From Acidimicrobiia bacterium (lineage in GTDB: Bacteria; Actinomycetota; Acidimicrobiia; Acidimicrobiales; Bin134): a stretch of 60,832 nucleotides of DNA. Below, piece after piece: positions 1 to 60,832 of this stretch. The translations under genes and the position numbers were made by a program. Each line of letters opens with the position of its first letter. The first letter of the stretch is position 1. The stretch lies in contig VYCQ01000005.1 in the NCBI GenBank assembly GCA_009843865.1, positions 1-60,832 of the forward strand, read 5' to 3'. The notes beneath the pieces were generated by a model that had not been told where the DNA came from, made no database searches, and saw only the letters and a program-made list of their open reading frames with translations.

Positions 1-54
1 ACCCGTGTTACCGCCTTGAAAGGGCGGCGTCCTAGGCCGCTGGACGATGGGGGC
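1..54 (-). tRNA. tRNA-Glu (TTC), 5' part, cut by window edge
   Basis: Read on the minus strand, the sequence begins GCCCCCATCGTCC and folds as a tRNA 5' acceptor strand, a D arm (GTCCAGCGGCCTAGGAC) and an anticodon arm with stem CCGCC/GGCGG. The anticodon loop is CTTTCAA, giving anticodon TTC (Glu). The variable loop and the 5' strand of the T stem follow. The rest of the T arm and the acceptor 3' strand lie outside the window, so the gene is truncated by the window and not by mutation. Confidence 0.9.
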
Positions 55-105
55 TATTGGCTCGCAATGGCTTTGTAACGTTATCAGCCTGTTCTAGTGA
101 AGCCG

Positions 106-120
106 CACTAAGATTTAGTG
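106..120. promoter_or_regulatory. inverted repeat upstream of nfeD-like gene
   Basis: CACTAA-gat-TTAGTG is a perfect 6-bp inverted repeat with a 3-nt spacer. It lies about 50 bp upstream of the GTG start at 170, in an AT-rich leader that contains a run of alternating TA around 130-139. It could be an operator for a dimeric regulator. No regulator is identified, so this is a structural observation only. Confidence 0.3.
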
Positions 121-169
121 AGCTATGTTTATATATATGTACTTGTTTAAAGTAAGGGGGTTTTAGGGC

Positions 170-646
170 GTGGACAATGAGGTTTGGCGTTGGATTTGGA
201 CTTTCCTTGCAGTGACTTTTGCTCTTGCTGAGGTGTTCACCGCTGCCTTCTTTTTGTTACCCTTCGCTATTGGTGCTGCGGCTGCTGCGGTGCTGGGTTG
301 GTTGGATGTTCACATCTTGTGGCAGTGGTTGGCCTTTTTTGTTCTCTCGGCGCTGAGCTTTGTCTATTTGCGTCGTTTTGTGCGTCGCCAAAACCAAGTG
401 GAGCAGCCCCGTGTGGGTGCGTTTCGCTTAATTGATGCTCAAGGTAAGGTGATTGAGCGAGTGGATAACGATGCCATGACCGGAATGGTGCAGATCAGCG
501 GTGAGCAATGGCGGGCGGTGGCAAGTGAAATTATTGAAGTAGACTCAAAAGTGCAGGTGGCTCAGATTGACGGCACCCGTTTGGTGGTTCAGCCTGTGAC
601 TTCGACCAACCCTAGTAAAACCAACCCTAGTAAAACAGAAAGTTAG
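170..646 (+). CDS. NfeD-like membrane protein, partner of the stomatin homologue
   Basis: A 158-residue protein with two or three hydrophobic segments in residues 8-65, followed by a soluble beta-rich domain (about 75-145) typical of the NfeD/OB-fold C-terminus. NfeD proteins are known partners of SPFH/stomatin proteins in membrane microdomains, and a stomatin homologue starts 10 nt downstream, which supports the call. The GTG start is preceded by the purine-rich stretch TAAGGGGG. The C-terminal tail TNPSKTNPSK comes from a 15-bp tandem duplication at 605-634. Lipid-domain organisation or membrane protein quality control is the family-level role; the exact function here is unknown. Confidence 0.85.
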   Translation: MDNEVWRWIWTFLAVTFALAEVFTAAFFLLPFAIGAAAAAVLGWLDVHILWQWLAFFVLSALSFVYLRRFVRRQNQVEQPRVGAFRLIDAQGKVIERVDNDAMTGMVQISGEQWRAVASEIIEVDSKVQVAQIDGTRLVVQPVTSTNPSKTNPSKTES

Positions 647-656
647 GTAATCTGCG

Positions 657-1625
657 ATGGCAGCCGTTGTCATTTTATTTTTGGTTATCGCCGCGGCGTT
701 CATCTTCATCGCCGCGCTTGGTCTTCGCATCATTCGTCCATATGAGCGGGGTCTCATTGAGATGTTGGGTCGTTATCAGCGCACGGTTGACTCCGGTTTG
801 CGTTGGATTTTCCCGTTTGTACAGCGCATCAGCAAGGTGGATATGCGTGAGCGGGTGATTGACGTGCCTCCTCAAGAGGTGATCACGAAAGATAACGTGG
901 TTGTCACCGTAGACGCGGTGATCTTTTTTGAAGCAACCGATCCGGTAAAGCTCAAATACAACGTGGGCAACTTTCAACTCGCTGTTACCAAGTTGGCCCA
1001 AACCAACTTACGAAATGTGGTTGGTGATTTAGACCTAGACGCGGCTCTTACATCTAGGGAATTGATTAACGGGAAGCTTCGCCAAATCCTCGACGATGCT
1101 ACTGATAAGTGGGGCACTAGGGTGGTGCGTGTAGAGATTCAGCGTATTGAGCCGCCACCTGATGTAACCGAGGCCATGCATCGTCAGATGAAGGCAGAAC
1201 GGGATCGTCGAGCAATCGTGACCGAGGCTGAGGGCGAGAAGCGATCCACCATTTTGCGGTCGGAGGGGCAAAAGCAGAGCCAAATTTTAGAGGCTGAAGG
1301 TGAAGCCGAGGCCATCAAGCGGGTGGCCGATGCCGAGCGTTATCAGTTTGAAACGGTAGCCCAAGGTGAGGCATCAGCCATCGAGCAGGTGTTTGGCGCA
1401 ATCCACACAGGCGACCCCACCCCTGACCTCATCGCCATCCGCTATTTAGAGGCTCTCAAGAACGTGGCTGACGGGAAGGCCACCAAGATTTTCTTGCCGT
1501 TAGACAACAGCGGGCTTACTAATGCTGTGGCTTCATTGTCAGAGATTGCTCGCGCTGGCCAAGGCGCACCAGCCGAAAATGAAATTGGGCAGGGTGAAAC
1601 AGGTCAAGATCAACCGACATCTTAG
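657..1625 (+). CDS. SPFH/band 7 (stomatin-like) membrane protein
   Basis: A 322-residue protein with one N-terminal membrane anchor (residues 3-25), then the SPFH domain beginning around [17 protein letters not shown]. The conserved surface [20 protein letters not shown] is at about 61-80. After it comes a charged Ala/Glu-rich coiled coil (about 180-240, [20 protein letters not shown]) that drives oligomerisation in this family, and a hydrophilic tail. It resembles bacterial stomatin/QmcA-type proteins that form large ring assemblies on the membrane. The upstream NfeD-like gene completes the classic pair. The two genes probably form one transcript ending near the convergent DUF2017 gene at 1643. 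Confidence 0.9.
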
Positions 1626-1642
1626 CCGTAGCTTTTTAGCGC

Positions 1643-2125
1643 TTATTCTGAGGGCTCTTCGGCTGCTGCTGCAACGATGTGTTCTAACAGCCAGCCTAAG
1701 AACCAGTAAGCCGATTTAGCCATGGCGTTGGGGTCGTGTTCGTCTAGCTCTTCGACGCTGTCGTCTTCGCTGATGTTTAACCGTGTGCTTAACACGAGCC
1801 GCACATCGTTAATCGCGCACATCCAAGCCTGTAGCTGATCTGCATCTATCAGCGATCCCTCAGCCGAATCCGTAACCGACTCAAAGCGTTTGATGCGGGT
1901 GGTTATCAGCTCGCTGCGAACCATCTCTTGGAATTCGGCTTCTGCGGTTGGGTCATCAGGCAGAGCTGTGGGAAACAAGCGAGCGAGCATTTCCGTTTCA
2001 GGATCGTCTTCTATAAGTTCTGCTAGTTCTTTCATCAGTTTGGCGATCAGCGCTCGTTCAGCATCTAGCAGATCAATGGCGAAGAGGTTGTCGCCTCGCG
2101 CCACGATAGGAGTACGCGGCTCCAT
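1643..2125 (-). CDS. DUF2017 family protein next to clpS
   Basis: A 160-residue soluble protein rich in Glu, Asp and Leu and predicted to be mostly helical, with no membrane segment. It matches the actinobacterial DUF2017 pattern: N-terminal beta strand, long acidic helices, C-terminal YWFLGWLLEHIV helix. In actinobacteria this family typically follows clpS, as it does here 43 nt downstream. The biochemical role is not known; co-occurrence suggests a link with the ClpS/ClpCP N-end-rule degradation system. It starts at ATG 2125 and is convergent with the stomatin gene, leaving 17 nt between the stop codons. Confidence 0.75.
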   Translation of the reverse strand: MEPRTPIVARGDNLFAIDLLDAERALIAKLMKELAELIEDDPETEMLARLFPTALPDDPTAEAEFQEMVRSELITTRIKRFESVTDSAEGSLIDADQLQAWMCAINDVRLVLSTRLNISEDDSVEELDEHDPNAMAKSAYWFLGWLLEHIVAAAAEEPSE

Positions 2126-2168
2126 GGCCTAGTGACCTCCAATGGCGTGGGGGCGGTGGCGGGCTTTA

Positions 2169-2477
2169 TTAGTCATCATGCTCCATGGTGGCCCAAAGGC
2201 CATGTTCGTGCAGGCGAAACACATCCATCTCAGCTTTTTCTCTAGGGCCATCTGACACTACGGCACGTCCTTTGTGATGAACATCTAGCATCAATTGGGT
2301 GGCTTGATCCTTGCTATAGCCAAAGAGTTTTTGGAACACGAAGGTTACATACGACATCAAGTTGATGGGGTCGTTCCAAACGATCACCTTCCAAGGCCGA
2401 TCATGATGAGGGTGTGTGTCATCTTCGGGTTCTTTGATTTTTGCGGGGGCAACCTCCGCTGGCGCGATAGGACTCAT
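2169..2477 (-). CDS. clpS: ATP-dependent Clp protease adaptor ClpS
   Basis: A 102-residue ClpS adaptor. The diagnostic core is present: [21 protein letters not shown] (about 28-48, the N-degron pocket with NDP), then [12 protein letters not shown] and the [19 protein letters not shown]-terminus. It delivers N-end-rule substrates to the ClpC/ClpA unfoldase. I place the start at ATG 2477, since the open frame continues upstream into ctaA without conserved content. That start overlaps the end of ctaA by 4 nt (ATGA), so the two genes are translationally coupled. The acidic N-terminal tail (residues 1-25) is the usual flexible extension. Confidence 0.93.
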
Positions 2478-3385
2478 GGCACTATCGTTGTCGCTGTAAC
2501 GATGGGCTGTGGCGCAACAAGCGGACCTCTCAGATTTAGCCAGTAAAACACGGTTACTATCCACAATAGGGCAGCGCCAGCGATGTGTATGCCCACAAGC
2601 AATTCGGGTACTCCGGTGAAGTATTGTACGTAGCCAATGACACCTTGCGCGAGGGCCACCCCCAACGCGGTGCGACTCCAAAACTGAACATGTTCTGGAG
2701 CACTACGTAATCGTAGCCATAGCATCAGCCCAGCCAACATCAATAACAAGGCCACAACCGTTGTGCCATGAATTTGGGCCACATCGCGAATAGTAACGTT
2801 GATGCGTTCGGCTTTCTCATCGCCGCCGTGCGGCCCCGCTCCGGTAACGATGGTACCGGTGATGATCACCATTGAGGTGAGCCCAACTAGGGCGTTGCCT
2901 AGCCAGTGAGCACGGTGGTTGTCTCGATGGGGTCGTGTGTCAGCCGAGGCTCGCCAGTGCAAGATGACCGCATTCCACAAGAGCAGCATGGATAGCAAGA
3001 AGTGGCCTATTACTAACATTGGTGGTAGCTCGTAGAGCACCACCAGCCCGCCCAAGATGATCTGCGCTAGCACTCCGGTCACTAGGCCCCAAGACAGCCA
3101 AATCAAATCTACACGCCGGGGCACGCGCCAGTGAGAGCCCAGCACTGTTGCTATAACGATGGCCGAAACAAGCCCGGTGATGATGCGGTTTATGAACTCG
3201 ATCATGGCGTGGACTTCAAGGGGGGCAATCAGTTGGTCGTTGTCGCAGGCGGGCCAGTCGGGACAGCCCAAGCCCGACCCGGTGAGGCGTACTGCCCCAC
3301 CGCTGATGATTATCAGGGTTAATAGAACCAGCGCGCCGACAGTGATCTTACGGTAGGTAGCGGGAGATGCTTGAGCGTGGATCAC
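2474..3385 (-). CDS. ctaA: heme A synthase (COX15/CtaA family)
   Basis: A 303-residue protein with about eight membrane segments that oxidises the C8 methyl of heme O to give heme A for the caa3 oxidase encoded nearby. Visible family features are [20 protein letters not shown] (about 28-47), and conserved histidines in [27 protein letters not shown] and [10 protein letters not shown]. The cysteine in GCPDWPAC is characteristic of the actinobacterial and Firmicutes-type enzyme. It starts at GTG 3385 with no evident Shine-Dalgarno. It diverges from ctaB (heme O synthase), so the two heme A genes share the 95-bp region 3386-3480. Its 3' end overlaps clpS. Confidence 0.93.
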
Positions 3386-3480
3386 GTTGTGAATTGTACG
3401 GGCGCGCTGTGACAGGTAGTTGGGGTGACAGGGTTGAATGCTTGGCCCCGCAGCAATCTAAAACATACTCTGGGAAGGTC

Positions 3481-4440
3481 ATGGGCCTTACCCGCTTGTC
3501 TCCTCACGGCGATCTTCGAGTTGCTGAGCCCCGTATTGCGCATCGCCTTAGCGTGCGGGTTCGTAGTCGTTATCAGGCGATTCGGGCTTATATCTCGCTT
3601 ACTAAGCCGCGCATTATTGAACTGCTCTTGGTCACTACGGTGCCAGCCATGGTGGTAGCTGATCGGGGTATTCCTTCCCTTTGGCTCATGGCCGCAACGG
3701 TTATTGGCGGCACGCTGGCCGCAGGCGGAGCTAATGCTGTGAACATGTATGTCGACCGTGACATCGATCAGCTCATGGAACGCACTCGCCATCGGCCTTT
3801 AGTGACTGGAGAGATTGCAGCCCGTAATGCCTTGGTGTTTGCTATCACCCTTGAAGCGGTTGCGTTTGTGTGGTTTTGGGGATTCGTGAACTTGTTAAGC
3901 GCAGCGTTAGCGGTGTCGGCTACTGGGTTCTATGTGTTTGTGTATACCTTGTGGTTAAAGCGAACTTCGTCTCGCAATATTGTTATCGGCGGAGCGGCGG
4001 GTGCAGTGCCGGTATTGGTGGGTTGGGCAGCCGTTACCAACACGTTGGACTGGACACCGCTGGTGCTGTTCGCCCTTATTTTCTATTGGACCCCGCCGCA
4101 TTTTTGGGCTCTTGCCATTCGCTACCGCAACGACTACCGAGCTGCTAATGTGCCGATGCTGCCAGCAGTTGCGAGCATTCGCACTGTTGCTGTGCGCATC
4201 GTTGGCTATACGTTGGTGGTGTTGATGTTGTCTGTTGTGTTTTGGTTGGTGGCAGAGATGGGTTACATCTACTTATCTAGCGCATTGGGGTTAGGAGCGA
4301 TTTTTCTTTATGCCGCTATCAAGGTGTTGCGCACACAGGCCGAGGTGTGGGCCATGAGGCTGTTTTCTTACTCCATCACCTATATCACTTTGCTGTTTGG
4401 GGCGATGGTGGTTGATCAGGTGGTTAGAACCGGTGTTTGA
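3481..4440 (+). CDS. ctaB: protoheme IX farnesyltransferase (heme O synthase)
   Basis: A 319-residue UbiA-superfamily membrane enzyme that farnesylates heme B to heme O. The allylic-diphosphate motif NMYVDRDIDQLMERTRHRPL is intact (about residues 89-108), as are YISLTKPRIIELLLVT and the second Asp-rich loop around NDYRAANVPMLP. The frame is open upstream to 3367, but ATG 3481 has GGAAGG just before it and gives the usual family length. It is divergent from ctaA and sits upstream of the oxidase genes. Together ctaA and ctaB supply heme A for CtaD. Confidence 0.94.
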   Translation: MGLTRLSPHGDLRVAEPRIAHRLSVRVRSRYQAIRAYISLTKPRIIELLLVTTVPAMVVADRGIPSLWLMAATVIGGTLAAGGANAVNMYVDRDIDQLMERTRHRPLVTGEIAARNALVFAITLEAVAFVWFWGFVNLLSAALAVSATGFYVFVYTLWLKRTSSRNIVIGGAAGAVPVLVGWAAVTNTLDWTPLVLFALIFYWTPPHFWALAIRYRNDYRAANVPMLPAVASIRTVAVRIVGYTLVVLMLSVVFWLVAEMGYIYLSSALGLGAIFLYAAIKVLRTQAEVWAMRLFSYSITYITLLFGAMVVDQVVRTGV

Positions 4441-4544
4441 GTTACGCGGTTGCCTAAGGTGGTGGCCTGATGCATTTGCATGATGAGAGAAATGGTCTTA
4501 GTTGCGTGTAAGGTTTGGGCTCACAATTGTCGCAGTGGAGCCCA

Positions 4545-6257
4545 ATGACGATCGTTGACACGAGGTCCGAAACAGAGTTGCCGCAAACCAGCGGCCCTCA
4601 GCCATCGCAAGCTCAGCTGGTGGTCAGTGAGTTGACCCCTTCTACGGATTTAGCAGGGATTTTGAGCAGCAGCCATCATCAGGTTATCGGGCGACTGTAC
4701 GTGCTGTGCGCGTTGGGATTGTCGGGGCTGGGGCTAGGGCTAGGTTTGTTGATGAACCTGGAGAAGGTTGACCTAGACGCAGGTCTTGGGATTTTTGGGA
4801 ACACCAACGAATTGTTTCAGGTTTTTGCACTGTATCGCACCACATTGATTATGTGTGGGCTGGTGCCATTGCTTTTAGGACTGGCCACAGCAGTGATTCC
4901 CAAGCAGCTGCGAACCGTCACCGTGGCCTATCCTCGAGCGGCTGCGGCTGCTTTTTGGACTTGGCTGATTGGTGCGATCACTCACATAGTCGCCACCTTT
5001 TCTTATGGTGGGCTGGGTTCGCTGCAAGCTGGTGCAGCACGCGAGCAGTCGGTGGAGCTCACCTTGTTGTCGCTGGGGGTTGTGGCTTTAGGGTTATTGG
5101 TTGGCTCTGGAGTGATTTTGGCAACCTTGATCACGCAGCGTCCCGCTGGGATGGATCTCTTGCAGATGCCAGCATTCAGCTGGTCGATGATGGTGGCTAC
5201 GACGGTTTGGCTGTTTTCGCTGCCGGTGCTGTTGGCTAATCTGGTGATTTCTTGGGTGGATATGCGCGGGGCTACCGCTTTACGCTTTGGCACAGCCGAT
5301 GCTCCTTTTGAGCATGTGGCTTGGGCATTTGACGTTCCACAGGTTTATGCCTGGGCGCTACCGTTGTTGGGCATCGTAGCCGAGGTGCTTATTTCGGCTC
5401 ATCGCAGCCGCCCTAAGTTATTTGAGCCCATGGTATTTATAGTGGGAGCGTTTGGTTTCTTGTCTTTCGGGGCTTGGGCACAGAGTTTTTTTGACAGTGC
5501 TGAGCCGTCGGCACTTGATGCGCATGTGGTGTCTAATGAGGTGGTGTTCGTGGTGTTTGCCTTAGGAATCGCGGGGGTGGTGCTGGCCTTTGGCATCTGG
5601 CTGGCTTTTAACGTTGTTTCAGCCGAGCAGCGTCCTATTATCTCTCCGCAGTTTGGCTTGGCGGTGTTGTCGGGAGCGTTGTTGACGGCCGCCGTGACTG
5701 TGGGTGTGTTGCGGGTGGCTGGGTCTGCTTTGGGTGTGTTGCGGGAAGCTGATAGCAACTTGTGGCCCGGGTTTTTTGATGCCATGGACGACTTAGCAGG
5801 CTCTAGCTTGGTAACCGGAATGATGAACTTAGTGGTGCTGGCTGGATTGTTGGCAGCGGTGGCGGGCATCTTCCACTGGGCACCTAGGCTTTTGGGTCGT
5901 CGCTTAAACGCTTCGTTGGGGTTCTTAGCGGTTGTGATGCTGGGCGGTGGGGCTATGTTGTATGGCTTCACTGATGTGCTGGGCGGGTTTTTTGATCAGC
6001 CAGATCGTTTCTTTGTGGTTGGGTCGTTTGCTGTTGCCAATTTAGATGCTGTTGATGCTTTGGGTTTCGTGGAAGCCCTTAACGTGATCGGGTTGGTGGG
6101 GGTCGTTGCTGTGTTGGGCGGGTTGGCCTTGGTAGTTCTAAATGTGGTCATGAGCTTGGTCTCACCTGCTGACTTAGATGTTGCAGATGACCCAAGTGTT
6201 GTAGACGATGGTGATGGGTTAACTGCTGATATGAGCGTTGATGGGCAGGAGCGCTGA
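4545..6257 (+). CDS. heme-copper oxidase subunit I paralogue lacking all metal ligands
   Basis: A 570-residue, roughly 14-TM protein that clearly aligns with CtaD encoded at 9030. Shared landmarks include HHQVIGRLYV against DHKRIGIMYG, and GMDLLQMPAFSWSMM against GMSLFRMPVLTWMLL. Every cofactor ligand is replaced. The low-spin heme His in FTIHGVTM corresponds to ALYRTTLIM (about 95-103). The CuB motif GHPEVY becomes DVPQVY (263-268), keeping the Tyr. The CuB pair AHH becomes AQS (312-314). The heme ligands in HFHY become GMMN (near 424-427). It should therefore bind neither heme nor copper. The start is ATG 4545, with GGAG 4 nt upstream. It overlaps the subunit III-like gene at TGATG. Automated annotation would probably name it cytochrome oxidase subunit I; the role is unknown, perhaps structural. 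Confidence 0.8.
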   Translation: MTIVDTRSETELPQTSGPQPSQAQLVVSELTPSTDLAGILSSSHHQVIGRLYVLCALGLSGLGLGLGLLMNLEKVDLDAGLGIFGNTNELFQVFALYRTTLIMCGLVPLLLGLATAVIPKQLRTVTVAYPRAAAAAFWTWLIGAITHIVATFSYGGLGSLQAGAAREQSVELTLLSLGVVALGLLVGSGVILATLITQRPAGMDLLQMPAFSWSMMVATTVWLFSLPVLLANLVISWVDMRGATALRFGTADAPFEHVAWAFDVPQVYAWALPLLGIVAEVLISAHRSRPKLFEPMVFIVGAFGFLSFGAWAQSFFDSAEPSALDAHVVSNEVVFVVFALGIAGVVLAFGIWLAFNVVSAEQRPIISPQFGLAVLSGALLTAAVTVGVLRVAGSALGVLREADSNLWPGFFDAMDDLAGSSLVTGMMNLVVLAGLLAAVAGIFHWAPRLLGRRLNASLGFLAVVMLGGGAMLYGFTDVLGGFFDQPDRFFVVGSFAVANLDAVDALGFVEALNVIGLVGVVAVLGGLALVVLNVVMSLVSPADLDVADDPSVVDDGDGLTADMSVDGQER

Positions 6258-6853
6258 TGGCTGACATGGTTGTGGGTACGTCTATGGCAGCGTCGTTGCC
6301 GCGTCAGCGCACTTTGCTGGTGGGTACTGTGCTAGCTACTGCTGGCACGCTCATGTACTTCGTTGGCTTGTTTGGGGTGTATCTGCGGGAGCGAGCTGAG
6401 GCTTTAGGTAGGAGCGGTGATTGGATTCCGTCTGGTGCAGATATTCAGCTAGCACAGCCCACGCTTGCAGCTTGGACCATGATGATGTCGGTGGTGACCA
6501 TGCAGTGGGTGGTGTATTCCGTTGCTCGCAACGACCGCACCCACGCCATCATCGCAGCCGGGGTGACAGCCATGTTTGGGGTGTCGGTGATCATCACCAC
6601 CTCGTTTCAGTACACTCAGATGGGCCTAGTGGCTGATGAGTCGTTGGCAGCCACTTTGATCTATACGATCTCAGCTTCGCACCTAGCCATGATTACCGTG
6701 GCCTTGGTGTTTTTGGGAATCATGGTGTTTCGAGCATTGGCAGGAAACCACATCAGCCACCAAACTGATGGTTTCGTAGCTGCTTCAGTATTCTGGTATG
6801 CCGTTGTAGTTGTCTACGTCGTTATTTGGACGGCAATTTTCGTGCTCAAGTAG
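6257..6853 (+). CDS. cytochrome oxidase subunit III-like membrane protein
   Basis: A 198-residue protein with five predicted membrane helices, related to CtaE at 10999. LVGTVLATAGTLMYFVGLFGVYLRER matches the start of subunit III. SASHLAMITVALVFLGIMVFRAL aligns with the FHGAHVTIGIIMLMSL helix, and the last helix FWYAVVVVYVVIWTAIFVLK replaces LYWHFVDIVWIVIFTIVYL. Several conserved polar residues of true subunit III (the GFHGAH and WHFVD motifs) are changed. It is translationally coupled (TGATG) to the ligandless subunit I paralogue, so the two probably assemble together as subunits I and III do in real oxidases. Confidence 0.75.
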   Translation: MADMVVGTSMAASLPRQRTLLVGTVLATAGTLMYFVGLFGVYLRERAEALGRSGDWIPSGADIQLAQPTLAAWTMMMSVVTMQWVVYSVARNDRTHAIIAAGVTAMFGVSVIITTSFQYTQMGLVADESLAATLIYTISASHLAMITVALVFLGIMVFRALAGNHISHQTDGFVAASVFWYAVVVVYVVIWTAIFVLK

Positions 6854-6859
6854 GCTGTT

Positions 6860-7696
6860 GTGTTCACTCCTGGGTTTAGACTTTTTTTTGGTTTCACGCT
6901 GGCAGCGATAGCAGCCGCTGCTGTGTACGGTGTGGCTAGCGGCAGCGCCGGTGATACGGAATACTTCGGGGTTTTGAATGTGGAGGCCTGGGTGGGTGTT
7001 CTCAGCTTGGGCTACAAGGGCGGCATTGGTGACCATGTGGGTTACGTGGTGTTGATGGGCTTTGCGGTGTTGTCTGCGATGGTGGCCGTTTTCTTGGTGG
7101 CGTTTCGTGATGCCGATGCTGAATCGGTTGCCGAGCTAACTGATGATGTGCAAATTCCAGCACCTCAGGGTCAGCTAGAGGCTAACTATTGGCCTGCTAT
7201 TTCCGCAGTTGGCGTGGGGGCCATAGTTGTTGGGTTGGCTATCAACCCGATGATCTTTGTGATTGGGTTGGTGATAGTGGGTGCCGTCATCTTTGAATGG
7301 ATGATTGCTGCTTGGGCTGACCGGGCTACCGCCGATCCAGAGGTGAATCGCTCTTTGCGTAATCGCATTATGCGTCCAGTGGAGTATCCGGTGACTGCTG
7401 CTTTGGGCATTGCCATATTGGTGTTAGCTATGTCGCGGGTGTTTTTGGCGGTATCTAAGTTCAGCGCGGTGATGGTGGCAGGCGTGGTGGCCACCGCAAT
7501 TTTTGTGATTGCGGTGATCTTTGTGACGGTGCCTCGCATCAGCCGTTCGGTGATTGCTGGTACGGTAGCGTTAGTTTGTGTAGGTGTTTTGGTGGCTGGG
7601 GTGATCACCGCTGCTGTTGGCTCGCGTGAGTTTCACCATGTTGGCCCCGGTGGCGATCACGGTGAGCATTTAGAAGACAGTGGGGCCAGTGGGTGA
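6860..7696 (+). CDS. multi-pass membrane protein of the oxidase-paralogue module, function unknown
   Basis: I do not recognise a family. It has 278 residues, GTG start, and 6 nt separate it from the preceding gene. There are about seven hydrophobic segments: residues 5-25, 60-85, 110-130, 130-152, 175-195, 205-225 and 230-250. A hydrophilic loop lies near 86-108 and a positively charged cytosolic loop near 155-172. The C-terminal tail is rich in His and acidic residues (HHVGPGGDHGEHLEDS). No heme or metal motif is evident apart from that tail. Its position between the subunit I/III paralogues and ctaC, on one continuous coding run, suggests an accessory subunit or assembly factor of either complex. 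Confidence 0.6.
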   Translation: MFTPGFRLFFGFTLAAIAAAAVYGVASGSAGDTEYFGVLNVEAWVGVLSLGYKGGIGDHVGYVVLMGFAVLSAMVAVFLVAFRDADAESVAELTDDVQIPAPQGQLEANYWPAISAVGVGAIVVGLAINPMIFVIGLVIVGAVIFEWMIAAWADRATADPEVNRSLRNRIMRPVEYPVTAALGIAILVLAMSRVFLAVSKFSAVMVAGVVATAIFVIAVIFVTVPRISRSVIAGTVALVCVGVLVAGVITAAVGSREFHHVGPGGDHGEHLEDSGASG

Positions 7697-7757
7697 TGCG
7701 AACAAACGTAGAGATGTCTACAAATCTAACTACATCACCAAACTGGGAGAGCGTGAG

Positions 7758-9023
7758 GTGAGCAGGAATCTGAAGGCGCTGGTGTGGCTGTCTAGCTTGT
7801 TGGTAGTAACAGGGGCCATCGCTTTGATCGTGGTAGCCATAGTGCTAGATGACAACCACCCACTGTCTACCTTGTCGCCGGTGGGTCGTCAAGGTCGTGA
7901 CATTGCTGCGCTTATTAACCCCATCTTCATTGTGGCTGGGGTGATCTTTTTCTTGGTGCAAGGTGCGGTGTTGGCCCTTTGGTGGCGTTACCGAGTGTCT
8001 GGGTCTGAAAGCGGCGACGGCGAGTTTGGTTATTACGAGGACGGGGAGTTTCCCGAGCAGATACATGGTAATAATCGTGTAGAGATAGGTTGGACGTTGG
8101 TCCCCACTGTGCTGTTGGCTGTGATCTCGGTGTTTACGCTTATAACTCTGTTTGCCCTAGATGATGTGGAGGCCTCCGATGAAGACATGGTGGTAACCGT
8201 CGTTGGTCAGCAGTGGTGGTGGGAGTATCAGTACCACCTAGATGGCAACACCTCTACACCGCCTGATATTGTTACCGCCAACGAGCTGGTGATTCCCGTG
8301 GGGGTGGATGTGCCCTTGGACATCAAATCGCGTGATGTGATCCACTCGTTTTGGATACCCAAGCTGAATGGAAAAAGAGATGCCGTGCCTGGTCGTGCGC
8401 ACGATTGGGTGATTCAATCTGAAGAGACAGGGCGTTTCAGAGGTCAATGTACGGAGTTTTGCGGGTTGGCCCACGGTTACATGAAGATGGTGGCGGTGGT
8501 GCTCACCAAACAAGAGTTTGCTCAGTGGCGAGACAACCAGATCACCTCAGCAGATATGCCTCAAGAGGGCACTGCTGCTCACGAGGGTTGGCAGGTGTTT
8601 AGTCAGCAGTGTGCTAGTTGCCATGTGGTGAACGGAATAACCTCGGCGACCAACAGAGGAGGCAGTGGTACCGAAGCTGATACCTGGGACATTTACAGAG
8701 AACTCAGTGGTAATGATGCCGGTGCCTATTTAAGTCAAGATACTTTAGTTGCTGGCGCGGCACCCAACCTCACTCACTTGATGACTCGTAGTACCTTTGC
8801 AGGCTCTTGGTACGACCTGTATCTAAATGCTGACAGCCATTTAAATTACTTAGATTTGCCCGAAAATGGCATTTTGAATCGGGTGGAGTTGGAGAAATGG
8901 ATTCATAACGCTCCCGAGCGCAAGCCAGCCGCTGCTGATGAGTTGCGGGGCATGCCTGCTCGCAGCAGCCTGAGCCCTCAAGACATCGACAACCTAGTGG
9001 CCTTCATGTCTACCCTGGATTGA
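7758..9023 (+). CDS. ctaC: cytochrome c oxidase subunit II with fused cytochrome c (caa3 type)
   Basis: A 421-residue subunit II. Two TM helices (about 5-30 and 53-80) are followed by a cupredoxin domain with an intact CuA site: VIHSFWIPKLNGKRD for the first His, then GQCTEFCGLAHGYMKM supplying C-x3-C-x3-H-x2-M. A C-terminal cytochrome c domain follows, with QQCASCH for heme attachment and a probable distal Met near RGMPAR. This fusion defines caa3-type oxidases. GTG 7758 has GGAGA about 8 nt upstream. An alternative GTG at 7680 would add 26 residues and overlap the previous gene. It receives electrons from the bc complex or its cytochromes and passes them to CtaD. Confidence 0.93.
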   Translation: MSRNLKALVWLSSLLVVTGAIALIVVAIVLDDNHPLSTLSPVGRQGRDIAALINPIFIVAGVIFFLVQGAVLALWWRYRVSGSESGDGEFGYYEDGEFPEQIHGNNRVEIGWTLVPTVLLAVISVFTLITLFALDDVEASDEDMVVTVVGQQWWWEYQYHLDGNTSTPPDIVTANELVIPVGVDVPLDIKSRDVIHSFWIPKLNGKRDAVPGRAHDWVIQSEETGRFRGQCTEFCGLAHGYMKMVAVVLTKQEFAQWRDNQITSADMPQEGTAAHEGWQVFSQQCASCHVVNGITSATNRGGSGTEADTWDIYRELSGNDAGAYLSQDTLVAGAAPNLTHLMTRSTFAGSWYDLYLNADSHLNYLDLPENGILNRVELEKWIHNAPERKPAAADELRGMPARSSLSPQDIDNLVAFMSTLD

Positions 9024-9029
9024 ATCTGA

Positions 9030-11006
9030 ATGAGCACTACACAAGGTACCATTTCAGCATCTTTGGCAACTCGCCTGCTTGGCGTGTTCAGCCGACCTCA
9101 AGGCAGTGAGGGTTGGAAGAGCTGGCTGTTCACCGTTGACCACAAGCGCATTGGCATTATGTATGGCGCTGCTGCGCTGTTCTTCTTCTTAGTGGGTGGG
9201 GCCGAAGCTCTGTTCATTCGTTTGCAGCTAGCCACCCCCAACGGGTCGGTGATTGGGGCTGGAACCTACAATGGAGTGTTCACCATCCACGGTGTGACCA
9301 TGGTGTTCTTGGTGGTCATGCCCATGGCAGCCGCTTTTGCCAACTATCTGCTGCCGCTGCAAATAGGAGCCCGGGATGTGGCTTTTCCGCGCCTCAACGC
9401 CTTTAGTTTTTGGTGCTTTTTGGCGGGGGGCGTGTTGCTTACCTCTTCGATATTTATAGGCGGCTGGTTTCAGAATGTGCCCGACGCAGGTTGGTTCAAC
9501 TATGCCCCCAACAGCGGAGTGTTGTTCTCACCCCACAAGGGGGTGGACTTTTACGCCGTGGGTCTTCAGATAACCGGCATTGCTTCGTTGGTGAGTGCCG
9601 TTAACTTGATTGTGACCGTGCTGAACATGCGCGCCAAGGGCATGAGCCTATTTCGAATGCCCGTGCTCACCTGGATGCTGCTAATCACACAGTTCTTGTT
9701 GTTGTTTGCGTTGCCGGTAATCACCGTGGCCCTGTTCTTGTTGATGTTTGATCGTTTGTGGGAGTCCAACTTCTTCAATGTGGCAGCCGGGGCTGACCCG
9801 CTTTTGTGGCAGCACCTTTTTTGGATTTTTGGGCATCCCGAGGTTTACATCTTGATCCTGCCAGCCTTTGGGATTGTGTCGGAGATCATCCCCACCTTTT
9901 CTCGTAAGCCCATTTTTGGTTACCACTTCATGGTAGCATCGGGTATCGCCATTGGCTTCATGGGCTGGGGTGTGTGGGCACACCATATGTTCACCTCAGG
10001 TATGGGCCCGTTGTCGGTGGCTGCTTTTGCAGTGTCTACCATGTTTATTGCCGTGCCCACCGGGGTAAAGATCTTGAACTGGCTTGCCACTATGTATAGG
10101 GGGCGATTGCGATTCACTACACCCATGTTGTACGCGGTGGGAGTTGTGTCAATGTTCACAATTGGGGGCTTGTCGGGGGTGACGCATGCCATTGCCCCGT
10201 CGGACACGCAACAGACTGACACGTATTACATTGTGGCTCATTTTCACTATGTGATCTTTGGTGGGGCGTTGCTAGGGCTATTTGGGGGATTCCATTTCTG
10301 GTGGCCCAAAGCCTTCGGCTATAAGCTGAACGAGTTGTGGGGCAAAGCCAGCTTCTGGGTGATGCTGATCGGCTTTAATTTCACTTTTGGCCCTATGCAT
10401 ATATTGGGATTGCAGGGTATGTCGCGGCGCATCGCCACTTACCAGGCTTCTGAAGGGTTTGCTTTTTGGAACATGGTGGCCACTATTGGTTCGTTCGTGA
10501 TAGCTGTTGGCGTGGCTATGTTCTTGTGGAATGTGTTCTCTAGCACTCGAAATTGGCGACGGGTTGGGCGACCTAGTGTGGGGCCCGACCCCTGGGATGC
10601 CCGAGGCTTGGAGTGGATGACCGCTTCGCCAGCGCCTGAGCACAACTTTGACTCCGATATTCAAGTGGATCGTTTTGATGAGTTTTGGCACCGCAAGTAC
10701 GGCCGTGATGAAAAAGGCAAAATCGTGAGGGCAGCCAGAGCAGAAGAGATAGCTCACGATGGCAGCAACACCAACGTGCATCTGCCATCGCCCTCTTACT
10801 GGCCTTTGGTGCTGGGGGTGGGCATCATGCTTGTGGGATATGGGCTGATATTTAATCTTTGGATCGCAGCTTTAGGTGTGGTGGCGTTAGTGGGTGCAAT
10901 TTATGGCTGGTGCCTAGAGCCAGCCGACGATCCAGATACTGCCCACGGCCACGATCACGCTGGGCGTAATAGCTTAGAAGACGAGGAGGCGATTACCGTT
11001 GGCTGA
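9030..11006 (+). CDS. ctaD: cytochrome c oxidase subunit I
   Basis: A 658-residue catalytic subunit with all ligands present: low-spin heme His in FTIHGVTM (H87) and HFHY (H406), CuB ligands in GHPEVY (H269, cross-linked Y273) and AHH (H318/H319), and the high-spin heme His H404. The K-channel Lys is visible in AVPTGVKI. The C-terminal 130 residues exceed the classic subunit I. They contain a hydrophilic stretch and two extra hydrophobic segments (about 585-630), ending in a His/Asp/Glu-rich tail, as seen in other actinobacterial caa3 oxidases. It lies directly after ctaC and overlaps ctaE by 8 nt. Confidence 0.96.
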   Translation: MSTTQGTISASLATRLLGVFSRPQGSEGWKSWLFTVDHKRIGIMYGAAALFFFLVGGAEALFIRLQLATPNGSVIGAGTYNGVFTIHGVTMVFLVVMPMAAAFANYLLPLQIGARDVAFPRLNAFSFWCFLAGGVLLTSSIFIGGWFQNVPDAGWFNYAPNSGVLFSPHKGVDFYAVGLQITGIASLVSAVNLIVTVLNMRAKGMSLFRMPVLTWMLLITQFLLLFALPVITVALFLLMFDRLWESNFFNVAAGADPLLWQHLFWIFGHPEVYILILPAFGIVSEIIPTFSRKPIFGYHFMVASGIAIGFMGWGVWAHHMFTSGMGPLSVAAFAVSTMFIAVPTGVKILNWLATMYRGRLRFTTPMLYAVGVVSMFTIGGLSGVTHAIAPSDTQQTDTYYIVAHFHYVIFGGALLGLFGGFHFWWPKAFGYKLNELWGKASFWVMLIGFNFTFGPMHILGLQGMSRRIATYQASEGFAFWNMVATIGSFVIAVGVAMFLWNVFSSTRNWRRVGRPSVGPDPWDARGLEWMTASPAPEHNFDSDIQVDRFDEFWHRKYGRDEKGKIVRAARAEEIAHDGSNTNVHLPSPSYWPLVLGVGIMLVGYGLIFNLWIAALGVVALVGAIYGWCLEPADDPDTAHGHDHAGRNSLEDEEAITVG

Positions 11007-11622
11007 TGTTATGGCTGCTGAGGCCATCAACCACTCCGCTCAAGAGCAGGACCATCACTCCAGCACAGGGATTTCTAATGAGAAGCTGGCGATGTGGGTT
11101 TTTTTGGGTTCAGAGTGTCTGCTGTTTGGCGGGCTCATCTCCACATACATGTTCAACAAGGATCGCATCGGCCTCAACGACATCGGCCCCAGCGATGTTT
11201 TCGATATTCCCTTTACCTCGGTTAGCTCGTTTGTGTTGTTGATGAGTTCGCTTACGATGGTGTTTGCTGTATCTGCCATCACTAGGGGTGATCTGCGTGC
11301 TAATCGTATCTGGTTGGCCACAACCGCTGCTTTAGGTGCCACTTTCGTGGCCGGGCAGGTTTATGAGTTCACCGCTTTCTACAGCGAAGGTCTTGGGTTT
11401 ACTACTAACTTGTTTGGTTCTTCGTTTTACGCACTCACTGGATTTCATGGTGCTCACGTAACCATCGGCATCATCATGTTGATGTCGCTGTACATTATGT
11501 CGTTGCGGGGCAACTTGCCTGCTGAACGAGCTGAGACGGTGGAAATTATTGGCTTGTATTGGCATTTCGTGGACATTGTCTGGATCGTGATCTTCACGAT
11601 CGTCTATCTCTTCCCGCAATAG
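10999..11622 (+). CDS. ctaE: cytochrome c oxidase subunit III
   Basis: A 207-residue, five-TM subunit III. Family signatures are KLAMWVFLGSECLLFGGLI, GFHGAHVTIG and LYWHFVDIVWIVIF. I chose the TTG at 10999 because GGAGG at 10984-10988 is spaced correctly for it; the ATG at 11011 would be too far away. The start lies inside the end of ctaD, giving an 8-nt overlap and translational coupling. Subunit III has no redox cofactor and stabilises the proton-uptake side of subunit I. Confidence 0.94.
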   Translation: MADVMAAEAINHSAQEQDHHSSTGISNEKLAMWVFLGSECLLFGGLISTYMFNKDRIGLNDIGPSDVFDIPFTSVSSFVLLMSSLTMVFAVSAITRGDLRANRIWLATTAALGATFVAGQVYEFTAFYSEGLGFTTNLFGSSFYALTGFHGAHVTIGIIMLMSLYIMSLRGNLPAERAETVEIIGLYWHFVDIVWIVIFTIVYLFPQ

Positions 11623-11630
11623 GATTTCCT

Positions 11631-11978
11631 ATGGCTATCGTTGACCCTGAAATAACTGAACCTGATATCTCAGAGCCGGAGATCATAAACGTGGAGCACG
11701 CCCATCCCACCGACTGGCTCTACGTGAAAGTGGCCATCGCTTTAGCGTTGCTCACAGCGCTTGAGGTGTTCACCTACTTTGAGTCGGTTCACGGCTGGAG
11801 TGACACGGTGCTTATCGTGATGTTGGTGGCCATGATGCTGGTGAAGTTCTTTTTAGTTGTGGCCTTTTTTATGCACTTAAAGTTTGATGCTCCTATTTTT
11901 TGGCGATTGTTTGTGTTTGGGGTGGTGCTGGCTATGGCGATATATATGTTGATGCTCACAGCGTTTCGATACTGGTAG
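11631..11978 (+). CDS. ctaF: cytochrome c oxidase subunit IV (caa3-type small subunit)
   Basis: A 115-residue protein with three TM helices (about 30-48, 57-78, 87-110) and the pattern HPTDWLYVKVAIALALLTALEV...FFLVVAFFMHLKFD of the prokaryotic COX4/CtaF family. The frame stays open upstream inside ctaE, but ATG 11631 directly after the ctaE stop gives the expected length. The start has only a weak AGGA upstream. The acidic Glu/Pro/Ile-rich first 20 residues are predicted to face the cytosol. It closes the ctaCDEF block. Confidence 0.88.
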   Translation: MAIVDPEITEPDISEPEIINVEHAHPTDWLYVKVAIALALLTALEVFTYFESVHGWSDTVLIVMLVAMMLVKFFLVVAFFMHLKFDAPIFWRLFVFGVVLAMAIYMLMLTAFRYW

Positions 11979-12005
11979 AGATCTGCCGGTAGAGGTAGCC
12001 GCCTG

Positions 12006-12890
12006 ATGCTTTTTGTTGTCGATACTGACATCTGGCGGTACCAACCTCATGTTGAGGTGTGGATAATCGTGTTGGGTGCCGTGGCTATGGCATGGTACGC
12101 GTTTAAAGTAATCGCCCCCAAAGCTGCTCCGTTGGGCCAACCCGCATTTACTAGGCATCATCTTGGTGCTTTTGCGGGTGCATTGTTTATGTTGTGGCTT
12201 GCCAGCGACTGGCCTATGCATGATATCTCTGAGGAGTACCTGTATTCGGTACACATGATTCAACACCTGCTAATTACGTTTGTGGTGCCTCCCTTGTTGT
12301 GGGCGGCTATACCTGAATGGCTGGCACGGCTTTTTTTGAGCGGAGACGGCAGTGTGGGGGTGTGGACGCGGCGCTTAGCTCGTCCGGTCACAGCGGGGGT
12401 GTTGTTCAACTTTTTGGTAGCGGTGAGCCACATCCCGTGGGTGGTTAACACCTCAGTCGAAAGCGGCGCATTGCATTATTTCGTGCATGTGTTGTTGTTC
12501 GCGGCTGCATTGGTGATGTGGCTTCCGGTATGCGGGCCCATTCCCGAACTGCAAATGCGTCCGCCGGGGAAGATGGTTTACCTGTTCTTGATGTCTGTGG
12601 TGCCTACTGTTCCGGGCGGGTTTTTGACGTTTGCTCAGGATGCCGTTTACAGCGCTTATGACCATCAGGTGCGACTTTGGGGCATTGGTGTACAGGCCGA
12701 TCAGCAGGCTGCTGGCTTGATCATGAAGTTGGTTGGCGGCATTTATTTGTGGACTTGGATTGGGGTGTTGTTTTTCGGGTGGGCTGGCCATCAGCACCGT
12801 GCTAATACCCAGATGCGCTTAGTGACCTCTTCGGCGACCAAGTCAGCCAGCCAATCTAACAGCGACCACATTGCCAACAGTTCTCAATGA
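12006..12890 (+). CDS. ctaG: CtaG-type cytochrome c oxidase assembly protein
   Basis: A 294-residue protein with about seven TM helices matching the caa3_CtaG family. Characteristic features are LASDWPMHDISEEYLYSVHMIQHLLITFVVPPLLW (about 60-95), the HxxH-type histidines in it, HYFVHVLLFAAALVMWLPV, and DHQVRLWGIGVQADQQAAGLIMKLVGG. CtaG proteins help insert copper (CuB) into subunit I. It is cotranscribed with ctaCDEF, and its stop overlaps serS by 4 nt. The Ser/Asn-rich C-terminal tail is not conserved in the family. Confidence 0.85.
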   Translation: MLFVVDTDIWRYQPHVEVWIIVLGAVAMAWYAFKVIAPKAAPLGQPAFTRHHLGAFAGALFMLWLASDWPMHDISEEYLYSVHMIQHLLITFVVPPLLWAAIPEWLARLFLSGDGSVGVWTRRLARPVTAGVLFNFLVAVSHIPWVVNTSVESGALHYFVHVLLFAAALVMWLPVCGPIPELQMRPPGKMVYLFLMSVVPTVPGGFLTFAQDAVYSAYDHQVRLWGIGVQADQQAAGLIMKLVGGIYLWTWIGVLFFGWAGHQHRANTQMRLVTSSATKSASQSNSDHIANSSQ

Positions 12891-14161
12891 TTGATTTGCG
12901 TTTGCTTCGCAGTGAGCACGAGATGGTCAGAGCTGCTTTGGCACGCCGCGGCATTGATCTCGCAGAGCTAGAGCAGGTGATGGCATTAGATGAACAGCAT
13001 TGTTCTTTCATCAGCCAGCGAGATGAGATGCGCCATCAAGTGCGGGAACTATCTCAACAAGTCGGTCAACTTAAACGCGCAGGCTGCCACGATGAAGCTG
13101 ATGCGCTGGCAGCTCAAAGCCGTGAGCAGGGCGAGCGCGAAAGAGCTTTAACTGCTCAAACCGACGTGCTGGGTGAGAAGGTTCGCGAGCTGTTGTTGCG
13201 TATCCCCAACCTGCCCTCTTGCGATGCTCCCGACGGGGCAGATGAGTCGGATAATTTGGTGCTACGGATGCATGGTGTTGATGTGGAGGCTTATGCTCCG
13301 CATCAACGGGTGCCGCACTGGGAGTTCGCTGTGGAAGCCGGATGGTTGGATATGGAGCGTGCTGCCAAGCTGTCGGGGTCTATGTTTGCCATGTTTCGGG
13401 GTTCCGGTGCTGCGTTGGCTAGGGCGCTTGTGCAATACGGTTTGGATCGCAATGCTGATTGCTATGAAGAGATCCGTCCCCCCAGCTTGGTACATACCGA
13501 GGTTATGGTTAGCACGGGACAACTTCCCAAGTTTGCAGAGGATGCTTACTGTTTGGAGAGGGATAACCTTTGGGCCATCCCCACCGCCGAGGTGCCCCTC
13601 ACCTCGTTGGCTTCAGGTGAGATATTAGATGAAGCAGATTTACCAGTGCGGATGATGGCACACACATCGTGTTATCGCCGTGAGGCAGGTGCGGCTGGGC
13701 GTGACACTCGTGGTCTGTTGCGGGTGCATGAGTTCGACAAGGTTGAGATCTTGGCATACGCAACTTCTGAGCAGGCACCTATTGTTCATGAAGAGATACT
13801 GGAGCGGGCCGAGTTGGCTGTAGCTGATTTGGGACTGGGGTACCGTGTCGTGGATATCTGCGCTGGCGACCTAGGCCAGGCGCATCATCGTTCTTGGGAT
13901 GTGGAGGTTTATGCTCCCGGAGCTGCTCAGTGGTTGGAGGTTTCGTCGGTGTCGTGGTACTCCGATTACCAGGCACGGCGTGCCAATTTGCGTTATCGGG
14001 TTGCAGGCAAAAACGGCACCCGTTATTTGCACACGCTTAACGGTTCGGCTCTAGCAGTGCCGCGGGTGTGGGCAGCGTTGGTGGAAACTTATCGTCAGCC
14101 AGATGGCACTGTAGCACTGCCTGAAGTGCTGCAACCCTATTTAGGTCGCAGCGTTCTTTAG
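12887..14161 (+). CDS. serS: seryl-tRNA synthetase
   Basis: A 424-residue class II synthetase that charges tRNA-Ser. The N-terminal coiled-coil arm spans about 25-110 (DEQHCSFISQRDEMRHQVRE onward). The catalytic domain has motif 2 (SCYRREAGAAGRDTRGLLRV), the LGQAHHRSWDVEVY region and motif 3 (LNGSALAVPRVWAALVE). Length and order are standard. The ATG at 12887 overlaps the ctaG stop (ATGA), so it sits at the end of the oxidase operon, although function gives no reason for the linkage. It is convergent with ccdA (32-bp gap). Confidence 0.97.
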   Translation: MIDLRLLRSEHEMVRAALARRGIDLAELEQVMALDEQHCSFISQRDEMRHQVRELSQQVGQLKRAGCHDEADALAAQSREQGERERALTAQTDVLGEKVRELLLRIPNLPSCDAPDGADESDNLVLRMHGVDVEAYAPHQRVPHWEFAVEAGWLDMERAAKLSGSMFAMFRGSGAALARALVQYGLDRNADCYEEIRPPSLVHTEVMVSTGQLPKFAEDAYCLERDNLWAIPTAEVPLTSLASGEILDEADLPVRMMAHTSCYRREAGAAGRDTRGLLRVHEFDKVEILAYATSEQAPIVHEEILERAELAVADLGLGYRVVDICAGDLGQAHHRSWDVEVYAPGAAQWLEVSSVSWYSDYQARRANLRYRVAGKNGTRYLHTLNGSALAVPRVWAALVETYRQPDGTVALPEVLQPYLGRSVL

Positions 14162-14193
14162 AACCTCGCAGAAAACAAGTGTGTGGCTCTGGT

Positions 14194-15312
14194 TTAGTTG
14201 AGTGCTTGATTGTTTGGCTGCAAGCTGGGTCGCAAGCGAAACCAAAGCACGATGCCTACGATCACGCCAGCCAAAACTTCCCAGAGCACTGGCCAGCGGG
14301 TGGGATCGGTGAACCAGTTGCTCACCCGCTCGGGGATGTGGGTGCAGGTTTGCAATGCTGGCAGCAGTATTAAGTTGCCGCCATATTGGAGGCCCTCGAC
14401 AACTAGGTAGCTAGCCGTAACAATGGTTGATGTTGCCCACAGGTGAGGCGGGGGGATGTTGTGTCGCAAGAGCCATAACAACAAGCCCACCATGATGAAG
14501 CCAGCGGCTAGGCCGAAGCGGTTCCCGCCCACGTCGATGATCCAGTTTTCTAGGCGACTAGATATTCGTGTGGAGGCTTCCACGAACGGGTTGGTGGCAT
14601 CAAAGTCGTCTTGCAACAACACCTGAACTTCCCACCAACCATAAAAGCCCAGCACAACGCCTGCTAAAATCAAGAACCCTCCTGAGATGCGGTTGATGTG
14701 TGGTAACATGCGGCGTATGTGGGCGGCGATTCCTGAGCGCCCCATTGCTACTGCCAGGGTTAAAAAGGTCACGAGTAGGCCCATCCCTAAGGCATAGGCC
14801 AAAAAGCGCATGGTGCCTTCCCACCAGCCGTCGCTGCTGAAGGCACCGCTGACGCTGCCTAAAAATACTGGGCTAGCACAACCTAATGAGACCACAGCAT
14901 AGGAAACGCCGAACAAGAAGATGGAGATGAGCCTGCGGCTGTCACCCCCCTTGGATAGCCGGGGGACGGATATTTTCGGCTCCACACCACAGAGCATGGC
15001 GATGCCCAACAACACCATGAGGCCGCTAACAACTAGGGTGATCCAAGGTCCTCGACTGGTGATGGTGGAGGTGGAGATGAGCGAGGAGGTGAGCGCGCCG
15101 ATAATGCCAAAGAAGGCCACGAATCCAGCGGTGAGCGTGAGACCAACCCGTAGTCCTGCCAGCGCATTGCGTCCGCTGCCGCTAGCGGATTGTTCGTTGT
15201 TGCTGATTCCCAAAAAGTAGGCTAAGTAGGCTGGTAACATCGCAAATCCGCATGGGTTCACGGCTGCTACTAGGCCAGCTCCAAACGGTACGGTGAGATC
15301 TAGATCAAACAT
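14194..15312 (-). CDS. ccdA: CcdA/DsbD-type thiol-disulfide transmembrane transporter with C-terminal extension
   Basis: A 372-residue membrane protein. The first 240 residues match CcdA: the redox cysteines lie in AAVNPCGFAMLPAYLAYFLG (near residue 20) and VSLGCASPVFLGSVSG (about 145). It carries reducing equivalents from cytosolic thioredoxin to extracytoplasmic partners for cytochrome c maturation. The last 130 residues add a hydrophilic linker (QDDFDATNPFVEAST) and about three more helices not present in minimal CcdA. ATG 15312 is used; a TTG at 15330 is possible. It lies downstream of the thioredoxin-like lipoprotein and whiB on the same strand, so a single redox operon is likely. Confidence 0.85.
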   Translation of the reverse strand: MFDLDLTVPFGAGLVAAVNPCGFAMLPAYLAYFLGISNNEQSASGSGRNALAGLRVGLTLTAGFVAFFGIIGALTSSLISTSTITSRGPWITLVVSGLMVLLGIAMLCGVEPKISVPRLSKGGDSRRLISIFLFGVSYAVVSLGCASPVFLGSVSGAFSSDGWWEGTMRFLAYALGMGLLVTFLTLAVAMGRSGIAAHIRRMLPHINRISGGFLILAGVVLGFYGWWEVQVLLQDDFDATNPFVEASTRISSRLENWIIDVGGNRFGLAAGFIMVGLLLWLLRHNIPPPHLWATSTIVTASYLVVEGLQYGGNLILLPALQTCTHIPERVSNWFTDPTRWPVLWEVLAGVIVGIVLWFRLRPSLQPNNQALN

Positions 15313-15399
15313 TGCTTCTAGGATACGCAAGTTCGCGGCTGCGTAGAGTAAATGATGTGTTTATGGAATACGTGGGATCTAATTGAACTTGTGCGGGAT

Positions 15400-15918
15400 C
15401 TATAGGAATGTGTTGATTTGGTCGGCGATTTGCTGGACTGTGAGCCCACCAGAGTGGCGGTGTATTACCCGACCGTCGCGTTCTAGATAAAGCGTGGTGG
15501 GCATGTTGATGAGTTTAAAGGCATTGCTGATAGCCGAGTTGGTGTCAATTGCGGTGGGGTAGGTAACGCCGGTTTCGGCCACCAGCTCGCGCGCTAATGT
15601 TTTGGTGTCGTTTACTGCTAAGCCCAGAAATGCGATGGTGGGGTTTTGCAGGTGTTGTGCTTCAAAAGCGGGCATCTCCGCGCGACATGGCGCACACCAG
15701 GAGGCGAAGAAGTTGAGCACCAAAGGGCGGTCTAGGTAGTCACTAAGGGTGGCGGTGCCACCGCTTAGTAGCTCAAATGCGATATCGGTGGGATGGACAT
15801 CGTCGTCAGTTCCTGATCCACAAGAACTGACGACGATGACTATAACTACGGCCCATAGCAAACTTGTTTTAGCTGTTATGTGTCTAGTTAAAGTGTGCCA
15901 GCATCGCCATTTGAGCAT
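15400..15918 (-). CDS. TlpA/ResA-like thioredoxin-fold lipoprotein
   Basis: A 172-residue secreted protein with an N-terminal hydrophobic segment and lipobox VVSSC (Cys33), then a TlpA-like thioredoxin domain with catalytic FASWCAPCRAEMP (Cys75/Cys78). The conserved cis-proline region is INMPTTLYLERDG. It probably reduces apocytochrome c cysteines or CuA-site cysteines outside the membrane, accepting electrons from the adjacent CcdA. Its ATG overlaps the whiB stop (TAATG), showing tight translational coupling to the regulator. Confidence 0.9.
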   Translation of the reverse strand: MLKWRCWHTLTRHITAKTSLLWAVVIVIVVSSCGSGTDDDVHPTDIAFELLSGGTATLSDYLDRPLVLNFFASWCAPCRAEMPAFEAQHLQNPTIAFLGLAVNDTKTLARELVAETGVTYPTAIDTNSAISNAFKLINMPTTLYLERDGRVIHRHSGGLTVQQIADQINTFL

Positions 15919-16256
15919 TAGGCTGAGCGGAGCCGTTCACGTAGGTGGACTGGCACCGGCACCTCTACGAACTCATCCTCAGGGCGAGGCACTTTGGAGG
16001 GTCGACCTCGACGACGCTTGCTGGTGAGCACCTTGCCATTGCGGAAAAGTTGCCCACCCCACACGCCCCAAGGTTCTTGACGGGCAATGGCACCTTCTAA
16101 ACATTCCGACATTACCGGGCATCGGGAGCACAGAGCTTTGGCCTGTGAAATGTGCTGAAGTTCATCTGAGAAGAAGATTTCTCCAAGCGATGCGTCGTTG
16201 CTACGGCAAGCAGCGTCAACACGCCAGGGAGCATTGTCAAAGAGTAGGGCCTCCAT
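15918..16256 (-). CDS. WhiB-family iron-sulfur transcriptional regulator
   Basis: A 112-residue Wbl protein with four cluster cysteines (C17, C43, C46, C52; pattern C-x25-C-x2-C-x5-C). The family turn GVWGG is at 64-68, and the basic C-terminal tail KRRRGRPSK (about 80-88) resembles an AT-hook. Wbl proteins bind a redox- and NO-sensitive [4Fe-4S] cluster and work with sigma factors. The start at 16256 has AAAGGAG upstream. It heads an operon with tlpA-like and ccdA genes, so its likely target set includes thiol-redox or cytochrome maturation functions (inference). Confidence 0.93.
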   Translation of the reverse strand: MEALLFDNAPWRVDAACRSNDASLGEIFFSDELQHISQAKALCSRCPVMSECLEGAIARQEPWGVWGGQLFRNGKVLTSKRRRGRPSKVPRPEDEFVEVPVPVHLRERLRSA

Positions 16257-16314
16257 GTTTTTCTCCTTTCAGGGGGTCTTCTGTTAGATCTTGAGATGGT
16301 TGATGGTCAGAAAT

Positions 16315-16342
16315 TAAAAAAGCCGCCGGATTTTCCGGCGGC
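16315..16342 (-). terminator. rho-independent terminator, minus strand
   Basis: GCCGCCGGA-TTT-TCCGGCGGC is a perfect 9-bp GC-rich stem with a 3-nt loop at 16322-16342. It is flanked on its left by six A residues (16316-16321), which become a U-run on the minus strand. The polarity means it ends a minus-strand transcript coming from the right, 29 nt after the stop of the small frame at 16371. The remaining sequence 16257-16314 would be the whiB leader. Confidence 0.8.
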
Positions 16343-16370
16343 CTCAGTAGGTATTTGTTCCTTGTGGGTC

Positions 16371-16550
16371 TTACCAGGAACCTCCCTGAGGCCTGTTATT
16401 GGCGGTTGCGTGGTGAAACGCGTATGGAGATGAGCGATCCAACCAGTATTCGCCATTAATATGGCTCATTGCAGTTTGAGCTATGTCAGCCTGTACGATG
16501 TATACGCCGCGGCTGTGCGAGCCGTTTACAAGCTGCTTATTAGCAAACAT
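16371..16550 (-). CDS. possible small protein (59 aa), unknown
   Basis: This is a 59-residue frame starting at ATG 16550 (or GTG 16556), ending 29 nt before a strong minus-strand terminator. It lies in an otherwise empty 361-bp stretch. The protein begins MFANKQLVNGSHSRGVYIVQ and has aromatic, non-repetitive composition with a PQGGSW end. No signal peptide, membrane segment or known domain is visible. No good Shine-Dalgarno precedes it. The terminator proves only that something is transcribed here; a small RNA is an equally good explanation. Confidence 0.4.
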   Translation of the reverse strand: MFANKQLVNGSHSRGVYIVQADIAQTAMSHINGEYWLDRSSPYAFHHATANNRPQGGSW

Positions 16551-16617
16551 AAGCACTACTCAACATCTTATTGAGGGCTATGTCAATTTATTTCTAAAAT
16601 CCATCTCTAGTCCATGT

Positions 16618-17181
16618 CTAGTTTTTTGCATCGTTGGTGGGTTGAGTGGGGAGATGAAAATAGTGGTCTCGGTAGTGCCGCAACTCCGCGAGGCTCTCGC
16701 GGATGTCATCTAGTGCGCGGTGGTCTTTAGTTTTTTGGGGCGCGCTGTGAAATACAGCCGGGTGCCAGCGTCGCGCCAATTCCTTGATGGTGGACACATC
16801 AATTGAGCGGTAGTGAAAAAAGCTGTGAACGTCGGGGAGTTGTTCTGCCAAAAAGCTTCGATCCACGCCGATGGAGTTGCCGCATAAGGGTACTGTGCCT
16901 GGCTCAGCTATGTGCGAGCGTAGAAAGTCTAAGGTCATCTCTCCGGCTGTTTGCAGGCTGAGGGTGGAGTTTTGAATTTCTTCCAAGAGTCCGCTTTTTG
17001 TGTGCATTTGCACTACAACTTGTTCCATTGCTGTTAGAGCTTGCGCTGGGGCCGACACCACTAGGTCTGGGCCTTCTGCCAGCAGCTCTAGGTTGTCGTC
17101 GGTGAGCAACGTGGCAATCTCCACGATCACATCTCGGTTGGGGTCAAGCCCCGTCATCTCTAGATCCATCCAAGCCAGCAT
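16618..17181 (-). CDS. orn: oligoribonuclease
   Basis: A 187-residue DEDDh 3'-5' exoribonuclease that degrades 2-5 nt RNA fragments and linear c-di-GMP products. The motifs are intact: Exo I WMDLEMTGLDPNRDVIVEIA (about 4-23), Exo II region LCGNSIGVDRSFLAEQLP, and Exo III KDHRALDDIRESLAELRHYR with the catalytic His and Asp. Length matches the family. Orn is typical of actinobacteria and gammaproteobacteria. It is transcribed divergently from dut, 62 bp away. Confidence 0.95.
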   Translation of the reverse strand: MLAWMDLEMTGLDPNRDVIVEIATLLTDDNLELLAEGPDLVVSAPAQALTAMEQVVVQMHTKSGLLEEIQNSTLSLQTAGEMTLDFLRSHIAEPGTVPLCGNSIGVDRSFLAEQLPDVHSFFHYRSIDVSTIKELARRWHPAVFHSAPQKTKDHRALDDIRESLAELRHYRDHYFHLPTQPTNDAKN

Positions 17182-17243
17182 CTACAAAATGATTTTACTC
17201 GGGATGAACAAAGGGGCGAGGGTTGGGGGATAGTCTCGGGTGA

Positions 17244-17681
17244 GTGTTAGAGATTCCCATAGTTCGTAGCCGTCCTGACCTGCCTTTTCCTCGTTACGCC
17301 ACTGTTGGGGATGCTGGAGCTGATTTGGTGGCCAGTGAAGATGTGGAGCTGGCCCCTGGTGGTGGAAGGGGTTTGGTGCCCACTGGCACCTGTATTGCCA
17401 TCCCAGAGGGTTATGCCGGGTTTGTGCAGCCTCGCAGTGGGTTGGCTTTGCGCCATGGGGTGACTTGTTTGAATACCCCGGGGCTAATTGATTCTGGTTA
17501 TCGGGGTGAACTTAAGGTGCTGTTGGTGAACACCGATCCTGTGAAACCCTTTACGGTGCGTCGCGGGGATCGCATTGCTCAGCTCGTGCTGCAAAAGGTA
17601 GAGCAGGCCAGCTTTGTGGAAGTTGCTGAGCTGCCTGATTCCAACCGAGGTGCTGGTGGGTTTGGTTCAACCGGCGTGTAG
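17244..17681 (+). CDS. dut: dUTP diphosphatase
   Basis: A 145-residue trimeric dUTPase with all five motifs: [10 protein letters not shown] (I), [11 protein letters not shown] (II), [15 protein letters not shown] (III), [12 protein letters not shown] (IV) and the C-terminal Arg/Gly/Phe arm [10 protein letters not shown] (V). It hydrolyses dUTP to dUMP and pyrophosphate, keeping uracil out of DNA and supplying thymidylate synthesis. GTG 17244 is used. The gene is followed by a strong inverted repeat before a convergent gene. Confidence 0.96.
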
Positions 17682-17701
17682 TGCTGAATGCAGTGTGAGC
17701 A

Positions 17702-17728
17702 TCGTTGCTTGGATGTCTCAAGCAACGA
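17702..17728. terminator. bidirectional hairpin between convergent genes
   Basis: TCGTTGCTTG-gatgtct-CAAGCAACGA is a perfect 10-bp inverted repeat with a 7-nt loop. It lies between the dut stop (17681) and the stop of the convergent gene at 17730, which it almost touches. There is no clear T-run on either side, so it is not a textbook intrinsic terminator, but its placement fits termination or 3'-end protection for both transcripts. Confidence 0.55.
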
Positions 17729-17729
17729 C

Positions 17730-18167
17730 CTAATTGGGTGGCGCTAATTTTTGTTGGGGGGAATTGTTGTGACCTCTTGCGGTTACCTGTAGCCAAAGCC
17801 GGTGATTGTCGGTATTTACCTTCCCAGAATTCACCAAAGGCTTAATAGTCCGCTTGAACCGGTCGATCTGTGCTTTAGATATGGATGTCGTATTTTGCAT
17901 AGTTAGTTGAGCCTCAAAAGTGAGGATGTCAGCTTTGCTTAGCAAGCTGATTTCCAAGTGGTGCTCAGATACGCTGTTCTCGCTAAGACAAGCATCAGGC
18001 TCTACTGGGCCTAGCATCAACAACATGGCCTCTTTGATGGCTTGTTGAAGCTTTGTTGTGGTCGTTTCTGGGAAATCTAGATGGTTGGCGGCATGGGTGA
18101 TGGCTAGTTCAACCATGCGGCCAGATTCTGGTAACGCCGGTAGCTTTAATTGCAGGTCACCGTTCAC
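17730..18167 (-). CDS. anti-sigma-factor-like (RsbW fold) protein, probably degenerate
   Basis: A 145-residue soluble protein. The N-terminus (LQLKLPALPESGRMVELAITHAANHLDF) follows the start of RsbW/SpoIIAB-type HATPase_c_2 proteins, and TTTTKLQQAIKEAMLLML sits where the N-box helix would be. The Asn of the canonical EAxxNA is absent (KEAMLLML). I see no convincing ATP-lid glycine motifs in the rest, where basic residues near 103-115 stand out. It may be an ATP-independent relative. The family assignment is tentative. It starts at GTG 18167 and is convergent with dut. Confidence 0.5.
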   Translation of the reverse strand: MNGDLQLKLPALPESGRMVELAITHAANHLDFPETTTTKLQQAIKEAMLLMLGPVEPDACLSENSVSEHHLEISLLSKADILTFEAQLTMQNTTSISKAQIDRFKRTIKPLVNSGKVNTDNHRLWLQVTARGHNNSPQQKLAPPN

Positions 18168-18235
18168 CGTCTTTAGCTTGCCAGGTTTTGGTTATCAATG
18201 CACCAATGGGCGCGGTTACTAGTTAGTCTTAGCAA

Positions 18236-19054
18236 GTGCTTCGTGCAGGGCTTCGGGTTGGGCTTATTGGCTGTGGGGCAATTGGATCGGTTGTTGCTCG
18301 AGAACTTGCCGCAGGCGCAGTCGATCAGGTTGAGCTGAGCGGGGTTTTCGACTTAGAAGTAGGTCATCGCTTGGGTGTGCCAGATATAGATACTTTGCTG
18401 CGTTGCAGTGATGTGATTGTGGAAGCGGCTGGACAGGAGGCTTTGCGTCAATATGGGGTGCGGGTGCGTGAAGCTGGCGTTGATCTGTTAGTGGTGAGCA
18501 TTGGCGCGTTGGTTGATCAAGATCTCGAGGCCAGCATTCGCCATGCCCAAGGTGGGCATCTTTATCTATGTACTGGTGCTATCGGTGGGTTTGACATTTT
18601 GCGGGCAGCCTTGCAATTTGGTCCTCTTCAAGAGGTGCGCATCACCAGCACCAAGCCAGCGAGGTCTCTAAAGCGACCCTGGATGTCTCAAAGCTTGCTG
18701 GATGCTTTAGATTCTGGTGCAGGTTCTGCTGCCAATTTCCAAGCATCTGGTGTGGTTACCGTGTTTGATGGGACAGCTCGCGAGGCCAGCAAAAAGTTCC
18801 CGGAGTCGGCTAATGTGACGGCCACGTTGTCGTTAGCAACCGTGGGGTTTGACAAGGTAAGGGTGCAACTTTTGGGTGACCCAGAGGCCACCGGGGTGCG
18901 CCACGAGGTGTATGCCGCGGGTGCAGCGGGAACCTACGAACTGTCGTTCGCAAACGTTGCCTCTGCTGACAACCCTCGCACCAGTGCCGTGACTGCGTAT
19001 GCGGTGTTGCGAGCCCTAGGCGACATCAATCGCCCTTCTGTATCTGTCTTGTAG
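18236..19054 (+). CDS. nadX: L-aspartate dehydrogenase
   Basis: A 272-residue NAD(P)-dependent enzyme of the NadX family. The Rossmann motif VGLIGCGAIGSVVAREL is at about 8-24. The family pattern continues with SDVIVEAAGQEALRQYG, CTGAIGGFDILRAA, and the C-terminal NVTATLSLATVGFDKVRVQLLGDP region. It oxidises aspartate to iminoaspartate for NAD synthesis, replacing NadB; the reverse reaction fixes ammonia. nadA and nadC are not adjacent. The start is GTG 18236. An ammonium transporter gene follows 113 bp downstream on the same strand. Confidence 0.87.
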   Translation: MLRAGLRVGLIGCGAIGSVVARELAAGAVDQVELSGVFDLEVGHRLGVPDIDTLLRCSDVIVEAAGQEALRQYGVRVREAGVDLLVVSIGALVDQDLEASIRHAQGGHLYLCTGAIGGFDILRAALQFGPLQEVRITSTKPARSLKRPWMSQSLLDALDSGAGSAANFQASGVVTVFDGTAREASKKFPESANVTATLSLATVGFDKVRVQLLGDPEATGVRHEVYAAGAAGTYELSFANVASADNPRTSAVTAYAVLRALGDINRPSVSVL

Positions 19055-19127
19055 CGAGACCTTATAGATAGGCATCCTTGTTTTGTTTTGTTTGCATAAG
19101 TAGTTTGTGACGAGTCTGTTTGTGCTG

Positions 19128-19153
19128 CGGGCAGCTACTACGGGCAGCTATTA
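19128..19153 (+). repeat. 13-bp tandem repeat in the amt leader
   Basis: CGGGCAGCTACTA is followed immediately by CGGGCAGCTATTA (one mismatch), ending 14 nt before the amt ATG and just ahead of the AAGGGGGGA ribosome-binding site. Two copies at exactly 13-bp spacing could be regulator half-sites or a leader element. The 14-mer GCAGCTATTACAAG (19144-19157) recurs once at 23285-23298 after mshA. Confidence 0.45.
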
Positions 19154-19167
19154 CAAGGGGGGAACTC

Positions 19168-20439
19168 ATGGTTGATTTGCCGGATCAGTTTGTTTTTAAC
19201 ACCTTCGCTTTTTTGATATGGGGAGCGTTGGTGATGTGGATGTGTGCTGGCTTCACGATGTTGGAGTCAGGAGCAGTTCGTACCAAGAATGCTTCAATGA
19301 TCTGTCTGAAGAACATCGGCATTTACTCCATTGCGGCCCTGGCTTTCTATGTCATTGGCTACAACCTCATGTATGTGGATGTGGGCAGCATTTTTGGCTC
19401 TTTTAGATTTTTTTATGAGACTTCAGGTGCTGAAGTAGCTTTGATGAACGGTAATGATGCGGTTTTAACTGATGTGTTGGATCGCGGTCATGCCAAGATG
19501 TCTGACTGGTTCTTTCAGATGGTGTTTGTGGCGACTGCTGCTTCAATCGTTTCGGGTGCTATCGCTGAGCGTATCAAGATGGAAGCGTTCTTTTTGTTCA
19601 CCCTCGTTTTGACGGCTTTTATTTATCCAATAGTGGGTGCTTGGACCTGGGGAGGCGGTTGGCTGGATGAGAGGGGTTTTGAGGATTTTGCAGGTTCTAC
19701 CATTGTTCACGGCACTGGCGGCTGGGCAGCCTTAGCAGGCGTGTTGGTGATAGGGCCTCGTCTGGGCAAGTTTAAGCGAGACGGCACAGTGCGAAGCACT
19801 CCTCCGTCGAATGTGTTGGTGGTGACACTTGGCGTGTTCATCTTGTGGTTTGGCTGGTTTGGGTTTAATGGCGGGTCGCAGCTAGCGCTGGGTACTCCCA
19901 CAGATGTAATACAGATGACCAATGTCTTGGTGAACACCAACTTGGCTGCTGCCGCTGGTGTGGTGGCAGCGTTGGCTGTGTCTAGGCCAGTGCTTGGGCA
20001 TGTAGATCTTTTTGCTGGACTCAACGGTGCTATAGCAGGGCTTGTGTCTATCACTGCTGGGCCCACAATGGTGGATCATCGGTGGGCCATATTGATCGGC
20101 GCTGTTGGTGGTGTGGTGTGTACGGTAGGCATCAAGTTGCTTGAGCAGTTCAAGATTGATGATGTGGTAGGAGCCATTCCCGCCCACCTTGTAAGCGGTA
20201 TTTGGGGCACGCTAGCAGTAACCATTGCCGCAGGCGGGCGTTTACACATTCAGCTTCTTGGCATTGTGTCGATTGGTGCTTTCGTGTTTGTGGTTTCTTA
20301 TGCTGTTTGGAGGCTTATTGATATGGTTATGGGCTTGCGGGTGTCAGAAGAGGTAGAACGCATGGGCCAAGATGCCGGAGAGCTAGGCATTGAGGCTTAT
20401 CCCGAGTTTGTGCTGATGCCTGAGCCTTACGACGACTAG
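19168..20439 (+). CDS. amt: ammonium transporter (Amt/MEP/Rh family)
   Basis: A 423-residue, 11-TM ammonium channel. Family features are FLIWGALVMWMCAGFTMLESG (about 12-32), the pore His in STIVHGTGGWAALAG, GWFGFNGGS, and the second pore His region AIPAHLVSGIWGTLAV. ATG 19168 follows a strong AAGGGGGGA site; the open frame upstream is not used. No glnB/glnK gene follows, unlike many amt loci. The C-terminal cytosolic tail (LRVSEEVERMGQDAGELGIEAYPEF) is the conserved regulatory region of the family. Confidence 0.95.
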   Translation: MVDLPDQFVFNTFAFLIWGALVMWMCAGFTMLESGAVRTKNASMICLKNIGIYSIAALAFYVIGYNLMYVDVGSIFGSFRFFYETSGAEVALMNGNDAVLTDVLDRGHAKMSDWFFQMVFVATAASIVSGAIAERIKMEAFFLFTLVLTAFIYPIVGAWTWGGGWLDERGFEDFAGSTIVHGTGGWAALAGVLVIGPRLGKFKRDGTVRSTPPSNVLVVTLGVFILWFGWFGFNGGSQLALGTPTDVIQMTNVLVNTNLAAAAGVVAALAVSRPVLGHVDLFAGLNGAIAGLVSITAGPTMVDHRWAILIGAVGGVVCTVGIKLLEQFKIDDVVGAIPAHLVSGIWGTLAVTIAAGGRLHIQLLGIVSIGAFVFVVSYAVWRLIDMVMGLRVSEEVERMGQDAGELGIEAYPEFVLMPEPYDD

Positions 20440-20552
20440 GCGAGCACACAACTAGCTGTTAGTTCCCAAGAGCCATGTTCTGTGGGCTTCTTGTCATTTT
20501 CAACGACGGCGGGGCGGGGCGTGTCTTTGGCTAGCAGTTGAAGCAGTGTTTT

Positions 20553-21296
20553 TTAGCCGCAGGGGTCGGTGGGTTGAACTGCGGGTAGTCTGCCAGCGCG
20601 CATTGAGATAACGGTTGTGCCGTCGGTTTCAAAGATGACACGGTAGTCCTTGTCGGATTCGTCAACAGGCACAAACGTAATGGTGTTGCCAGCTCTGCTG
20701 GCATGTGCGGCAATCACTAAGCGCTCGCCGCCAAACAACTCAAACAGTTCTGCCTCGGTGCTGCCTAAGCGGGCACCCGAACGGGTGGAAATCTCAGAGT
20801 TGTTGATGTCTAACCTTTCAATTCGTCCGTTATACACGGTAGCAATAATGCCATTTGGCCCGTTGGCGGGTGCCAGCAAAAAACAGCGTGGAGTTTCGGC
20901 CTCGGGTGAGCTTGTCCACAAAGTTGGAATGGCTGCGGCGGCTTGTTCGGGTGTCGTTCCGAAATACATAGCACCTAGCCCTGCTGTGGAGAGCTTGTCG
21001 TTGCTGGTGAAGGCGGGTGCGCTGAGGTCTATTGGTTCGGGCACATCTGCGTCTGTAGTTTCTTCGTCAAACTCATCTGTTAGAGCATCGTTGGTTATCT
21101 CATCATCTAGTGCTGGTGGCTCAGTTGCTGGCGGGTCGAGCTCTTGAGGTGTTGGGGTGGGTGCTGGGGTGCTAACCGGTGTGGGTACAACTTCGGCGGT
21201 GGCGGTTGGGGTGGATTCCTCGGAGGTATCATCGGAGTTCCCGCAAGCAGAGAGAACAAATAAGCAGGCAACAAACAAAGCAATCCAACGGCGCAT
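20553..21296 (-). CDS. secreted lipoprotein with acidic Thr/Pro-rich linker
   Basis: A 247-residue protein with a lipoprotein signal (VACLFVLSAC, Cys18). A long low-complexity stretch rich in Thr, Pro, Asp and Glu (about 24-95) probably tethers the domain away from the membrane. A globular C-terminal domain (about 100-247) carries two cysteines (C138 in PRCFLLAP and one at the extreme C-terminus) that could pair. The fold GLGAMYFGTTPEQAAAAIP resembles secreted domains of unknown function in actinobacteria. No enzymatic motif is visible. Minus strand, convergent with amt across a 113-bp gap that holds nothing recognisable. Confidence 0.7.
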   Translation of the reverse strand: MRRWIALFVACLFVLSACGNSDDTSEESTPTATAEVVPTPVSTPAPTPTPQELDPPATEPPALDDEITNDALTDEFDEETTDADVPEPIDLSAPAFTSNDKLSTAGLGAMYFGTTPEQAAAAIPTLWTSSPEAETPRCFLLAPANGPNGIIATVYNGRIERLDINNSEISTRSGARLGSTEAELFELFGGERLVIAAHASRAGNTITFVPVDESDKDYRVIFETDGTTVISMRAGRLPAVQPTDPCG

Positions 21297-21326
21297 ACTC
21301 TAAGCGTACCTGTTTTCAGCGTAGTA

Positions 21327-21380
21327 GGCAGAGTGGTCTAGCGGCTAGAACGCAGCACCAATGTTAGTAGGACAATGCCA
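21327..21380 (+). pseudogene. tRNA-like fragment (degenerate)
   Basis: The stretch GGCAGAGTGGTCTAGCGGCTAGAACGC resembles a tRNA acceptor strand plus D arm (TCTA-GCGGC-TAGA hairpin). Shortly afterwards TGCC (21376-21379) could pair with the initial GGCA. The length (54 nt) and the lack of a T-loop motif (TTCGANT) rule out a functional tRNA. It directly abuts the 3' end of tRNA-Lys on the other strand. It may be a decayed tRNA copy or a chance resemblance. Confidence 0.25.
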
Positions 21381-21381
21381 G

Positions 21382-21454
21382 TAGGCCGCCTGGGACTCGA
21401 ACCCAGCACCTTGAGATTAAAAGTCTCCTGCTCTACCTGATGAGCTAGCGGCCC
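21382..21454 (-). tRNA. tRNA-Lys (TTT)
   Basis: On the minus strand the sequence runs from GGGCCGCTAGCTCATCAGG through an anticodon loop CTTTTAA (anticodon TTT) to the T arm CTGGGTTCGAGTCCCAG. The acceptor stem GGGCCGC pairs with GCGGCCT, with G1-U72 as the only wobble, and the discriminator base is A. All arms fold normally. CCA is not encoded. Confidence 0.96.
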
Positions 21455-21496
21455 ACCGATACCTTATCGCTCAAGCAGAGTAGCGGGCTTGCTAAT

Positions 21497-21736
21497 ATGC
21501 CTCTGGTGAATATGTCTGAAGTGCAAGCACGCGAATATACGGAATCCACGACCCTAATGCTCGGACAAATTGAGGTTGACCTGACCGATGTCGAAGCGGT
21601 GTTGGCTGACCTAGATGATTTAGATGCTTTGCGCCATCGCATCGCAGCGGCCCAAGCAGACGGCAGTATCGCCGACCGTGCTGCGCTGGTAGCTTGCGCC
21701 AAATGGCTTAGCGATAATCAGGGCGAACCTGATTAG
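21497..21736 (+). CDS. small acidic helical protein, unknown
   Basis: A 79-residue soluble protein, predicted almost wholly helical. A central acidic heptad-like stretch (IEVDLTDVEAVLADLDDLDALRHRI, about 25-49) could form a coiled coil. It resembles the N-terminal coiled coil of DksA/TraR proteins in pattern, but the zinc-finger cysteines are missing (only one Cys), so I do not assign that family. Two in-frame starts exist (21497 and 21512). It is on the opposite strand to tRNA-Lys and precedes a MoaD-like gene by about 60 bp. Confidence 0.6.
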   Translation: MPLVNMSEVQAREYTESTTLMLGQIEVDLTDVEAVLADLDDLDALRHRIAAAQADGSIADRAALVACAKWLSDNQGEPD

Positions 21737-21795
21737 TTGGGGATAACTAGGCGGCGACAATCAGCGGACTATAAGAATCCCGTACACTTTTAGCG

Positions 21796-22032
21796 GTGGC
21801 AACTGTGCGCTTGTTTGCTCATGCCCGTGAGGCAGCTGGAATTGCCCGAGATCAGGTGCCGGGCGCAACTGTGGAGCAGGTGCTTGCCGAAGCAGTCAAA
21901 CGCTACGGGGCCGAGTTTAAAGAGCAGCTTCAGATTTGTCAGGTTTGGTTGAACGGAGAGCCGGTGTTGGGTTGCGAACCGGTGGGTGATGGCGATGAGG
22001 TGGCGGTGCTGCCTCCAGTGTCCGGGGGGTAG
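21796..22032 (+). CDS. MoaD/ThiS-family sulfur carrier protein
   Basis: A 78-residue beta-grasp protein ending in the double Gly required for adenylation and thiocarboxylation (VLPPVSGG). The start VRLFAHAREAAGIARDQV is the MoaD pattern. MoaD supplies sulfur for molybdopterin; related carriers serve thiamine, cysteine or other pathways. No moaE, moeB or other cofactor gene is near, so the pathway cannot be fixed from context. It starts at GTG 21796. mshA begins 2 nt after its stop, indicating cotranscription. Confidence 0.85.
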   Translation: MATVRLFAHAREAAGIARDQVPGATVEQVLAEAVKRYGAEFKEQLQICQVWLNGEPVLGCEPVGDGDEVAVLPPVSGG

Positions 22033-22034
22033 GT

Positions 22035-23279
22035 TTGGCAGAGTCAGTGATCTTAGATCAAGTACCGCCAGCACAAGTGGCAATTTTGTCTTTACACACC
22101 TCGCCGTTGGCACAACCCGGGGTGGGCGATAGCGGTGGCATGAACGTGTATGTGCGCGAGATGGCTGCGGCTTTGGCTCATCTTGGAAGCCAGTGTCGGG
22201 TGTACGTGCGTCGTTGGCGAGACGATTTGCCTAAAGAGGTGGTTGTGGAGCCTGGGGTTACCGTGGTACACGTTGATGCTGGGCCAACCTGCCTAGACAA
22301 AGAGCGCCTAGTCGAGGCGGTAAGCGAGTTCGCCTCTGAGGTGTTGTCTGATTTCACTCAGTGGGGTCGGCCTGATGTGATTCACGCCAACTACTGGCTG
22401 TCCGGGGTGGTCGGGCATCGCCTAAAGCACGAGGTGGGGGTACCGCTGGCAGTTACCTTTCACACGTTGGCCAAGGTTAAGTCGGCCAGCGGTGATCTCG
22501 AGTCGCAGCAACGAGCTGATGCCGAAGCCGAGGTGGTGGCCTGCGCTGATGTGGTGATTGCGTCGTGTGAGTCAGAAGCTCAACAGTTGCAGCATTACTA
22601 TGATGCGCCGTCTGCAAGGATTGAGGTGGCTCCTCCAGGGGTTGAGCATGCCCTGTTTTCACCCGGAGATCAGGGGGCCGCTCGCGCAGCCTTGAAGCTG
22701 GGAGACGGTCCGGTGTTGCTGTTCGTGGGCCGTATTCAGCCGCTTAAGCGTCCTGCGGTAGCTGTGAAGACTTTGGCTAAGCTCAATCGCTCTGATTCCC
22801 GTTTGCTGATTGTGGGCGGACCTAGCGGTAATCAAGGTCAAGCTGAGCTACAAGGTCTCCAAGCGCAGGTGGATGTTTTGGGGCTGAGCAAACAGGTAGT
22901 GCTGGTTCCTCCTTTGCCTCATTACCGGTTGTCCACTTATTATCGGGCCGCTGACGTGGTATTGGTGCCAAGTCGCAGCGAGTCGTTTGGGTTAGTGGCT
23001 TTAGAGGCGGCAGCTTGTGGCACGCCGGTGGTGGCAGCGTCCGTGGGTGGTTTGCAGGCTGTGGTGGAGCATGCACGTACAGGCTTCTTAGTGCAATCAG
23101 CCACTGCTGAAGAGTTTGCTGGCAAGGTGAGCAAGTTGATCGGCAATCCATTGCTTTGCGCTGAGATGGCTATGGATGCCGCGGCGCGGGCCAAAACATA
23201 TTCTTGGGCGGCTATGGCCGAGTTATTGCAACGTGCCTATGCCCGGGCGAAGTCACGAGCCCTTGTGGATTGTGCATGA
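22035..23279 (+). CDS. mshA: GT4 glycosyltransferase, MshA-like (mycothiol synthesis)
   Basis: A 414-residue GT-B enzyme. MshA landmarks are HTSPLAQPGVGDSGGMNVYV (about 21-40), PDVIHANYWLSG, FHTLAKVK, PPGVEHALFSPGD, the core FVGRIQPLKRP, and the nucleotide-sugar motif SRSESFGLVALEAAACGTPVVA (E-x7-E). This fits UDP-GlcNAc:inositol-phosphate glycosyltransferase, the first step of mycothiol synthesis. Sucrose-phosphate-synthase-like GT4 enzymes are related, so the substrate call is probable, not certain. It starts with TTG 22035 after a GGGGGG-type ribosome-binding stretch. Confidence 0.82.
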   Translation: MAESVILDQVPPAQVAILSLHTSPLAQPGVGDSGGMNVYVREMAAALAHLGSQCRVYVRRWRDDLPKEVVVEPGVTVVHVDAGPTCLDKERLVEAVSEFASEVLSDFTQWGRPDVIHANYWLSGVVGHRLKHEVGVPLAVTFHTLAKVKSASGDLESQQRADAEAEVVACADVVIASCESEAQQLQHYYDAPSARIEVAPPGVEHALFSPGDQGAARAALKLGDGPVLLFVGRIQPLKRPAVAVKTLAKLNRSDSRLLIVGGPSGNQGQAELQGLQAQVDVLGLSKQVVLVPPLPHYRLSTYYRAADVVLVPSRSESFGLVALEAAACGTPVVAASVGGLQAVVEHARTGFLVQSATAEEFAGKVSKLIGNPLLCAEMAMDAAARAKTYSWAAMAELLQRAYARAKSRALVDCA

Positions 23280-23583
23280 TTGTCGCAGCTATTACAAGAT
23301 TGGCCATGAGCTAGATTTTAAATAATTATAGTGTTTTTCATTGCTTTATCATTATTTTCATGCTAAACAAGAGTTCGCAAGCTCTTGGTCGGTGGGAAAT
23401 GATCGGGGAAGCATGACCCATCGGCCAGGGTCTTGCCCGTTACCACATCCATTAGAAAAGAATTTGAAAACCCCTAGAGGGTTAATAGGTAAGACTATTG
23501 TCGCCAGTATGGGCAGGTAAGACATCAAGCATTGACCCCCCCCAATCGGCGAATGTTTACGAGAGGATGGAGGAACTGTTCTC
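23280..23583. other. AT-rich non-coding leader of the restriction-modification cassette
   Basis: 304 bp without a convincing gene. 23310-23362 is markedly AT-rich compared with the neighbourhood. Two inverted repeats stand out: CAAGAG-ttcgcaag-CTCTTG (23368-23387) and AACCC-ctaga-GGGTT (23469-23483). The second lies about 100 bp upstream of the methyltransferase start and could be an operator. A run of eight C residues occurs near 23535, and a GGAGGA ribosome-binding site lies at about 23568. No C-protein gene is present. Confidence 0.5.
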
Positions 23584-24369
23584 ATGGCAAGTTACGACGT
23601 TGCATCGGAAAGTAGTATTGCTCCCTGGCTAGGGCGTATTCATCACGGTAACTGCTTGGATATCATGGCACAGATGCCGTCTGAGAGCATCAAGGTCATA
23701 GTGACCAGTCCTCCCTACAACTTGAAGAACAGCACGGGTAACGGAATGAAGGATGGGCGCGGCGGCAAGTGGGTTAATGCCAAGCTTCAAGATGGTTATG
23801 ACCGCCACGATGATGCCATGCCGCATGATGACTACGTTGCGTGGCAGCGGGATTGCCTTGGGGAGATGATGCGTCTGCTGCGTCCCGACGGGGCGATCTT
23901 CTACAACCATAAGTGGAGGGTTCAGAAGGGCCTGATGCAGGACCGTCAAGATATTGTGGAGGAGTTCCCAGTTCGCCAGATAATCATCTGGGAGCGGTCA
24001 GGCGGCATCAACTTCAATCCCGGTTATTTCTTGCCTAATTATGAAGTGATTTATTTTATTCCGAAACCGGAGTTTAAACTGGCCCCTAAAGCTAATGCTG
24101 TTGGGTGTGTGTGGAAGTTTCATCAGGAGTTTAATAATGATCATCCCGCGCCGTTTCCTTTTGAGTTAGCTGATAGATGCGTCAAATCAGCAGTGGGAGG
24201 TGAGAATTGCGTAGTGTTGGATCCGTTCATGGGGAGTGGCACCACAGCGCTTGCGGCTATTGCTAGTGGGGTTGAGTGGGTCGGTATTGATGTATCTCGC
24301 GCGTATATTGATATGGCTGAGGCCCGGATATCTGACTGGTTTGCATCTAATTCCAGGGCTGCCGTGTGA
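23584..24369 (+). CDS. type II DNA methyltransferase (probable N4-cytosine)
   Basis: A 261-residue methyltransferase of the beta arrangement: catalytic motif IV TSPPYN (41-46) comes before the SAM-binding motif I DPFMGSGTT (213-221). SPPY is most frequent in N4-cytosine enzymes. The partner gene is an MvaI/BcnI-type nuclease, whose known cognate methylases are N4-cytosine enzymes acting on CCNGG-like sites, so the target is probably CCWGG or CCSGG (inference). It starts at ATG 23584 with GGAGGA upstream. The stop overlaps the nuclease start (TGATG). The AT-rich leader and lack of other links suggest horizontal gain. Confidence 0.88.
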   Translation: MASYDVASESSIAPWLGRIHHGNCLDIMAQMPSESIKVIVTSPPYNLKNSTGNGMKDGRGGKWVNAKLQDGYDRHDDAMPHDDYVAWQRDCLGEMMRLLRPDGAIFYNHKWRVQKGLMQDRQDIVEEFPVRQIIIWERSGGINFNPGYFLPNYEVIYFIPKPEFKLAPKANAVGCVWKFHQEFNNDHPAPFPFELADRCVKSAVGGENCVVLDPFMGSGTTALAAIASGVEWVGIDVSRAYIDMAEARISDWFASNSRAAV

Positions 24370-25070
24370 TGGGTGATGCGGAATTTTTTGCCAGAGTAAA
24401 AGAGGTCATGGAGACCGGATATTGGGAGCTTGGCCACGGGCATGGTGGAACCGGAGGTGTCGGTAAGCTGTTAGAAGAACTACTGGGTGTGGATGGTGGC
24501 AATTCAGATACGCCTGATGGCGGCAAGTGGGAGATCAAGACGCATACAGGCAAGGGAAACTTGCTTACGTTGTTCCACAAGACGGGAACGCCGAATATGC
24601 GATGCATTCTCGACTCTGTTTATAGCTATCATCCGAACGGTGATGTCACTAAGCCCCGTACTTATCGTAACACCATCTACGGAGGTACACCGAACAGTCA
24701 GGGTTTTTATGCGGACACGAGCCACAGCTTAAATCGTGTGACATTGTTCAATGTGAATGATCATCCCAGGGTGGCGTACTCGTCTTGGAGTTATGACGAT
24801 CTGATGACAGCATTCAGTTATAAACTTCGCAGACTTGTGGTGGTCAATGCGATAAAAAGTGGGAGGCAAGCTACTTTTGGTCCGGCTATTGTTTATAGCG
24901 ACCCGTACTTACGGCGGTTTCCCGATATGGTGGCTCAAGGGGATATCGCCATTGACTTGGATGCTCGTTATCGAAACCATGAAGCGAGTGCCATAAGGGA
25001 TCATGGAACCAAGTTTCGAATTGCTGTGGATAATTTACCCAAGCTCTACAAGAACATACGATCTCTCTAA
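24369..25070 (+). CDS. type II restriction endonuclease, MvaI/BcnI family
   Basis: A 233-residue PD-(D/E)XK nuclease. GTGGVGKLLEELLGV leads into D50-x4-E55-x-K57 (PDGGKWEIKTH), matching the MvaI/BcnI catalytic layout. Later blocks TLFHKTG and KLRRLVVVNA are consistent with that family. MvaI and BcnI act as monomers on CC(A/T)GG and CC(C/G)GG. Here ATG 24369 overlaps the methyltransferase stop, so nuclease synthesis depends on prior translation of the methylase, a sensible order for host safety. The frame is intact, so the system is probably active. Confidence 0.85.
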   Translation: MGDAEFFARVKEVMETGYWELGHGHGGTGGVGKLLEELLGVDGGNSDTPDGGKWEIKTHTGKGNLLTLFHKTGTPNMRCILDSVYSYHPNGDVTKPRTYRNTIYGGTPNSQGFYADTSHSLNRVTLFNVNDHPRVAYSSWSYDDLMTAFSYKLRRLVVVNAIKSGRQATFGPAIVYSDPYLRRFPDMVAQGDIAIDLDARYRNHEASAIRDHGTKFRIAVDNLPKLYKNIRSL

Positions 25071-25140
25071 AAGTAAATAATCTTACATGCATGGCTGCCG
25101 GTGATGTGGGTGGTCTGTTATAACTATGGGGGCTGGAGCA

Positions 25141-25941
25141 ATGAGTTCGATGATGCGACTTCAGTTAATTGGTGGTGGGCGGATGGGGGAGGCTTTGCTA
25201 GGTGGGTTGTTGCAGGGTGGTTGGGCAGACCTAGACGAGATAGCGGTTGTAGAGCAGTCTGAGGCTCGACGTGCAGAGTTAGAGCGTCAATTTGTGGGGT
25301 TATTGGTTACATCTGAGCCTCTTCAGGAGGTTGATGCTGTGTTGGCGGTGAAGCCCAACGATGCCACGATGGCGGCTAGAGAGCTGCAAGCCGCTGGTGT
25401 TAGCCGGGTGTTGAGCATTGTCGCTGGGGTGACCACCGCTGCTTTAGAAGCTGAGATGGTTTCTGGGGTGAAGGTGATTCGGGCCATGCCCAATACTCCA
25501 GCCTTGGTGGGTGCAGGGGCAGCTGCCATTGCTGCGGGCCGATATGCCACCTCTCACGATCTAGCCTGGGCCAGTGAGGTGCTTCAAGCTGTGGGCACTG
25601 TAGAGGTGTGCGATGAGTCGCTGTTGGATGCTGTGACCGGCTTGTCTGGCTCAGGGCCCGCTTATGTGTTCTGGTTGGCTGAAGCGCTCATCGCAGCTGG
25701 CCAACAGGTGGGTCTAACAGTAGAAATGGCTGACGCTCTTACAAGGCAAACTTTGTTGGGCGCAGCACGGTTGTTGACCGAATCATCGCAGTCGCCTGCA
25801 CAACTACGGGCTGCTGTTACCTCGCCGCAAGGCACAACCGCCAAGGGCATTGAGACGTTAGAGGCTTATAACGTAGCTGCTGCTGTGGTGGCTGCGGTGC
25901 GTGCAGCCACAGAACGTAGCCGCGAATTAGGCACTGCTTGA
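25141..25941 (+). CDS. proC: pyrroline-5-carboxylate reductase
   Basis: A 266-residue enzyme for the last step of proline synthesis. The Rossmann motif LIGGGRMGEALLGGLL starts near residue 8. The family signature GLSGSGPAYVFWLAEALI and the C-terminal TSPQGTTAKGIETLE are present. Start choice: ATG 25141 has GGGGG 7 nt upstream; ATG 25126 would add five residues. It is followed by a small helix-turn-helix gene, the same order as proC-Rv0500A in Mycobacterium. Confidence 0.95.
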   Translation: MSSMMRLQLIGGGRMGEALLGGLLQGGWADLDEIAVVEQSEARRAELERQFVGLLVTSEPLQEVDAVLAVKPNDATMAARELQAAGVSRVLSIVAGVTTAALEAEMVSGVKVIRAMPNTPALVGAGAAAIAAGRYATSHDLAWASEVLQAVGTVEVCDESLLDAVTGLSGSGPAYVFWLAEALIAAGQQVGLTVEMADALTRQTLLGAARLLTESSQSPAQLRAAVTSPQGTTAKGIETLEAYNVAAAVVAAVRAATERSRELGTA

Positions 25942-26025
25942 TGGCATTGTTGGTGCAGGGGTGGAACTTACCCCGCAGCGCGGCCTAGTGTGAGTGACGC
26001 ACAGCGGAGTTAGGGGTATGTCGGT

Positions 26026-26220
26026 ATGGCAAAGCCAGAAGCACGGGAGAGACTCATGACGGTGGCTGAGGTTGCTGCTTTTATGAGGGTATCCACAATG
26101 ACGGTCTATAGGTTGATCAAGGGCCAAGATCTTCCTGCGGTTAGAATTGGTAAGTCTTACCGAATACGTGAGGGCGACATAGACCGCTACTTAGCTGGCA
26201 GATATACACAAGCAGGCTGA
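26026..26220 (+). CDS. small excisionase-type (BldC-like) helix-turn-helix protein
   Basis: A 64-residue winged-helix protein of the MerR/excisionase class: LMTVAEVAAFMRVSTMTVYRLIKG (helix-turn-helix, about 10-33) followed by the wing LPAVRIGKSYRIREGDIDRYL. It contains little beyond the DNA-binding domain. The family includes BldC and the conserved protein downstream of proC in mycobacteria; there is no integrase nearby, so a phage excisionase role is unlikely. Its stop is followed after one base by the presumed CTG start of the next gene. Confidence 0.85.
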   Translation: MAKPEARERLMTVAEVAAFMRVSTMTVYRLIKGQDLPAVRIGKSYRIREGDIDRYLAGRYTQAG

Positions 26221-26221
26221 C

Positions 26222-27094
26222 CTGCGCCACAACACCATCTCGTTTCTGTCGGACTACGGGATTGCAGATGAGTTTGTAGGGGTCGTTAAGTCGGTAATCC
26301 GCACCATTGCGCCCGAGGTAGCGGTGGTTGACATCACTCATGAGATTGCCCCTCAAGATGTGCGCGCTGGAGGATTAGCTTTGGCCCGTAGCGCTCAATA
26401 TCTGGCTCCTGGTGTTGTGCTGGCGGTGGTAGACCCAGGAGTTGGCAGCAACAGACGAGCTGTGGCAGTGGAAATAGCAGAACCAACCCAAGCAAGCTCG
26501 GTGCTGGTGGGTCCCGATAATGGCTTGTTGGCTCCAGCAGTTGCCATGGTGGGTGGCGCATCTCGAGCTGTGGAACTCACAGCCGATAAGTACCATTTAG
26601 CCTCGTCAGGCCCCACTTTTGCGGGGCGAGACATTTTTGCACCGGTGGCAGCGCATCTTTGTTTAGGCGCTGTGCTAGATGATGTGGGCACTCCTATTGA
26701 TATCGCAAGCCTCACCCCGGCGATGGTGCCGATGAGTCGCACCGAGGGCAACCAAATTCAAGCCGAGGTGCTGTGGATAGACAGGTTTGGCAACGTGCAG
26801 CTCAACTTGGATCCCGATGAGGTTCAACCGTTTGGTGACACTATTCGTGTCACGGTTAGGGGAGTAGCCCACAAAGCTCGTCGTGTCAACATTTACAGCG
26901 ACTTGGCTCATAGCGGTGTACATAGTGGTGAGTTGGGGGTGTTGGTAGACTCTTATGGTTTGGTTGCTATCGTCGTCAGTCGGGGATCAGCCGCTTTGGA
27001 GTTGAACTGCATTGAGGGTGATTCTGTCATGGTGGAGCCTGGCGATTCGTCAGCCTCCACTTTTGTCAAGTTGCAATCCAAACGATCGGATTAG
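26222..27094 (+). CDS. SAM hydroxide adenosyltransferase (DUF62 family), apparent CTG start
   Basis: A 290-residue protein. The N-terminal motif ISFLSDYGIADEFVGVVKSV (about 6-25) and DITHEIAPQDVRAG are conserved in S-adenosyl-L-methionine hydroxide adenosyltransferases, as are VVDPGVGSNRRAV, VGPDNGLLAPA and FAGRDIFAPVAAHL, which hold the Asp/Arg/His set. The enzyme hydrolyses SAM to adenosine and methionine. The first ATG/GTG/TTG is GTG 26324, which would delete the essential SDYG motif. The frame upstream to the stop at 26192 holds no standard start. CTG 26222, one base after the preceding stop and with AGCAGG upstream, is the best candidate. Confidence 0.85.
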   Translation: MRHNTISFLSDYGIADEFVGVVKSVIRTIAPEVAVVDITHEIAPQDVRAGGLALARSAQYLAPGVVLAVVDPGVGSNRRAVAVEIAEPTQASSVLVGPDNGLLAPAVAMVGGASRAVELTADKYHLASSGPTFAGRDIFAPVAAHLCLGAVLDDVGTPIDIASLTPAMVPMSRTEGNQIQAEVLWIDRFGNVQLNLDPDEVQPFGDTIRVTVRGVAHKARRVNIYSDLAHSGVHSGELGVLVDSYGLVAIVVSRGSAALELNCIEGDSVMVEPGDSSASTFVKLQSKRSD

Positions 27095-27100
27095 ATTGGT

Positions 27101-27190
27101 ATGAGACCCGGCACAACCATTGCCATTGCTGTTTTGTTGTTGGCCATATTGTTAGCTGCGTCCATACAGCTTTTCGTGCTAGCTCGTTAG
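27101..27190 (+). CDS. 29-residue single-pass membrane peptide
   Basis: A very short frame starting at ATG 27101, 6 nt after the preceding stop, and ending at TAG 27188-27190. After a short polar start (MRPGTT) it is one hydrophobic helix rich in Ile, Leu, Ala and Val, ending FVLAR with a positive C-terminus. It fills the gap between the SAM hydroxide adenosyltransferase and the tetrapyrrole cluster. Composition and placement favour a real small membrane protein; no function can be stated. Confidence 0.55.
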   Translation: MRPGTTIAIAVLLLAILLAASIQLFVLAR

Positions 27191-27205
27191 CTGTTTAAAT
27201 TAGTC

Positions 27206-27835
27206 GTGCCGATTGACGAGGTGCTTTATCCGGTGAACCTGCGGGTAAGCGGGTACCGCTGTTTGGTTGTGGGCGGAGGTCGGGTGGCGCTCAATAAGTT
27301 GGATGGCTTGCTAGAGGCCGGTGCTCAGGTGCGGGTGGTAGCGCCTGAAATAATTGCTGAAATCCAAAACCGCCCTAATGTCACCGTAGATCGGCGTCCC
27401 TACCAAAGCGATGACTTAGTTGGGGTTCGTTTAGTGATAACTGCTACTGACAGCGCAGAGGTTAACGCTCGGGTGTATCGTGATGCCGAGGCTGTGGGAA
27501 TTTGGGCCAATAGTGCTGATGACCTCGATAATTGTTCGTTCACGTTGCCTAGCAAGATGCGTCGCGGTCACTTGATGATTACCTGCTCTACGGGTGGTCA
27601 CAGCCCGGCGTTGGCGCAATGGTTACGCCGTCGTTTCCAAAGCGAAATAGGTCCCGAATACGAGGAGTTGCTTAGCTTGCTAAGTGAGCATCGCGAACAG
27701 TTTCGAGCCGCAGGTGTGTCAACTGAAAACCTGGCTTGGCAACAGGCACTGGATTCGGGGATGCTAGAGATGGTTCGATCCGGTAAAGTTGACCGGGCTC
27801 GAGCGCTCATCAATCAATTGGTTGATGAGCTTTGA
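27206..27835 (+). CDS. precorrin-2 dehydrogenase (Met8/CysG N-terminal type)
   Basis: A 209-residue NAD-dependent enzyme that oxidises precorrin-2 to sirohydrochlorin. YPVNLRVSGYRCLVVGGGRVALNK gives the Rossmann loop. LVITATDSAEVNARVYRDA, the dimer region CSFTLPSKMRRGHLMITCSTGGHSPALAQWLR and the helical C-terminus fit SirC/Met8. A ferrochelatase activity is possible in Met8-type enzymes. It starts with GTG 27206 and precedes hemA. Together with the CobA domain downstream it makes siroheme or B12 precursors from uroporphyrinogen III. Confidence 0.88.
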   Translation: MPIDEVLYPVNLRVSGYRCLVVGGGRVALNKLDGLLEAGAQVRVVAPEIIAEIQNRPNVTVDRRPYQSDDLVGVRLVITATDSAEVNARVYRDAEAVGIWANSADDLDNCSFTLPSKMRRGHLMITCSTGGHSPALAQWLRRRFQSEIGPEYEELLSLLSEHREQFRAAGVSTENLAWQQALDSGMLEMVRSGKVDRARALINQLVDEL

Positions 27836-27846
27836 TGTAGGAAACG

Positions 27847-29109
27847 TTGGGCAAAGCCGTGGCTGTACTCGCGATAGGTCTAAACCATCGAAGCGCACCC
27901 CTTGATCTTCTGGGTGAGATGAAGGTGGATGACTCTGACCTTGCAAAAGCTTTAGCCAACCTCATCAGCCGTGAGCACATCTCAGAGGTGGTGCTGCTGT
28001 CCACCTGTCACCGTGTAGAGGTTTATTGTTTTGCAGAGACCTTTCATGGTGCTTATCAGAACGTACGGGATTTTCTTTCTGATACAGCGAACTGCTTACC
28101 GGAGTATTTCAGCGATTCTCTCTATAGCTACTATGACACCGATGCCGCTACACATCTTTTTTCGGTGGCTTGCGGTTTGGATTCAGCGGTGCTGGGTGAA
28201 CATGAGATCCAAGGCCAGGTCAAGAGTGCTTGGAACACAGCTTTAGTAGAGGGTACCTGTGGTACTGCTTTGAATGCTCTGTTTCGTCAGGCCATTGAGG
28301 TGGGCAAGCGAGCCCGCTCAGAAACAGGCATCTCTCAGCACATTACCTCGATTTCACAAGCCGCAGTGGCCCTTGCGAGCGAAAGGCTTAAAGGGCTGAC
28401 TGGTCACCGGCTGATGGTGGTTGGTGCCGGTGATATGGGTGAGGGTATGGTCGCCAGTCTGGCTAAGAGTGGGGTAGCTGAGGTTGTGGTGGCTAATCGC
28501 ACTCCGGGGCGGGCTGCGGAGTTGGCTGAGCGCATTGGGGGCCGAGCTGTGGGCCTTAATGAGATGTCCACTGAGTTGGCGGTTGTGGATGTGCTTCTTA
28601 CTTCCACTGGAGCATCTTCGCTGATCTTGGAGTACTGCGATGTAGCCGAGATCATGGCTCAACGGAGCAACTATCCGCTGCTCATCGTAGATGTTGCTGT
28701 GCCTCGTGATGTGGATCCTATGGCGGGCGACTTGCCCGGCGTGACGCTGCTCGACATGGATGACCTTCGGACCTTTGCGAATCGCGGCTTGCGAGAGCGT
28801 CAAGCTGAGCTAGAGCGGGTGCGCCATATCATCGACCACGAGTTGAGTCGCTATCTTGATCACAGTTCGGCCCGAGAGGCAGCACCACTGATTACTGCTT
28901 TGCGAACCCGGGCCGAAATCTTGCGTAGAGAAGAATTGGATCGTCACGCTACCCGACTGTCGGCTGTGGAACAAAAAGCATTAGATGCGGCCACCCGCAG
29001 TTTGGTTGCCAAGCTTTTACACGAGCCTACCGTCAGGCTGAAGGATGCATCTGGATCGCCCCGTGGTGATCGCTTGGCTGAAGCACTTCGGGACTTGTTT
29101 GATCTCTAA
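27847..29109 (+). CDS. hemA: glutamyl-tRNA reductase
   Basis: A 420-residue enzyme that reduces Glu-tRNA to glutamate-1-semialdehyde, the entry to C5 tetrapyrrole synthesis. AIGLNHRSAPLDLLGEM, the catalytic Cys in LLSTCHRVEVY (about residue 53), GEHEIQGQVKSAW, the NADPH motif VVGAGDMGEGM and the C-terminal helical dimerisation spine are present. TTG 27847 is close behind AGGAAA; GTG 27859 is an alternative. An intact N-terminal region is the usual place for heme feedback in this family. Confidence 0.95.
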   Translation: MGKAVAVLAIGLNHRSAPLDLLGEMKVDDSDLAKALANLISREHISEVVLLSTCHRVEVYCFAETFHGAYQNVRDFLSDTANCLPEYFSDSLYSYYDTDAATHLFSVACGLDSAVLGEHEIQGQVKSAWNTALVEGTCGTALNALFRQAIEVGKRARSETGISQHITSISQAAVALASERLKGLTGHRLMVVGAGDMGEGMVASLAKSGVAEVVVANRTPGRAAELAERIGGRAVGLNEMSTELAVVDVLLTSTGASSLILEYCDVAEIMAQRSNYPLLIVDVAVPRDVDPMAGDLPGVTLLDMDDLRTFANRGLRERQAELERVRHIIDHELSRYLDHSSAREAAPLITALRTRAEILRREELDRHATRLSAVEQKALDAATRSLVAKLLHEPTVRLKDASGSPRGDRLAEALRDLFDL

Positions 29110-29983
29110 ACCCACTAGGCCAGTGCTACGTGTTGCTACCAGAGGCAGTGCTTTGGCCCGTTGGCAGGCTGCTTATATCGCTGGGCTGCTTCAGCATGTT
29201 GTGTATGTTGAGCCTCTGGTTGTAGCCACTGAAGGCGACCGCCAAGTCGAAACGCCAATCTCAGCTATCGGCGGTAAGGGGGTGTTTGTTAAAGAGGTGC
29301 AAGCTGCTGTGCTCGACGGGCGAGCCGATTTAGCGGTGCATTCGGCTAAAGATCTGCCCGCTGTTACTCCAGAGGGCTTGGTTCTGGCCGCTGTGCCCCG
29401 TCGTGGTGATCCTCGAGATGTGCTGGTGGGCTGTCGATTGGTGAACCTGCCTGAAGGCGCGCTGGTGGCCACAGGGTCAGCTCGTCGTCGCGTTCAGCTT
29501 CGCGAACTTCGTTGTGATCTGCGATTTGCAGAGCTACGGGGCAACATAGGCACTCGACTGGCTAAGGCTGTTGATTTTGATGCGGTGGTGATGGCTAAAG
29601 CTGCTTTAGATCGGCTCGGCGAGCGTCCGCCTGTTGTTGAAGTGTTGAGTTGTGAAACTATGATTCCGCAAGTGGGCCAAGGGGCCTTGGCGGTGGAGTG
29701 TCGTGTGGATAATAAGCGGGTGCGCTCATTGCTAGCTGGTATTCAAGATTTGATTACTCGCCGGGAGGTGGATGCTGAGCGGGCTTTTCTGACTACTTTG
29801 GATGGCGATTGTGCTCTGCCTGTTGGTGCTTACGCCCGCATACAGGGTGACACGGTGGTTATGCGGGCCGTGCTGTCTGCCAGTCTTGATGGCCGCTGCC
29901 ACTTTCTGGTTGGTGAAGATAACGATGGGGAGGCTCTGGGACATCGTTTGGCCAGACAACTTCTTGATCGGGTGGTTCGATGA
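29099..29983 (+). CDS. hemC: hydroxymethylbilane synthase
   Basis: A porphobilinogen deaminase of about 294 residues. LRVATRGSALARWQA opens the domain. Further signatures are GGKGVFVKEVQAAVLDGRADLAVHSAKDLP, ATGSARRRVQL, IPQVGQGALAVE and the dipyrromethane-cofactor Cys in LDGDCALPVGAYA. The frame is open far into hemA, but family length points to TTG 29099 (overlapping hemA by 11 nt) or GTG 29123. The short overlap indicates coupling. The stop overlaps the cobA-hemD start (ATGA). Confidence 0.93.
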   Translation: MISKPTRPVLRVATRGSALARWQAAYIAGLLQHVVYVEPLVVATEGDRQVETPISAIGGKGVFVKEVQAAVLDGRADLAVHSAKDLPAVTPEGLVLAAVPRRGDPRDVLVGCRLVNLPEGALVATGSARRRVQLRELRCDLRFAELRGNIGTRLAKAVDFDAVVMAKAALDRLGERPPVVEVLSCETMIPQVGQGALAVECRVDNKRVRSLLAGIQDLITRREVDAERAFLTTLDGDCALPVGAYARIQGDTVVMRAVLSASLDGRCHFLVGEDNDGEALGHRLARQLLDRVVR

Positions 29984-31443
29984 CCGTGTATCTAGTGGGC
30001 GCGGGGCCGGGCGATCCCGGGTTGTTGACTCTTAAAGGAGCAGAGGTGCTAGCTGGCGCTGATGTGGTGGTCTATGACCGACTGTCGGTGACTTCGCTGC
30101 TTGACTTAGCACCATCTGAAGCTGAGTGCATTTCGGTGGGCAAGCAGCCTGGCGGGCCCCGTACTTCTCAAGACGATATTAATGCTCTGCTGGTGGCTCG
30201 AGGCCGCAGCGGACAGCAAGTAGTGCGATTAAAAGGCGGCGATCCTTTTGTGTTTGCCCGTGGTGGTGAGGAGGCTGCCGCCTTGGCTTCCGCTGGTGTG
30301 GACTTTGAGGTTGTTCCCGGCATCACTTCGGCAGTGGCAGCTCCTGCTTACGCTGGCATTCCTGTGACCATGCGGTACTCTTCAACCTCGTTTACCGTGG
30401 TCACTGGCCATGAGGATCTGGCTAAAGGAGAGGGGTCGGTTAACTGGAAAGCGGTAGCCTCTCTGGGTGGCACGGTGGTGGTGGTCATGGGAGCGGCCCG
30501 TTGTCGCACCATTTGCGATCGGTTGATCGCCGCGGGTTTGGCTCCTGACACTCCTGCTGCTGCTGTGCAGTGGGGTACTCGTCCTCAACAGCGCACATTA
30601 CGGGCAACGCTGGGCACCCTGGCTGAGTGCAACCCTGGTTCACCCGCCACCATCGTCATCGGCGAGGTAGCAGCTTGCGATTTGGGGTGGTTCGAGAATC
30701 GGCCCCTGTTTGGTCGCCGCATTGTGGTCACCCGGGCGCGGCCTCAAGCCTCAGTTTTGGCTGCCAAATTTCGTTGTAAGGGGGCTGAAGTCATCGAGTT
30801 GCCGGTTATCGCGTTTGAGCCTCCTGATGATCTCAATCGACTGGTGAGGTTCGCATCTGAGGTAAGCCGCTATGACTGGGTGGTGTTCACCTCGCTTACC
30901 GGAGTCCACCGATTTTTTGAACACTTGCGGGACGCTCGCAGCCTGGGAGGTGTGCAGGTGGCAGCTATCGGGCCAACTACCGTAGCGGCGCTGGCCGAAC
31001 ACAACGTAGTGGCCGACCTGGTGCCTCCACGGTATGTGGCCGAAGCCCTTTTGGAAGCTCTTTGCAGTGAGGTTGGCACCAAAAGGCCACAGCGGGTGCT
31101 CATTCCTCGGGCGGAGTCCGCCCGCGATGTGTTGCCCGATGGCTTGTCTGGCGCAGGTTGGGATGTGGATGTGGTTCCTGCTTATCGAACGGTGGCGATG
31201 GTTCCCGATGACGCGGTGGCCGCTTCGCTTGCTGAAGCTGAGGCCATTATCTTCACGTCTTCGTCGACCGTGGCCAACTTCGTGGATACCTACGGTGTCG
31301 ATAAGGTGCCAGAAGTGGTGGCCAGCATTGGCCCTATCACCACTGATGCTGCCCGCAAGCGAGGTTTGGAAGTAGCAGTGCAAGCCGCCGAGCACACTAT
31401 CGAGGGCCTGATCGCAGCCCTTGAAGACTTCTTTGCTCGTTGA
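29980..31443 (+). CDS. uroporphyrinogen-III methyltransferase / uroporphyrinogen-III synthase fusion
   Basis: A 487-residue bifunctional protein. Residues 1-240 are SUMT (CobA): VYLVGAGPGDPGLLTLKG, VVRLKGGDPFVFARGGEE and the VVPGITSAVAAPAYAGIPVTMR motif. Residues about 245-487 are HemD: GRRIVVTRARPQASVLAAKF, VFTSLTGVHRFFEHL and IFTSSSTVANFVD. One protein therefore cyclises hydroxymethylbilane and methylates the product at C2 and C7. This fusion is common in actinobacteria and Firmicutes. The order hemA-hemC-cobA/hemD-hemL has no hemB between the last two. Confidence 0.93.
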   Translation: MTVYLVGAGPGDPGLLTLKGAEVLAGADVVVYDRLSVTSLLDLAPSEAECISVGKQPGGPRTSQDDINALLVARGRSGQQVVRLKGGDPFVFARGGEEAAALASAGVDFEVVPGITSAVAAPAYAGIPVTMRYSSTSFTVVTGHEDLAKGEGSVNWKAVASLGGTVVVVMGAARCRTICDRLIAAGLAPDTPAAAVQWGTRPQQRTLRATLGTLAECNPGSPATIVIGEVAACDLGWFENRPLFGRRIVVTRARPQASVLAAKFRCKGAEVIELPVIAFEPPDDLNRLVRFASEVSRYDWVVFTSLTGVHRFFEHLRDARSLGGVQVAAIGPTTVAALAEHNVVADLVPPRYVAEALLEALCSEVGTKRPQRVLIPRAESARDVLPDGLSGAGWDVDVVPAYRTVAMVPDDAVAASLAEAEAIIFTSSSTVANFVDTYGVDKVPEVVASIGPITTDAARKRGLEVAVQAAEHTIEGLIAALEDFFAR

Positions 31444-31497
31444 TGAATCACATGAGGGATTGCATAAAGGGCTGCACCTTGTGCCCATTTTGTGCAT

Positions 31498-31524
31498 GTT
31501 TTAATCATTATGGGTTTTAATCAT
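31498..31524 (+). repeat. direct repeat in the hemL leader
   Basis: GTTTTAATCAT occurs twice (31498-31508 and 31514-31524), 16 bp apart, 30-56 bp upstream of the hemL start. The 110-bp gap between cobA-hemD and hemL is the first sizable break in this gene cluster, so a separate hemL promoter with a repeated site is plausible. Confidence 0.35.
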
Positions 31525-31553
31525 GTTGGGGCTAGATAGTTAGGATCGCGGGC

Positions 31554-32807
31554 ATGGTTACTAACAGGGGGTTGTTTGAGCGGGCGCTGCGGGTGATTCC
31601 TGGAGGGGTGAACTCGCCGGTGCGCTCGTTTCGGTCAGTGGGGGGAACGCCGTACTTTGTGGCCCGGGCCGAAGGCCCTTATGTGTGGGATGTGGAGGGC
31701 CGTCGTTATATCGACTATGTGCAGGGTTACGGCCCCGGTATTTTGGGTCATGCTCATCCAGCAGTGATCGAAGCAGTGGGCAAGGCCGTTGTCGATGGCA
31801 GCAGCTACGGTGCTCCTACCGAGCGCGAGGTGTTGCTAGCTGAATTGTTGTGTGAGCGGGTTCCTGGCATGGCTTGGACCCGGCTTACCTCTAGCGGTAC
31901 CGAGGCGGCGATGGCTGCTATTCGTTTGGCTCGGGGGGTTACTGGCCGTAATAAGATCATTAAGTTCGCCGGTTGTTATCACGGTCATAGCGATGCTCTT
32001 TTAGCTGCCGGGGGCAGTGGTGTGGCTAACCAGGGACTGCCAGACTCGGCTGGGGTCACTCCGGGCGCTGTGGCCGATACTGTGGTCGTGCCCTATAACC
32101 AGGTTCCTGAAGTAGACGAGACTGTGGCGGTTGTGGTTGTAGAACCAGTGGCGGCCAACATGGGGGTGGTGGTCCCCCATCCAGGGTTTTTGCAGGGTTT
32201 ACGATCTGCTTGCGATCAGGCTGGGGCGTTGTTGTTGTTTGATGAGGTGATTACGGGCTTTCGTTTGGCTCCCGGCGGGGCCACCGAGTGGTTTGGGGTG
32301 GTTCCAGACGTTTGGTGCTTCGGCAAGGTGGTGGGCGGGGGGCTACCAATTGGGGTGTTTGGCGGCAAGGCCCAATATATGCAGTATCTGGCCCCCTTAG
32401 GGGAGGTGTATCAGGCTGGCACTTTGTCGGGGAACTCGTTGGCAACGGCTGCGGGTTTGGCCACCTTAGAGCATCTCAATTCTGATGCTTATGTGAAGTT
32501 GAGCGCTACTGCTGTTTGCTTAGCTGATGCTATGACGCAGGCTGCGGCAGATGCTGGGGTTGAGTGTGTGGTGCCTAGGGTTGGTTCGTTGTTGGGTGTG
32601 TTTTTCTGCGAGCGGGCTCCCAATAATTTTGATCAAGCCAAGGCCGTAGCCAACAACGGTGTGTATCCCCGAGTGTTTCATGCTCTTCTTGAGGCCGGGG
32701 TGGCGTTTGCTCCCGGCCCCTTTGAGGCGTTATTTCCTAGTTTGGCCCATACCGAAGAGCATATAGACACCACAGCAGAGGTTTTTGCACAAGCCCTTAG
32801 ATGTTGA
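31554..32807 (+). CDS. hemL: glutamate-1-semialdehyde 2,1-aminomutase
   Basis: A 417-residue PLP enzyme converting glutamate-1-semialdehyde to 5-aminolevulinate. Family motifs: IPGGVNSPVRSFRSVGGTP, GYGPGILGHAHP, SGTEAAMAAIRLARG, FAGCYHGHSDALL, FDEVITGFRLAPGG, and the PLP lysine in CFGKVVGGGLPIGVFGG. The C-terminal FFCERAPNNFDQAK and AFAPGPFEALFPS also match. ATG 31554 has AGGA 8 nt upstream. It is convergent with the geranylgeranyl-reductase-like gene; one base separates the stops. Confidence 0.97.
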   Translation: MVTNRGLFERALRVIPGGVNSPVRSFRSVGGTPYFVARAEGPYVWDVEGRRYIDYVQGYGPGILGHAHPAVIEAVGKAVVDGSSYGAPTEREVLLAELLCERVPGMAWTRLTSSGTEAAMAAIRLARGVTGRNKIIKFAGCYHGHSDALLAAGGSGVANQGLPDSAGVTPGAVADTVVVPYNQVPEVDETVAVVVVEPVAANMGVVVPHPGFLQGLRSACDQAGALLLFDEVITGFRLAPGGATEWFGVVPDVWCFGKVVGGGLPIGVFGGKAQYMQYLAPLGEVYQAGTLSGNSLATAAGLATLEHLNSDAYVKLSATAVCLADAMTQAAADAGVECVVPRVGSLLGVFFCERAPNNFDQAKAVANNGVYPRVFHALLEAGVAFAPGPFEALFPSLAHTEEHIDTTAEVFAQALRC

Positions 32808-32808
32808 G

Positions 32809-34080
32809 TTATTTGCCAGCGGCTTCCGCAGGTTTAAGTCGAGATGTGGCTGCGATGAGTTTGGTGGCCACAGAGTAGATGCGTTTTGCGGTACCCGGGT
32901 TTTCGGAATCCATGAGGTTGGCCATAATACGCAGAGCTAGTTCCATGGTGGGGCGTGATCGCATTCCCGCTTGCGTGAGCATCCGCAACAGCGCAGGTCT
33001 ACCAATCAGGTGGGTGAACAGTCGAGCTACTCGGAAATAAGCCCCGTAGTGCTCTTCTAGGAGTTTGGGATAGCGTGCTAGAGCATTGCTGTTGTTGGTG
33101 GCGATTGCCTCGGCTACCAACTCGGCTGCCATTTTGCCGGTCTCATATGCGTAGTCAATTCCCTCCCCATTGAAGGGGTTAACCGATCCCGCAGCATCAC
33201 CCACCACGATGTGGTTGGTCCCAGCTTTAGGAAACACCGACCCAGCCATGGGCAAGCGCCCTCCTACAGGTGCCATAAGAGGTTTTTGTGGATTGATCTT
33301 CCAATAGCTTGGCAAGGTGGCCGCGAACTCACCGATGAGATGGGAGGTGTTTACCGAGTTGTAGTAGCGATAGGTGGATAACAGCCCTGCTCCCACGTTG
33401 ACGGTGCCGTCACCCACTGGAAAGATCCAGCCGTAGCCAGGCAGCGAGTTGCCACTACGGTCGTGCAGGTTTAGCGAACTTTCAATCCAAGGAGTGTCGT
33501 GCAGCGGGCTCTCAAAGTATGTGCGGATGGCCATTCCTTGTGGGTAGGAGCGATCTCTTGTTGTGCCTAAGGCTCGTCCAAATCGGGAGTTGGCACCGTC
33601 GGCTACCGCTAGGTAGCGCGCTAGCACCGCTTCGGTGCGTCCGGTGGTTTTATTGAGCACTTCGGCCCCGTTTAGCAGGTGGTTTTCTAAAATTGGGTGG
33701 GTGGCTTCGGTGTTGAGCCTCAGCTCAGCGCCCGCAGCTACTGCATGATCGATCACCATTTGATCTAGTTCGCGGCGGCGTACCACATAGCCATAGTTGG
33801 GAAACACCGAGTGTTGAGGCCACTGCAATTCCAAGCTGCGGTTGTGGGCCACAGCTCGTAATCCGTAGTAGCGATGGTAGCTAGATATTTGTTGGCCAAG
33901 ACCCATGTCGTTTAGAGACTTGACGGCTCTCGGGGTTAGCCCGTCGCCGCAAGTTTTGTCGCGGGGAAATTGTTTACGTTCGACTACCAGCACGTCTAGG
34001 CCCGCTTTAGCTGCCCAGTATGCCGTTGCTGATCCTGCTGGCCCTGCACCGATTACCAGCAGATCCCTGCGGGGGCTCAG
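32809..34080 (-). CDS. geranylgeranyl-reductase-family flavoprotein (probable menaquinone reductase, MenJ-like), apparent CTG start
   Basis: A 423-residue FAD enzyme. RDLLVIGAGPAGSATAYWAAKAG at the N-terminus is the dinucleotide-binding motif, followed by VVERKQFPRDKTCGDGLTPRAV, a hallmark of the family, and GDAAGSVNPFNGEGIDYAYETG. Members saturate isoprenoid side chains; the mycobacterial relative MenJ acts on menaquinone, which fits the respiratory context. The first standard start, GTG 33993, would remove GAGPAG. No ATG, GTG or TTG lies between it and the upstream stop. CTG 34080 overlaps the stop of the preceding cytochrome gene as CTGA, mimicking the usual ATGA overlap, and is the best start. 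Confidence 0.87.
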   Translation of the reverse strand: MSPRRDLLVIGAGPAGSATAYWAAKAGLDVLVVERKQFPRDKTCGDGLTPRAVKSLNDMGLGQQISSYHRYYGLRAVAHNRSLELQWPQHSVFPNYGYVVRRRELDQMVIDHAVAAGAELRLNTEATHPILENHLLNGAEVLNKTTGRTEAVLARYLAVADGANSRFGRALGTTRDRSYPQGMAIRTYFESPLHDTPWIESSLNLHDRSGNSLPGYGWIFPVGDGTVNVGAGLLSTYRYYNSVNTSHLIGEFAATLPSYWKINPQKPLMAPVGGRLPMAGSVFPKAGTNHIVVGDAAGSVNPFNGEGIDYAYETGKMAAELVAEAIATNNSNALARYPKLLEEHYGAYFRVARLFTHLIGRPALLRMLTQAGMRSRPTMELALRIMANLMDSENPGTAKRIYSVATKLIAATSRLKPAEAAGK

Positions 34081-34865
34081 CGTGCTGCCAGTCCTGCTTG
34101 CGCCATGAGGCCGTTTAGTGTGCTAGGAAACGTTAGGCCGATCTCAAACTGGTTGGGCAATGTTGCTTCAGCTTCGAAGAGTTGTTCTAGGTCGTGCAGA
34201 TCGGCTTCGTCAGCACCGCCTAGGGTGACTCGCTCGTAATAGGTGACTGCCAAGATTTCCGCAGCGCTGAGATCTTCTCCAAAAGCTGGCATGCCGTTGG
34301 CAATACCCAAAGACACAGACCCTTGATCTCCATAGATGGTGCCAGCTTCGGCTGGTGAGCCATTGACAATCCAAATCACTTGATCTCGCCAATCGCCGAA
34401 GGTAGCTATGACCTCGCCGTTGCTTAGCGCTGGCCCTACACCGCCGCCGCCCTCGGCACCGTGACAGCCAGCACAACCACCGCTTCCTTCATAGACTTCT
34501 CGGCCCAAAGCAATGATCTCGCTGTCGCTTTCTACTGGTTCTAAGGTGCCAGCAAAAATGATGGCCCAAAACGGTAAAAACAACAACACCGGCATGGCCC
34601 AGTAGGGAATCTTCTTGCGTGTGAGCGCAGCCGTAACCCAAGGTTTGGTTGGTTCTGGTAAAGGTTCTGGTTTGGGTTCTAGTTTTGGCAGTTTTGGTAA
34701 CGAGAGTGCTGGGGTAGATGCAGGGGTTTGCGATTGCACAGCTGCACCGGCAGCGGGGGTTTCAGAAGGCGGTATTTGCGTGGTGGGAGCATCATCAGTG
34801 GCTATGCCGAGTGCCACGCGACGGTCTTTGGATCGTCGTAGCAGATGCTCGGGTACTTCGACCAA
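34077..34865 (-). CDS. membrane-anchored monoheme cytochrome c with N-terminal PEHLL motif
   Basis: A 262-residue protein. It begins with VEVPEHLLRRSKDRRVALG (2-20), then a Pro/Ala/Thr-rich linker, one TM helix (about 87-107, IPYWAMPVLLFLPFWAII), and an extracytoplasmic cytochrome c domain with GCAGCH (about 135). Axial Met is probably in GMPAFGED. About 60 residues beyond the heme domain have no known pattern. TTG 34865 follows GGAGGAG closely. The PEHLL motif also occurs twice in the cytochrome b C-terminal subunit. It is divergent from the bc/nuo operon and likely carries electrons from the bc complex to the caa3 oxidase. Confidence 0.85.
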   Translation of the reverse strand: MVEVPEHLLRRSKDRRVALGIATDDAPTTQIPPSETPAAGAAVQSQTPASTPALSLPKLPKLEPKPEPLPEPTKPWVTAALTRKKIPYWAMPVLLFLPFWAIIFAGTLEPVESDSEIIALGREVYEGSGGCAGCHGAEGGGGVGPALSNGEVIATFGDWRDQVIWIVNGSPAEAGTIYGDQGSVSLGIANGMPAFGEDLSAAEILAVTYYERVTLGGADEADLHDLEQLFEAEATLPNQFEIGLTFPSTLNGLMAQAGLAAR

Positions 34866-35051
34866 CGCTCCTCCAGTGCGATTGCTGGCAGTGTATAGAT
34901 AGCCAGTTGGTAGTGTATAGATAGCCGGGTATATATAACCTGATTAGCCTATGACCTTATGCCTGTTTAACGCTATCGGGCCAACCGTTGCATGTGGCGG
35001 TTTAACGATAGCTTGGGTTGATGGGTGCTGCTGATCGCTTGATGTGCAGAA
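34866..35051. promoter_or_regulatory. divergent promoter region with two pairs of direct repeats
   Basis: This 186-bp region drives the cytochrome c/reductase pair leftward and the bc-nuo operon rightward. AGTGTATAGATAGCC occurs at 34890-34904 and 34912-34926 (22-bp period, about two helical turns), next to an AT-rich TATATATAA. A second pair, GTTTAACGCTATC (34965-34977) and GTTTAACGATAGC (35000-35012), is 35 bp apart. The repeats are good candidates for regulator sites controlling the respiratory genes; the regulator is unknown. Confidence 0.5.
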
Positions 35052-35690
35052 ATGCCCGGTGGGGCTACTACTATCAACTATGACCGCTTCCATGATCGGA
35101 GGAACGTGGCTGGCCAAAGGCCTATAGACATCGCTGTCACCAAGTTCTATAAGGCCCTCGGGGTGTGCTTTGTGCTCTACCTAGCGTTATGGGCTTTTAT
35201 TGCAGTACATCAGTATGACGAGGGCTTGGGAGCGCCTTATTTCAATGTCGCTTTTACTGCTTCGCTGGTGGTGACGGTTGTAGGCGTGGTGGCGTTTTTA
35301 GAATATGCCCGACGTCGCCCTGTGGGTTCCTATCACACTTGGGGGGAGGCCATGCTTGCCGCCACGCTAGTGTTTTTTTTGTTGTTTTGGATTTATGGCG
35401 TAGTGCCTCATCAGTGGCTGGTGTATGCCGACAGTGAACTGGGTTGGCGTAAAGACCGTCTCGTAGAGGGCTATTACGTAGGCAACCAAGGCATCATTTC
35501 TTGGGCTTTGCCTTTTGATCTGCCCTATTTGGTGATCCGCGACGTAGTTGCCGTGTTGATCTATGTTTTAGGTTTGGTTGGTAATATTGCTGCTTGGGTG
35601 GTTTGGCAAAATCGCGGTAAGACCGCTGCTGTGGAAGTTGAACGCTCTGAGTATGGGCGTCCGATCGTGAGAGAGGGGGCGGGTGTTTGA
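35052..35690 (+). CDS. four-TM membrane protein of the bc-complex operon, unknown
   Basis: I do not recognise a family. The 212-residue protein has four helices at about 33-53, 64-85, 98-122 and 164-187, with a conserved-looking exoplasmic segment WIYGVVPHQWLVYADSELGW between helices 3 and 4. No cysteine pair or heme motif is evident, but His and Trp in that segment could sit near a quinone or heme. It is the first gene of the long operon and its stop overlaps the ferredoxin start (TGATG), so it is probably a subunit or partner of the bc complex or of the ferredoxin. Confidence 0.65.
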   Translation: MPGGATTINYDRFHDRRNVAGQRPIDIAVTKFYKALGVCFVLYLALWAFIAVHQYDEGLGAPYFNVAFTASLVVTVVGVVAFLEYARRRPVGSYHTWGEAMLAATLVFFLLFWIYGVVPHQWLVYADSELGWRKDRLVEGYYVGNQGIISWALPFDLPYLVIRDVVAVLIYVLGLVGNIAAWVVWQNRGKTAAVEVERSEYGRPIVREGAGV

Positions 35691-36106
35691 TGGCTGGCGC
35701 TGATGCCAACCCTGCAATGCCTGAGTTTCGCGACGATTACGTGCTTGTTGAGGTGGAGAACGACTACCTTCAAAGCAAGGTCAAGCCTAAGCAGTTCATC
35801 CACATTGATCAGTCTGAGTGCATTATGTGTGAGGGTTGTGTGGACATCTGCCCGTGGAAGTGTATTCATATGGTGACCCCTGAGGCGGTAGATGTGGCTG
35901 TGGGTATCGAACAACCCGGGGTTGACCCGAGCGACCATGTGATCTTCACCATTGATGAGGATGCTTGCACTCGGTGTGCTCTGTGCGTAGATCGTTGCCC
36001 TACCGGGGTGATCACGCTTGGTAAGTTGGGTGATCCGGGTAGCGACGGCGACCCGCATCAGAGAATGACTAGCTATGGCTATGGTTACGGCATGCGCCTA
36101 GCGTAA
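35690..36106 (+). CDS. two-cluster [4Fe-4S] ferredoxin inside the bc-complex operon
   Basis: A 138-residue soluble protein. Two cluster motifs are intact: CIMCEGCVDICPWKC (C-x2-C-x2-C-x3-C, with a further Cys) and CTRCALCVDRCPTG. Between them is an acidic insert of about 40 residues (PEAVDVAVGIEQPGVDPSDH), longer than in small bacterial ferredoxins. It is unlike the NuoI encoded later, which keeps a shorter spacer. The start ATG 35690 overlaps the stop of the unknown membrane protein. A dicluster ferredoxin translationally coupled to a bc-locus membrane protein suggests a low-potential electron donor or acceptor for this complex (inference). Confidence 0.87.
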   Translation: MAGADANPAMPEFRDDYVLVEVENDYLQSKVKPKQFIHIDQSECIMCEGCVDICPWKCIHMVTPEAVDVAVGIEQPGVDPSDHVIFTIDEDACTRCALCVDRCPTGVITLGKLGDPGSDGDPHQRMTSYGYGYGMRLA

Positions 36107-36147
36107 GAACTATCTCACAGAGTAGAAAGATAAACCAAGGAACATAA

Positions 36148-36933
36148 GTGCCAAAACAGTCCAAACCACCAGTCAGCGAGCGTGTTAGACAGTCCATGAG
36201 TTCAGCGATGGACAGTATGCAAGCATCGCAGGCGTGGACCTCAATCTTTCGGCCCGGCTCCATTTTTCGTAAGGGTTATACCGACAGTCCTCGCAATCGC
36301 AGTTATGTGATCATGAACAGCGTGTTGTATCACCTGCATCCGGTGAAGGTGAAGCGTCACGCTGTGAAGGTGAGCTATACCTTGTGTTTGGGCGGGCTCA
36401 GCTTCTTTTTGTTTATTCTGCTGACTGTTACCGGTATCTTCTTGATGTTCTTTTACCGTCCCACTGCAACTCAGGCTTGGGATGACATCTACAACCTGCA
36501 AGCTTCGGTAACTTTTGGTTTGTTGGTGCGCAACATGCATCGTTGGGCGGCGCATCTGATGGTGATCTCAGTGTTTTTACATATGGCTAGGGTGTTCTAT
36601 CACGGGGCTTATAAGCCGCCTCGTGAGTTCAACTGGGTAATCGGGGTGATTTTGTTGACCCTGACGCTGTTGTTGTCGTTTACTGGATATTTGCTGCCTT
36701 GGGATCAGCTAGCGCTTTGGGCGGTGACGGTAGGCACCAACATGATGGGCTTTACTCCCGTTTTTGGTGATCAGGTGCGTTTTGTGTTGCTTGGTAGCTT
36801 AGAGATCAGCACCGACACTTTGTTGCGATGGTATGTGTTACATGTGTTGATGCTGCCTTTTGTGATCGTCATATTTATGGCCATCCACTTCTGGCGAGTG
36901 AGAAAGGATGGGGGTATCTCCGGGCCGCTCTAG
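36148..36933 (+). CDS. cytochrome b, N-terminal part (b6-type split cytochrome b)
   Basis: A 261-residue protein carrying the four heme-binding helices of cytochrome b. Histidine ligands for two b hemes are in RNMHRWAAHLMVISVFLHMARVFYHGAY (about 131-158) and RWYVLHVLMLPFVIVIFMAIHFWRVR (about 230-255). The Qo-side GYLLPWDQLALWAVTVGTNM is intact. A 60-residue polar N-terminal extension precedes the usual start. GTG 36148 has AAGGAA upstream. It is split from the C-terminal half as in b6f and Bacillus QcrB/QcrC complexes. Confidence 0.93.
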   Translation: MPKQSKPPVSERVRQSMSSAMDSMQASQAWTSIFRPGSIFRKGYTDSPRNRSYVIMNSVLYHLHPVKVKRHAVKVSYTLCLGGLSFFLFILLTVTGIFLMFFYRPTATQAWDDIYNLQASVTFGLLVRNMHRWAAHLMVISVFLHMARVFYHGAYKPPREFNWVIGVILLTLTLLLSFTGYLLPWDQLALWAVTVGTNMMGFTPVFGDQVRFVLLGSLEISTDTLLRWYVLHVLMLPFVIVIFMAIHFWRVRKDGGISGPL

Positions 36934-36975
36934 CAGCGAGGTAGTTGCTATTGCGGGAGTTGGAAGCACATTTAC

Positions 36976-37782
36976 ATGGCTGAAATCCCAGAACATCTTC
37001 TCAAGCGTGCTCAAGAAGCCCGTCAGCGTGCTGATGCCCAAAAGGGTGGTGGTGCTGATGAGGCTGAGTCAGCAGGATCTGAGGCTGAGTCTTCTCCTCT
37101 CTCACAGGCTTCTAGTGATGGTCCGAAGATCCCGGAGCATCTGCTAGATCGTTCTAAGTCTGCGCGTGCTCAAGCAGCAGGTGCATCAGACAGGGCCTCG
37201 GCTGATGTCGCAGGCGGAGGTGCTTCTGCTGTTACCACGACACCTGTGCCAGCGGCATCTGCCCAACCTGAACATACCGGTCCGGGGGGCGGCACGCAGC
37301 GGCTTCTCACGGTGGTTAAGTCGGGCTCTATTCAAGATGTCAAAGCCACTCCCACCGACAAGGTGCATGTATGGCCGCATTTGCTGGTGATTGAGTTTGT
37401 GGCTGCTTTGCTGGTGACGGCCTTCACATTGCTTTTCTCTATTTTTGTGAATGCTCCCTTGCTAGAGCTAGCTAACGTGAATGAAACCCCTAACCCATCT
37501 AAGGCCCCATGGTATTTCTTGGGCCTTCAAGAACTGCTTACCATGTTTCATCCGATGGTGGCTGGGGTGACCATTCCGGGTATGGGCCTTTTCTTGTTGA
37601 TGCTGGCCCCCTACATGGATCGTAATCCCAGCAAGAAGCCAGAGGATCGCAAGTTTGCCATTTCGCTTATGACGGTGCATTTAATGTTTTGGGCGATATT
37701 GGTGTTGATCGGCTCGTTCTTCCGTGGCCCCGGGTTTAATTTTGTCTTCCCTTGGGTTGATGGTCTGTTCTTTGATTTGTAG
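36976..37782 (+). CDS. cytochrome b, C-terminal part (subunit IV type) with double PEHLL extension
   Basis: A 268-residue protein. The membrane part (about 130-268) is the subunit IV half: NPSKAPWYFLGLQELLTMFHP is the Qo loop (PWYF variant, as in menaquinol-using QcrC), followed by two more helices. The N-terminal 125 residues are hydrophilic and low in complexity, and contain two copies of one motif: IPEHLLKRAQEAR (4-16) and IPEHLLDRSKSAR (52-64). A related motif starts the cytochrome c at 34077. The extension is cytosolic by topology and may bind a common partner or connect complex subunits. Confidence 0.88.
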   Translation: MAEIPEHLLKRAQEARQRADAQKGGGADEAESAGSEAESSPLSQASSDGPKIPEHLLDRSKSARAQAAGASDRASADVAGGGASAVTTTPVPAASAQPEHTGPGGGTQRLLTVVKSGSIQDVKATPTDKVHVWPHLLVIEFVAALLVTAFTLLFSIFVNAPLLELANVNETPNPSKAPWYFLGLQELLTMFHPMVAGVTIPGMGLFLLMLAPYMDRNPSKKPEDRKFAISLMTVHLMFWAILVLIGSFFRGPGFNFVFPWVDGLFFDL

Positions 37783-37785
37783 AGG

Positions 37786-38664
37786 TTGACCGTGGTTGTT
37801 GCGCTTTCCATTGCTATTCCGATCATCTTGCTAGGTGCAATTATTGTGCTTGTCGGCGCAGCCCGTAGGCGCGAGACAATGGCAGCAGAAGGTCAGTTCA
37901 GCCGTGAGACCCGCAGTAGTGATAGCAGCCACACTGAGTTGGCTCGCTCTGGTGGCGATCCTGCGGCTCTTAGCGGTCGCGAGGTGGAGCGGGCAGCGGT
38001 ACTAGCTCGTCGTAGTCAAAGCGTTGAGTTAGTTGAGGCACCTGATGTTGTTTTGGAAAATTGGGTGCCGCCTGATCCTGAAGCAGTGGGGGTAAGCAGG
38101 CGGCAGTTCTTGAATCGCAGTACGGTGGCGATGATGGGTGTGGGCTTCAGCGGGTTTGGTGCGGCTTGTGTGGCGTTTTTGTGGCCCCCTTTTATTTCGG
38201 GATTTGGGGCTGACGTGAACGTTGGCAATGTGGAAGAAGTGAAGGCCAGGATTCGTGACGAGAATGGTTTTTTGTATCTGCCTGAAGGACGAGCTTGGGT
38301 GACAGAGTATCCAGCGGCTGCTTTGCAAAAGGCTCAAGCCGCCTATAGTGCTCCTGAGTTAGCGGGCATGGAAGCCGGTTTAGTGGCGTTGTTTCAAAAG
38401 TGTCCTCACTTGGGGTGTCGAGTTCCGTCATGCCCTACTTCGCAGTGGTTTGAGTGCCCTTGCCATGGTTCTCGCTACAATCAGGTGGGCGAGAAGCGGG
38501 GTGGGCCAGCACCGCGAGGCATGGACCGTTTTGCTATGTCGGTGAACTCTAAGGGCGAGTTCATCATCCGCACTGGTACCGTTATTCAAGGACCACCCGT
38601 AGGGTTGAACACAACTGGTCAAGAGCCTGAGGGTCCGAGTTGTCTCGGGGGAGCTTCCCACTAA
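37786..38664 (+). CDS. Rieske iron-sulfur protein of the bc complex
   Basis: A 292-residue protein. It has an N-terminal TM helix (1-25), a cytosolic charged stretch, and a second helix after RRQFLNRSTVAMMGVGFSG, which resembles a Tat-type signal kept as an anchor. The Rieske domain has CPHLGC (about 206) and CPCHGSRY for the 2Fe-2S cluster; ligands are two Cys and two His, plus the disulfide pair. Actinobacterial Rieske proteins share the multi-helix anchor. TTG 37786 is used. Its stop overlaps the cytochrome c start (TAATG). Confidence 0.93.
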   Translation: MTVVVALSIAIPIILLGAIIVLVGAARRRETMAAEGQFSRETRSSDSSHTELARSGGDPAALSGREVERAAVLARRSQSVELVEAPDVVLENWVPPDPEAVGVSRRQFLNRSTVAMMGVGFSGFGAACVAFLWPPFISGFGADVNVGNVEEVKARIRDENGFLYLPEGRAWVTEYPAAALQKAQAAYSAPELAGMEAGLVALFQKCPHLGCRVPSCPTSQWFECPCHGSRYNQVGEKRGGPAPRGMDRFAMSVNSKGEFIIRTGTVIQGPPVGLNTTGQEPEGPSCLGGASH

Positions 38665-39995
38665 TGCATCTGCTTGCTTCTTCAACCCAGCGTAATCTGG
38701 GCATGGCTATCGCGGTGCTAGCTATCGTGGGCTTTGCTGTCTATCTGATCTACAACGTGTTGTGGGCAGGACGCGCTGAGAAGGGCTCAGAGCTAGAGCT
38801 AGCTCCCAATCGCAAACCCTATTTGAGCGATGAGGATCTGGAGACCAAAAAGTTGGACTTCAGCTTGGCGACTGGCTTAGTTACCTTGGTGATTATCGGG
38901 GTGGCCTTGCCGCTTTATTGGTTAGGTGAGCCAGGGCGCCAAGAAGGTTATGTGAACTACACCCGCGATCAGTTCACTAGCAGGGGATTTGAACAGTACG
39001 AGGAGCGCTGTGCTAGCTGTCATGGAGGTGGTGGTTTGGGTGGAACTACTGCTACTTCGGTCACAGACGATAACGGCAATTTTGTGGCTGCCATTCAGTG
39101 GGAAGCCCCGGCGTTAACCACGGTGCTGTATCGCTTTTCTGAAGAAGAGGTGCGCTATATCCTCAACTACGGGCGACCTCCAACTCCTATGCAGGCTTGG
39201 GGAGCACCCGGCGGTGGTCCTCTCACCACTCAGCAAGTAGATGAGATAATTCAATATATTCAGAGCATTCAGCTTTCGCCCGATCAGGTGCAGGCTGAGG
39301 TGTTGGACGGATTAGTGCAACAAGTGCGGGCTGATGTTCTGCTTGTGTACCCGCATCTCAGCGAGCAGCTCGCTCAAGCTTCCGCCGCTGTTGCAGCCGC
39401 TGGAGCTGATGAGTCAGAGGCTGAGTCAGCAGGTCGTCAACTAGCAGCTATTGAACAAGAAATTCGCGAAACCAGCGAGCAATATATTAGCGATTTGGCT
39501 TCATCTGATCGTGGTGAGCTGCTTTTCAATAACGGAGAGTACGGTTGCGCTAGATGTCACACTCCTCGTGAGTCTTGGATTTTCACTGGGCCTGAACGAG
39601 TGCCCGGTGAGGGCTCAGTGGTATTGGCTAAAGGGTCTGAAGCAGAAGCGGAGGTAGTGGCGGCTTTGGGCAATTTGATTCCTGCCAAAATCTCAGGTGG
39701 AGGTGCCTTCGGTTCCAACCTAACCAACGGTTCTACGCTTAGACAGTTTGATACCGCTGAGGGTCACGCTGGTTTCATCATGGTGGGTTCTCAAGAAGGT
39801 GTGGGCTATGGTAACTTTGGTCAGGGCGATGGGGGTGGGCAGATGCCAGCGTTTGGGGTGTGCGTGGGTGACCGAGATTCCGGTGAGCGCAGCCCCATAT
39901 TTGGGTTCTGCACACTAGAAGATGGCAGTGTTCGGCCCGGCTTGTTGACCGAGCAGCAGATCGCCGACATCGTGGCCTACGAGCGGGAAATGTAG
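38664..39995 (+). CDS. diheme cytochrome c subunit of the bc complex
   Basis: A 443-residue membrane protein with TM helices at about 10-32 and 70-90 and two c-heme sites: CASCH (about 121) and CARCH (about 295). The second domain is separated by a helical Ala/Glu-rich region (about 225-275). A probable Met ligand is in GGGQMPAFGVCVGD. Two cytochrome c domains in one subunit follow the QcrC logic of actinobacterial bcc complexes, in which electrons pass straight to the oxidase, although here the oxidase carries its own cytochrome c too. The gene overlaps the Rieske gene. Confidence 0.88.
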   Translation: MHLLASSTQRNLGMAIAVLAIVGFAVYLIYNVLWAGRAEKGSELELAPNRKPYLSDEDLETKKLDFSLATGLVTLVIIGVALPLYWLGEPGRQEGYVNYTRDQFTSRGFEQYEERCASCHGGGGLGGTTATSVTDDNGNFVAAIQWEAPALTTVLYRFSEEEVRYILNYGRPPTPMQAWGAPGGGPLTTQQVDEIIQYIQSIQLSPDQVQAEVLDGLVQQVRADVLLVYPHLSEQLAQASAAVAAAGADESEAESAGRQLAAIEQEIRETSEQYISDLASSDRGELLFNNGEYGCARCHTPRESWIFTGPERVPGEGSVVLAKGSEAEAEVVAALGNLIPAKISGGGAFGSNLTNGSTLRQFDTAEGHAGFIMVGSQEGVGYGNFGQGDGGGQMPAFGVCVGDRDSGERSPIFGFCTLEDGSVRPGLLTEQQIADIVAYEREM

Positions 39996-39997
39996 CT

Positions 39998-41134
39998 GTG
40001 GGGTTGTTGTTGGCTGTTTGGAACGTGTTGGGGGTTATCTCATTTGATAATGAGATTCGTGGCCTGTTGGTGGTGTTGTTGGGTTGCGCGATCTTGATGG
40101 GCTCGGTTTGGCTGATCGTATCCACCAACACGGGTTTTCGGTTGGGGTCACTGATAGCTATCTCTGCCATCTTTGGTTGGACGCTGATTATGGCGCTGAT
40201 TTGGGCGCTGTACGGTATTGGACTGCAAGGCGCTCGTCCCGTTTGGGAAGTGCAGGCCGTTCATGTCGGTAATCCCTCCATTGCTAACAATGCGGCTAAC
40301 CCGCCTCCAGAAATTTTAGATGATTTACCCAATCCGGTTACTTGCGCAGCCTTAGGTAACAGAGATTGTCTGCCTAGCGCTATTGAGATAGTTCGCACTT
40401 TAGGCAGCAGCGAACAACAAGCCGAACTAGACACCATTGATGTCGCGGCCATTGCGTTTGAGGTAGATGCCTTTCACGACGCTCTAGCCGACACCGATCC
40501 TCGTAAACTCATCGGCGCAGCACGCCAAGCTGAGGTACAGCGGTTGGTGGATGAGCAGCGCATACGTAACGAAGGTCTCACCTTAAGCGATTTAAAGGAA
40601 CTTGCTCCGGAACTGCTTGAAGCCGCCGAAGACAGTGGTTGGTTGGAGTTGGGCGACTGGAACCTTCAAAGCACTCAGGCAGCAGGTGAGGCCATCACCG
40701 TTGCTAGTGATTATCTGGTGCAAGCCGACTTGGGCTTTGGTGCTACCGATGAGCAAAGCAATTCTTTTGTGGTGCTAGATGCTTATCAGCAAGGCGGCAA
40801 GCCTGAGCGTCTCAACAACGGGGTGTGGGAAAGGGTCAGCAACAAGGTGATAACTAGTGCTATGCCTCGCCATCCATCTAACTACACGGTGGTGCAGGTG
40901 CAGCGTTCTATCTACTCAGAGCCAGTAGCTGGGCAAGCTCCGCCGCCCGAAGAAGTTGACTCCAGCGAGCCAGTGCTCTCGGTGTTGATGCAACGTAATC
41001 TGGGTCGTTTTCGCCTGCCTGGTATTTTGGTGGCTATTGGTTCAGGATTGTTGTTTTTAGCATCTTTGTTGATGCTCCATACCCGTGATTTGGAAGTTCG
41101 TCGTCGCCTAGAAGGTGAAGGCACTATTACCTGA
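39998..41134 (+). CDS. membrane protein with large extracytoplasmic domain, bc-operon, unknown
   Basis: I do not recognise a family. The 378-residue protein has about three N-terminal helices (residues 2-76), a soluble region of about 250 residues rich in acidic residues and helices, and one C-terminal helix (IPGILVAIGSGLL-type segment, about 340-360) followed by a basic tail. Two cysteines in CAALGNRDC could form a disulfide. No heme motif occurs. The start GTG 39998 lies 2 nt after the cytochrome c stop, and nuoA begins 20 nt after its end. It is probably an accessory subunit of the bc complex or a link between complexes. Confidence 0.6.
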   Translation: MGLLLAVWNVLGVISFDNEIRGLLVVLLGCAILMGSVWLIVSTNTGFRLGSLIAISAIFGWTLIMALIWALYGIGLQGARPVWEVQAVHVGNPSIANNAANPPPEILDDLPNPVTCAALGNRDCLPSAIEIVRTLGSSEQQAELDTIDVAAIAFEVDAFHDALADTDPRKLIGAARQAEVQRLVDEQRIRNEGLTLSDLKELAPELLEAAEDSGWLELGDWNLQSTQAAGEAITVASDYLVQADLGFGATDEQSNSFVVLDAYQQGGKPERLNNGVWERVSNKVITSAMPRHPSNYTVVQVQRSIYSEPVAGQAPPPEEVDSSEPVLSVLMQRNLGRFRLPGILVAIGSGLLFLASLLMLHTRDLEVRRRLEGEGTIT

Positions 41135-41154
41135 TGCTAAGGGAGTAGCGGGCG

Positions 41155-41646
41155 ATGACTGCCCAGTATTTGCCGATTGTTGTTCTTGGCGTGTTGGCTG
41201 TGTTGTTTGCCGTCTTGAGCATAGGAGCATCGCGGTTGTTAGCACCGCGACAGCAAACTCGCGTCAAGCTTCAACCTTATGAGTGCGGTGTGGGAACAAG
41301 CACCGAAGCTCCTGAACGCTTTGGCGTGAGGTTTTTCTTGATCGCCATGATCTTCATTGTGTTTGATATTGAAATCATCTTTTTGTATCCCTGGGCAGTG
41401 TCTTATCGAGAGTTGGGGGTGTTTGGGTTGGTGGCGATGGGGGTGTTCGCTCTAGCAGTTTTCGAATCTTTTGTGTATTTAATTGGCAATGGTGCATTGG
41501 ACTGGGGTACTGCCCAGCGGTTTCGGAAGCGAGACTCTCAGGTTTCGTCTAGCCGTACCAGCGCTAGTACTGTGCGTTATGTAGGTTTGGATGGGCGCAA
41601 TCTCCCTGTATCAACAGAGCCCCTTGCCCCAATAGAGCCAGCATGA
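41155..41646 (+). CDS. nuoA: NADH-quinone oxidoreductase subunit A
   Basis: A 163-residue, three-TM subunit. [45 protein letters not shown] is the family core, including the conserved Cys loop and the Asp/Glu in the third helix. The C-terminal 40 residues form a polar tail longer than in E. coli NuoA. It opens the fourteen-gene complex I block, which runs on from the bc genes without a clear promoter gap. The stop overlaps nuoB by 4 nt. Confidence 0.95.
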
Positions 41647-42239
41647 AGCTTCCTCTGTTAGGCAACCCCGCTGATATCGCTAACAGTGGTCTGGAAGGGG
41701 TGGATCACAACTTCGTGACCGGCAAGCTAGAAGACCTTGTGAAGTGGTCGCGGGCTCGGAGCTGTTGGCCTGCAACTTTCGGGTTAGCTTGTTGCGCTAT
41801 TGAGATGATGGCTACCGGCGGGGCTCATTATGACTTGGCCCGTTACGGCATGGAGGTGTTTCGCGCGTCTCCACGTCAGGCCGATTTGATGATCGTAGCA
41901 GGACGGGTATCGCAGAAGATGGCCCCAATTTTGCGGCGCATTTACGATCAAATGATGGAGCCCAAATGGGTGATTTCTATGGGAGTTTGTGCCTCTAGCG
42001 GGGGAATGTTCAATAACTACGCCATAGTGCAGGGGGTGGATCAGATCGTTCCTGTGGACGTTTACGCTCCCGGTTGTCCGCCGGGGCCAGAAACCTTGAT
42101 GCATGCGATCTTGACATTGCACGACAAGATCGCTAGCGGCGAGATTACCCGTCGTCGTCAAGCAACTGGTACAGGTGCTGGCATGATGGTGACTCAGCTT
42201 GATGGCCAAACCGGCGCTGGGGTGGTTGTTCGTACATGA
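41643..42239 (+). CDS. nuoB: NADH-quinone oxidoreductase subunit B
   Basis: A 198-residue subunit carrying the terminal cluster N2. The vicinal cysteines C50-C51 ([10 protein letters not shown]), [14 protein letters not shown], and the Cys in [13 protein letters not shown] supply four ligands. [10 protein letters not shown] and [18 protein letters not shown] are standard. The C-terminal 25 residues are a variable tail. It passes electrons from the hydrophilic arm to the quinone site next to NuoD. Both ends overlap neighbours by 4 nt. Confidence 0.97.
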
Positions 42240-42670
42240 GCGACTCGGTGCTACATGTACCGCGTGATCAGCTCATCGAAACGGTGAGCCGTCTGCGCAG
42301 CGAAGGCTATGTGTCTGCGATGGATGTGACTGCGGTGGACTACTTGGAACATCCCGTGCGTGGTGATCTGTCTGACGAGATTACAGCGGAGCGTTTTGAG
42401 TTGGTGGTGACATTGATCTCATATGAGGCTCGCACTCGTATCAGGTTGCGGGTGCAGGTGCCTGCCGATGACCCTGTGGTGCCCACGTTGTTTGATTTGT
42501 ACCCGGGCACCGAAGCCCTAGAGCGAGAGGTGGCGGATATGTTCGGGATTATCTTTGAGGGCCATCCCGATCCCACTCGCATTCTTATGCCACCTGATTG
42601 GCAAGGTCATCCTTTGCGCAAGGACTTTTCAGTGGGCTGCATTCCAGTTCAGTTCAAGGCCACCCGATGA
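42236..42670 (+). CDS. nuoC: NADH-quinone oxidoreductase subunit C
   Basis: A 144-residue subunit near the short end for the family. [35 protein letters not shown] and [24 protein letters not shown] with [10 protein letters not shown] are diagnostic. It has no cofactor and packs against NuoD in the connecting arm. The ATG overlaps the nuoB stop by 4 nt and its own stop overlaps nuoD (ATGA). Confidence 0.95.
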
Positions 42671-44001
42671 ATTCTTCGCCCGTTATAAGCGATGCCGTTG
42701 TTTCGCCTGGTGATGTCTCCAGAGATATTACTAGCGATGTTGCCAGCGATGCTGCGGTACGGTGTCGCGAACAAAGCGCTGTGTTGCGCATCGGCGAGGA
42801 TGACGGAGAGCGACTAGAAGCTGAGGCCAGTGCCAACGATACCACCATGATTATGAACATGGGCCCGCAGCATCCTAGCACCCACGGTGTGCTTCGGTTG
42901 ATGCTGGAGATGGAAGGCGAGACGGTGCTGCGTTCCAAGCCGGTAATCGGCTACCTGCATACTGGCATGGAGAAGACCGCTGAAACCCTCACTTATCTAC
43001 AAGGCCCCACCAACGTGACCCGCATGGATTATGCTGCGCCGTTGTTCGGCGAGCTAGCCTTTTCGTTGGCTACAGAAGCGCTTTTGGGCTTAGATCTGCC
43101 GCCCCGAGCTATTTGGATCAGGATGCTGATGTGCGAGTTGAATCGCATCAGCTCGCATTTGCTGTTTCAAGCCACCAACGGCATGGATATTGGTGCGGTG
43201 TCGATGATGATTTATGGTTGGCGTGAGCGCGAGGAAACCCTGCGTCTGTTAGAGACCATTACCGGGTTGCGGATGAACCACAACTACATTCGCCCCGGCG
43301 GAGTGGCCGCAGATTTGCCTGATGGGTGGCGTGACGAGGTGCTTGGCTTAATCGACAAGTTGCCAGCCCGTTTAGAAGAGTTTGATGCATTGCTCACCGG
43401 TCAGCCCATATATCGGGAACGACTACAAGGCGTTGGGGTTATCAACTCTGCTGAATGCTTGGCGCTTGGGGTGACCGGGCCAATCCTGCGCTCTACTGGA
43501 TACGCCTGGGATTTGCGTCGCGACATGCCGTATTTGGCTTATGAGAAGTTGGACTTTGATGTGGTGGTGGGAACCTATGGGGATTGTTTTGATCGTTATG
43601 CAATTCGCCTTAATGAGATCAGGGAGTCTATTCGCATTGTGGCTCAGATTTTAGATCAGATGCCCGCAGGGGATTATCGGGTGCAAGATAAAAAGGTCAC
43701 CCCGCCGCCTAGAGTTCGCATTGACGAATCTATGGAGGCTTTGATTCACCATTTTAAGATCTTCACCGAAGGTTTTAAGGTGCCCGCAGGTGAGGTTTAT
43801 GCGGCGGTGGAATCTCCTCGTGGCGAGTTGGGTTGCTATATGGTGTCGGATGGATCGGGAGTGCCTTATCGCATGCACATTCGCGGCCCTAGCTTTGTGA
43901 ATTTGCAAACTCTGCCTCACTTGATGCGTGGCGGCATGATTGCCGATGCTGTTGCTGTGATCTCCTCGGTGGACCCCATCATGGGTGAGGTGGATCGCTG
44001 A
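42667..44001 (+). CDS. nuoD: NADH-quinone oxidoreductase subunit D
   Basis: A 444-residue quinone-site subunit. NMGPQHPSTHGVLRLMLEMEGE and VIGYLHTGMEKTAE are standard, and the C-terminus keeps SVDPIMGEVDR. ATG 42667 overlaps the nuoC stop. The first 55 residues are an extra low-complexity, Ser/Asp/Val-rich extension before the conserved start, absent from classic NuoD, though some actinobacteria have one. The histidines and tyrosine of the quinone pocket (GPQHPSTHG and the YEKLDFDVVVGTYGD region) are retained. Confidence 0.95.
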   Translation: MNSSPVISDAVVSPGDVSRDITSDVASDAAVRCREQSAVLRIGEDDGERLEAEASANDTTMIMNMGPQHPSTHGVLRLMLEMEGETVLRSKPVIGYLHTGMEKTAETLTYLQGPTNVTRMDYAAPLFGELAFSLATEALLGLDLPPRAIWIRMLMCELNRISSHLLFQATNGMDIGAVSMMIYGWREREETLRLLETITGLRMNHNYIRPGGVAADLPDGWRDEVLGLIDKLPARLEEFDALLTGQPIYRERLQGVGVINSAECLALGVTGPILRSTGYAWDLRRDMPYLAYEKLDFDVVVGTYGDCFDRYAIRLNEIRESIRIVAQILDQMPAGDYRVQDKKVTPPPRVRIDESMEALIHHFKIFTEGFKVPAGEVYAAVESPRGELGCYMVSDGSGVPYRMHIRGPSFVNLQTLPHLMRGGMIADAVAVISSVDPIMGEVDR

Positions 44002-44705
44002 TGGCTCGTTTGACCCCTGGCAATATCACGCTTGCACAGGAGATCATCACCCGCTATCCGGTGGCTCGCTCAGCTCTGATTCCGCTTTTACATCTTGCTC
44101 AAGAACAAGACGGCTACGTCTCTAGCGACGCCATGGTGCATATTGCTGAACTTTTGGACATCACCCCTGCTGAGGTGATGGGCACTTGCAGTTTCTATGA
44201 GATGTTCAAGCGAGAACCTGTGGGGGAGTACATGGTGAACATTTGCCATGGCATTTCTTGTCATCTGCTGGGCGCTTCCGAGCTGATTCATCACGCCGTG
44301 CAAACCTTGGGTATTAAGCTGGGCGATACTACTGAAGACGGCAAGATCACCTTGGAGGCGGTGGAGTGCATCGCAGCTTGCACCGAAGCGCCGTGTTTGC
44401 AGGTGAACTACCGCTATCGTGACAAGGTTTCGACTACGGATTTTGATCAGCTCATTGATCGTTTACGTACTGGAACTGCCAGCATTGCGCCGCACGGCAA
44501 GTTAGCTAGAACTCGTCAACATATTGCTTCTCAGCGCCGTGGGGGAGTGTCGTCACCCGAGGGTCAAACAGAACCAGCTTGGCTAGCTCGTAACAGCGTT
44601 GCTGACACAGATATCAACAGTACCGATGTCAGCAGTACTGCTGACAGGGATAATGATGCCAGCGATAACAGCGTTGAACATAACATCAGCAGTAGTAGTT
44701 TATGA
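44001..44705 (+). CDS. nuoE: NADH-quinone oxidoreductase subunit E
   Basis: A 234-residue subunit with the thioredoxin-like 2Fe-2S (N1a) domain. Ligands follow C82-x4-C87 (ICHGISCHLLG) and C123-x3-C127 (ECIAACTEAPC). The last 75 residues (from about 160) form an unstructured tail, ending in a Ser/Asp/Asn-rich stretch with repeated NST/SST/DRDND patterns. This is much longer than in most NuoE. The gene overlaps nuoD and nuoF by 1 and 4 nt. Confidence 0.94.
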   Translation: MARLTPGNITLAQEIITRYPVARSALIPLLHLAQEQDGYVSSDAMVHIAELLDITPAEVMGTCSFYEMFKREPVGEYMVNICHGISCHLLGASELIHHAVQTLGIKLGDTTEDGKITLEAVECIAACTEAPCLQVNYRYRDKVSTTDFDQLIDRLRTGTASIAPHGKLARTRQHIASQRRGGVSSPEGQTEPAWLARNSVADTDINSTDVSSTADRDNDASDNSVEHNISSSSL

Positions 44706-46009
44706 ACGCTTCTGCCTCGCAAGATTTGCGGATCATAACCTCTCGTTTTGACAACCCTGAGGGGCACTCCTTGGCTGGTTATATCCAAAGTGGAGGATAT
44801 AGCGGTTTGCGGCGAGCGTTAGAGATGACTCCTAATCAAGTCCATGAAGAGGTTCGAGAGGCTAGCTTGTTGGGTCGTGGTGGTGCTGGGTTTCCAGCAG
44901 GAGTGAAGTGGGGGTTTTGCCCTTCAGAGGTGTGGCCTCGCTATTTGGTAGTGAACGGCGACGAGTCCGAACCAGGCACCTATAAGGATCGTTTGTTAAT
45001 GGAGCGCGATCCCCATCAGCTTATCGAGGGTTGTTTGATTGCTTGCTACGCCCTAGGGCTTCAGCAGTGCTTTTTGTATGTGCGTGGCGAGATGGCCCAC
45101 GCTCAAGAACGTTTAGCTGCTGCGTTGAACGAGGCGTATGAGGCTGGTTATGTGGGTGCCAATGTGCTGGGAGCGCAGGACTTCTCGGTGGACATCACCC
45201 TACATTGGGGCGCAGGTGCCTACATCGTAGGAGAGGAGACAGCCCTTATTGAGAGCTTGGAGGGTAATCGGGGGATGCCACGGCTCAAGCCTCCCTACTT
45301 TCCAGCTTCTATTGGGCTGTACGGCAAACCCACAATTGTGAACAACGTGGAGACGTTATCCAACTTGCCTTGGATCATCGTCAACGGCGGGAAGTCTTTT
45401 GCGGCTATAGGTGTTAAAGCTTCCACTGGCACGAGGGTGTTTGCGGTGTCGGGCCATGTGGCTTACCCCGGTGTGTTTGAAGTGCCGTTTGGTACAACCA
45501 CCTTTCGGGAGATCATCTTTGATAGCCGCTATGCAGGTGGTCTGCGTGCGGGGCACAGTCTTAAGGCCTTTATCCCCGGCGGAGCGTCTGCACCATGGTT
45601 TTTTGAGGAGCACCTAGATCTGCCTCTTGAGAAGACAGCGGTGGATGAGGCAGGCTCTATGCTGGGTTCGGGGGCTATCGTGGTTATGGACGACACTACT
45701 GATGCGGTGGCGGCCTGTCATAACTTAGTGCGTTTTTTTGCCCGTGAGTCCTGTGGCAAATGCACTCCATGTCGTGAGGGCACTTCTTGGTTAGAGAAAA
45801 TCTTGAGTCGTATCTTGGCAGGGCAGGGACGTTCTCAAGACCTCGATCTGCTGCTAGATGTGTGTGACAACATCAGCCCGGGTATTCAGTGGCCTCCACG
45901 CCAAACCACCATCTGTCCTCTAGGGCCGTCGGCCGTATCACCCATTGCTTCGGCTTTGGAGCGTTTTCGCTCAGAGTTTGAAGCTTATTTGCCTGAGGTT
46001 GCACTATGA
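44702..46009 (+). CDS. nuoF: NADH-quinone oxidoreductase subunit F
   Basis: A 435-residue subunit that binds NADH and FMN and carries cluster N3. LGRGGAGFPAGVKWGF (FMN/NADH fold), VVNGDESEPGTYKDRLLMERDPH, WGAGAYIVGEETALIESLEG, and the cluster motif ESCGKCTPCREG plus the later Cys in TTICPLGPSA are present. Together with NuoE it forms the electron-input module. Overlaps: 4 nt with nuoE and nuoG. Confidence 0.97.
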   Translation: MNASASQDLRIITSRFDNPEGHSLAGYIQSGGYSGLRRALEMTPNQVHEEVREASLLGRGGAGFPAGVKWGFCPSEVWPRYLVVNGDESEPGTYKDRLLMERDPHQLIEGCLIACYALGLQQCFLYVRGEMAHAQERLAAALNEAYEAGYVGANVLGAQDFSVDITLHWGAGAYIVGEETALIESLEGNRGMPRLKPPYFPASIGLYGKPTIVNNVETLSNLPWIIVNGGKSFAAIGVKASTGTRVFAVSGHVAYPGVFEVPFGTTTFREIIFDSRYAGGLRAGHSLKAFIPGGASAPWFFEEHLDLPLEKTAVDEAGSMLGSGAIVVMDDTTDAVAACHNLVRFFARESCGKCTPCREGTSWLEKILSRILAGQGRSQDLDLLLDVCDNISPGIQWPPRQTTICPLGPSAVSPIASALERFRSEFEAYLPEVAL

Positions 46010-48588
46010 GCGAAGTCACAGTCAACCTCACTATCAACGAGCAGCCCGTGCAGGCTCAAGCGGGCGAGTTGGTGATCGCGGCAGCAGAGCGAGTGGGGGT
46101 TTACATTCCACATTTTTGTTACCACCCGCGCATGAGTCCTGTGGGCATGTGTCGCATGTGTATTGTTGACATCGACACTGGACGTGGCCCCGCTTTGCAG
46201 CCATCTTGCATGGTGCCGGTAAGCGAAAACATGGTGGTGGACACCAACTCACCCCAAACTCAAAAAGCTCAGGATGGTGTGTTGGAGTTTCTGTTGTTGA
46301 ATCACCCCTTGGATTGCCCTGTGTGCGACAAGGGGGGTGAATGCCCATTGCAAGATCAAACCATGGCCTATGGCCCCGGTGAGAGCCGTTTCATCGAAGA
46401 GAAGCGCCACTACGAAAAGCCCATTGCCGTGAATGATTTGGTGTATCTGGATCGGGAGCGCTGCATATTGTGCGATCGTTGCACTCGCTTTGCTGATGAG
46501 GTTGCGGGTGATCCGCTAATTACATTTCAAGACCGTGGTGACCACACTCAGGTGAACACGTTTCCACATTTGCCTTTTTCTTCGTATTTCAGCGGCAACA
46601 CCGTACAGATCTGCCCGGTGGGAGCGCTCACGGCTAAGCAATATCGTTTCAAGGCGCGTCCCTGGGACCTCAGCGAGGTGGAATCCACTTATCCCAACCC
46701 TATGGGTGATCGGGTGGTAGTGCAGGCTTCGCGAGATCAAGTATTGCGTTATCAAGGGGCCGATAGCGATGCCGTGAACTGGGGATGGCTAAGTGACAAG
46801 GACCGTTTCAGCTTGGATGCGCATGCTAGCGAGATGCGGTTACAAACCCCGTTAGTGCGCGGCACTTCGCTGGGCACCCCTGACCTTGATGGTTCAGAGC
46901 TGGTAGAAACATCTTGGCAGCGAGCCCTATCACAAGCAGCTGATGCTATCAGCGCAGCCGTTGATGCTTATGGCCCCTCTTCGGTAGCTCTTTTGGGCGG
47001 GGCACGTTTGTCGAATGAAGATCAATATGTGTGGGCACGTTTGGCCAAAGCGGTGATCGGCACCGATAACGCAGATGCTCAGCTAGACGATGGTTTGCCC
47101 GCCGAGGCGGTGTTGGGTTGGCCGCGTGCCACCATTAATGGTGCTTGCACCCCCGGTGGGACGGTGATTTTGCTGGCCCCTGACCCCAAAGAACAGCAAG
47201 GAACCTTGTACTTGCGCCTGCGTCATGCGGTGATGCATGAAGGGGTGCAGCTCATTGAGCTGACCCCGCGGGCTAGCGGTCTCAGCCAACTGGCTACACA
47301 TCGGTTGTATCATCGGCCTGCTGAAGTCGCAGCGGTGGCTAAAGCTCTGGTAGGTGGAGAAATTGACTTAGATTCCGATAGGCGTATCGGCGGTGTGGGG
47401 GCAGAGGAATTGGCCGCAGCGGCTAACTCTTTGGCTGAGCGAGCTGACCGGCCCATCACCGTAATTTTAGGCAGGCCCTCGTTGGCCGAGCCCGCTGCTC
47501 CTACGTTGGCGGCTGCGGCAGAGCTAGCACAATTCGGCAAGCTGCTTAGTGCGGGTGGGCGACCCGGTTTGGCGTTTTTGCCGGTCTTGCACCGCGCCAA
47601 TGTGTTTGGTGCGTTGGACATGGGTCTCGCTCCAGGGTTTTTGCCAGGCAGGGTGGTGCTTACCAATCCTAGTGATGCGCTTAGCGATATATGGGGCGCG
47701 CTGCCATCTGAGCGTGGTTTAGATGCTCACGGCATTTTAAGCGCGGCAACTAGCGGCGAGATTAAGGTGCTGATTTTGTTGGGGGCTGATCCACTAGGTG
47801 ACTTCCCTAATCTTGCATTGGCTCAAAAAGCCGTGGAAACAGCGAGCACCGTGATCGCTTGCGAGACGCTGCCCAATGCAAGCACCGTCAAAGCTCATAT
47901 TGTGTTTCCTGCCGCTAGCTTCGCTGAGCGTGACGGCACTCACACCAATCTGGAAGGGCGCATTACCCGACAACGCCAGATTGTTACACCCCCCGGCACA
48001 GCACGACCCGATTGGGTTATAGCCACAGAGTTAGCTCGTAAGCTGGGTTGCGATTTTGGTTATGGTTCGTCACAAGACATTTGGGCGGAGATTTGTCGGG
48101 TGGCGCGCTCACATGAGCATTTGGAACCTCAAGATCTGGCTCTAAAGGATCGGCTGGCGGCTGATTTGGGGGTTCAAGATGGTGTAGTGGTCGCTCAAAG
48201 TGCAGTGTCTGTCGAAGGTTCAGCGGAGTGTGCTGTGCAATCTGAGTTCGTGGCGGTGCCTCAAATTGATTCATACAGCCTGCGGTTGGTGTCGTCGCGC
48301 CAGATGTATGACAGGGGCACGCTGGTGCAACACGCCTCGTTGTTAGCTGGGCTGGCTCGTAGAGCGTTGTTGTTGTTACACACCTCTGATTTTCAGCAAG
48401 TAGGCGTGGCACAGGGCACAACAGTGCAGGTGATATCTAACACCGGCCAGCTCAATTTGCCGGTGGTGCCTGATTCTGGGGTGCCTAAGGGCACCGCAGT
48501 GTTGAACTACAACCATCCGGATGCAGATGTGCGTGTTTTGCTTGATCCGCACGCAGTTGTGACCGACATCCGCATACAGACGCAATGA
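46006..48588 (+). CDS. nuoG: NADH-quinone oxidoreductase subunit G
   Basis: An 860-residue iron-sulfur subunit. The N-terminus has the 2Fe-2S ligands (CYHPRMSPVGMCRMCIVD with a further Cys in LQPSCMV), then the H-x3-C type and Cys-rich motif DCPVCDKGGECPLQD, and CILCDRCTRFADEV with a later Cys (VQICPVGALT). Residues from about 220 form the molybdopterin-oxidoreductase-like domain without a visible cofactor site, and a C-terminal molydopterin-binding-like barrel. Length is typical for actinobacteria. It overlaps nuoF by 4 nt; nuoH follows 10 nt later. Confidence 0.95.
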   Translation: MSEVTVNLTINEQPVQAQAGELVIAAAERVGVYIPHFCYHPRMSPVGMCRMCIVDIDTGRGPALQPSCMVPVSENMVVDTNSPQTQKAQDGVLEFLLLNHPLDCPVCDKGGECPLQDQTMAYGPGESRFIEEKRHYEKPIAVNDLVYLDRERCILCDRCTRFADEVAGDPLITFQDRGDHTQVNTFPHLPFSSYFSGNTVQICPVGALTAKQYRFKARPWDLSEVESTYPNPMGDRVVVQASRDQVLRYQGADSDAVNWGWLSDKDRFSLDAHASEMRLQTPLVRGTSLGTPDLDGSELVETSWQRALSQAADAISAAVDAYGPSSVALLGGARLSNEDQYVWARLAKAVIGTDNADAQLDDGLPAEAVLGWPRATINGACTPGGTVILLAPDPKEQQGTLYLRLRHAVMHEGVQLIELTPRASGLSQLATHRLYHRPAEVAAVAKALVGGEIDLDSDRRIGGVGAEELAAAANSLAERADRPITVILGRPSLAEPAAPTLAAAAELAQFGKLLSAGGRPGLAFLPVLHRANVFGALDMGLAPGFLPGRVVLTNPSDALSDIWGALPSERGLDAHGILSAATSGEIKVLILLGADPLGDFPNLALAQKAVETASTVIACETLPNASTVKAHIVFPAASFAERDGTHTNLEGRITRQRQIVTPPGTARPDWVIATELARKLGCDFGYGSSQDIWAEICRVARSHEHLEPQDLALKDRLAADLGVQDGVVVAQSAVSVEGSAECAVQSEFVAVPQIDSYSLRLVSSRQMYDRGTLVQHASLLAGLARRALLLLHTSDFQQVGVAQGTTVQVISNTGQLNLPVVPDSGVPKGTAVLNYNHPDADVRVLLDPHAVVTDIRIQTQ

Positions 48589-48598
48589 CACAGCTGCA

Positions 48599-49840
48599 AT
48601 GACTTTGAGCCTTGGCCACGTGGTGTTTGGTTTAGACCCGTTGTATTTGGGCGGTGTGGGTCTAGATGAGGTGTTTATAACCTTATTGAAAGTGGTGGTG
48701 GCTTTTGGGTTGCTGTTGATGAGCGTGATGCTGATGATTTGGTTTGAGCGCAAGCTCATCAGCGATATGCAAAATCGCATTGGCCCCAGCTTGGCTGGGC
48801 CGTTTGGTGTTTTTCAGACCTTGGCCGATGGAATTAAGCTGTTTTTCAAAGAAGACCTCATCCCTGAGCGTTCTGATCGGCTGGTTTTCAAGCTGGCCCC
48901 GTATTTATCGTTGGTGCCAGCCTTTTTGGTGTTTGCGGTGGTTCCTGTTGGTGGTGATTTCAACGGTGGCGATGGACGAGTGACGATTTTCGGTCACGAC
49001 ACCTTCCTTCAGGTAGCAGACCCGCCCGTGGGAATCTTGTTTGTGCTGGCTATGTCTTCGTTGGCGGTGTACGGGGTGATGTTGGCTGGTTGGTCGTCGG
49101 GTTCTAAGTATCCTCTTCTAGCGTCGGTACGGGCCTCAGCGCAGATGGTGTCTTATGAGGCGGCGTTGGGATTGTCGTTGGTGGCTGTGCTTTTGAAATC
49201 AGGCAGCTTGTCTACCAATCAGATTGTGTCGGAGCAGTCGGTTTGGAATTGGAACCTTTGGGTTACTTGGTTGGTGCCTATGGTGGTGTTTCTTATTGCC
49301 GCTACCGCTGAGCTGAACCGTCCGCCTTTTGATTTAGTGGAAGCCGAACAAGAGCTGGTGGGCGGATTTCACACTGAGTACAGCTCTTTGCGTTTTGCGT
49401 TGTTCTTTTTGGCTGAGTTTATGAACACCATCACCATGTCAGCCATTATCGTGACCTTATTTTTGGGTGGCCCTAACGGTCCTGATTTCACCACCGTGGG
49501 CTGGTTGTCTGGCGTGTTGTGGTTTTTCATCAAGCTGATGTTGTTTTTGTTTATCTTTGTTTGGTTTAGAGCCACCTTGCCCCGGATTCGCTATGACCAG
49601 CTAATGGATTTGGGCTGGAAGTTGCTCATTCCTGTTTCGTTGGGGTGGTTGATGCTGCTGGCCTGCTATGACATTGCAGGTGATCGGGGTTGGAATCGGG
49701 CGGCAGTTGTGGTTGTGACGCTAGTAGTTATGGCTGGGTTGGCTGGATTGTTGGTCTTGGCTCTGCGCGCTGCCAAGCAAAAGCCAAAAGATGCCCATGA
49801 CGACACGTCGTATGAGAGGAAGGCTACATGGGTTACTTAA
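48599..49840 (+). CDS. nuoH: NADH-quinone oxidoreductase subunit H
   Basis: A 413-residue, eight-TM subunit at the quinone-channel entrance. [39 protein letters not shown] is fully conserved. The acidic loop [26 protein letters not shown], essential for proton coupling, is intact. ATG 48599 begins 10 nt after nuoG. The 3' end overlaps nuoI by 13 nt. Confidence 0.97.
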
Positions 49841-50433
49841 AGGGTTTTATCGTCACGCTTGGGAAGTTGTTTAAGCGCACCGAGTCGGGCCGGGTGGTTA
49901 CCACTCAGTATCCTGATGAAAAGCGTTCTAAGCCTGAGCGGTTTCATGGTCGACATGTGTTGAACCGCTACGAGGATGGCATGGAAAAGTGCATTGGCTG
50001 TGAGCTTTGTGCTGGAGTTTGTCCAGCGCGCTGTATTCATGTGCGAGGTGCCGACAACTCGTTGGATGATCCTGTGTCGCCGGGGGAACGCTACGGGTAC
50101 GTGTATGAGATCAACTACCTGCGTTGCATCCATTGCGACCTGTGTGTGGAGGCTTGCCCTACCGAGGCTATAACCGAATCGAAGCTTTTTGAGTTCTCCT
50201 TCACCAATCGCTCTGATGCCATCTACACCAAAGAGGAGTTAGTGGTCGCAGACGATGGTCATCCTCAGAAGCTTTCCTGGGAAGATTGGCGGGCGGGTGA
50301 CGATAAGCACACATCAGCTTGGATGCGTGCCACATCTTCATCTGGTCGGGCCGACTATGAGGGGCAGGTGGGCTGGTCGGGCGAGTTGGGTTACGGCATT
50401 CGCAGTCCCGAAAAAGGTCAAAAGGATCGCTAA
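49828..50433 (+). CDS. nuoI: NADH-quinone oxidoreductase subunit I
   Basis: A 201-residue subunit with two 4Fe-4S clusters (N6a/N6b): [15 protein letters not shown] (about 51-65) and [15 protein letters not shown] (about 97-111), in the standard NuoI arrangement with [23 protein letters not shown]. The last 55 residues are a polar tail ([16 protein letters not shown]...). It starts inside nuoH and its stop overlaps nuoJ (TAATG). Confidence 0.96.
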
Positions 50434-51014
50434 TGGAAGCAGCTGTCTTCATCGTGTGCGCAGCCATTGTGCTGGCTGGTTCGCTGGGAGTGGTGTTGGC
50501 CCGCAACCCTGTGCATGCTGCTCTTAGCTTGGTGGGCACGCTTTTTGGGATGGCCGTGTTGTTCTTGAACTTGGAAGCACATTTTCTAGCAGCAGTGCAG
50601 ATCATTGTCTATGCCGGAGCCATCGTGGTGCTGTTTTTGTTCGTCATCATGTTGTTGGGTGTGGACCGTCTTGAAGATATCTCGGTTGAACCCATCTTTG
50701 GTCAGCGGGTGTTGGCAATTTTCGTGGGCTTAGTTGGATTTGGTTTGGGTGCTACTTACATCGTTGTGTCAGTAGCTGAGGTGCAAAACACCTCAGCAGG
50801 GGTGGCTTCTGCCTATTTGACGCGACCATTATCCAACCTACATGAGATTGCTGAGGTGCTGTTCTTTGACTATGTGTATGCCTTTGAGGCCACCGCAGTT
50901 TTGTTAACCATCTCGGTGGTTGGTGCTGTGGTGATGACCCGACGCATGGCTCGCAACCAGCAACCTGAAAATCAACTTACCAATCAATCTAGCAATACAG
51001 CCAGCGAAGATTGA
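50433..51014 (+). CDS. nuoJ: NADH-quinone oxidoreductase subunit J
   Basis: A 193-residue, five-TM subunit. ARNPVHAALSLVGTLFGMAVLFLNLEAHFLAAVQIIVYAGAIVVLFLFVIMLLG is the conserved core, including the pi-bulge helix IVYAGAIVVLFLFVIML. The C-terminal tail is Asn/Gln-rich. Coupled to nuoI and nuoK by overlapping start and stop codons. Confidence 0.95.
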   Translation: MEAAVFIVCAAIVLAGSLGVVLARNPVHAALSLVGTLFGMAVLFLNLEAHFLAAVQIIVYAGAIVVLFLFVIMLLGVDRLEDISVEPIFGQRVLAIFVGLVGFGLGATYIVVSVAEVQNTSAGVASAYLTRPLSNLHEIAEVLFFDYVYAFEATAVLLTISVVGAVVMTRRMARNQQPENQLTNQSSNTASED

Positions 51015-51316
51015 TGGTTAGCTCTAACTCGTACCTTGTTTTGTCGGCAGCGGTGTTCACCATCGGCGCGGTGGGCCTCATGGTGCGGCGCAATCCGTTG
51101 ATTATGTTTATGTGTGTAGAGCTGATGTTGAACGCTGTGAACCTTACCTTCATCACCTTCGCTAGGGGTTTTGACGATATTTCAGGTCAAGTTGCTGTGT
51201 TGTTTGTACTGGTGGTGGCCGCTGCTGAGGTGGTGGTAGGTCTGGCCATCGTGGTGGCTATCAAGCGTCGCTGGCCCTTGGCCACTGCCGATGACTTGTC
51301 GGAGCTTCGCGGATGA
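51011..51316 (+). CDS. nuoK: NADH-quinone oxidoreductase subunit K
   Basis: A 101-residue, three-TM subunit. RRNPLIMFMCVELMLNAVNLTFITFA and the second helix VAVLFVLVVAAAEVVVGLAIVVAI carry the two conserved membrane glutamates needed for proton transfer. The ATG overlaps the nuoJ stop (ATGA). Confidence 0.97.
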   Translation: MMVSSNSYLVLSAAVFTIGAVGLMVRRNPLIMFMCVELMLNAVNLTFITFARGFDDISGQVAVLFVLVVAAAEVVVGLAIVVAIKRRWPLATADDLSELRG

Positions 51317-51332
51317 TTGCACTGCTGCGACT

Positions 51333-53300
51333 ATGAGTACTTTGGTTGATCTGGTCTGGTTGATTCCAGTGTTTCCACTAGCAGGAGCATTGGTGTTGCT
51401 GGTGTTGGGTCGTAGCCTAGGTGAGCCCCGTGCAGGCTGGTTAGCAACCGCCGCAATGGTGGGTTCGTTTGTAGCTACTGTTCTGGTGTTTGTTGGCCTG
51501 CTCGGATACGACAGCGGTCAACGTCAGCAGGTGCTCACCTTGTTTGAGTGGGTGCCTGTAGGCAACTTGGCTGTCGATATTGGATTCTTGGTCGACCCAC
51601 TGTCAATCACCATGGCCTTGTTTGTTACCGGAGTAGGTGCGTTGATTCACCTGTATTCCATCGGCTACATGCATGGTGACGTAGGTTTTTCTAGATTTTT
51701 TATCTACCTCAACTTTTTCGCTTTTTCAATGCTGATGCTGGTGCTAGGCGACAACCTGCTGTTGACATTCTTGGGATGGGAGGGCGTGGGTGCATGTTCT
51801 TACCTGCTGATCTCGTTTTGGTTTACTGAGGAGGCCAACGCCTCGGCTGGCAAGAAAGCCTTCGTGACCAATCGGGTGGGGGACTGGGGCTTTTTGGTGG
51901 CCATGTTCCTGGCGTTTTTGACCTTTGGGTCGCTTCAGTACGGCGAGATGTTCTTTGAGATTGAATCTAACGGTGTGGCTGCTAGCACCGCTTCGGGTAT
52001 CGCCTTGTTGTTGTTGGTGGGTGCGGCAGGCAAATCTGCTCAGTTCCCGTTGCATGTGTGGCTGCCTGATGCCATGGCAGGCCCCACACCCGTGTCGGCA
52101 CTGATTCATGCTGCCACTATGGTCACCGCAGGGGTGTATTTGCTGATTCGTATGAACCCCATCTTGGTTGCAGCACACGGCTGGGTGCCCGACCTCATTA
52201 TGTGGGTGGGGTTAGGCACTGCGCTCATGGCTGCCACCATCGCAGTTGCCCAAAACGATATTAAAAAGGTGCTGGCCTATTCTACGATCAGCCAACTTGG
52301 GTTCATGTTTGTGGCTGTGGGTTCAGGAGCTTACGTGGCAGCGATATTCCATATGGTCACCCATGCTTTCTTTAAGGCGTTGTTGTTCTTGGGGGCAGGG
52401 TCGGTGATTCATGGTATGGATGGCGACCAAGATCTGCGCCATTACGGAGGCTTGGCCAAGGCGTTGCCTATCACCTCGTTGACTTTTGTGGTTGGTTGGC
52501 TGGCCATTGCTGGTGTGCCGCCGTTTTCAGGCTTTTGGTCTAAAGACGAGATCTTGGCTTATGCCTACGCTGAGAACACGCTGTTGTGGTTGTTGTTGTT
52601 AGCTACAGCGGTGCTCACCGCTTTTTACATGACCCGATTAGTTTTGATGACCTTCTACGGCTCGCCTCGTTGGACTAGCAACGCGGTGTCAAGCGCTGCT
52701 TCAGAGCTGGACTCAGTAGATGTTGTTGCAGTAGAACCTGCCGCAGCGCTGCCGCAGCGTCATCCACATGAATCGCCTTGGACAATGTGGTTGCCGTTGG
52801 TGCTGCTGGCTGGCTTAGCAGCAGTGGCTGGCGCATTGAATCTGCCGTTTAGCTCGGATGTGCATTTTTTAGAGAAGTGGCTAGATCCGGCCCTTTATGG
52901 TCACGCCGCCCATGTGCCCTTTGGGGGCGGCACCAAGTGGGTGTTGGGGCTGATCGCTATTATCGGCAGCGTTGCGGGTGTGGCAGGAGGTGCAGCAGTG
53001 TATGCTTGCAATCGCATCGCTAAAGAACGCATTGAGCGTCCATTTTTGGCTCGGGCTTGGGGCATTGACGAGCTGCTCAGCAATTTCATGGGCGGTCCGG
53101 GTCGTGCGGCGTTTGCAAGGGCAGCACAGTTTGATCAGCAGGTGGTGGACGGTGCTGTAAACGCCACTGGCATGGTAGTGCGTCGAGTTGGCACTTTGTT
53201 GCGGTCGTTTCAAAACGGCCTGGTGCGAAGCTACGCCCTGTTCATTGCTATGGGTGCGTTGGCGCTCATGGTGTGGTTTCTTACTCGGGCTGGTATGTGA
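51333..53300 (+). CDS. nuoL: NADH-quinone oxidoreductase subunit L
   Basis: A 655-residue antiporter-like proton-pumping subunit. FLGWEGVGACSYLLISFWF, QFPLHVWLPDAMAGPTPVSALIHAATMVTAGVYL and the long lateral helix near the C-terminus are typical. The frame is open upstream to 51291 inside nuoK, but ATG 51333 gives the family start (STLVDLVWLIPVFPLAGALVL). The stop overlaps nuoM (TGATG). Between helices, residues about 448-480 form a longer polar loop than usual. Confidence 0.96.
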   Translation: MSTLVDLVWLIPVFPLAGALVLLVLGRSLGEPRAGWLATAAMVGSFVATVLVFVGLLGYDSGQRQQVLTLFEWVPVGNLAVDIGFLVDPLSITMALFVTGVGALIHLYSIGYMHGDVGFSRFFIYLNFFAFSMLMLVLGDNLLLTFLGWEGVGACSYLLISFWFTEEANASAGKKAFVTNRVGDWGFLVAMFLAFLTFGSLQYGEMFFEIESNGVAASTASGIALLLLVGAAGKSAQFPLHVWLPDAMAGPTPVSALIHAATMVTAGVYLLIRMNPILVAAHGWVPDLIMWVGLGTALMAATIAVAQNDIKKVLAYSTISQLGFMFVAVGSGAYVAAIFHMVTHAFFKALLFLGAGSVIHGMDGDQDLRHYGGLAKALPITSLTFVVGWLAIAGVPPFSGFWSKDEILAYAYAENTLLWLLLLATAVLTAFYMTRLVLMTFYGSPRWTSNAVSSAASELDSVDVVAVEPAAALPQRHPHESPWTMWLPLVLLAGLAAVAGALNLPFSSDVHFLEKWLDPALYGHAAHVPFGGGTKWVLGLIAIIGSVAGVAGGAAVYACNRIAKERIERPFLARAWGIDELLSNFMGGPGRAAFARAAQFDQQVVDGAVNATGMVVRRVGTLLRSFQNGLVRSYALFIAMGALALMVWFLTRAGM

Positions 53301-54925
53301 TGGGTGCCTTTACCGTGTTGTCGCTGATCATCTTTTTGCCTTTGTTGGGTGCTGTTGTCATAGCACTGACTGCCCCAGCACGCTCGGTGGTGTTCAAGCC
53401 CGTGGCTGTAGCTACATCGGCAGTCACAGGAGCGCTCATCTTGTGGCTGATGGCCGATTTCGACAAAAACGATGGCGGGTTTCAATATACCCAGCTAGTT
53501 GAATGGGTGAGTTCTGCGGGCATCTCTTGGCATGTGGGGGTGGACGGCATCTCGCTTTTCTTGGTGGTGCTTACCGGCGTGTTGTTTCCCCTCGCTATTT
53601 TGGCTTGCGACCCACCTCACGATGCCAAGGCTTACTACGTGTGGATGCTGGTGCTGGAAACTGGTTGTCTCGGAGCATTTTTGGCTCTTGATTTGGTGCT
53701 CTTCTTTTTGTTTTTCGAGATCGTGCTGATCCCCATGTACTTCCTCATTGGTTGTTGGGGTCACGGAAACCGTAAGCAGGTAGCTACTAAGTTTTTCTTG
53801 TTCACCTTGTTGGGGTCGGCCTTGATGTTTGTCGGGATGTTGGTGCTGGCCTTGTTGGTTGTTCATGAGACAGGCGAAGCGCTCACGTTCAACTTATTAG
53901 AGTTGGCTAACAGCGTAGAAGAGCTGCCAATTGGTACCGCACGCTGGATCTTTTTGTCTTTCGCTTTGGCATTTGCGGTGAAGGTGCCGTTGTTTCCGTT
54001 ACATACTTGGTTGCCTGATGCTCACACCGAGGCACCCACTGCTGGATCGGTGATCTTGGCGGGGGTGATGCTCAAGTTGGGCACTTATGGGCTGGTGCGT
54101 TTTGGGTTGTATTTGTTTCCCGAAGCTTCCCACTACTTCGCTCCGCTGTTTTTCACCTTAGGCGTTATAGGCATCTTGTATGGCGCTGTGGTCGCTGCTA
54201 TGCAAAAGGATCTCAAGCGGCTTGTGGCTTACTCTTCGGTAGCGCACCTGGGCTTTATCGTGCTGGGTATTTTTGCGTTCAACACCGAAGGCATCTCTGG
54301 TGGGTTGTTGCAGATGGTGAATCATGGGATTTCAACCGGGGCGTTGTTCTTGTTGGTGGGGTTCATCTATGAGCGTCGTCACACCCGTCAAATCTCTGAG
54401 CTGATGGGTCTTCAAAAAGCTGTGCCGGTATTGGCCGCGGTGTTCGTCGTGGTGATGTTGTCTTCTGTGGGTTTGCCTGGGTTGAACGGGTTCGTGGGGG
54501 AGTTTTTGATCTTAGCAGGGGCGTTTGTGGCTCATCGTTGGTGGGCGTTGTTGGCTGCTGTGGGGGTGATCTTGGCAGCCTTGTATCTGTTATGGGCGTA
54601 TCAGCGGGTGTTCCACGGCACTCCTGATGAGGCTGCTACGAAGATGGCCGACCTTACCTGGCAAGAAAAGTTGGTGATGTTGCCTTTGGTCGGGTTAATC
54701 GTGTTTATGGGGGTTTATCCCAAGCCGGTGTTAGAGCGCATGGAACCCGCTGTACATCTACTTATTGAACACGTTGAGCAGGTGCAGGGCATTGAATCTC
54801 CCACGGTGAACAACCGTCCTCACGGAAGCTTTGTGGATCTGCGTGAGCTAATTAAAGAACACAGTTACGATCACAACGGGCACGATCACGATAGCCACGA
54901 TCACAGAGAGGGATCTGACCACTGA
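53300..54925 (+). CDS. nuoM: NADH-quinone oxidoreductase subunit M
   Basis: A 541-residue antiporter-like subunit. FLFFEIVLIPMYFLIGCWG, KVPLFPLHTWLPDAHTEAPTAGSVILAGVMLKLGTYGL and KDLKRLVAYSSVAHLGFIVLG are conserved. ATG 53300 overlaps the nuoL stop; the open frame before it is within nuoL. The C-terminal tail is rich in His and Asp (DHNGHDHDSHDH), a possible metal-binding end not typical of E. coli NuoM. Confidence 0.96.
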   Translation: MGAFTVLSLIIFLPLLGAVVIALTAPARSVVFKPVAVATSAVTGALILWLMADFDKNDGGFQYTQLVEWVSSAGISWHVGVDGISLFLVVLTGVLFPLAILACDPPHDAKAYYVWMLVLETGCLGAFLALDLVLFFLFFEIVLIPMYFLIGCWGHGNRKQVATKFFLFTLLGSALMFVGMLVLALLVVHETGEALTFNLLELANSVEELPIGTARWIFLSFALAFAVKVPLFPLHTWLPDAHTEAPTAGSVILAGVMLKLGTYGLVRFGLYLFPEASHYFAPLFFTLGVIGILYGAVVAAMQKDLKRLVAYSSVAHLGFIVLGIFAFNTEGISGGLLQMVNHGISTGALFLLVGFIYERRHTRQISELMGLQKAVPVLAAVFVVVMLSSVGLPGLNGFVGEFLILAGAFVAHRWWALLAAVGVILAALYLLWAYQRVFHGTPDEAATKMADLTWQEKLVMLPLVGLIVFMGVYPKPVLERMEPAVHLLIEHVEQVQGIESPTVNNRPHGSFVDLRELIKEHSYDHNGHDHDSHDHREGSDH

Positions 54926-56466
54926 TGGCTGCTGTGTTTGGGCAGATAGCAACACCTCACATGGATTGGTTGGGCCTAGCTCCGCATATGGTGATGGCAG
55001 GTGGAGCCGTGTTGTTGTTGACCATCGTGTCGCTAGCTGGTCGGCGTTTGCCAGCTTGGTTCGCTGGCGCGTGGACGGTGGCTACGTCTTTGGCGGTGAT
55101 TGGTCTTGGGTTTGCTTTGTGGATGCGATTTGACCACGGTGCGTGGGCCCCTTATGAAGCATCCGATGACGGGGGTTTGCTCACGGCGGCTGGGGCTATA
55201 GGTGTAGGCCGATTTGCTGTTTTTGTGATTGTTTTGCTGGCCGCCGTCGTGGTGCTGACCGTGTTGGTTGCTGATGACTTCTTGCGGAGAGAGAAGCTGG
55301 ACGGCCCTGCTGTTTATGTGCTGTTGATGCTGTCGGCTGCTGGTGGTATGACCATGAGTGCTGCCAACAATTTAATTGTCATGTTTTTGGGGTTGGAGAT
55401 CTTATCGCTGGCGGTTTATGTGCTGGTTGCCATGCATCTGCGCCGCTCCTCCTCCCAAGAAGCTGGTATCAAGTATTTTGTGCTGGGCGCTTTTGCTTCG
55501 GCTTTTTTTCTCTATGGCATAGCGTTGATCTACGGTGGTACTGGGTCGTTGAACCTCACAGAGATCTCATTGCTTCTTACAGAGAGCAGCACGGGTGCAG
55601 CGACGGTGGACAAGGGCCTGTTTTATGTTGGCATGGCCATGTTGTTGGTGGGTTTTGGCTTCAAGGTTGCCGCAGTGCCCTTTCATGCTTGGACCCCAGA
55701 TGTTTACCAAGGTGCTCCGTCGCCGGTGGTTGTTTACATGGCTGCAGGGGTGAAAGCAGCCGGTTTTGCGGCCTTAACACGGGTGTTCATGGCAGCGTTT
55801 GTTCAGCATTACGATGATTGGCAACCAGCAGTTTTTGGGTTGGCTGTGGCGAGCTTGGCCGTTGGGTCGCTCATGGGCATAGTACAGGGCGATATCAAGC
55901 GCATCTTGGCCTACTCTTCCATAAGTCACGCTGGGTTCATCCTGGTGGGGATGCATGGGGCTTTGGGGAGGGGTCTGGCAAGTGTGATGTTTTATCTGGC
56001 GGCTTATGCGGCAATGGCTATCGGGAGCTTCGCAGTTGTGACGGTGGTGAGCGGTCCTGGCGATGAGAACACCGATATCGCTAGCTTGCGGGGCTTAGCT
56101 GTTCGTCGTCCGATGCTGGCTGGTGCGTTTACGTTGTTGTTGTTATCTCAGGCTGGGATTCCTTTCACAGTGGGCTTTTGGGCCAAGTTTGAGGTGATTT
56201 CCGCTGCGGCAGATAATAGCTTTTTTGAGCTAACGGTAATAGCCATGCTGGCAACGGTGGTGGCTGCTTTTTTGTATCTGAGGATCGTGGTGGTCATGTA
56301 TTTAGACCCCCCTGATGCCGACACTCCCCGTTTGCAAGTCTCTGTAGGGCCTGCAACTGCAATTGCTATCGTGGTGCTGTTCACCTTGGCCTTTGGGATC
56401 TATCCTGAACCTCTTTTAAACCTAGCTGACGACGCATTCAGCGCTATGAACCTGATTACACAGTGA
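54925..56466 (+). CDS. nuoN: NADH-quinone oxidoreductase subunit N
   Basis: A 513-residue antiporter-like subunit with about fourteen TM helices. FLGLEILSLAVYVLVAMHLRRSSSQEAGIKYFVLGAFASAFFLYGIALIYGGTGS, FKVAAVPFHAWTPDVYQGAPSPVVVYMAAGVKAAGFAAL and ILAYSSISHAGFILVG identify it. It closes the operon; the 109 bp to the convergent gene hold two copies of TCAAGATGAT but no clear terminator. Confidence 0.96.
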   Translation: MAAVFGQIATPHMDWLGLAPHMVMAGGAVLLLTIVSLAGRRLPAWFAGAWTVATSLAVIGLGFALWMRFDHGAWAPYEASDDGGLLTAAGAIGVGRFAVFVIVLLAAVVVLTVLVADDFLRREKLDGPAVYVLLMLSAAGGMTMSAANNLIVMFLGLEILSLAVYVLVAMHLRRSSSQEAGIKYFVLGAFASAFFLYGIALIYGGTGSLNLTEISLLLTESSTGAATVDKGLFYVGMAMLLVGFGFKVAAVPFHAWTPDVYQGAPSPVVVYMAAGVKAAGFAALTRVFMAAFVQHYDDWQPAVFGLAVASLAVGSLMGIVQGDIKRILAYSSISHAGFILVGMHGALGRGLASVMFYLAAYAAMAIGSFAVVTVVSGPGDENTDIASLRGLAVRRPMLAGAFTLLLLSQAGIPFTVGFWAKFEVISAAADNSFFELTVIAMLATVVAAFLYLRIVVVMYLDPPDADTPRLQVSVGPATAIAIVVLFTLAFGIYPEPLLNLADDAFSAMNLITQ

Positions 56467-56575
56467 TTGCTCAAGCTGTTCTGTCAAGATGATTTCTCAA
56501 GATGATCTTTTAAAAGTATCTGCTAAACAGTCTGGATCAGATATTTCAGACACTCCAGGCACTTTAGCGATGTTG

Positions 56576-58036
56576 TTAGGTAGCAGGTTCTAGGCGGTAG
56601 ATGGTGTCGTCAAAGCTCAACACGTAGAGTTCGCCTGCGGCATCTTCGCCAAAAGACACCAAGGTTGCTTGTGGAACTGTTACTCCTAGCTCAAAGTGTT
56701 GGTCGTTGTTTGCAAGGTTATTGTCCGCAGGGTCAACCTTAAGGCCCCACAAACGCCCCTCGCAGAAGTCACCAAATATATAGGTGCCTGTTAACCATGC
56801 AATGGAAGATCCGCGATAAACATAGCCTCCGGTGATGGAGCAGCCTTGGTCGTGGTCGTACACATGTATGGGAAACACAAGGTCTTCGGGCATGACGGTT
56901 CCCGAGAAGCGTTCGTTGCCTTCGTACAGGGGCCATCCTAAGTTGGCCCCTGATGACCAGTTGTCGGCAGCCCAAAGTACATGTATCTCTTCCCATTTGT
57001 TTTGGCCTACATCTGCGATCCACAAGTCGCCGGTGGTTCGGTCGAACGAGAATCGCCATGGATTGCGGGCACCGTAGGCCCATATTTCTGCTAGGGCTCT
57101 AGTCTCAGAATCAGGATTCCCAGAATCAGGATTGTCAGGATCAAAGGTGCCAGCAAAAGGGTTGTCAGCGGGAATGGCGTAGGTGTTAGTGCCAGTGCTG
57201 GTGGAGGTTTTGGGATCAATGCGAAGTATGGCCCCTAGCAAGGAGTTCAGGTTTTGACCATGGCCGAACTGGTCATTGCTGCCACCACCATCGCCCATGC
57301 TTAACCACAGGTAGCCGTCTGGCCCGAAAGCCATAGATCCGCCATTGTGATTGCAATGTGGTTGGGACACGCTTAGCACGGTTCGACCCTGGCTCTTGAG
57401 AACTCGATGTCCAATCATGGGGAATGCCACGATCTGACTGTCTTGTTGCAGGTCGGTGTAGTGGATGTAGAGCGAGTGGCCGTCGGGATCAAAGGCCATT
57501 CCTAAAAGGCCGTTTTCGCAGCCAGTTTCTGTTAGGTCGCTGATGTCTAGCACCATTTCAGGGCTTTCATCTTCGTCGGCGCTAAGTACCCACACTCGTC
57601 CGGCTCTTGTGCCTACGTATAGATCACCTCGCTGGTTGCCAGTACCAGGACGGGGGATTAGCACTATGGGGTCGGGCAGCGAGATGACCGGTGTGAGCGT
57701 AAGAGGCTCGTTTTCGGTTGTGTTGCTGGTTGGTGCCTCACTTGGATTTTGGGTTGGCAGATCAGGTTCGTGTGTTGCAGGGTTATTGTTTTGCGTGTTA
57801 GTTGAAGCCGAGCTGTTGGCGTTTGGGTAATTATTATTTGGGTTATCGCTATTTGGGCTGTTGTTACTTGAGTTGTTGCCTGTGGTTGGTTGTGGGCTGC
57901 TAGTGCTGTTGAGGCTGTCAGCATTATTAATATTTACAACTTTGGTGTTGTCGACATTGGTACCGTCGTCTTCGGTGCCGCAAGCACCGGCCCACAGGCT
58001 AGCCACCACCAGCCAAGCAACTATTTGTTTTGTCAT
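56576..58036 (-). CDS. secreted lipoprotein, PQQ-type glucose/sorbosone dehydrogenase family
   Basis: A 486-residue protein. ATG 58036 gives a lipoprotein signal (VVASLWAGAC, Cys19). Residues about 25-120 form an Asn/Ser/Thr/Pro-rich linker. The six-bladed propeller domain follows: NGLLGMAFDPDGHSLYIHYTD, SQPHCNHNGGSMAFGPDGYLWLSMGDGG, WAYGARNPWRFSFD, LWIADVGQNKWEEI, and GGYVYRGSSIAWLTGTYIFGDFC. The His and Asp/Arg pattern resembles soluble aldose sugar dehydrogenases that use PQQ. Substrate is not predictable. Convergent with nuoN; downstream of the thioesterase on the same strand. Confidence 0.83.
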   Translation of the reverse strand: MTKQIVAWLVVASLWAGACGTEDDGTNVDNTKVVNINNADSLNSTSSPQPTTGNNSSNNSPNSDNPNNNYPNANSSASTNTQNNNPATHEPDLPTQNPSEAPTSNTTENEPLTLTPVISLPDPIVLIPRPGTGNQRGDLYVGTRAGRVWVLSADEDESPEMVLDISDLTETGCENGLLGMAFDPDGHSLYIHYTDLQQDSQIVAFPMIGHRVLKSQGRTVLSVSQPHCNHNGGSMAFGPDGYLWLSMGDGGGSNDQFGHGQNLNSLLGAILRIDPKTSTSTGTNTYAIPADNPFAGTFDPDNPDSGNPDSETRALAEIWAYGARNPWRFSFDRTTGDLWIADVGQNKWEEIHVLWAADNWSSGANLGWPLYEGNERFSGTVMPEDLVFPIHVYDHDQGCSITGGYVYRGSSIAWLTGTYIFGDFCEGRLWGLKVDPADNNLANNDQHFELGVTVPQATLVSFGEDAAGELYVLSFDDTIYRLEPAT

Positions 58037-58083
58037 TATCTGTCTTGTCACTGTGTGTATTGCCACAAGGCGCGTAGGCCGTG

Positions 58084-58992
58084 TCATTGGTTGTCTTTTA
58101 GTGGTCGGATGAGTACTTCTTGCGCAACAGAAGCTACCAATTCGCCCGAGCGGGCCCATGCCGTACCCCATGCTAAGCCTCGGGCGTTGGAGGCCGAGTG
58201 AGATATTTGGTCGAGAAAGATCCAGTCGTCCATTTTCAAGGGATGATGGAACCACAAGGCATGGTCCAAGCTGGCGGTTTGAAAGTTGATTTCATAGTCG
58301 AGCATCGGAAGGGCCCTGATGGCTGTGTCCAACACTGTTAGGTCGCTGGCATAGGTGAACATGCAGATGTGCAGCACGGGTTCGTCGGGAAGTGTGCCGG
58401 TGGCACGTATCCAAGCTTGCACCTTAGGTTCGCAGTTTTTGCCTTGCTCACGGGGTGAGCTATTTACGTAGCGGACTTCTATGGGGCACATCATCTGACC
58501 GTCTTTAGCTTTGGCTAAAGGCATACCTTCCACGATGAATGGTTCAAGCTCCTCGGGTGCGGGGATGTCGCTAGGTAAGGGTGTTTGGTGTTCGTATCCT
58601 TCTTCATGACGTTGAAATGAGGCGGACATAATAAAGATGGCCCGCCCGTGTTGCATGGCCACGACACGCCGCGTAGTGAATGATTTCCCATCGCGCACTC
58701 GTTCTACCTTGTAGAGCAAGGGTGTTTTCATGTCGCCCGGGTGGATGAAGTAGGCGTGAAGGCTATGCACTGATCGCTTTTCTACGGTGCGAGAGGCCGC
58801 CACTAGTGCTTGACTTGCTACTTGGCCACCGAACACTTTTTGGCGATCTTCCATGGAGCTGACACCTTGAAAGGTGTCTTCTTCGATGTGCTCTAAGTCC
58901 AATAACTTGGTAAGGCTATTTACATCATTGTTATTTATATCATTGCTATTTATATCGTGATTTATATTATTAGTCATGGATATTTGAGCCAT
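58084..58992 (-). CDS. tesB: acyl-CoA thioesterase II (TesB-like)
   Basis: A 302-residue double-hotdog thioesterase. VFGGQVASQALVAASRTVEKRSVHSLHAYFIHPGD (about 55-90) and the C-terminal SLDHALWFHHPLKMDDWIFLDQISHSASNARGLAWGTAWARSGELVASVAQEVLIR are the TesB pattern, with the conserved Asp of the catalytic region. The first 27 residues (NNINHDINSNDINNNDVN) are unusual and come from a 12-15 bp tandem repeat at 58918-58971. ATG 58992 is used; the domain proper begins near residue 27, so a later start is possible. Confidence 0.9.
   Translation of the reverse strand: MAQISMTNNINHDINSNDINNNDVNSLTKLLDLEHIEEDTFQGVSSMEDRQKVFGGQVASQALVAASRTVEKRSVHSLHAYFIHPGDMKTPLLYKVERVRDGKSFTTRRVVAMQHGRAIFIMSASFQRHEEGYEHQTPLPSDIPAPEELEPFIVEGMPLAKAKDGQMMCPIEVRYVNSSPREQGKNCEPKVQAWIRATGTLPDEPVLHICMFTYASDLTVLDTAIRALPMLDYEINFQTASLDHALWFHHPLKMDDWIFLDQISHSASNARGLAWGTAWARSGELVASVAQEVLIRPLKDNQ
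58918..58971 (-). repeat. short tandem repeat in the tesB 5' coding end
   Basis: On the plus strand the units are ATTTACATCATTGTT, ATTTATATCATTGCT, ATTTATATCGTG and ATTTATATTATT: four tandem units of 12-15 bp, all multiples of three. They encode the Asn-rich N-terminus of the thioesterase. Unit lengths are consistent with replication slippage that preserved the reading frame. Confidence 0.7.
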
Positions 58993-59115
58993 GGGGATTT
59001 GAGCCTACTGCGTGAATGTATAGCTTAAGCGGGTCATGTTGAAGTGGGCCGTGTTTGAGAGGGCGAGGTAAGTTTCGACATGGTACAGCGTGCCACGGTA
59101 CGCTGAAAGACTCTC

Positions 59116-59616
59116 ATGTCATCGTTTTTGTCTTTGTTAGGATCAGCCCGAGCCCATGTGATGTATAACTGGGGGCGTTTGGTGCGCTATGGCGGCACCT
59201 CGGCTGTTGGGGTTGTGTTGGGTCAGACCCTCTTGCGGGTGGGTTATGACTTGTTAGGGTGGTCGGCTTTGGTGGCAAACCTGTTGGCATTCGTCGTTGC
59301 CAACATTCCTGTTTATCATCTGAATCGCTTATGGGTGTGGGACAGATCAGGCCCAAGCCATTGGGGACGTGAGGTGTTGCCGTTTTGGCTGGTTTCGTTC
59401 GTTGGTTTGGCTCTGTCTTCGCTGGCTGTGGGCTTGATTGACAGGGTTACCGATAATGGTTGGTTCATTACCGTGTCGTCGGTGGGGGCGTTTGGCACTG
59501 TGTGGTTAGTGAAGTATGCGGCGTGTGACCGTTATCTGTTTGGGCCTGCTATGTCGGGCAAGTTGCAACAGGCTCAAACGTCTACGGCGCAAACATCACC
59601 TGCGCAAACTTTGTGA
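59116..59616 (+). CDS. GtrA-like membrane protein
   Basis: A 166-residue protein with four TM helices (about 25-45, 50-70, 85-108, 115-135), fitting the GtrA/DPMS family: RYGGTSAVGVVLGQTLLRVGYD, then NLLAFVVANIPVYHLNRLWVW and FGTVWLVKYAACDRYLF. GtrA proteins help flip polyprenyl-phosphate sugars or modify cell-envelope polysaccharides. The C-terminal tail has a 5-residue repeat (QTSTAQTSPAQT). It precedes a methyltransferase by 22 nt on the same strand, so both may act in envelope glycan modification (inference). Confidence 0.8.
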   Translation: MSSFLSLLGSARAHVMYNWGRLVRYGGTSAVGVVLGQTLLRVGYDLLGWSALVANLLAFVVANIPVYHLNRLWVWDRSGPSHWGREVLPFWLVSFVGLALSSLAVGLIDRVTDNGWFITVSSVGAFGTVWLVKYAACDRYLFGPAMSGKLQQAQTSTAQTSPAQTL

Positions 59617-59638
59617 TACCTGTGGTTGGTGAAGGCGG

Positions 59639-60319
59639 ATGGATTCTCGTCGTCAAGCCTTAGTTGAATCTATACGCGGGTTTATGACTCTTGATGAGGG
59701 GTTGGCATTGTATCGGGCCGCTTGTGGTTTGGAGGCGCAAGGCCCTCTGTTGGAGGTGGGTAGTTATTGTGGGCGTTCAGCGGTGTATTTGGGTGATGCC
59801 GCTCAGAGGCAGGGTCGACTGCTGTTTGCGGTAGATCATCATAGGGGTTCTGAGGAGAATCAAGCCGGTTGGGAGTGGCATGATCCTGATCTGATTGATT
59901 CAGAGTCAGGGCTCATTGATACGTTGCCCCACTTTCGGCGTAACATGTTAGCGGCGGGTTTGGAATGCAGTGTGGTGGCATTAGTGGGCGATTCGGTGGC
60001 TATCGCCAAGAACTGGTCCACACCCCTAGCTTTTTTGTTCATCGATGGGGGTCATAGTGTTGTCGCCGCCCACAACGATTATGAGAACTGGGTTCCCCAT
60101 GTGGCACCGGGTGGACTATTAGCCATCCACGATGTGTTCTCCAATCCAGCTGAGGGCGGCCGTCCTCCTTATGAGATCTATTGCCGAGCTAAAGAATCAG
60201 GCGATTTTGTTGATGTTGCGACAACCGGTTCTTTGCGGGTGCTCAGGAGAGCTTGGCGATCTCGGGATACTCGTTGGGGTCGGGTTCGGAGTTTAGGAAT
60301 GCGTCAAGCATCTCGGTAG
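59639..60319 (+). CDS. class I SAM-dependent methyltransferase (Methyltransf_24 type)
   Basis: A 226-residue methyltransferase. LLEVGSYCGRSAVYLGDAAQ is the SAM-binding motif (about 37-56), LLFAVDHHRG contains the acidic loop, and the family core FLFIDGGHSVVAAHNDYENWVPHVAPGGLLAIHDVF is intact. It resembles small-molecule or sugar O-methyltransferases of polysaccharide gene clusters. Its last 25 residues (basic, RRAWRSRDTRWGRVRSL) overlap the 3' end of the convergent rpiB-like gene by 77 bp. Confidence 0.85.
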   Translation: MDSRRQALVESIRGFMTLDEGLALYRAACGLEAQGPLLEVGSYCGRSAVYLGDAAQRQGRLLFAVDHHRGSEENQAGWEWHDPDLIDSESGLIDTLPHFRRNMLAAGLECSVVALVGDSVAIAKNWSTPLAFLFIDGGHSVVAAHNDYENWVPHVAPGGLLAIHDVFSNPAEGGRPPYEIYCRAKESGDFVDVATTGSLRVLRRAWRSRDTRWGRVRSLGMRQASR

Positions 60320-60665
60320 CTACATCGGCCGAGGTGAGACGCAGGCTCATGGCTAAAACGTTGGCATCGTTCCAACGGCGGGCCCCATGGGCGGTCTTCG
60401 CGTCGGTACACAGGGCGGCTCGCACGCCAGCGACCTTATTAGCCGCGATGGACACCCCGGTTCCCGTCCAGCAGCACACCACTCCAAGGTCCGCGCTGCC
60501 GTCTGTAACTGCTTTGCCGACAGCTTGGCCCACATCGGGCCAAGCTGCGCCTTCGGTAGTGGTTGTCACAATGTGGTGGCCGCTGTTGGTCAAGTGCTGC
60601 TTGATAGCGGCAGTTAAGGCAGTGGCCTGATCGGTTCCAAAAGCGATACGCATTTCACTTGCCAT
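60243..60665 (-). CDS. RpiB/LacAB-family sugar-phosphate isomerase
   Basis: A 140-residue protein. MRIAFGTDQATALTAAIKQHL, GVVCCWTGTGVSIAANKVAGVRAALC and RRWNDANVLAMSLR define the family. Two differences from classic RpiB stand out: the motif CGTG is CWTG, and the ring-opening His in HNDANVL is Trp (WNDANVL). It therefore belongs to a variant subfamily whose substrate may differ from ribose-5-phosphate. ATG 60665 or 60653 may be the start. It overlaps the convergent methyltransferase by 77 bp. Confidence 0.85.
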   Translation of the reverse strand: MASEMRIAFGTDQATALTAAIKQHLTNSGHHIVTTTTEGAAWPDVGQAVGKAVTDGSADLGVVCCWTGTGVSIAANKVAGVRAALCTDAKTAHGARRWNDANVLAMSLRLTSADVATEMLDAFLNSEPDPNEYPEIAKLS

Positions 60666-60707
60666 GACCAGAGCGTACTTTGTCAAGCACGCTCTGCGAG
60701 GAAGTAG

Positions 60708-60832
60708 TTATTTGAGGATGCGTATCGGGCCTAGATAGCGGGCGACTGTGGTGTCGGCGGTTAGAAGCGTTAATGCTTCGGCATGAGCTTGGGCGATCAG
60801 TAGGCGGTCGAAAGGGTCTTTGTGAATAGGGG
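60708..60832 (-). CDS. PIN-domain (VapC-like) protein, C-terminal fragment cut by window edge
   Basis: The last 40 residues of a protein running off the window. On the minus strand they read PIHKDPFDRLLIAQA and then EALTLLTADTTVARY, matching the C-terminal conserved block of PIN-domain toxins (HxDPFDRLLIAQA, then TAD with the catalytic Asp). It ends at TAA 60708-60710. This suggests a type II toxin-antitoxin pair whose antitoxin would lie to the right of the window. Confidence in the family is high; the toxin role is inferred. Confidence 0.8.
   Translation of the reverse strand, partial: PIHKDPFDRLLIAQAHAEALTLLTADTTVARYLGPIRILK

Follow-up and report, generated by a model that had tools for sequence, protein, structure and literature searches.

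A subunit I homologue without heme or copper ligands is conserved with its companions inside the caa3 oxidase operon of an Acidimicrobiia order

The caa3 oxidase operon of an Acidimicrobiia bacterium, located in a 60,832-nucleotide stretch of DNA (the window), contains a gene encoding a COX1-fold protein, pI, in which all of the heme and CuB ligands have been replaced. Together with the COX3-like pIII and the membrane protein X, pI makes up a module inserted between ctaB and ctaC. All of the genes from ctaB to ctaG run in one direction, and the module is probably co-transcribed with the caa3 genes. Computation gave the fold of pI, the loss of its metal ligands and proton-channel residues, the module and its operon, purifying selection, a single clade and a graded series of relatives that retain some of the cofactor sites. 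From the operon, co-inheritance and constraint we infer, at somewhat better than even confidence, that pI, pIII and X form a cofactor-free I-III-IV subcomplex that associates with the caa3 oxidase and acts as its structural half or as a scaffold.

The ATG of pIII overlaps the stop codon of pI (TGATG). The only subunit II gene of the operon is ctaC, which belongs to the real oxidase; there is none for the pI module. The genome (1.79 Mb, 98% complete) contains only two COX1 genes, pI and ctaD.

Table 1 Genes of the operon region and replaced-ligand codons, in positions of the window
Feature	Position	Strand	Basis
ctaA-like, probable heme A synthase, divergent	2474..3385	-	Open frame, named from sequence; orthologues in same place
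ctaB, probable heme O synthase, directly upstream of module	3484..4440	+	Open frame, named from sequence
pI, COX1-fold protein without heme or CuB ligands, 570 aa	4545..6257	+	Open, intact frame (ATG 4545 to TGA 6257), Pfam, alignment, AlphaFold
Replaced-ligand codons in pI	Y97 4833-4835; V264 5334-5336; Q313-S314 5481-5486; M426 5820-5822; N428 5826-5828	+	
pIII, COX3-like, 198 aa	6257..6853	+	Pfam COX3 (PF00510) 3.6e-9, 37.3 bits, cut-off 23.8
X, 278-aa membrane protein, COX4-like fusion	6860..7696	+	Profile and structure comparison, relatives
ctaC, real subunit II, CuA domain and fused cytochrome c	7680..9023	+	Pfam COX2 3e-20, cytochrome c
ctaD, real subunit I, ligands HHHHHH	9030..11006	+	Pfam COX1 4.7e-154; TIGR02891 679.7 bits, cut-off 670.75
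ctaE, real subunit III	10999..11622	+	Pfam COX3 3.3e-20
ctaF, subunit IV	11631..11978	+	Pfam COX4_pro 5.3e-9
ctaG, caa3 assembly factor	12006..12890	+	Pfam Caa3_CtaG 3.7e-39

The Pfam COX1 profile (PF00115) matches pI over almost its entire length (2e-30, 106.5 bits versus a cut-off of 34.8; profile positions 2-415 of 436), and pI shares 25% identity with the CtaD of the same window. An AlphaFold2 model built from 89 sequences (mean pLDDT 88.1, pTM 0.91) superposes on the CtaD of the M. smegmatis supercomplex (6adq_F) with Z 39.1 and an rmsd of 2.6 Å over 455 residues, and the Foldseek hits of the model were to oxidases throughout. The protein is predicted to have the complete 12-transmembrane-helix COX1 fold. 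The loop motifs PLQ.G...AFPR and R..GM.L...P.F.W are retained, as is the C-terminal DPW.G.TLEW tail in most pI relatives. The near-whole profile match, the intact frame and the predicted fold bear out the claim of an earlier note, made from the sequence alone, that this is a full-length oxidase paralogue. Thus, pI shares both its full-length fold and its loop motifs with subunit I of the family A heme-copper oxidases (CtaD/COX1). It differs from them in having no heme a, heme a3 or CuB ligand and no D or K channel, and in failing the subunit I equivalog TIGR02891, for which it reaches just 133.5 bits against the cut-off of 670.75. Heme-copper oxidases are defined by their metal sites; pI is a member of the COX1 superfamily by homology but is not an oxidase by this defining chemistry.

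The ligand columns were read from a multiple alignment of 115 pI-type proteins (88 non-redundant sequences plus the window copy, with some genomes entered twice) and 107 CtaD proteins, the latter having the six ligands in essentially every copy. In pI of the window the two low-spin-heme histidines and the high-spin-heme histidine of CtaD are replaced (H87 by Y97, H406 by N428 and H404 by M426), as are the three CuB histidines (H269 by V264, H318 by Q313 and H319 by S314). None of the seven histidines of pI (44, 45, 147, 257, 286, 327 and 444) falls in a ligand column of this alignment, which rules out the filling of the metal sites by His residues from elsewhere in the protein, an outcome that the earlier note had raised. 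Its claim that all six ligands are lost therefore holds, and it was also correct as to the GHPEVY, AHH and HFHY sites. However, H87 has become Tyr (FALYRTT) and not an "Arg/Thr region" as described. As six otherwise invariant residues are gone while the frame is intact, and the loss is common to the homologues, it is not a matter of chance.

The replacements vary across the pI family (Y, S, F, G or A at position 97 and Q, V, M or L at position 426), and of the two heme-propionate arginines, the first is usually gone. The position of CuB His333 is Gln in 95 of 110 copies (the five first-found heme-retaining copies being left out), a result that is hard to obtain by drift and argues that the former active site was rebuilt; the E286 position is Gln in 76 of the same 110 copies. 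The channel positions are likewise altered. In Rhodobacter numbering, pI has T126 for D132, T115 for N121, Q266 for E286, V346 for T359 and F349 for K362, and these five residues are replaced in nearly all pI copies. Since the CuB triad is found in 0 of the 115 sequences and the low-spin heme pair is missing from about 90%, redox function is, judged from the alignment, excluded for most pI copies.

The second protein of the module, pIII, is a COX3 family member by Pfam, is 23% identical to CtaE and is encoded next after pI in nearly every locus. Within X, residues ~45-137 are related both to actinobacterial subunit IV and to the C-terminal region of CtaD, whereas residues ~145-260 are homologous to the membrane-anchor segment of X', a cupredoxin protein encoded adjacent to CtaG in other Actinomycetota (E values down to 9e-26). 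The subunit IV profile PF12270 gives the window X 10.2 bits, below its cut-off of 26.9, and matches 10 of 67 X relatives, the best at 8e-5. The structural resemblance to subunit IV is also weak (7q21_F, Z 6.9 over 77 residues; 8hcr_H, 6.2; 6hwh_S, 6.1), these matches lying amid unrelated ones of similar Z, and a Foldseek search with the X model gave no significant match. Relative to X', X has the additional N-terminal subunit IV-like part and, in this lineage, lacks the cupredoxin domain. That domain is present in the basal X proteins of six loci (L033-L036, L043 and L146). A search of the window's genome with the cupredoxin profile PF13473 found nothing except a weak match inside CtaC. Taken together, the three proteins of the module appear to mirror subunits I, III and IV, subunit II having no counterpart.

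Other arrangements were seen around X and X'. In one family (f7; L042, L055, L058, L062, L064, L068 and L072), X has a C-terminal tail at the cupredoxin's location; this tail lacks the copper ligands and may represent another metal site that the module has lost. In four basal loci that retain cofactor sites, a gene for a thioredoxin-like protein (TlpA/ResA-type, WCxPC) comes after X (L033, 9591-10232; L035, 6555-7301; L036, 7877-9634; L146, 3839-4330). In loci of other Actinomycetota classes (L101-L114), ctaC-D-E-F-G is followed by a gene for an anchored cupredoxin with blue-copper type ligands (e.g., L102, 6517-7212, and L112, 7044-7718), which is a candidate for carrying copper or electrons for that caa3 oxidase.

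The relatives of pI form a graded series. The low-spin heme His pair is kept in 12 loci, 7 of which (L033-L036, L043, L154 and L194) also keep the a3 proximal His. All six loci in which X carries the cupredoxin, with its H..C..H..M ligands, keep the low-spin pair, and among the loci read the cupredoxin never occurs where the pair is missing (Fisher p 2e-7, uncorrected for kinship). The loss of the heme ligands and that of the cupredoxin do not always coincide, as five loci have the pair but no cupredoxin. Most lineages, this genus included, keep no heme or copper ligands. The series fits an order of loss in which CuB went first, then the a3 His and the cupredoxin, and then the low-spin heme. 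On a quick tree the low-spin pair changes five times, and thus the final loss probably happened more than once. The earlier note had considered that homologues might have ligands and this copy be simply decaying. Some relatives do have heme ligands, but the CuB triad is missing from all of them, and most of the order shares the ligand-free state, under constraint.

In a tree that included oxidases of other classes, the caa3 CtaD proteins formed one clade (100/100) that does not contain pI, and this rules out pI as a recent duplicate of the adjacent ctaD. A branch with 100/100 support sets the pI proteins apart, those that retain heme ligands lying closest to the active oxidases, and the tree indicates one old clade. 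This clade attaches on the side that contains CtaD2 oxidases from several classes, on long branches and with no one group standing out as its sister. CtaD2 is the second type of Actinomycetota oxidase (operon CtaC-CtaD2-CtaE-IV). CtaD2 proteins are the top-scoring active relatives of pI by profile and share the gene order I-III-IV, but they have all six ligands and their own CuA subunit II, and no one group among them stands out as the donor. A CtaD2 gene in one locus (L087, G150:C22:32859-34442) has one in-frame TAA; that genome is 96% complete.

The terminal branch of the window copy is 1.83 for pI versus 0.22 for CtaD, an approximately eightfold faster rate. In 21 close pairs (Nei-Gojobori), dN/dS was 0.04-0.18 for pI, 0.03-0.25 for pIII, 0-0.17 for X and 0.01-0.15 for CtaD, values that indicate strong purifying selection on pI. 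The assertion that pI is under selection rather than decaying is upheld by these ratios. The earlier note left out pIII, X, the basal relatives bearing heme and cupredoxin sites and the old, separate clade of pI.

The order ctaA(reverse)-ctaB-pI-pIII-X-ctaC-D-E-F-G is near-invariant in the window's genus and in many families of its Acidimicrobiia order; ctaB orthologues lie upstream of pI in nearly every locus and the pI frames are open in the genomes searched. A scan of named genomes gave 80 loci, 79 with pI, labeled mostly Acidimicrobiales or Acidimicrobiia, and the closest named pI-bearing genomes include Candidatus Poriferisocius. Three loci (L160, L149 and L168) are titled Bifidobacterium breve, Terriglobia and Acidobacteria despite an Acidimicrobiia-type operon and are probably from mislabelled bins. 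A Pseudarthrobacter protein (L192) considered as a pI was rejected because it scores as CtaD2-type. A phylum-wide scan found full-length copies of X nowhere beyond this order. In the corresponding scan with the pI profile for ligand-free modules in other classes, high scores were obtained outside the class, but the 14 hits examined among the strongest of these were all active oxidases with six ligands. Where pI is missing from a searched genome of the order, the oxidases are in nearly every case distant ones only (455-544 bits or less versus >800 for caa3-type CtaD). The clear exception is G022, in which an X with a cupredoxin lies just upstream of ctaC and the contig ends before pI. In other orders of the class (L109, L110 and L115) a caa3 oxidase is present without the module, and hence the module is not required for caa3 oxidases generally.

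In the structural reading, which we favor, pI, pIII and X would together constitute a cofactor-free version of an oxidase's membrane core (I, III and IV but no II), made from the same operon as CtaC-D-E-F. This pseudo-oxidase core would bind the caa3 oxidase permanently, either as the dead half of a pseudo-dimer or as a scaffold that holds caa3 and its partners in the membrane. The module would have arisen once within this order, its ancestor being an old oxidase already without CuB that still contained its hemes and had an anchored blue-copper domain as partner. In most lineages, including this one, the hemes and the copper domain would later have been lost and the protein scaffold alone kept. 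The overlap of pI and pIII, the single direction of transcription, the conserved gene order, co-inheritance, the kept fold and the low dN/dS argue for this reading, as do the rebuilt former active site, the exclusion of redox function for most copies, the graded loss of cofactor sites and the lack of a separate subunit II. Against it, pI evolves much faster than CtaD, beyond what is expected of a tightly packed subunit, and the caa3 oxidases of other orders in the class run without the module. Moreover, heme binding by Tyr97, Met426 or Asn428 is conceivable in this genus, although these columns vary freely across the family. A fuller version is more tentative, and we give it a little less than an even chance: in this order, caa3 may be built into a mixed complex together with a ghost oxidase (I-III-IV) free of metal that was once a redox unit, passing electrons from blue copper to a bis-His heme a with no O2 site, and that lost its cofactors stepwise, CuB first and the low-spin heme last, with intermediates still living.

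The main rival reading is that the module is an assembly factor, a dead template or holdase that acts while CtaD and CtaC are made, for example by taking heme A from CtaA/CtaB or aiding copper insertion, and then leaves. We consider this unlikely, although the module does lie between the heme A synthesis genes (ctaA and ctaB) and the structural genes, basal X proteins carry a cupredoxin and are followed by the CxxC thioredoxin-like gene in the four loci given above, and the relative of X in other classes adjoins the assembly gene ctaG. Most copies have no known heme or copper ligands, such that handing over either is hardly possible, and a chaperone would not be expected to be as large as a complete I-III-IV copy. 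Sco was not found in this genome or anywhere in the genus, a gap that might suit an assembly role, but the search did not find it in its Corynebacterium control either, and thus its absence is not special. Because the genome encodes SURF1, the usual factor for heme assembly, pI is ruled out as a substitute for a lost SURF1.

A regulatory or sensory module that tunes the oxidase by taking up some other small molecule in its vacated heme pockets is improbable. The former active site has new conserved polar residues (Q313, Q266 and R98) that are possible ligand binders, but these may merely fill the cavity, and no signaling domain is attached in this lineage. Very improbable is a hidden heme held by other ligands (e.g., Tyr97 and Met426) and still transferring electrons. 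Tyr and Met may serve as heme ligands elsewhere, and the bis-His heme a positions and blue-copper domain of the basal relatives imply that the ancestor was probably redox-active. However, the residues that replace His at 97 and 426 are not conserved family-wide, and one of the heme-propionate arginines has usually been lost. Proton or ion conduction through a cofactor-free channel, a role suggested in the earlier note, would make use of the retained 12-helix fold, but replacement of the D and K channel residues in nearly all copies speaks against it and we regard it as very unlikely. A decaying pseudogene, despite the loss of all catalytic residues and an evolution faster than that of CtaD, is ruled out for practical purposes by the dN/dS constraint, together with the open frames, the near-invariant operon order and the confident fold.

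The core proteins of complex III are degenerate structural copies of enzymes in respiratory complexes. Like these, pI has an enzyme fold without catalytic residues, its own status as a subunit being putative. No such copy of heme-copper oxidase subunit I and no published description of the pI module were found in the open literature searched, most subscription papers being outside its coverage. As far as these searches show, a conserved, probably co-transcribed and metal-free subunit I with III and IV companions throughout an order would be the first pseudo-oxidase of the superfamily. Under the structural reading, the surviving intermediates make testable the passage from a redox complex to a structural complex and what is gained from a dead copy of a respiratory complex. 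Annotation of pI as "subunit I" would hide its metal-free state, as the earlier note had anticipated, and domain-based annotation of this kind would inflate the oxidase counts of Acidimicrobiia genomes.

Elsewhere in the window, positions 35052-41131 encode a bc-type complex, in which cytochrome b may be split between two genes (match at 36148-36930, next gene at 36976-37779). This region includes a protein with two CxxCH motifs (38640-39992), and probable NADH dehydrogenase genes follow after position 41155.

Follow-up and report, generated by a model that had tools for sequence, protein, structure and literature searches.

Few membrane enzymes have been studied as well as the heme-copper oxidases, and parts of the locus described here have counterparts in several known systems. 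Subunits I, III and IV of the actinobacterial bcc-aa3 oxidase (CtaD-CtaE-CtaF) are homologous to the three products, pI, pIII and pIV, of a gene module at positions 4545-7696 of the window, the 60,832-nucleotide stretch of Acidimicrobiia DNA analysed in this study. The aa3 operon of locus L166 (CtaD-CtaE-CtaF-like) has the same gene order as the module. A caa3 oxidase, CtaCDEF, is encoded in the same cluster, and its subunits I and III are paralogous to pI and pIII. Protein X consists of a 3-helix anchor and a plastocyanin-like domain with an invariant C-G-H-M copper motif, and is encoded directly behind ctaG in loci read from other orders; its membrane domain is homologous to pIV residues about 156-255. 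CydB of cytochrome bd is a heme-less paralogue of a catalytic subunit with a partner role, in a fold family unrelated to that of pI.

The module differs from each of these oxidase systems and from protein X. It consists of subunits I, III and IV without subunit II. Unlike the bcc-aa3 oxidase, it lacks the proton-channel residues, and in the window the heme and copper ligands are missing as well; unlike hosts of bcc-aa3 supercomplexes, the window's genome has no canonical bcc complex, apart from a weak match to QcrC. Every ligand is kept in all 112 caa3 CtaD proteins, in contrast to pI, and pIII lies outside the caa3 CtaE clade. Protein X has no CtaF half, and the window's pIV has no copper domain. 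A literature search found no ligand-free conserved I-III-IV oxidase core.

Layout of the locus

The module is flanked by ctaB and ctaC. The features are as follows.

3367-4440, + strand: ctaB, which we take from family and position to encode heme O synthase (protoheme farnesyltransferase); open reading frame, upstream neighbour in 72/72 named loci with room
4545-6257, + strand: pI, subunit I (CtaD) paralogue with a COX1 fold (Pfam COX1, ligand table, fold match)
6257-6853, + strand: pIII, subunit III (CtaE) paralogue (Pfam COX3, tree)
6860-7696, + strand: pIV, CtaF-like half plus protein X membrane domain (hhalign, Foldseek)
7625-7696, + strand: His/acidic tail of pIV (comparison with L052 and L173-L185)
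7680-9023, + strand: ctaC, subunit II of the active caa3 (Pfam COX2 3e-20, Cytochrom_C 1.5e-7)
9030-11006, + strand: ctaD, active subunit I, every ligand present (Pfam COX1 4.7e-154)
10999-11622, + strand: ctaE, active subunit III (Pfam COX3 3.3e-20)
11559-11978, + strand: ctaF, presumably subunit IV of caa3, named by position (open reading frame, conserved position)
12006-12890, + strand: ctaG, presumably a copper assembly factor, named by family and position (open reading frame, conserved position)
36148-39995, + strand: split cytochrome bc complex (Pfam; co-occurrence with the module)

The pI frame runs from ATG 4545 to the TGA ending at 6257; the frame is also open from a TTG at 4515, and orthologues start at the position of the ATG, not the TTG. 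The first-pass annotation had described pI and pIII as translationally coupled and the three genes as standing directly before ctaC, and the coordinates bear out both points: the pIII start (ATG 6257) shares one base with the pI stop (TGATG), and pIV, which starts with GTG at 6860, ends at 7696, inside the ctaC frame that opens at 7680. The ctaC product combines COX2 (CuA) and cytochrome c domains, and the window's CtaD carries a C-terminal CtaF-like segment (Pfam Cyt_c_ox_IV, 2.9e-7 at 581-630). The split bc complex comprises the N- and C-parts of cytochrome b, a Rieske protein and a diheme cytochrome c (Pfam).

Subunit homologies and cofactor sites

pI is a COX1 homologue, as the same annotation had proposed in calling it a ligandless subunit I paralogue. 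It matches Pfam COX1 with E 4.8e-30 (105 bits, cut-off 34.8), reaches 133.5 bits against NCBIfam CtaD_CoxA, whose cut-off is 670.75, and yields an AlphaFold model (pTM 0.86) whose best PDB matches in Foldseek, at E about 1e-15 and TMq about 0.7, are COX1 chains. In the alignment, the two low-spin heme positions in helices II and X hold Y and N, and the heme a3 and CuB 1-3 positions hold M, V, Q and S; the same six positions are all His in 112/112 caa3 CtaD and 20/20 aa3 CtaD proteins. The D- and K-channel positions are T and F in the window, and the D-channel Asp and K-channel Lys are substituted in 119/119 pI proteins. The full CuB His triad occurs in none of the 119. A bis-His low-spin heme site is present in 17 and is missing from the window's pI. 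Most pI proteins retain the fold, together with a PQVY-type motif in helix VI. pI and CtaD are the only two COX1-family genes found in the window's genome. The aa3-type second oxidases of loci L153-L172 were considered as hidden pI copies and rejected, since they are normal CtaD proteins in which none of the six His ligands is missing. pIII is likewise a COX3 homologue (Pfam COX3, E 3.6e-9, 37.3 bits, cut-off 23.8), with 51.6 bits against NCBIfam aa3_CtaE_Actin, under the cut-off of 190.

The third protein had been described as an unrecognised protein with seven membrane helices and a His/acidic tail. The seven long helices, as predicted, and the tail stand, but the protein is recognisable: its N-terminal half is subunit IV (CtaF), fused to a C-terminal half that is the membrane part of a cupredoxin-anchor protein. 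Residues about 1-156 match CtaF (hhalign E 1.5e-13), and residues about 156-255 match the membrane domain of protein X (E 9e-19). The top 3 Foldseek matches are CtaF-length chains of bcc-aa3 supercomplexes, with probabilities of 0.87-0.97 but E values of 0.1-0.3 and TMq 0.21-0.23. No PDB relative of pIV was found by sequence; against Pfam Cyt_c_ox_IV the window's protein scores 10.2 bits, below the cut-off of 26.9, and 14/91 members of the family hit this profile with E no greater than 0.01. An earlier idea, that pIV is a wholly new fold or a transporter, was dropped after the hhalign comparisons with X and CtaF and the Foldseek search. CtaF and CtaE together correspond to canonical subunit III, and VIA-align superimposes pIV residues 109-156 on subunit III helices 1-2 with Z about 7 and an rmsd of 0.7-1.0 over 48 residues, a match that proves little alone because ferritins superimpose on those helices with Z as high as 6.6.

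The His/acidic tail occupies the place that a linker and a type-1 copper (blue-copper) cupredoxin domain hold in deep lineages. The type-1 copper motif C-x2-H-x(2-4)-M occurs in 16/111 loci with pIV and is missing from the window's. It is present in the pIV of 14 of the 17 loci with a bis-His pI; the remainder of the 119 pI proteins divide into 92 with neither site, 3 with heme only, 2 with copper only and 8 for which no pIV was found.

Conservation, origin and respiratory context

Linkage was counted in three sets of loci, all fetched by a match to pI or pIV and scored where the contig permitted. pIII follows pI in 21/21, 70/71 and 19/19 loci, pIV comes next in 21/21, 69/69 and 18/18, and ctaC follows pIV in 21/21, 65/65 and 14/17. 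Exceptions to this gene order are thus few among the loci whose contigs reach far enough, and homologues scattered without linkage, which were looked for across the loci, did not occur. The first-pass annotation had proposed to check whether the cluster accompanies ctaCDEF across Acidimicrobiia. It does so within the host's order, many members of which carry the module, loci titled Ilumatobacter and Candidatus Microthrix among them, but not class-wide: a single order yielded full-length pIV, and the caa3 operons read from other orders lack it. Those orders have a split bc complex and caa3 without the module, which is thus not a general requirement of the respiratory chain. Among 138 genomes, caa3 and pIV occur together in 80, pIV only in 10, caa3 only in 1 and neither in 47; the corresponding counts for the split bc complex are 84, 6, 1 and 47.

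In the trees, pIII and the bcc-aa3-type CtaE form one clade (support 100/98) outside the caa3 CtaE clade. pI leans toward the bcc-aa3 type (SH-aLRT 93), but the AU test gives p 0.124 for pI and caa3 as one clade. The sequences therefore lean, not decisively, to an origin of pI nearer the bcc-aa3 type than caa3. Both trees disfavour the module as a copy of the adjacent caa3 genes, an origin that for pI is only less likely, since the AU test leaves the pI and caa3 clade unrejected. Of the earlier description as a duplicated I/III core, what survives is a unit beside ctaCDEF in this order; it does not look as if it had been copied from the neighbouring caa3.

Support for a scaffold with the bc complex is indirect only, coming from co-occurrence with the split bc complex, which is often unlinked to the module. 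In mycobacterial supercomplexes, according to PMC8361435, complexes III and IV meet through CtaE, CtaF and a loop of QcrB that lies over the mouth of the CtaD D-pathway. The window's genome has only a weak match to canonical QcrC (best E 1e-4, below the cut-off), and canonical QcrC is missing from 65/90 pIV genomes at 137 bits. The known QcrB docking can therefore not simply be carried over, and docking on a canonical QcrB loop is unsupported in the window's genome.

Proposed role and alternatives

The likeliest reading is that the module is a partner of caa3, redox-dead and with a structural or assembly function. Over 8 pairs, dN/dS is 0.04-0.26 for pI, 0.07-0.39 for pIII and 0.06-0.46 for pIV, and a ligand-less core kept by selection suggests a structural or assembly role. 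We give about an even chance to a permanent structural subunit set of caa3, a redox-dead 'pseudo-aa3 oxidase' with a putative interface. pI would serve as subunit I, pIII and the N-terminal half of pIV as a seven-helix equivalent of subunit III, and the C-terminal half of pIV as an anchor left from a former cupredoxin protein. The module may hold the caa3 oxidase in a larger complex, through the faces by which bcc-aa3 oxidases dock, which belong to subunits III/IV and to the cytoplasmic side of subunit I. With loop sides assigned from the bovine topology, residual conservation in pI averages 0.482 in cytoplasmic-side and 0.321 in periplasmic loops; the gap is narrower in caa3 CtaD (0.723 versus 0.658), and some of the pI contrast may simply reflect constraint on the fold, because N-side loops are more conserved there too.

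A transient template for caa3 biogenesis, or a platform for copper or heme delivery, is a somewhat doubtful alternative to a permanent subunit set. Such an assembly factor would suit the location, with the heme A genes ctaA/ctaB on one side and ctaC on the other, and the membrane domain that pIV shares with protein X, which adjoins ctaG and bears a copper motif; but that motif is lost in most loci of the order, the window's included, and a chaperone would not be expected to be as large as a complete I+III+IV core. It is unlikely that electron transfer persists, with the blue-copper site of deep-lineage pIV feeding the pI low-spin heme and the crown group using other ligands. The 14 bis-His pI proteins with a copper motif in pIV favour this reading, but the window has neither site. 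Moreover, each trait changes only 3 times on the tree, so the heme/copper association is not statistically independent, and co-loss was dropped as statistical proof of joint function. The retained fold and PQVY-type motif would also fit an ion- or proton-conducting or sensory unit, which the universal substitution of the channel Asp and Lys makes very unlikely. Stepwise ligand loss, and the mostly faster evolution of pI than CtaD, might point to a decaying relic retained in the operon by chance. The pI dN/dS range argues against decay, as do purifying selection in 8/8 pairs and reading frames and gene order conserved over the order, and we regard a relic as highly improbable.

For a redox-dead structural partner, a history can be proposed in which the ancestor was probably already without CuB, early lineages retained the bis-His heme site in pI and the blue-copper site in pIV, and the crown group, including the window, would have lost both and kept the protein alone. 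More tentatively, and with less than even confidence, much of the order may possess an asymmetric oxidase in which an active caa3 core has as its permanent partner a cofactor-free aa3-type core derived from a CuB-less heme and blue-copper electron-transfer complex that persists in deep lineages. If so, the heme-copper family would contain a graded series from enzyme to electron relay to pure scaffold. A structural partner would mean that evolution can maintain an oxidase fold purely for its architecture, and would provide a natural test of the purpose of supercomplex formation. The deep lineages, with heme and copper sites and no oxygen site, would be the intermediates, expressible and measurable. 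A point against the structural reading is that about 5 kb separate the module from ctaC in two deep loci, L180 and L182; in L180 the interval between pIV and ctaC holds genes for a BNR-repeat protein and a zinc-type ABC transporter, which are non-respiratory.

The module and its genomic neighbourhood

The window, contig 9 of a 1.79 Mb genome that is 98% complete, carries three module genes (pI, pIII and pIV) with ctaB upstream; downstream of pIV follow, in order, ctaC, ctaD, ctaE, ctaF, ctaG and serS. One base is common to the pI stop and the pIII start (TGATG). The features are as follows.

4545-6257, + strand: pI, COX1 homologue (Pfam E 4.8e-30)
6257-6853, + strand: pIII, COX3 homologue (Pfam E 3.6e-9)
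6860-7696, + strand: pIV, third module gene
9030-11006, + strand: active CtaD, with a Cyt_c_ox_IV match at residues 581-630
36148-39995, + strand: split bc complex (split cytochrome b, Rieske protein, diheme cytochrome c)

The pI score, 133.5 bits, is far below the NCBI CtaD cut-off of 670.75, and the neighbouring ctaD is the sole other COX1 gene found in the genome. The active CtaD has a CtaF-like segment at its C-terminus, despite the separate ctaF next to it.

Gene order was read in 23 loci, in the best 80 of 132 contigs and in 20 deep lineages of the window's order, every locus having been selected by a pI or pIV match and ratios being given where the contig permits. In these sets, respectively, pIII followed pI in 21/21, 70/71 and 19/19 loci, pIV came next in 21/21, 69/69 and 18/18, ctaC stood behind pIV in 21/21, 65/65 and 14/17, and ctaB lay upstream of the module in 20/20, 72/72 and 19/19. 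pI went uncounted in L050, L065 and L192, where the fetched stretch or contig begins or ends at the module. Conservation as a cluster with ctaC, which the first-pass annotation had proposed as a check, held within the window's order with few exceptions: pIII was not found on the short contig of L112, the module lies about 5 kb from ctaC in L180 and L182, and L190 has a truncated pIV with ctaC not nearby. In L180 the interval (6586-11065) encodes ZnuA, ATPase and permease of a zinc-type ABC transporter and a BNR-repeat protein; the gap in L182 is similar in size. The operon is also present at L117, L152, L129 and L150; the titles of their contigs (Bifidobacterium breve, Acidobacteria, Thermoanaerobacterales) are probably wrong.

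Composition, cofactor sites and origin

The third protein had been called unrecognised, and single-sequence searches agreed, with nothing convincing in Pfam (Cyt_c_ox_IV, E 0.83) and zero matches in the PDB. Family-level comparison overturned this description. The N-half resembles the CtaF proteins encoded in aa3 operons (hhalign E 1.5e-13), and that CtaF set in turn hits 'Cytochrome c oxidase polypeptide 4' from supercomplexes of mycobacteria and corynebacteria (E 1e-16 to 1e-19); the C-half resembles the membrane domain of protein X, a cupredoxin-anchor protein of other orders (hhalign E 9e-19). The top three Foldseek hits of the predicted pIV model (pLDDT 82) were supercomplex chains of 139-143 residues, with probabilities of 0.87-0.97 but E values of 0.1-0.3. 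Since pIV is CtaF-like plus X-like, and CtaE and CtaF jointly make up canonical subunit III (excerpt of PMC8361435), the module is, judged by homology, subunits I, III and IV with subunit II missing.

We aligned 119 pI, 112 caa3 CtaD and 20 aa3 CtaD sequences. Every sequence of the two CtaD groups has His at all six ligand positions. All three CuB His occur in 0/119 pI; both low-spin heme His are kept in 17/119, and 9 of these 17 also have the heme a3 His. The window's pI has 0/6, which bears out its earlier description as a ligandless subunit I paralogue.

The pIV of deep lineages in the order has a C-terminal plastocyanin-like domain bearing the motif C-x2-H-x(2-4)-M. One family (L050, L051, L070-L072) keeps a copper-type domain with the motif absent, and in the window a His/acidic stretch alone is left at the domain's place. 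The motif occurs in 14/17 bis-His loci versus 2/94 others with pIV, a count outside which fall 8 of the 119 loci where no pIV was found. Heme site and copper motif each change only three times on the pI tree, too few for their association to count as an independent test. The simpler reading is that the cofactor sites were lost rather than gained, since loci having both branch basally in the pI tree and also at the root of the crown group (L179). A CuB-less subunit I homologue with bis-His ligands, together with a blue-copper domain in pIV, was seen in L052 (4420-7636), L173-L184 and L189; such a deep-lineage module is a candidate electron-transfer complex.

In the trees, pIII forms a single clade (100/99), grouping with aa3-type CtaE (100/98) and apart from caa3 CtaE. 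pI is likewise a single clade (100), grouped with aa3-type and haloarchaeal oxidases (SH-aLRT 93), but constraining it to caa3 was not rejected (AU p 0.124). The aa3 operons L166 and L170 read CtaC-CtaD-CtaE-CtaF-like; they share the I-III-IV order with the module, which differs in the absence of ctaC. The module therefore looks like an aa3-type operon without its own ctaC, set before the caa3 operon.

Distribution and the split bc complex

pIV matches (E <= 0.001) occurred in 71/198 genomes of the class. They were strong (E 2.8e-12 or better) in 33/51 genomes of the window's order; the 38 genomes of other orders gave weak matches, mainly across the X-like part, and the caa3 operons read from other orders of Acidimicrobiia lack full-length pIV. 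Among the matches listed for 296 phylum genomes, none outside the order covered both halves.

Within 138 genomes of the order, pIV (E <= 1e-12) was present in 90 and caa3-type CtaD (E <= 1e-190) in 81: both in 80, pIV only in 10, caa3 only in 1 (G212, 80% complete) and neither in 47. The N-part of split cytochrome b, found in 85/138 and in most of these about 83-92% identical to the window's, followed the same pattern (with pIV 84, alone 1, pIV alone 6, neither 47). Module and split bc are often unlinked, as in genome G110 (~94 kb and 4,168 kb). Canonical QcrC (matches of at least 137 bits) ran opposite to pIV (both 25, pIV only 65, QcrC only 45, neither 3), and most order members without the split b N-part have QcrC instead. 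Split bc is present in 169/198 class genomes and, in other orders, occurs without the module, which is by this distribution an addition made within the window's order.

Conserved faces and putative role

For eight close pairs, dN/dS from our own NG86 script was 0.04-0.26 (pI), 0.07-0.39 (pIII) and 0.06-0.46 (pIV); most values exceeded those of CtaD (0.03-0.26). With loop sides assigned by the topology of the bovine enzyme, which we take to apply, mean conservation in pI was 0.482 for cytoplasmic-side loops and C-terminal tail, 0.321 for periplasmic loops and 0.361 for former ligands; the corresponding values in caa3 CtaD were 0.723 (cytoplasmic side), 0.658 and 0.921. Most of the conserved tail (LEWATxSPPP in other pI) is gone from the window's pI.

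According to excerpts of PMC8361435 and PMC11189923, the side of bcc-aa3 oxidases that faces complex III is formed by CtaE and CtaF together with the D-pathway entrance on the cytoplasmic side, which a QcrB loop covers. The module keeps these same faces. The likeliest reading is that a cofactor-free oxidase core would serve as a putative structural subunit set of caa3; its main rival is a putative assembly platform. No such module was described in the open-licence literature searched.

Protein X (~220-300 residues, some ORF starts being uncertain) was read in 17 loci from other orders of the class, all selected by pIV match: in 16 it lies directly behind ctaG, and the seventeenth, L048, had no recognised gene. 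Among the 123 order loci read, none showed X as a gene of its own, and the X membrane domain has matches also in other classes of the phylum. The C-terminus of X is a plastocyanin-like domain with invariant C-G-H-M, matched by Pfam Copper-bind in 9/13 proteins. In the caa3 operons of other orders (L033-L047, L049), X combines three helices with this copper domain, and it is possibly a copper donor or electron carrier of the oxidase.
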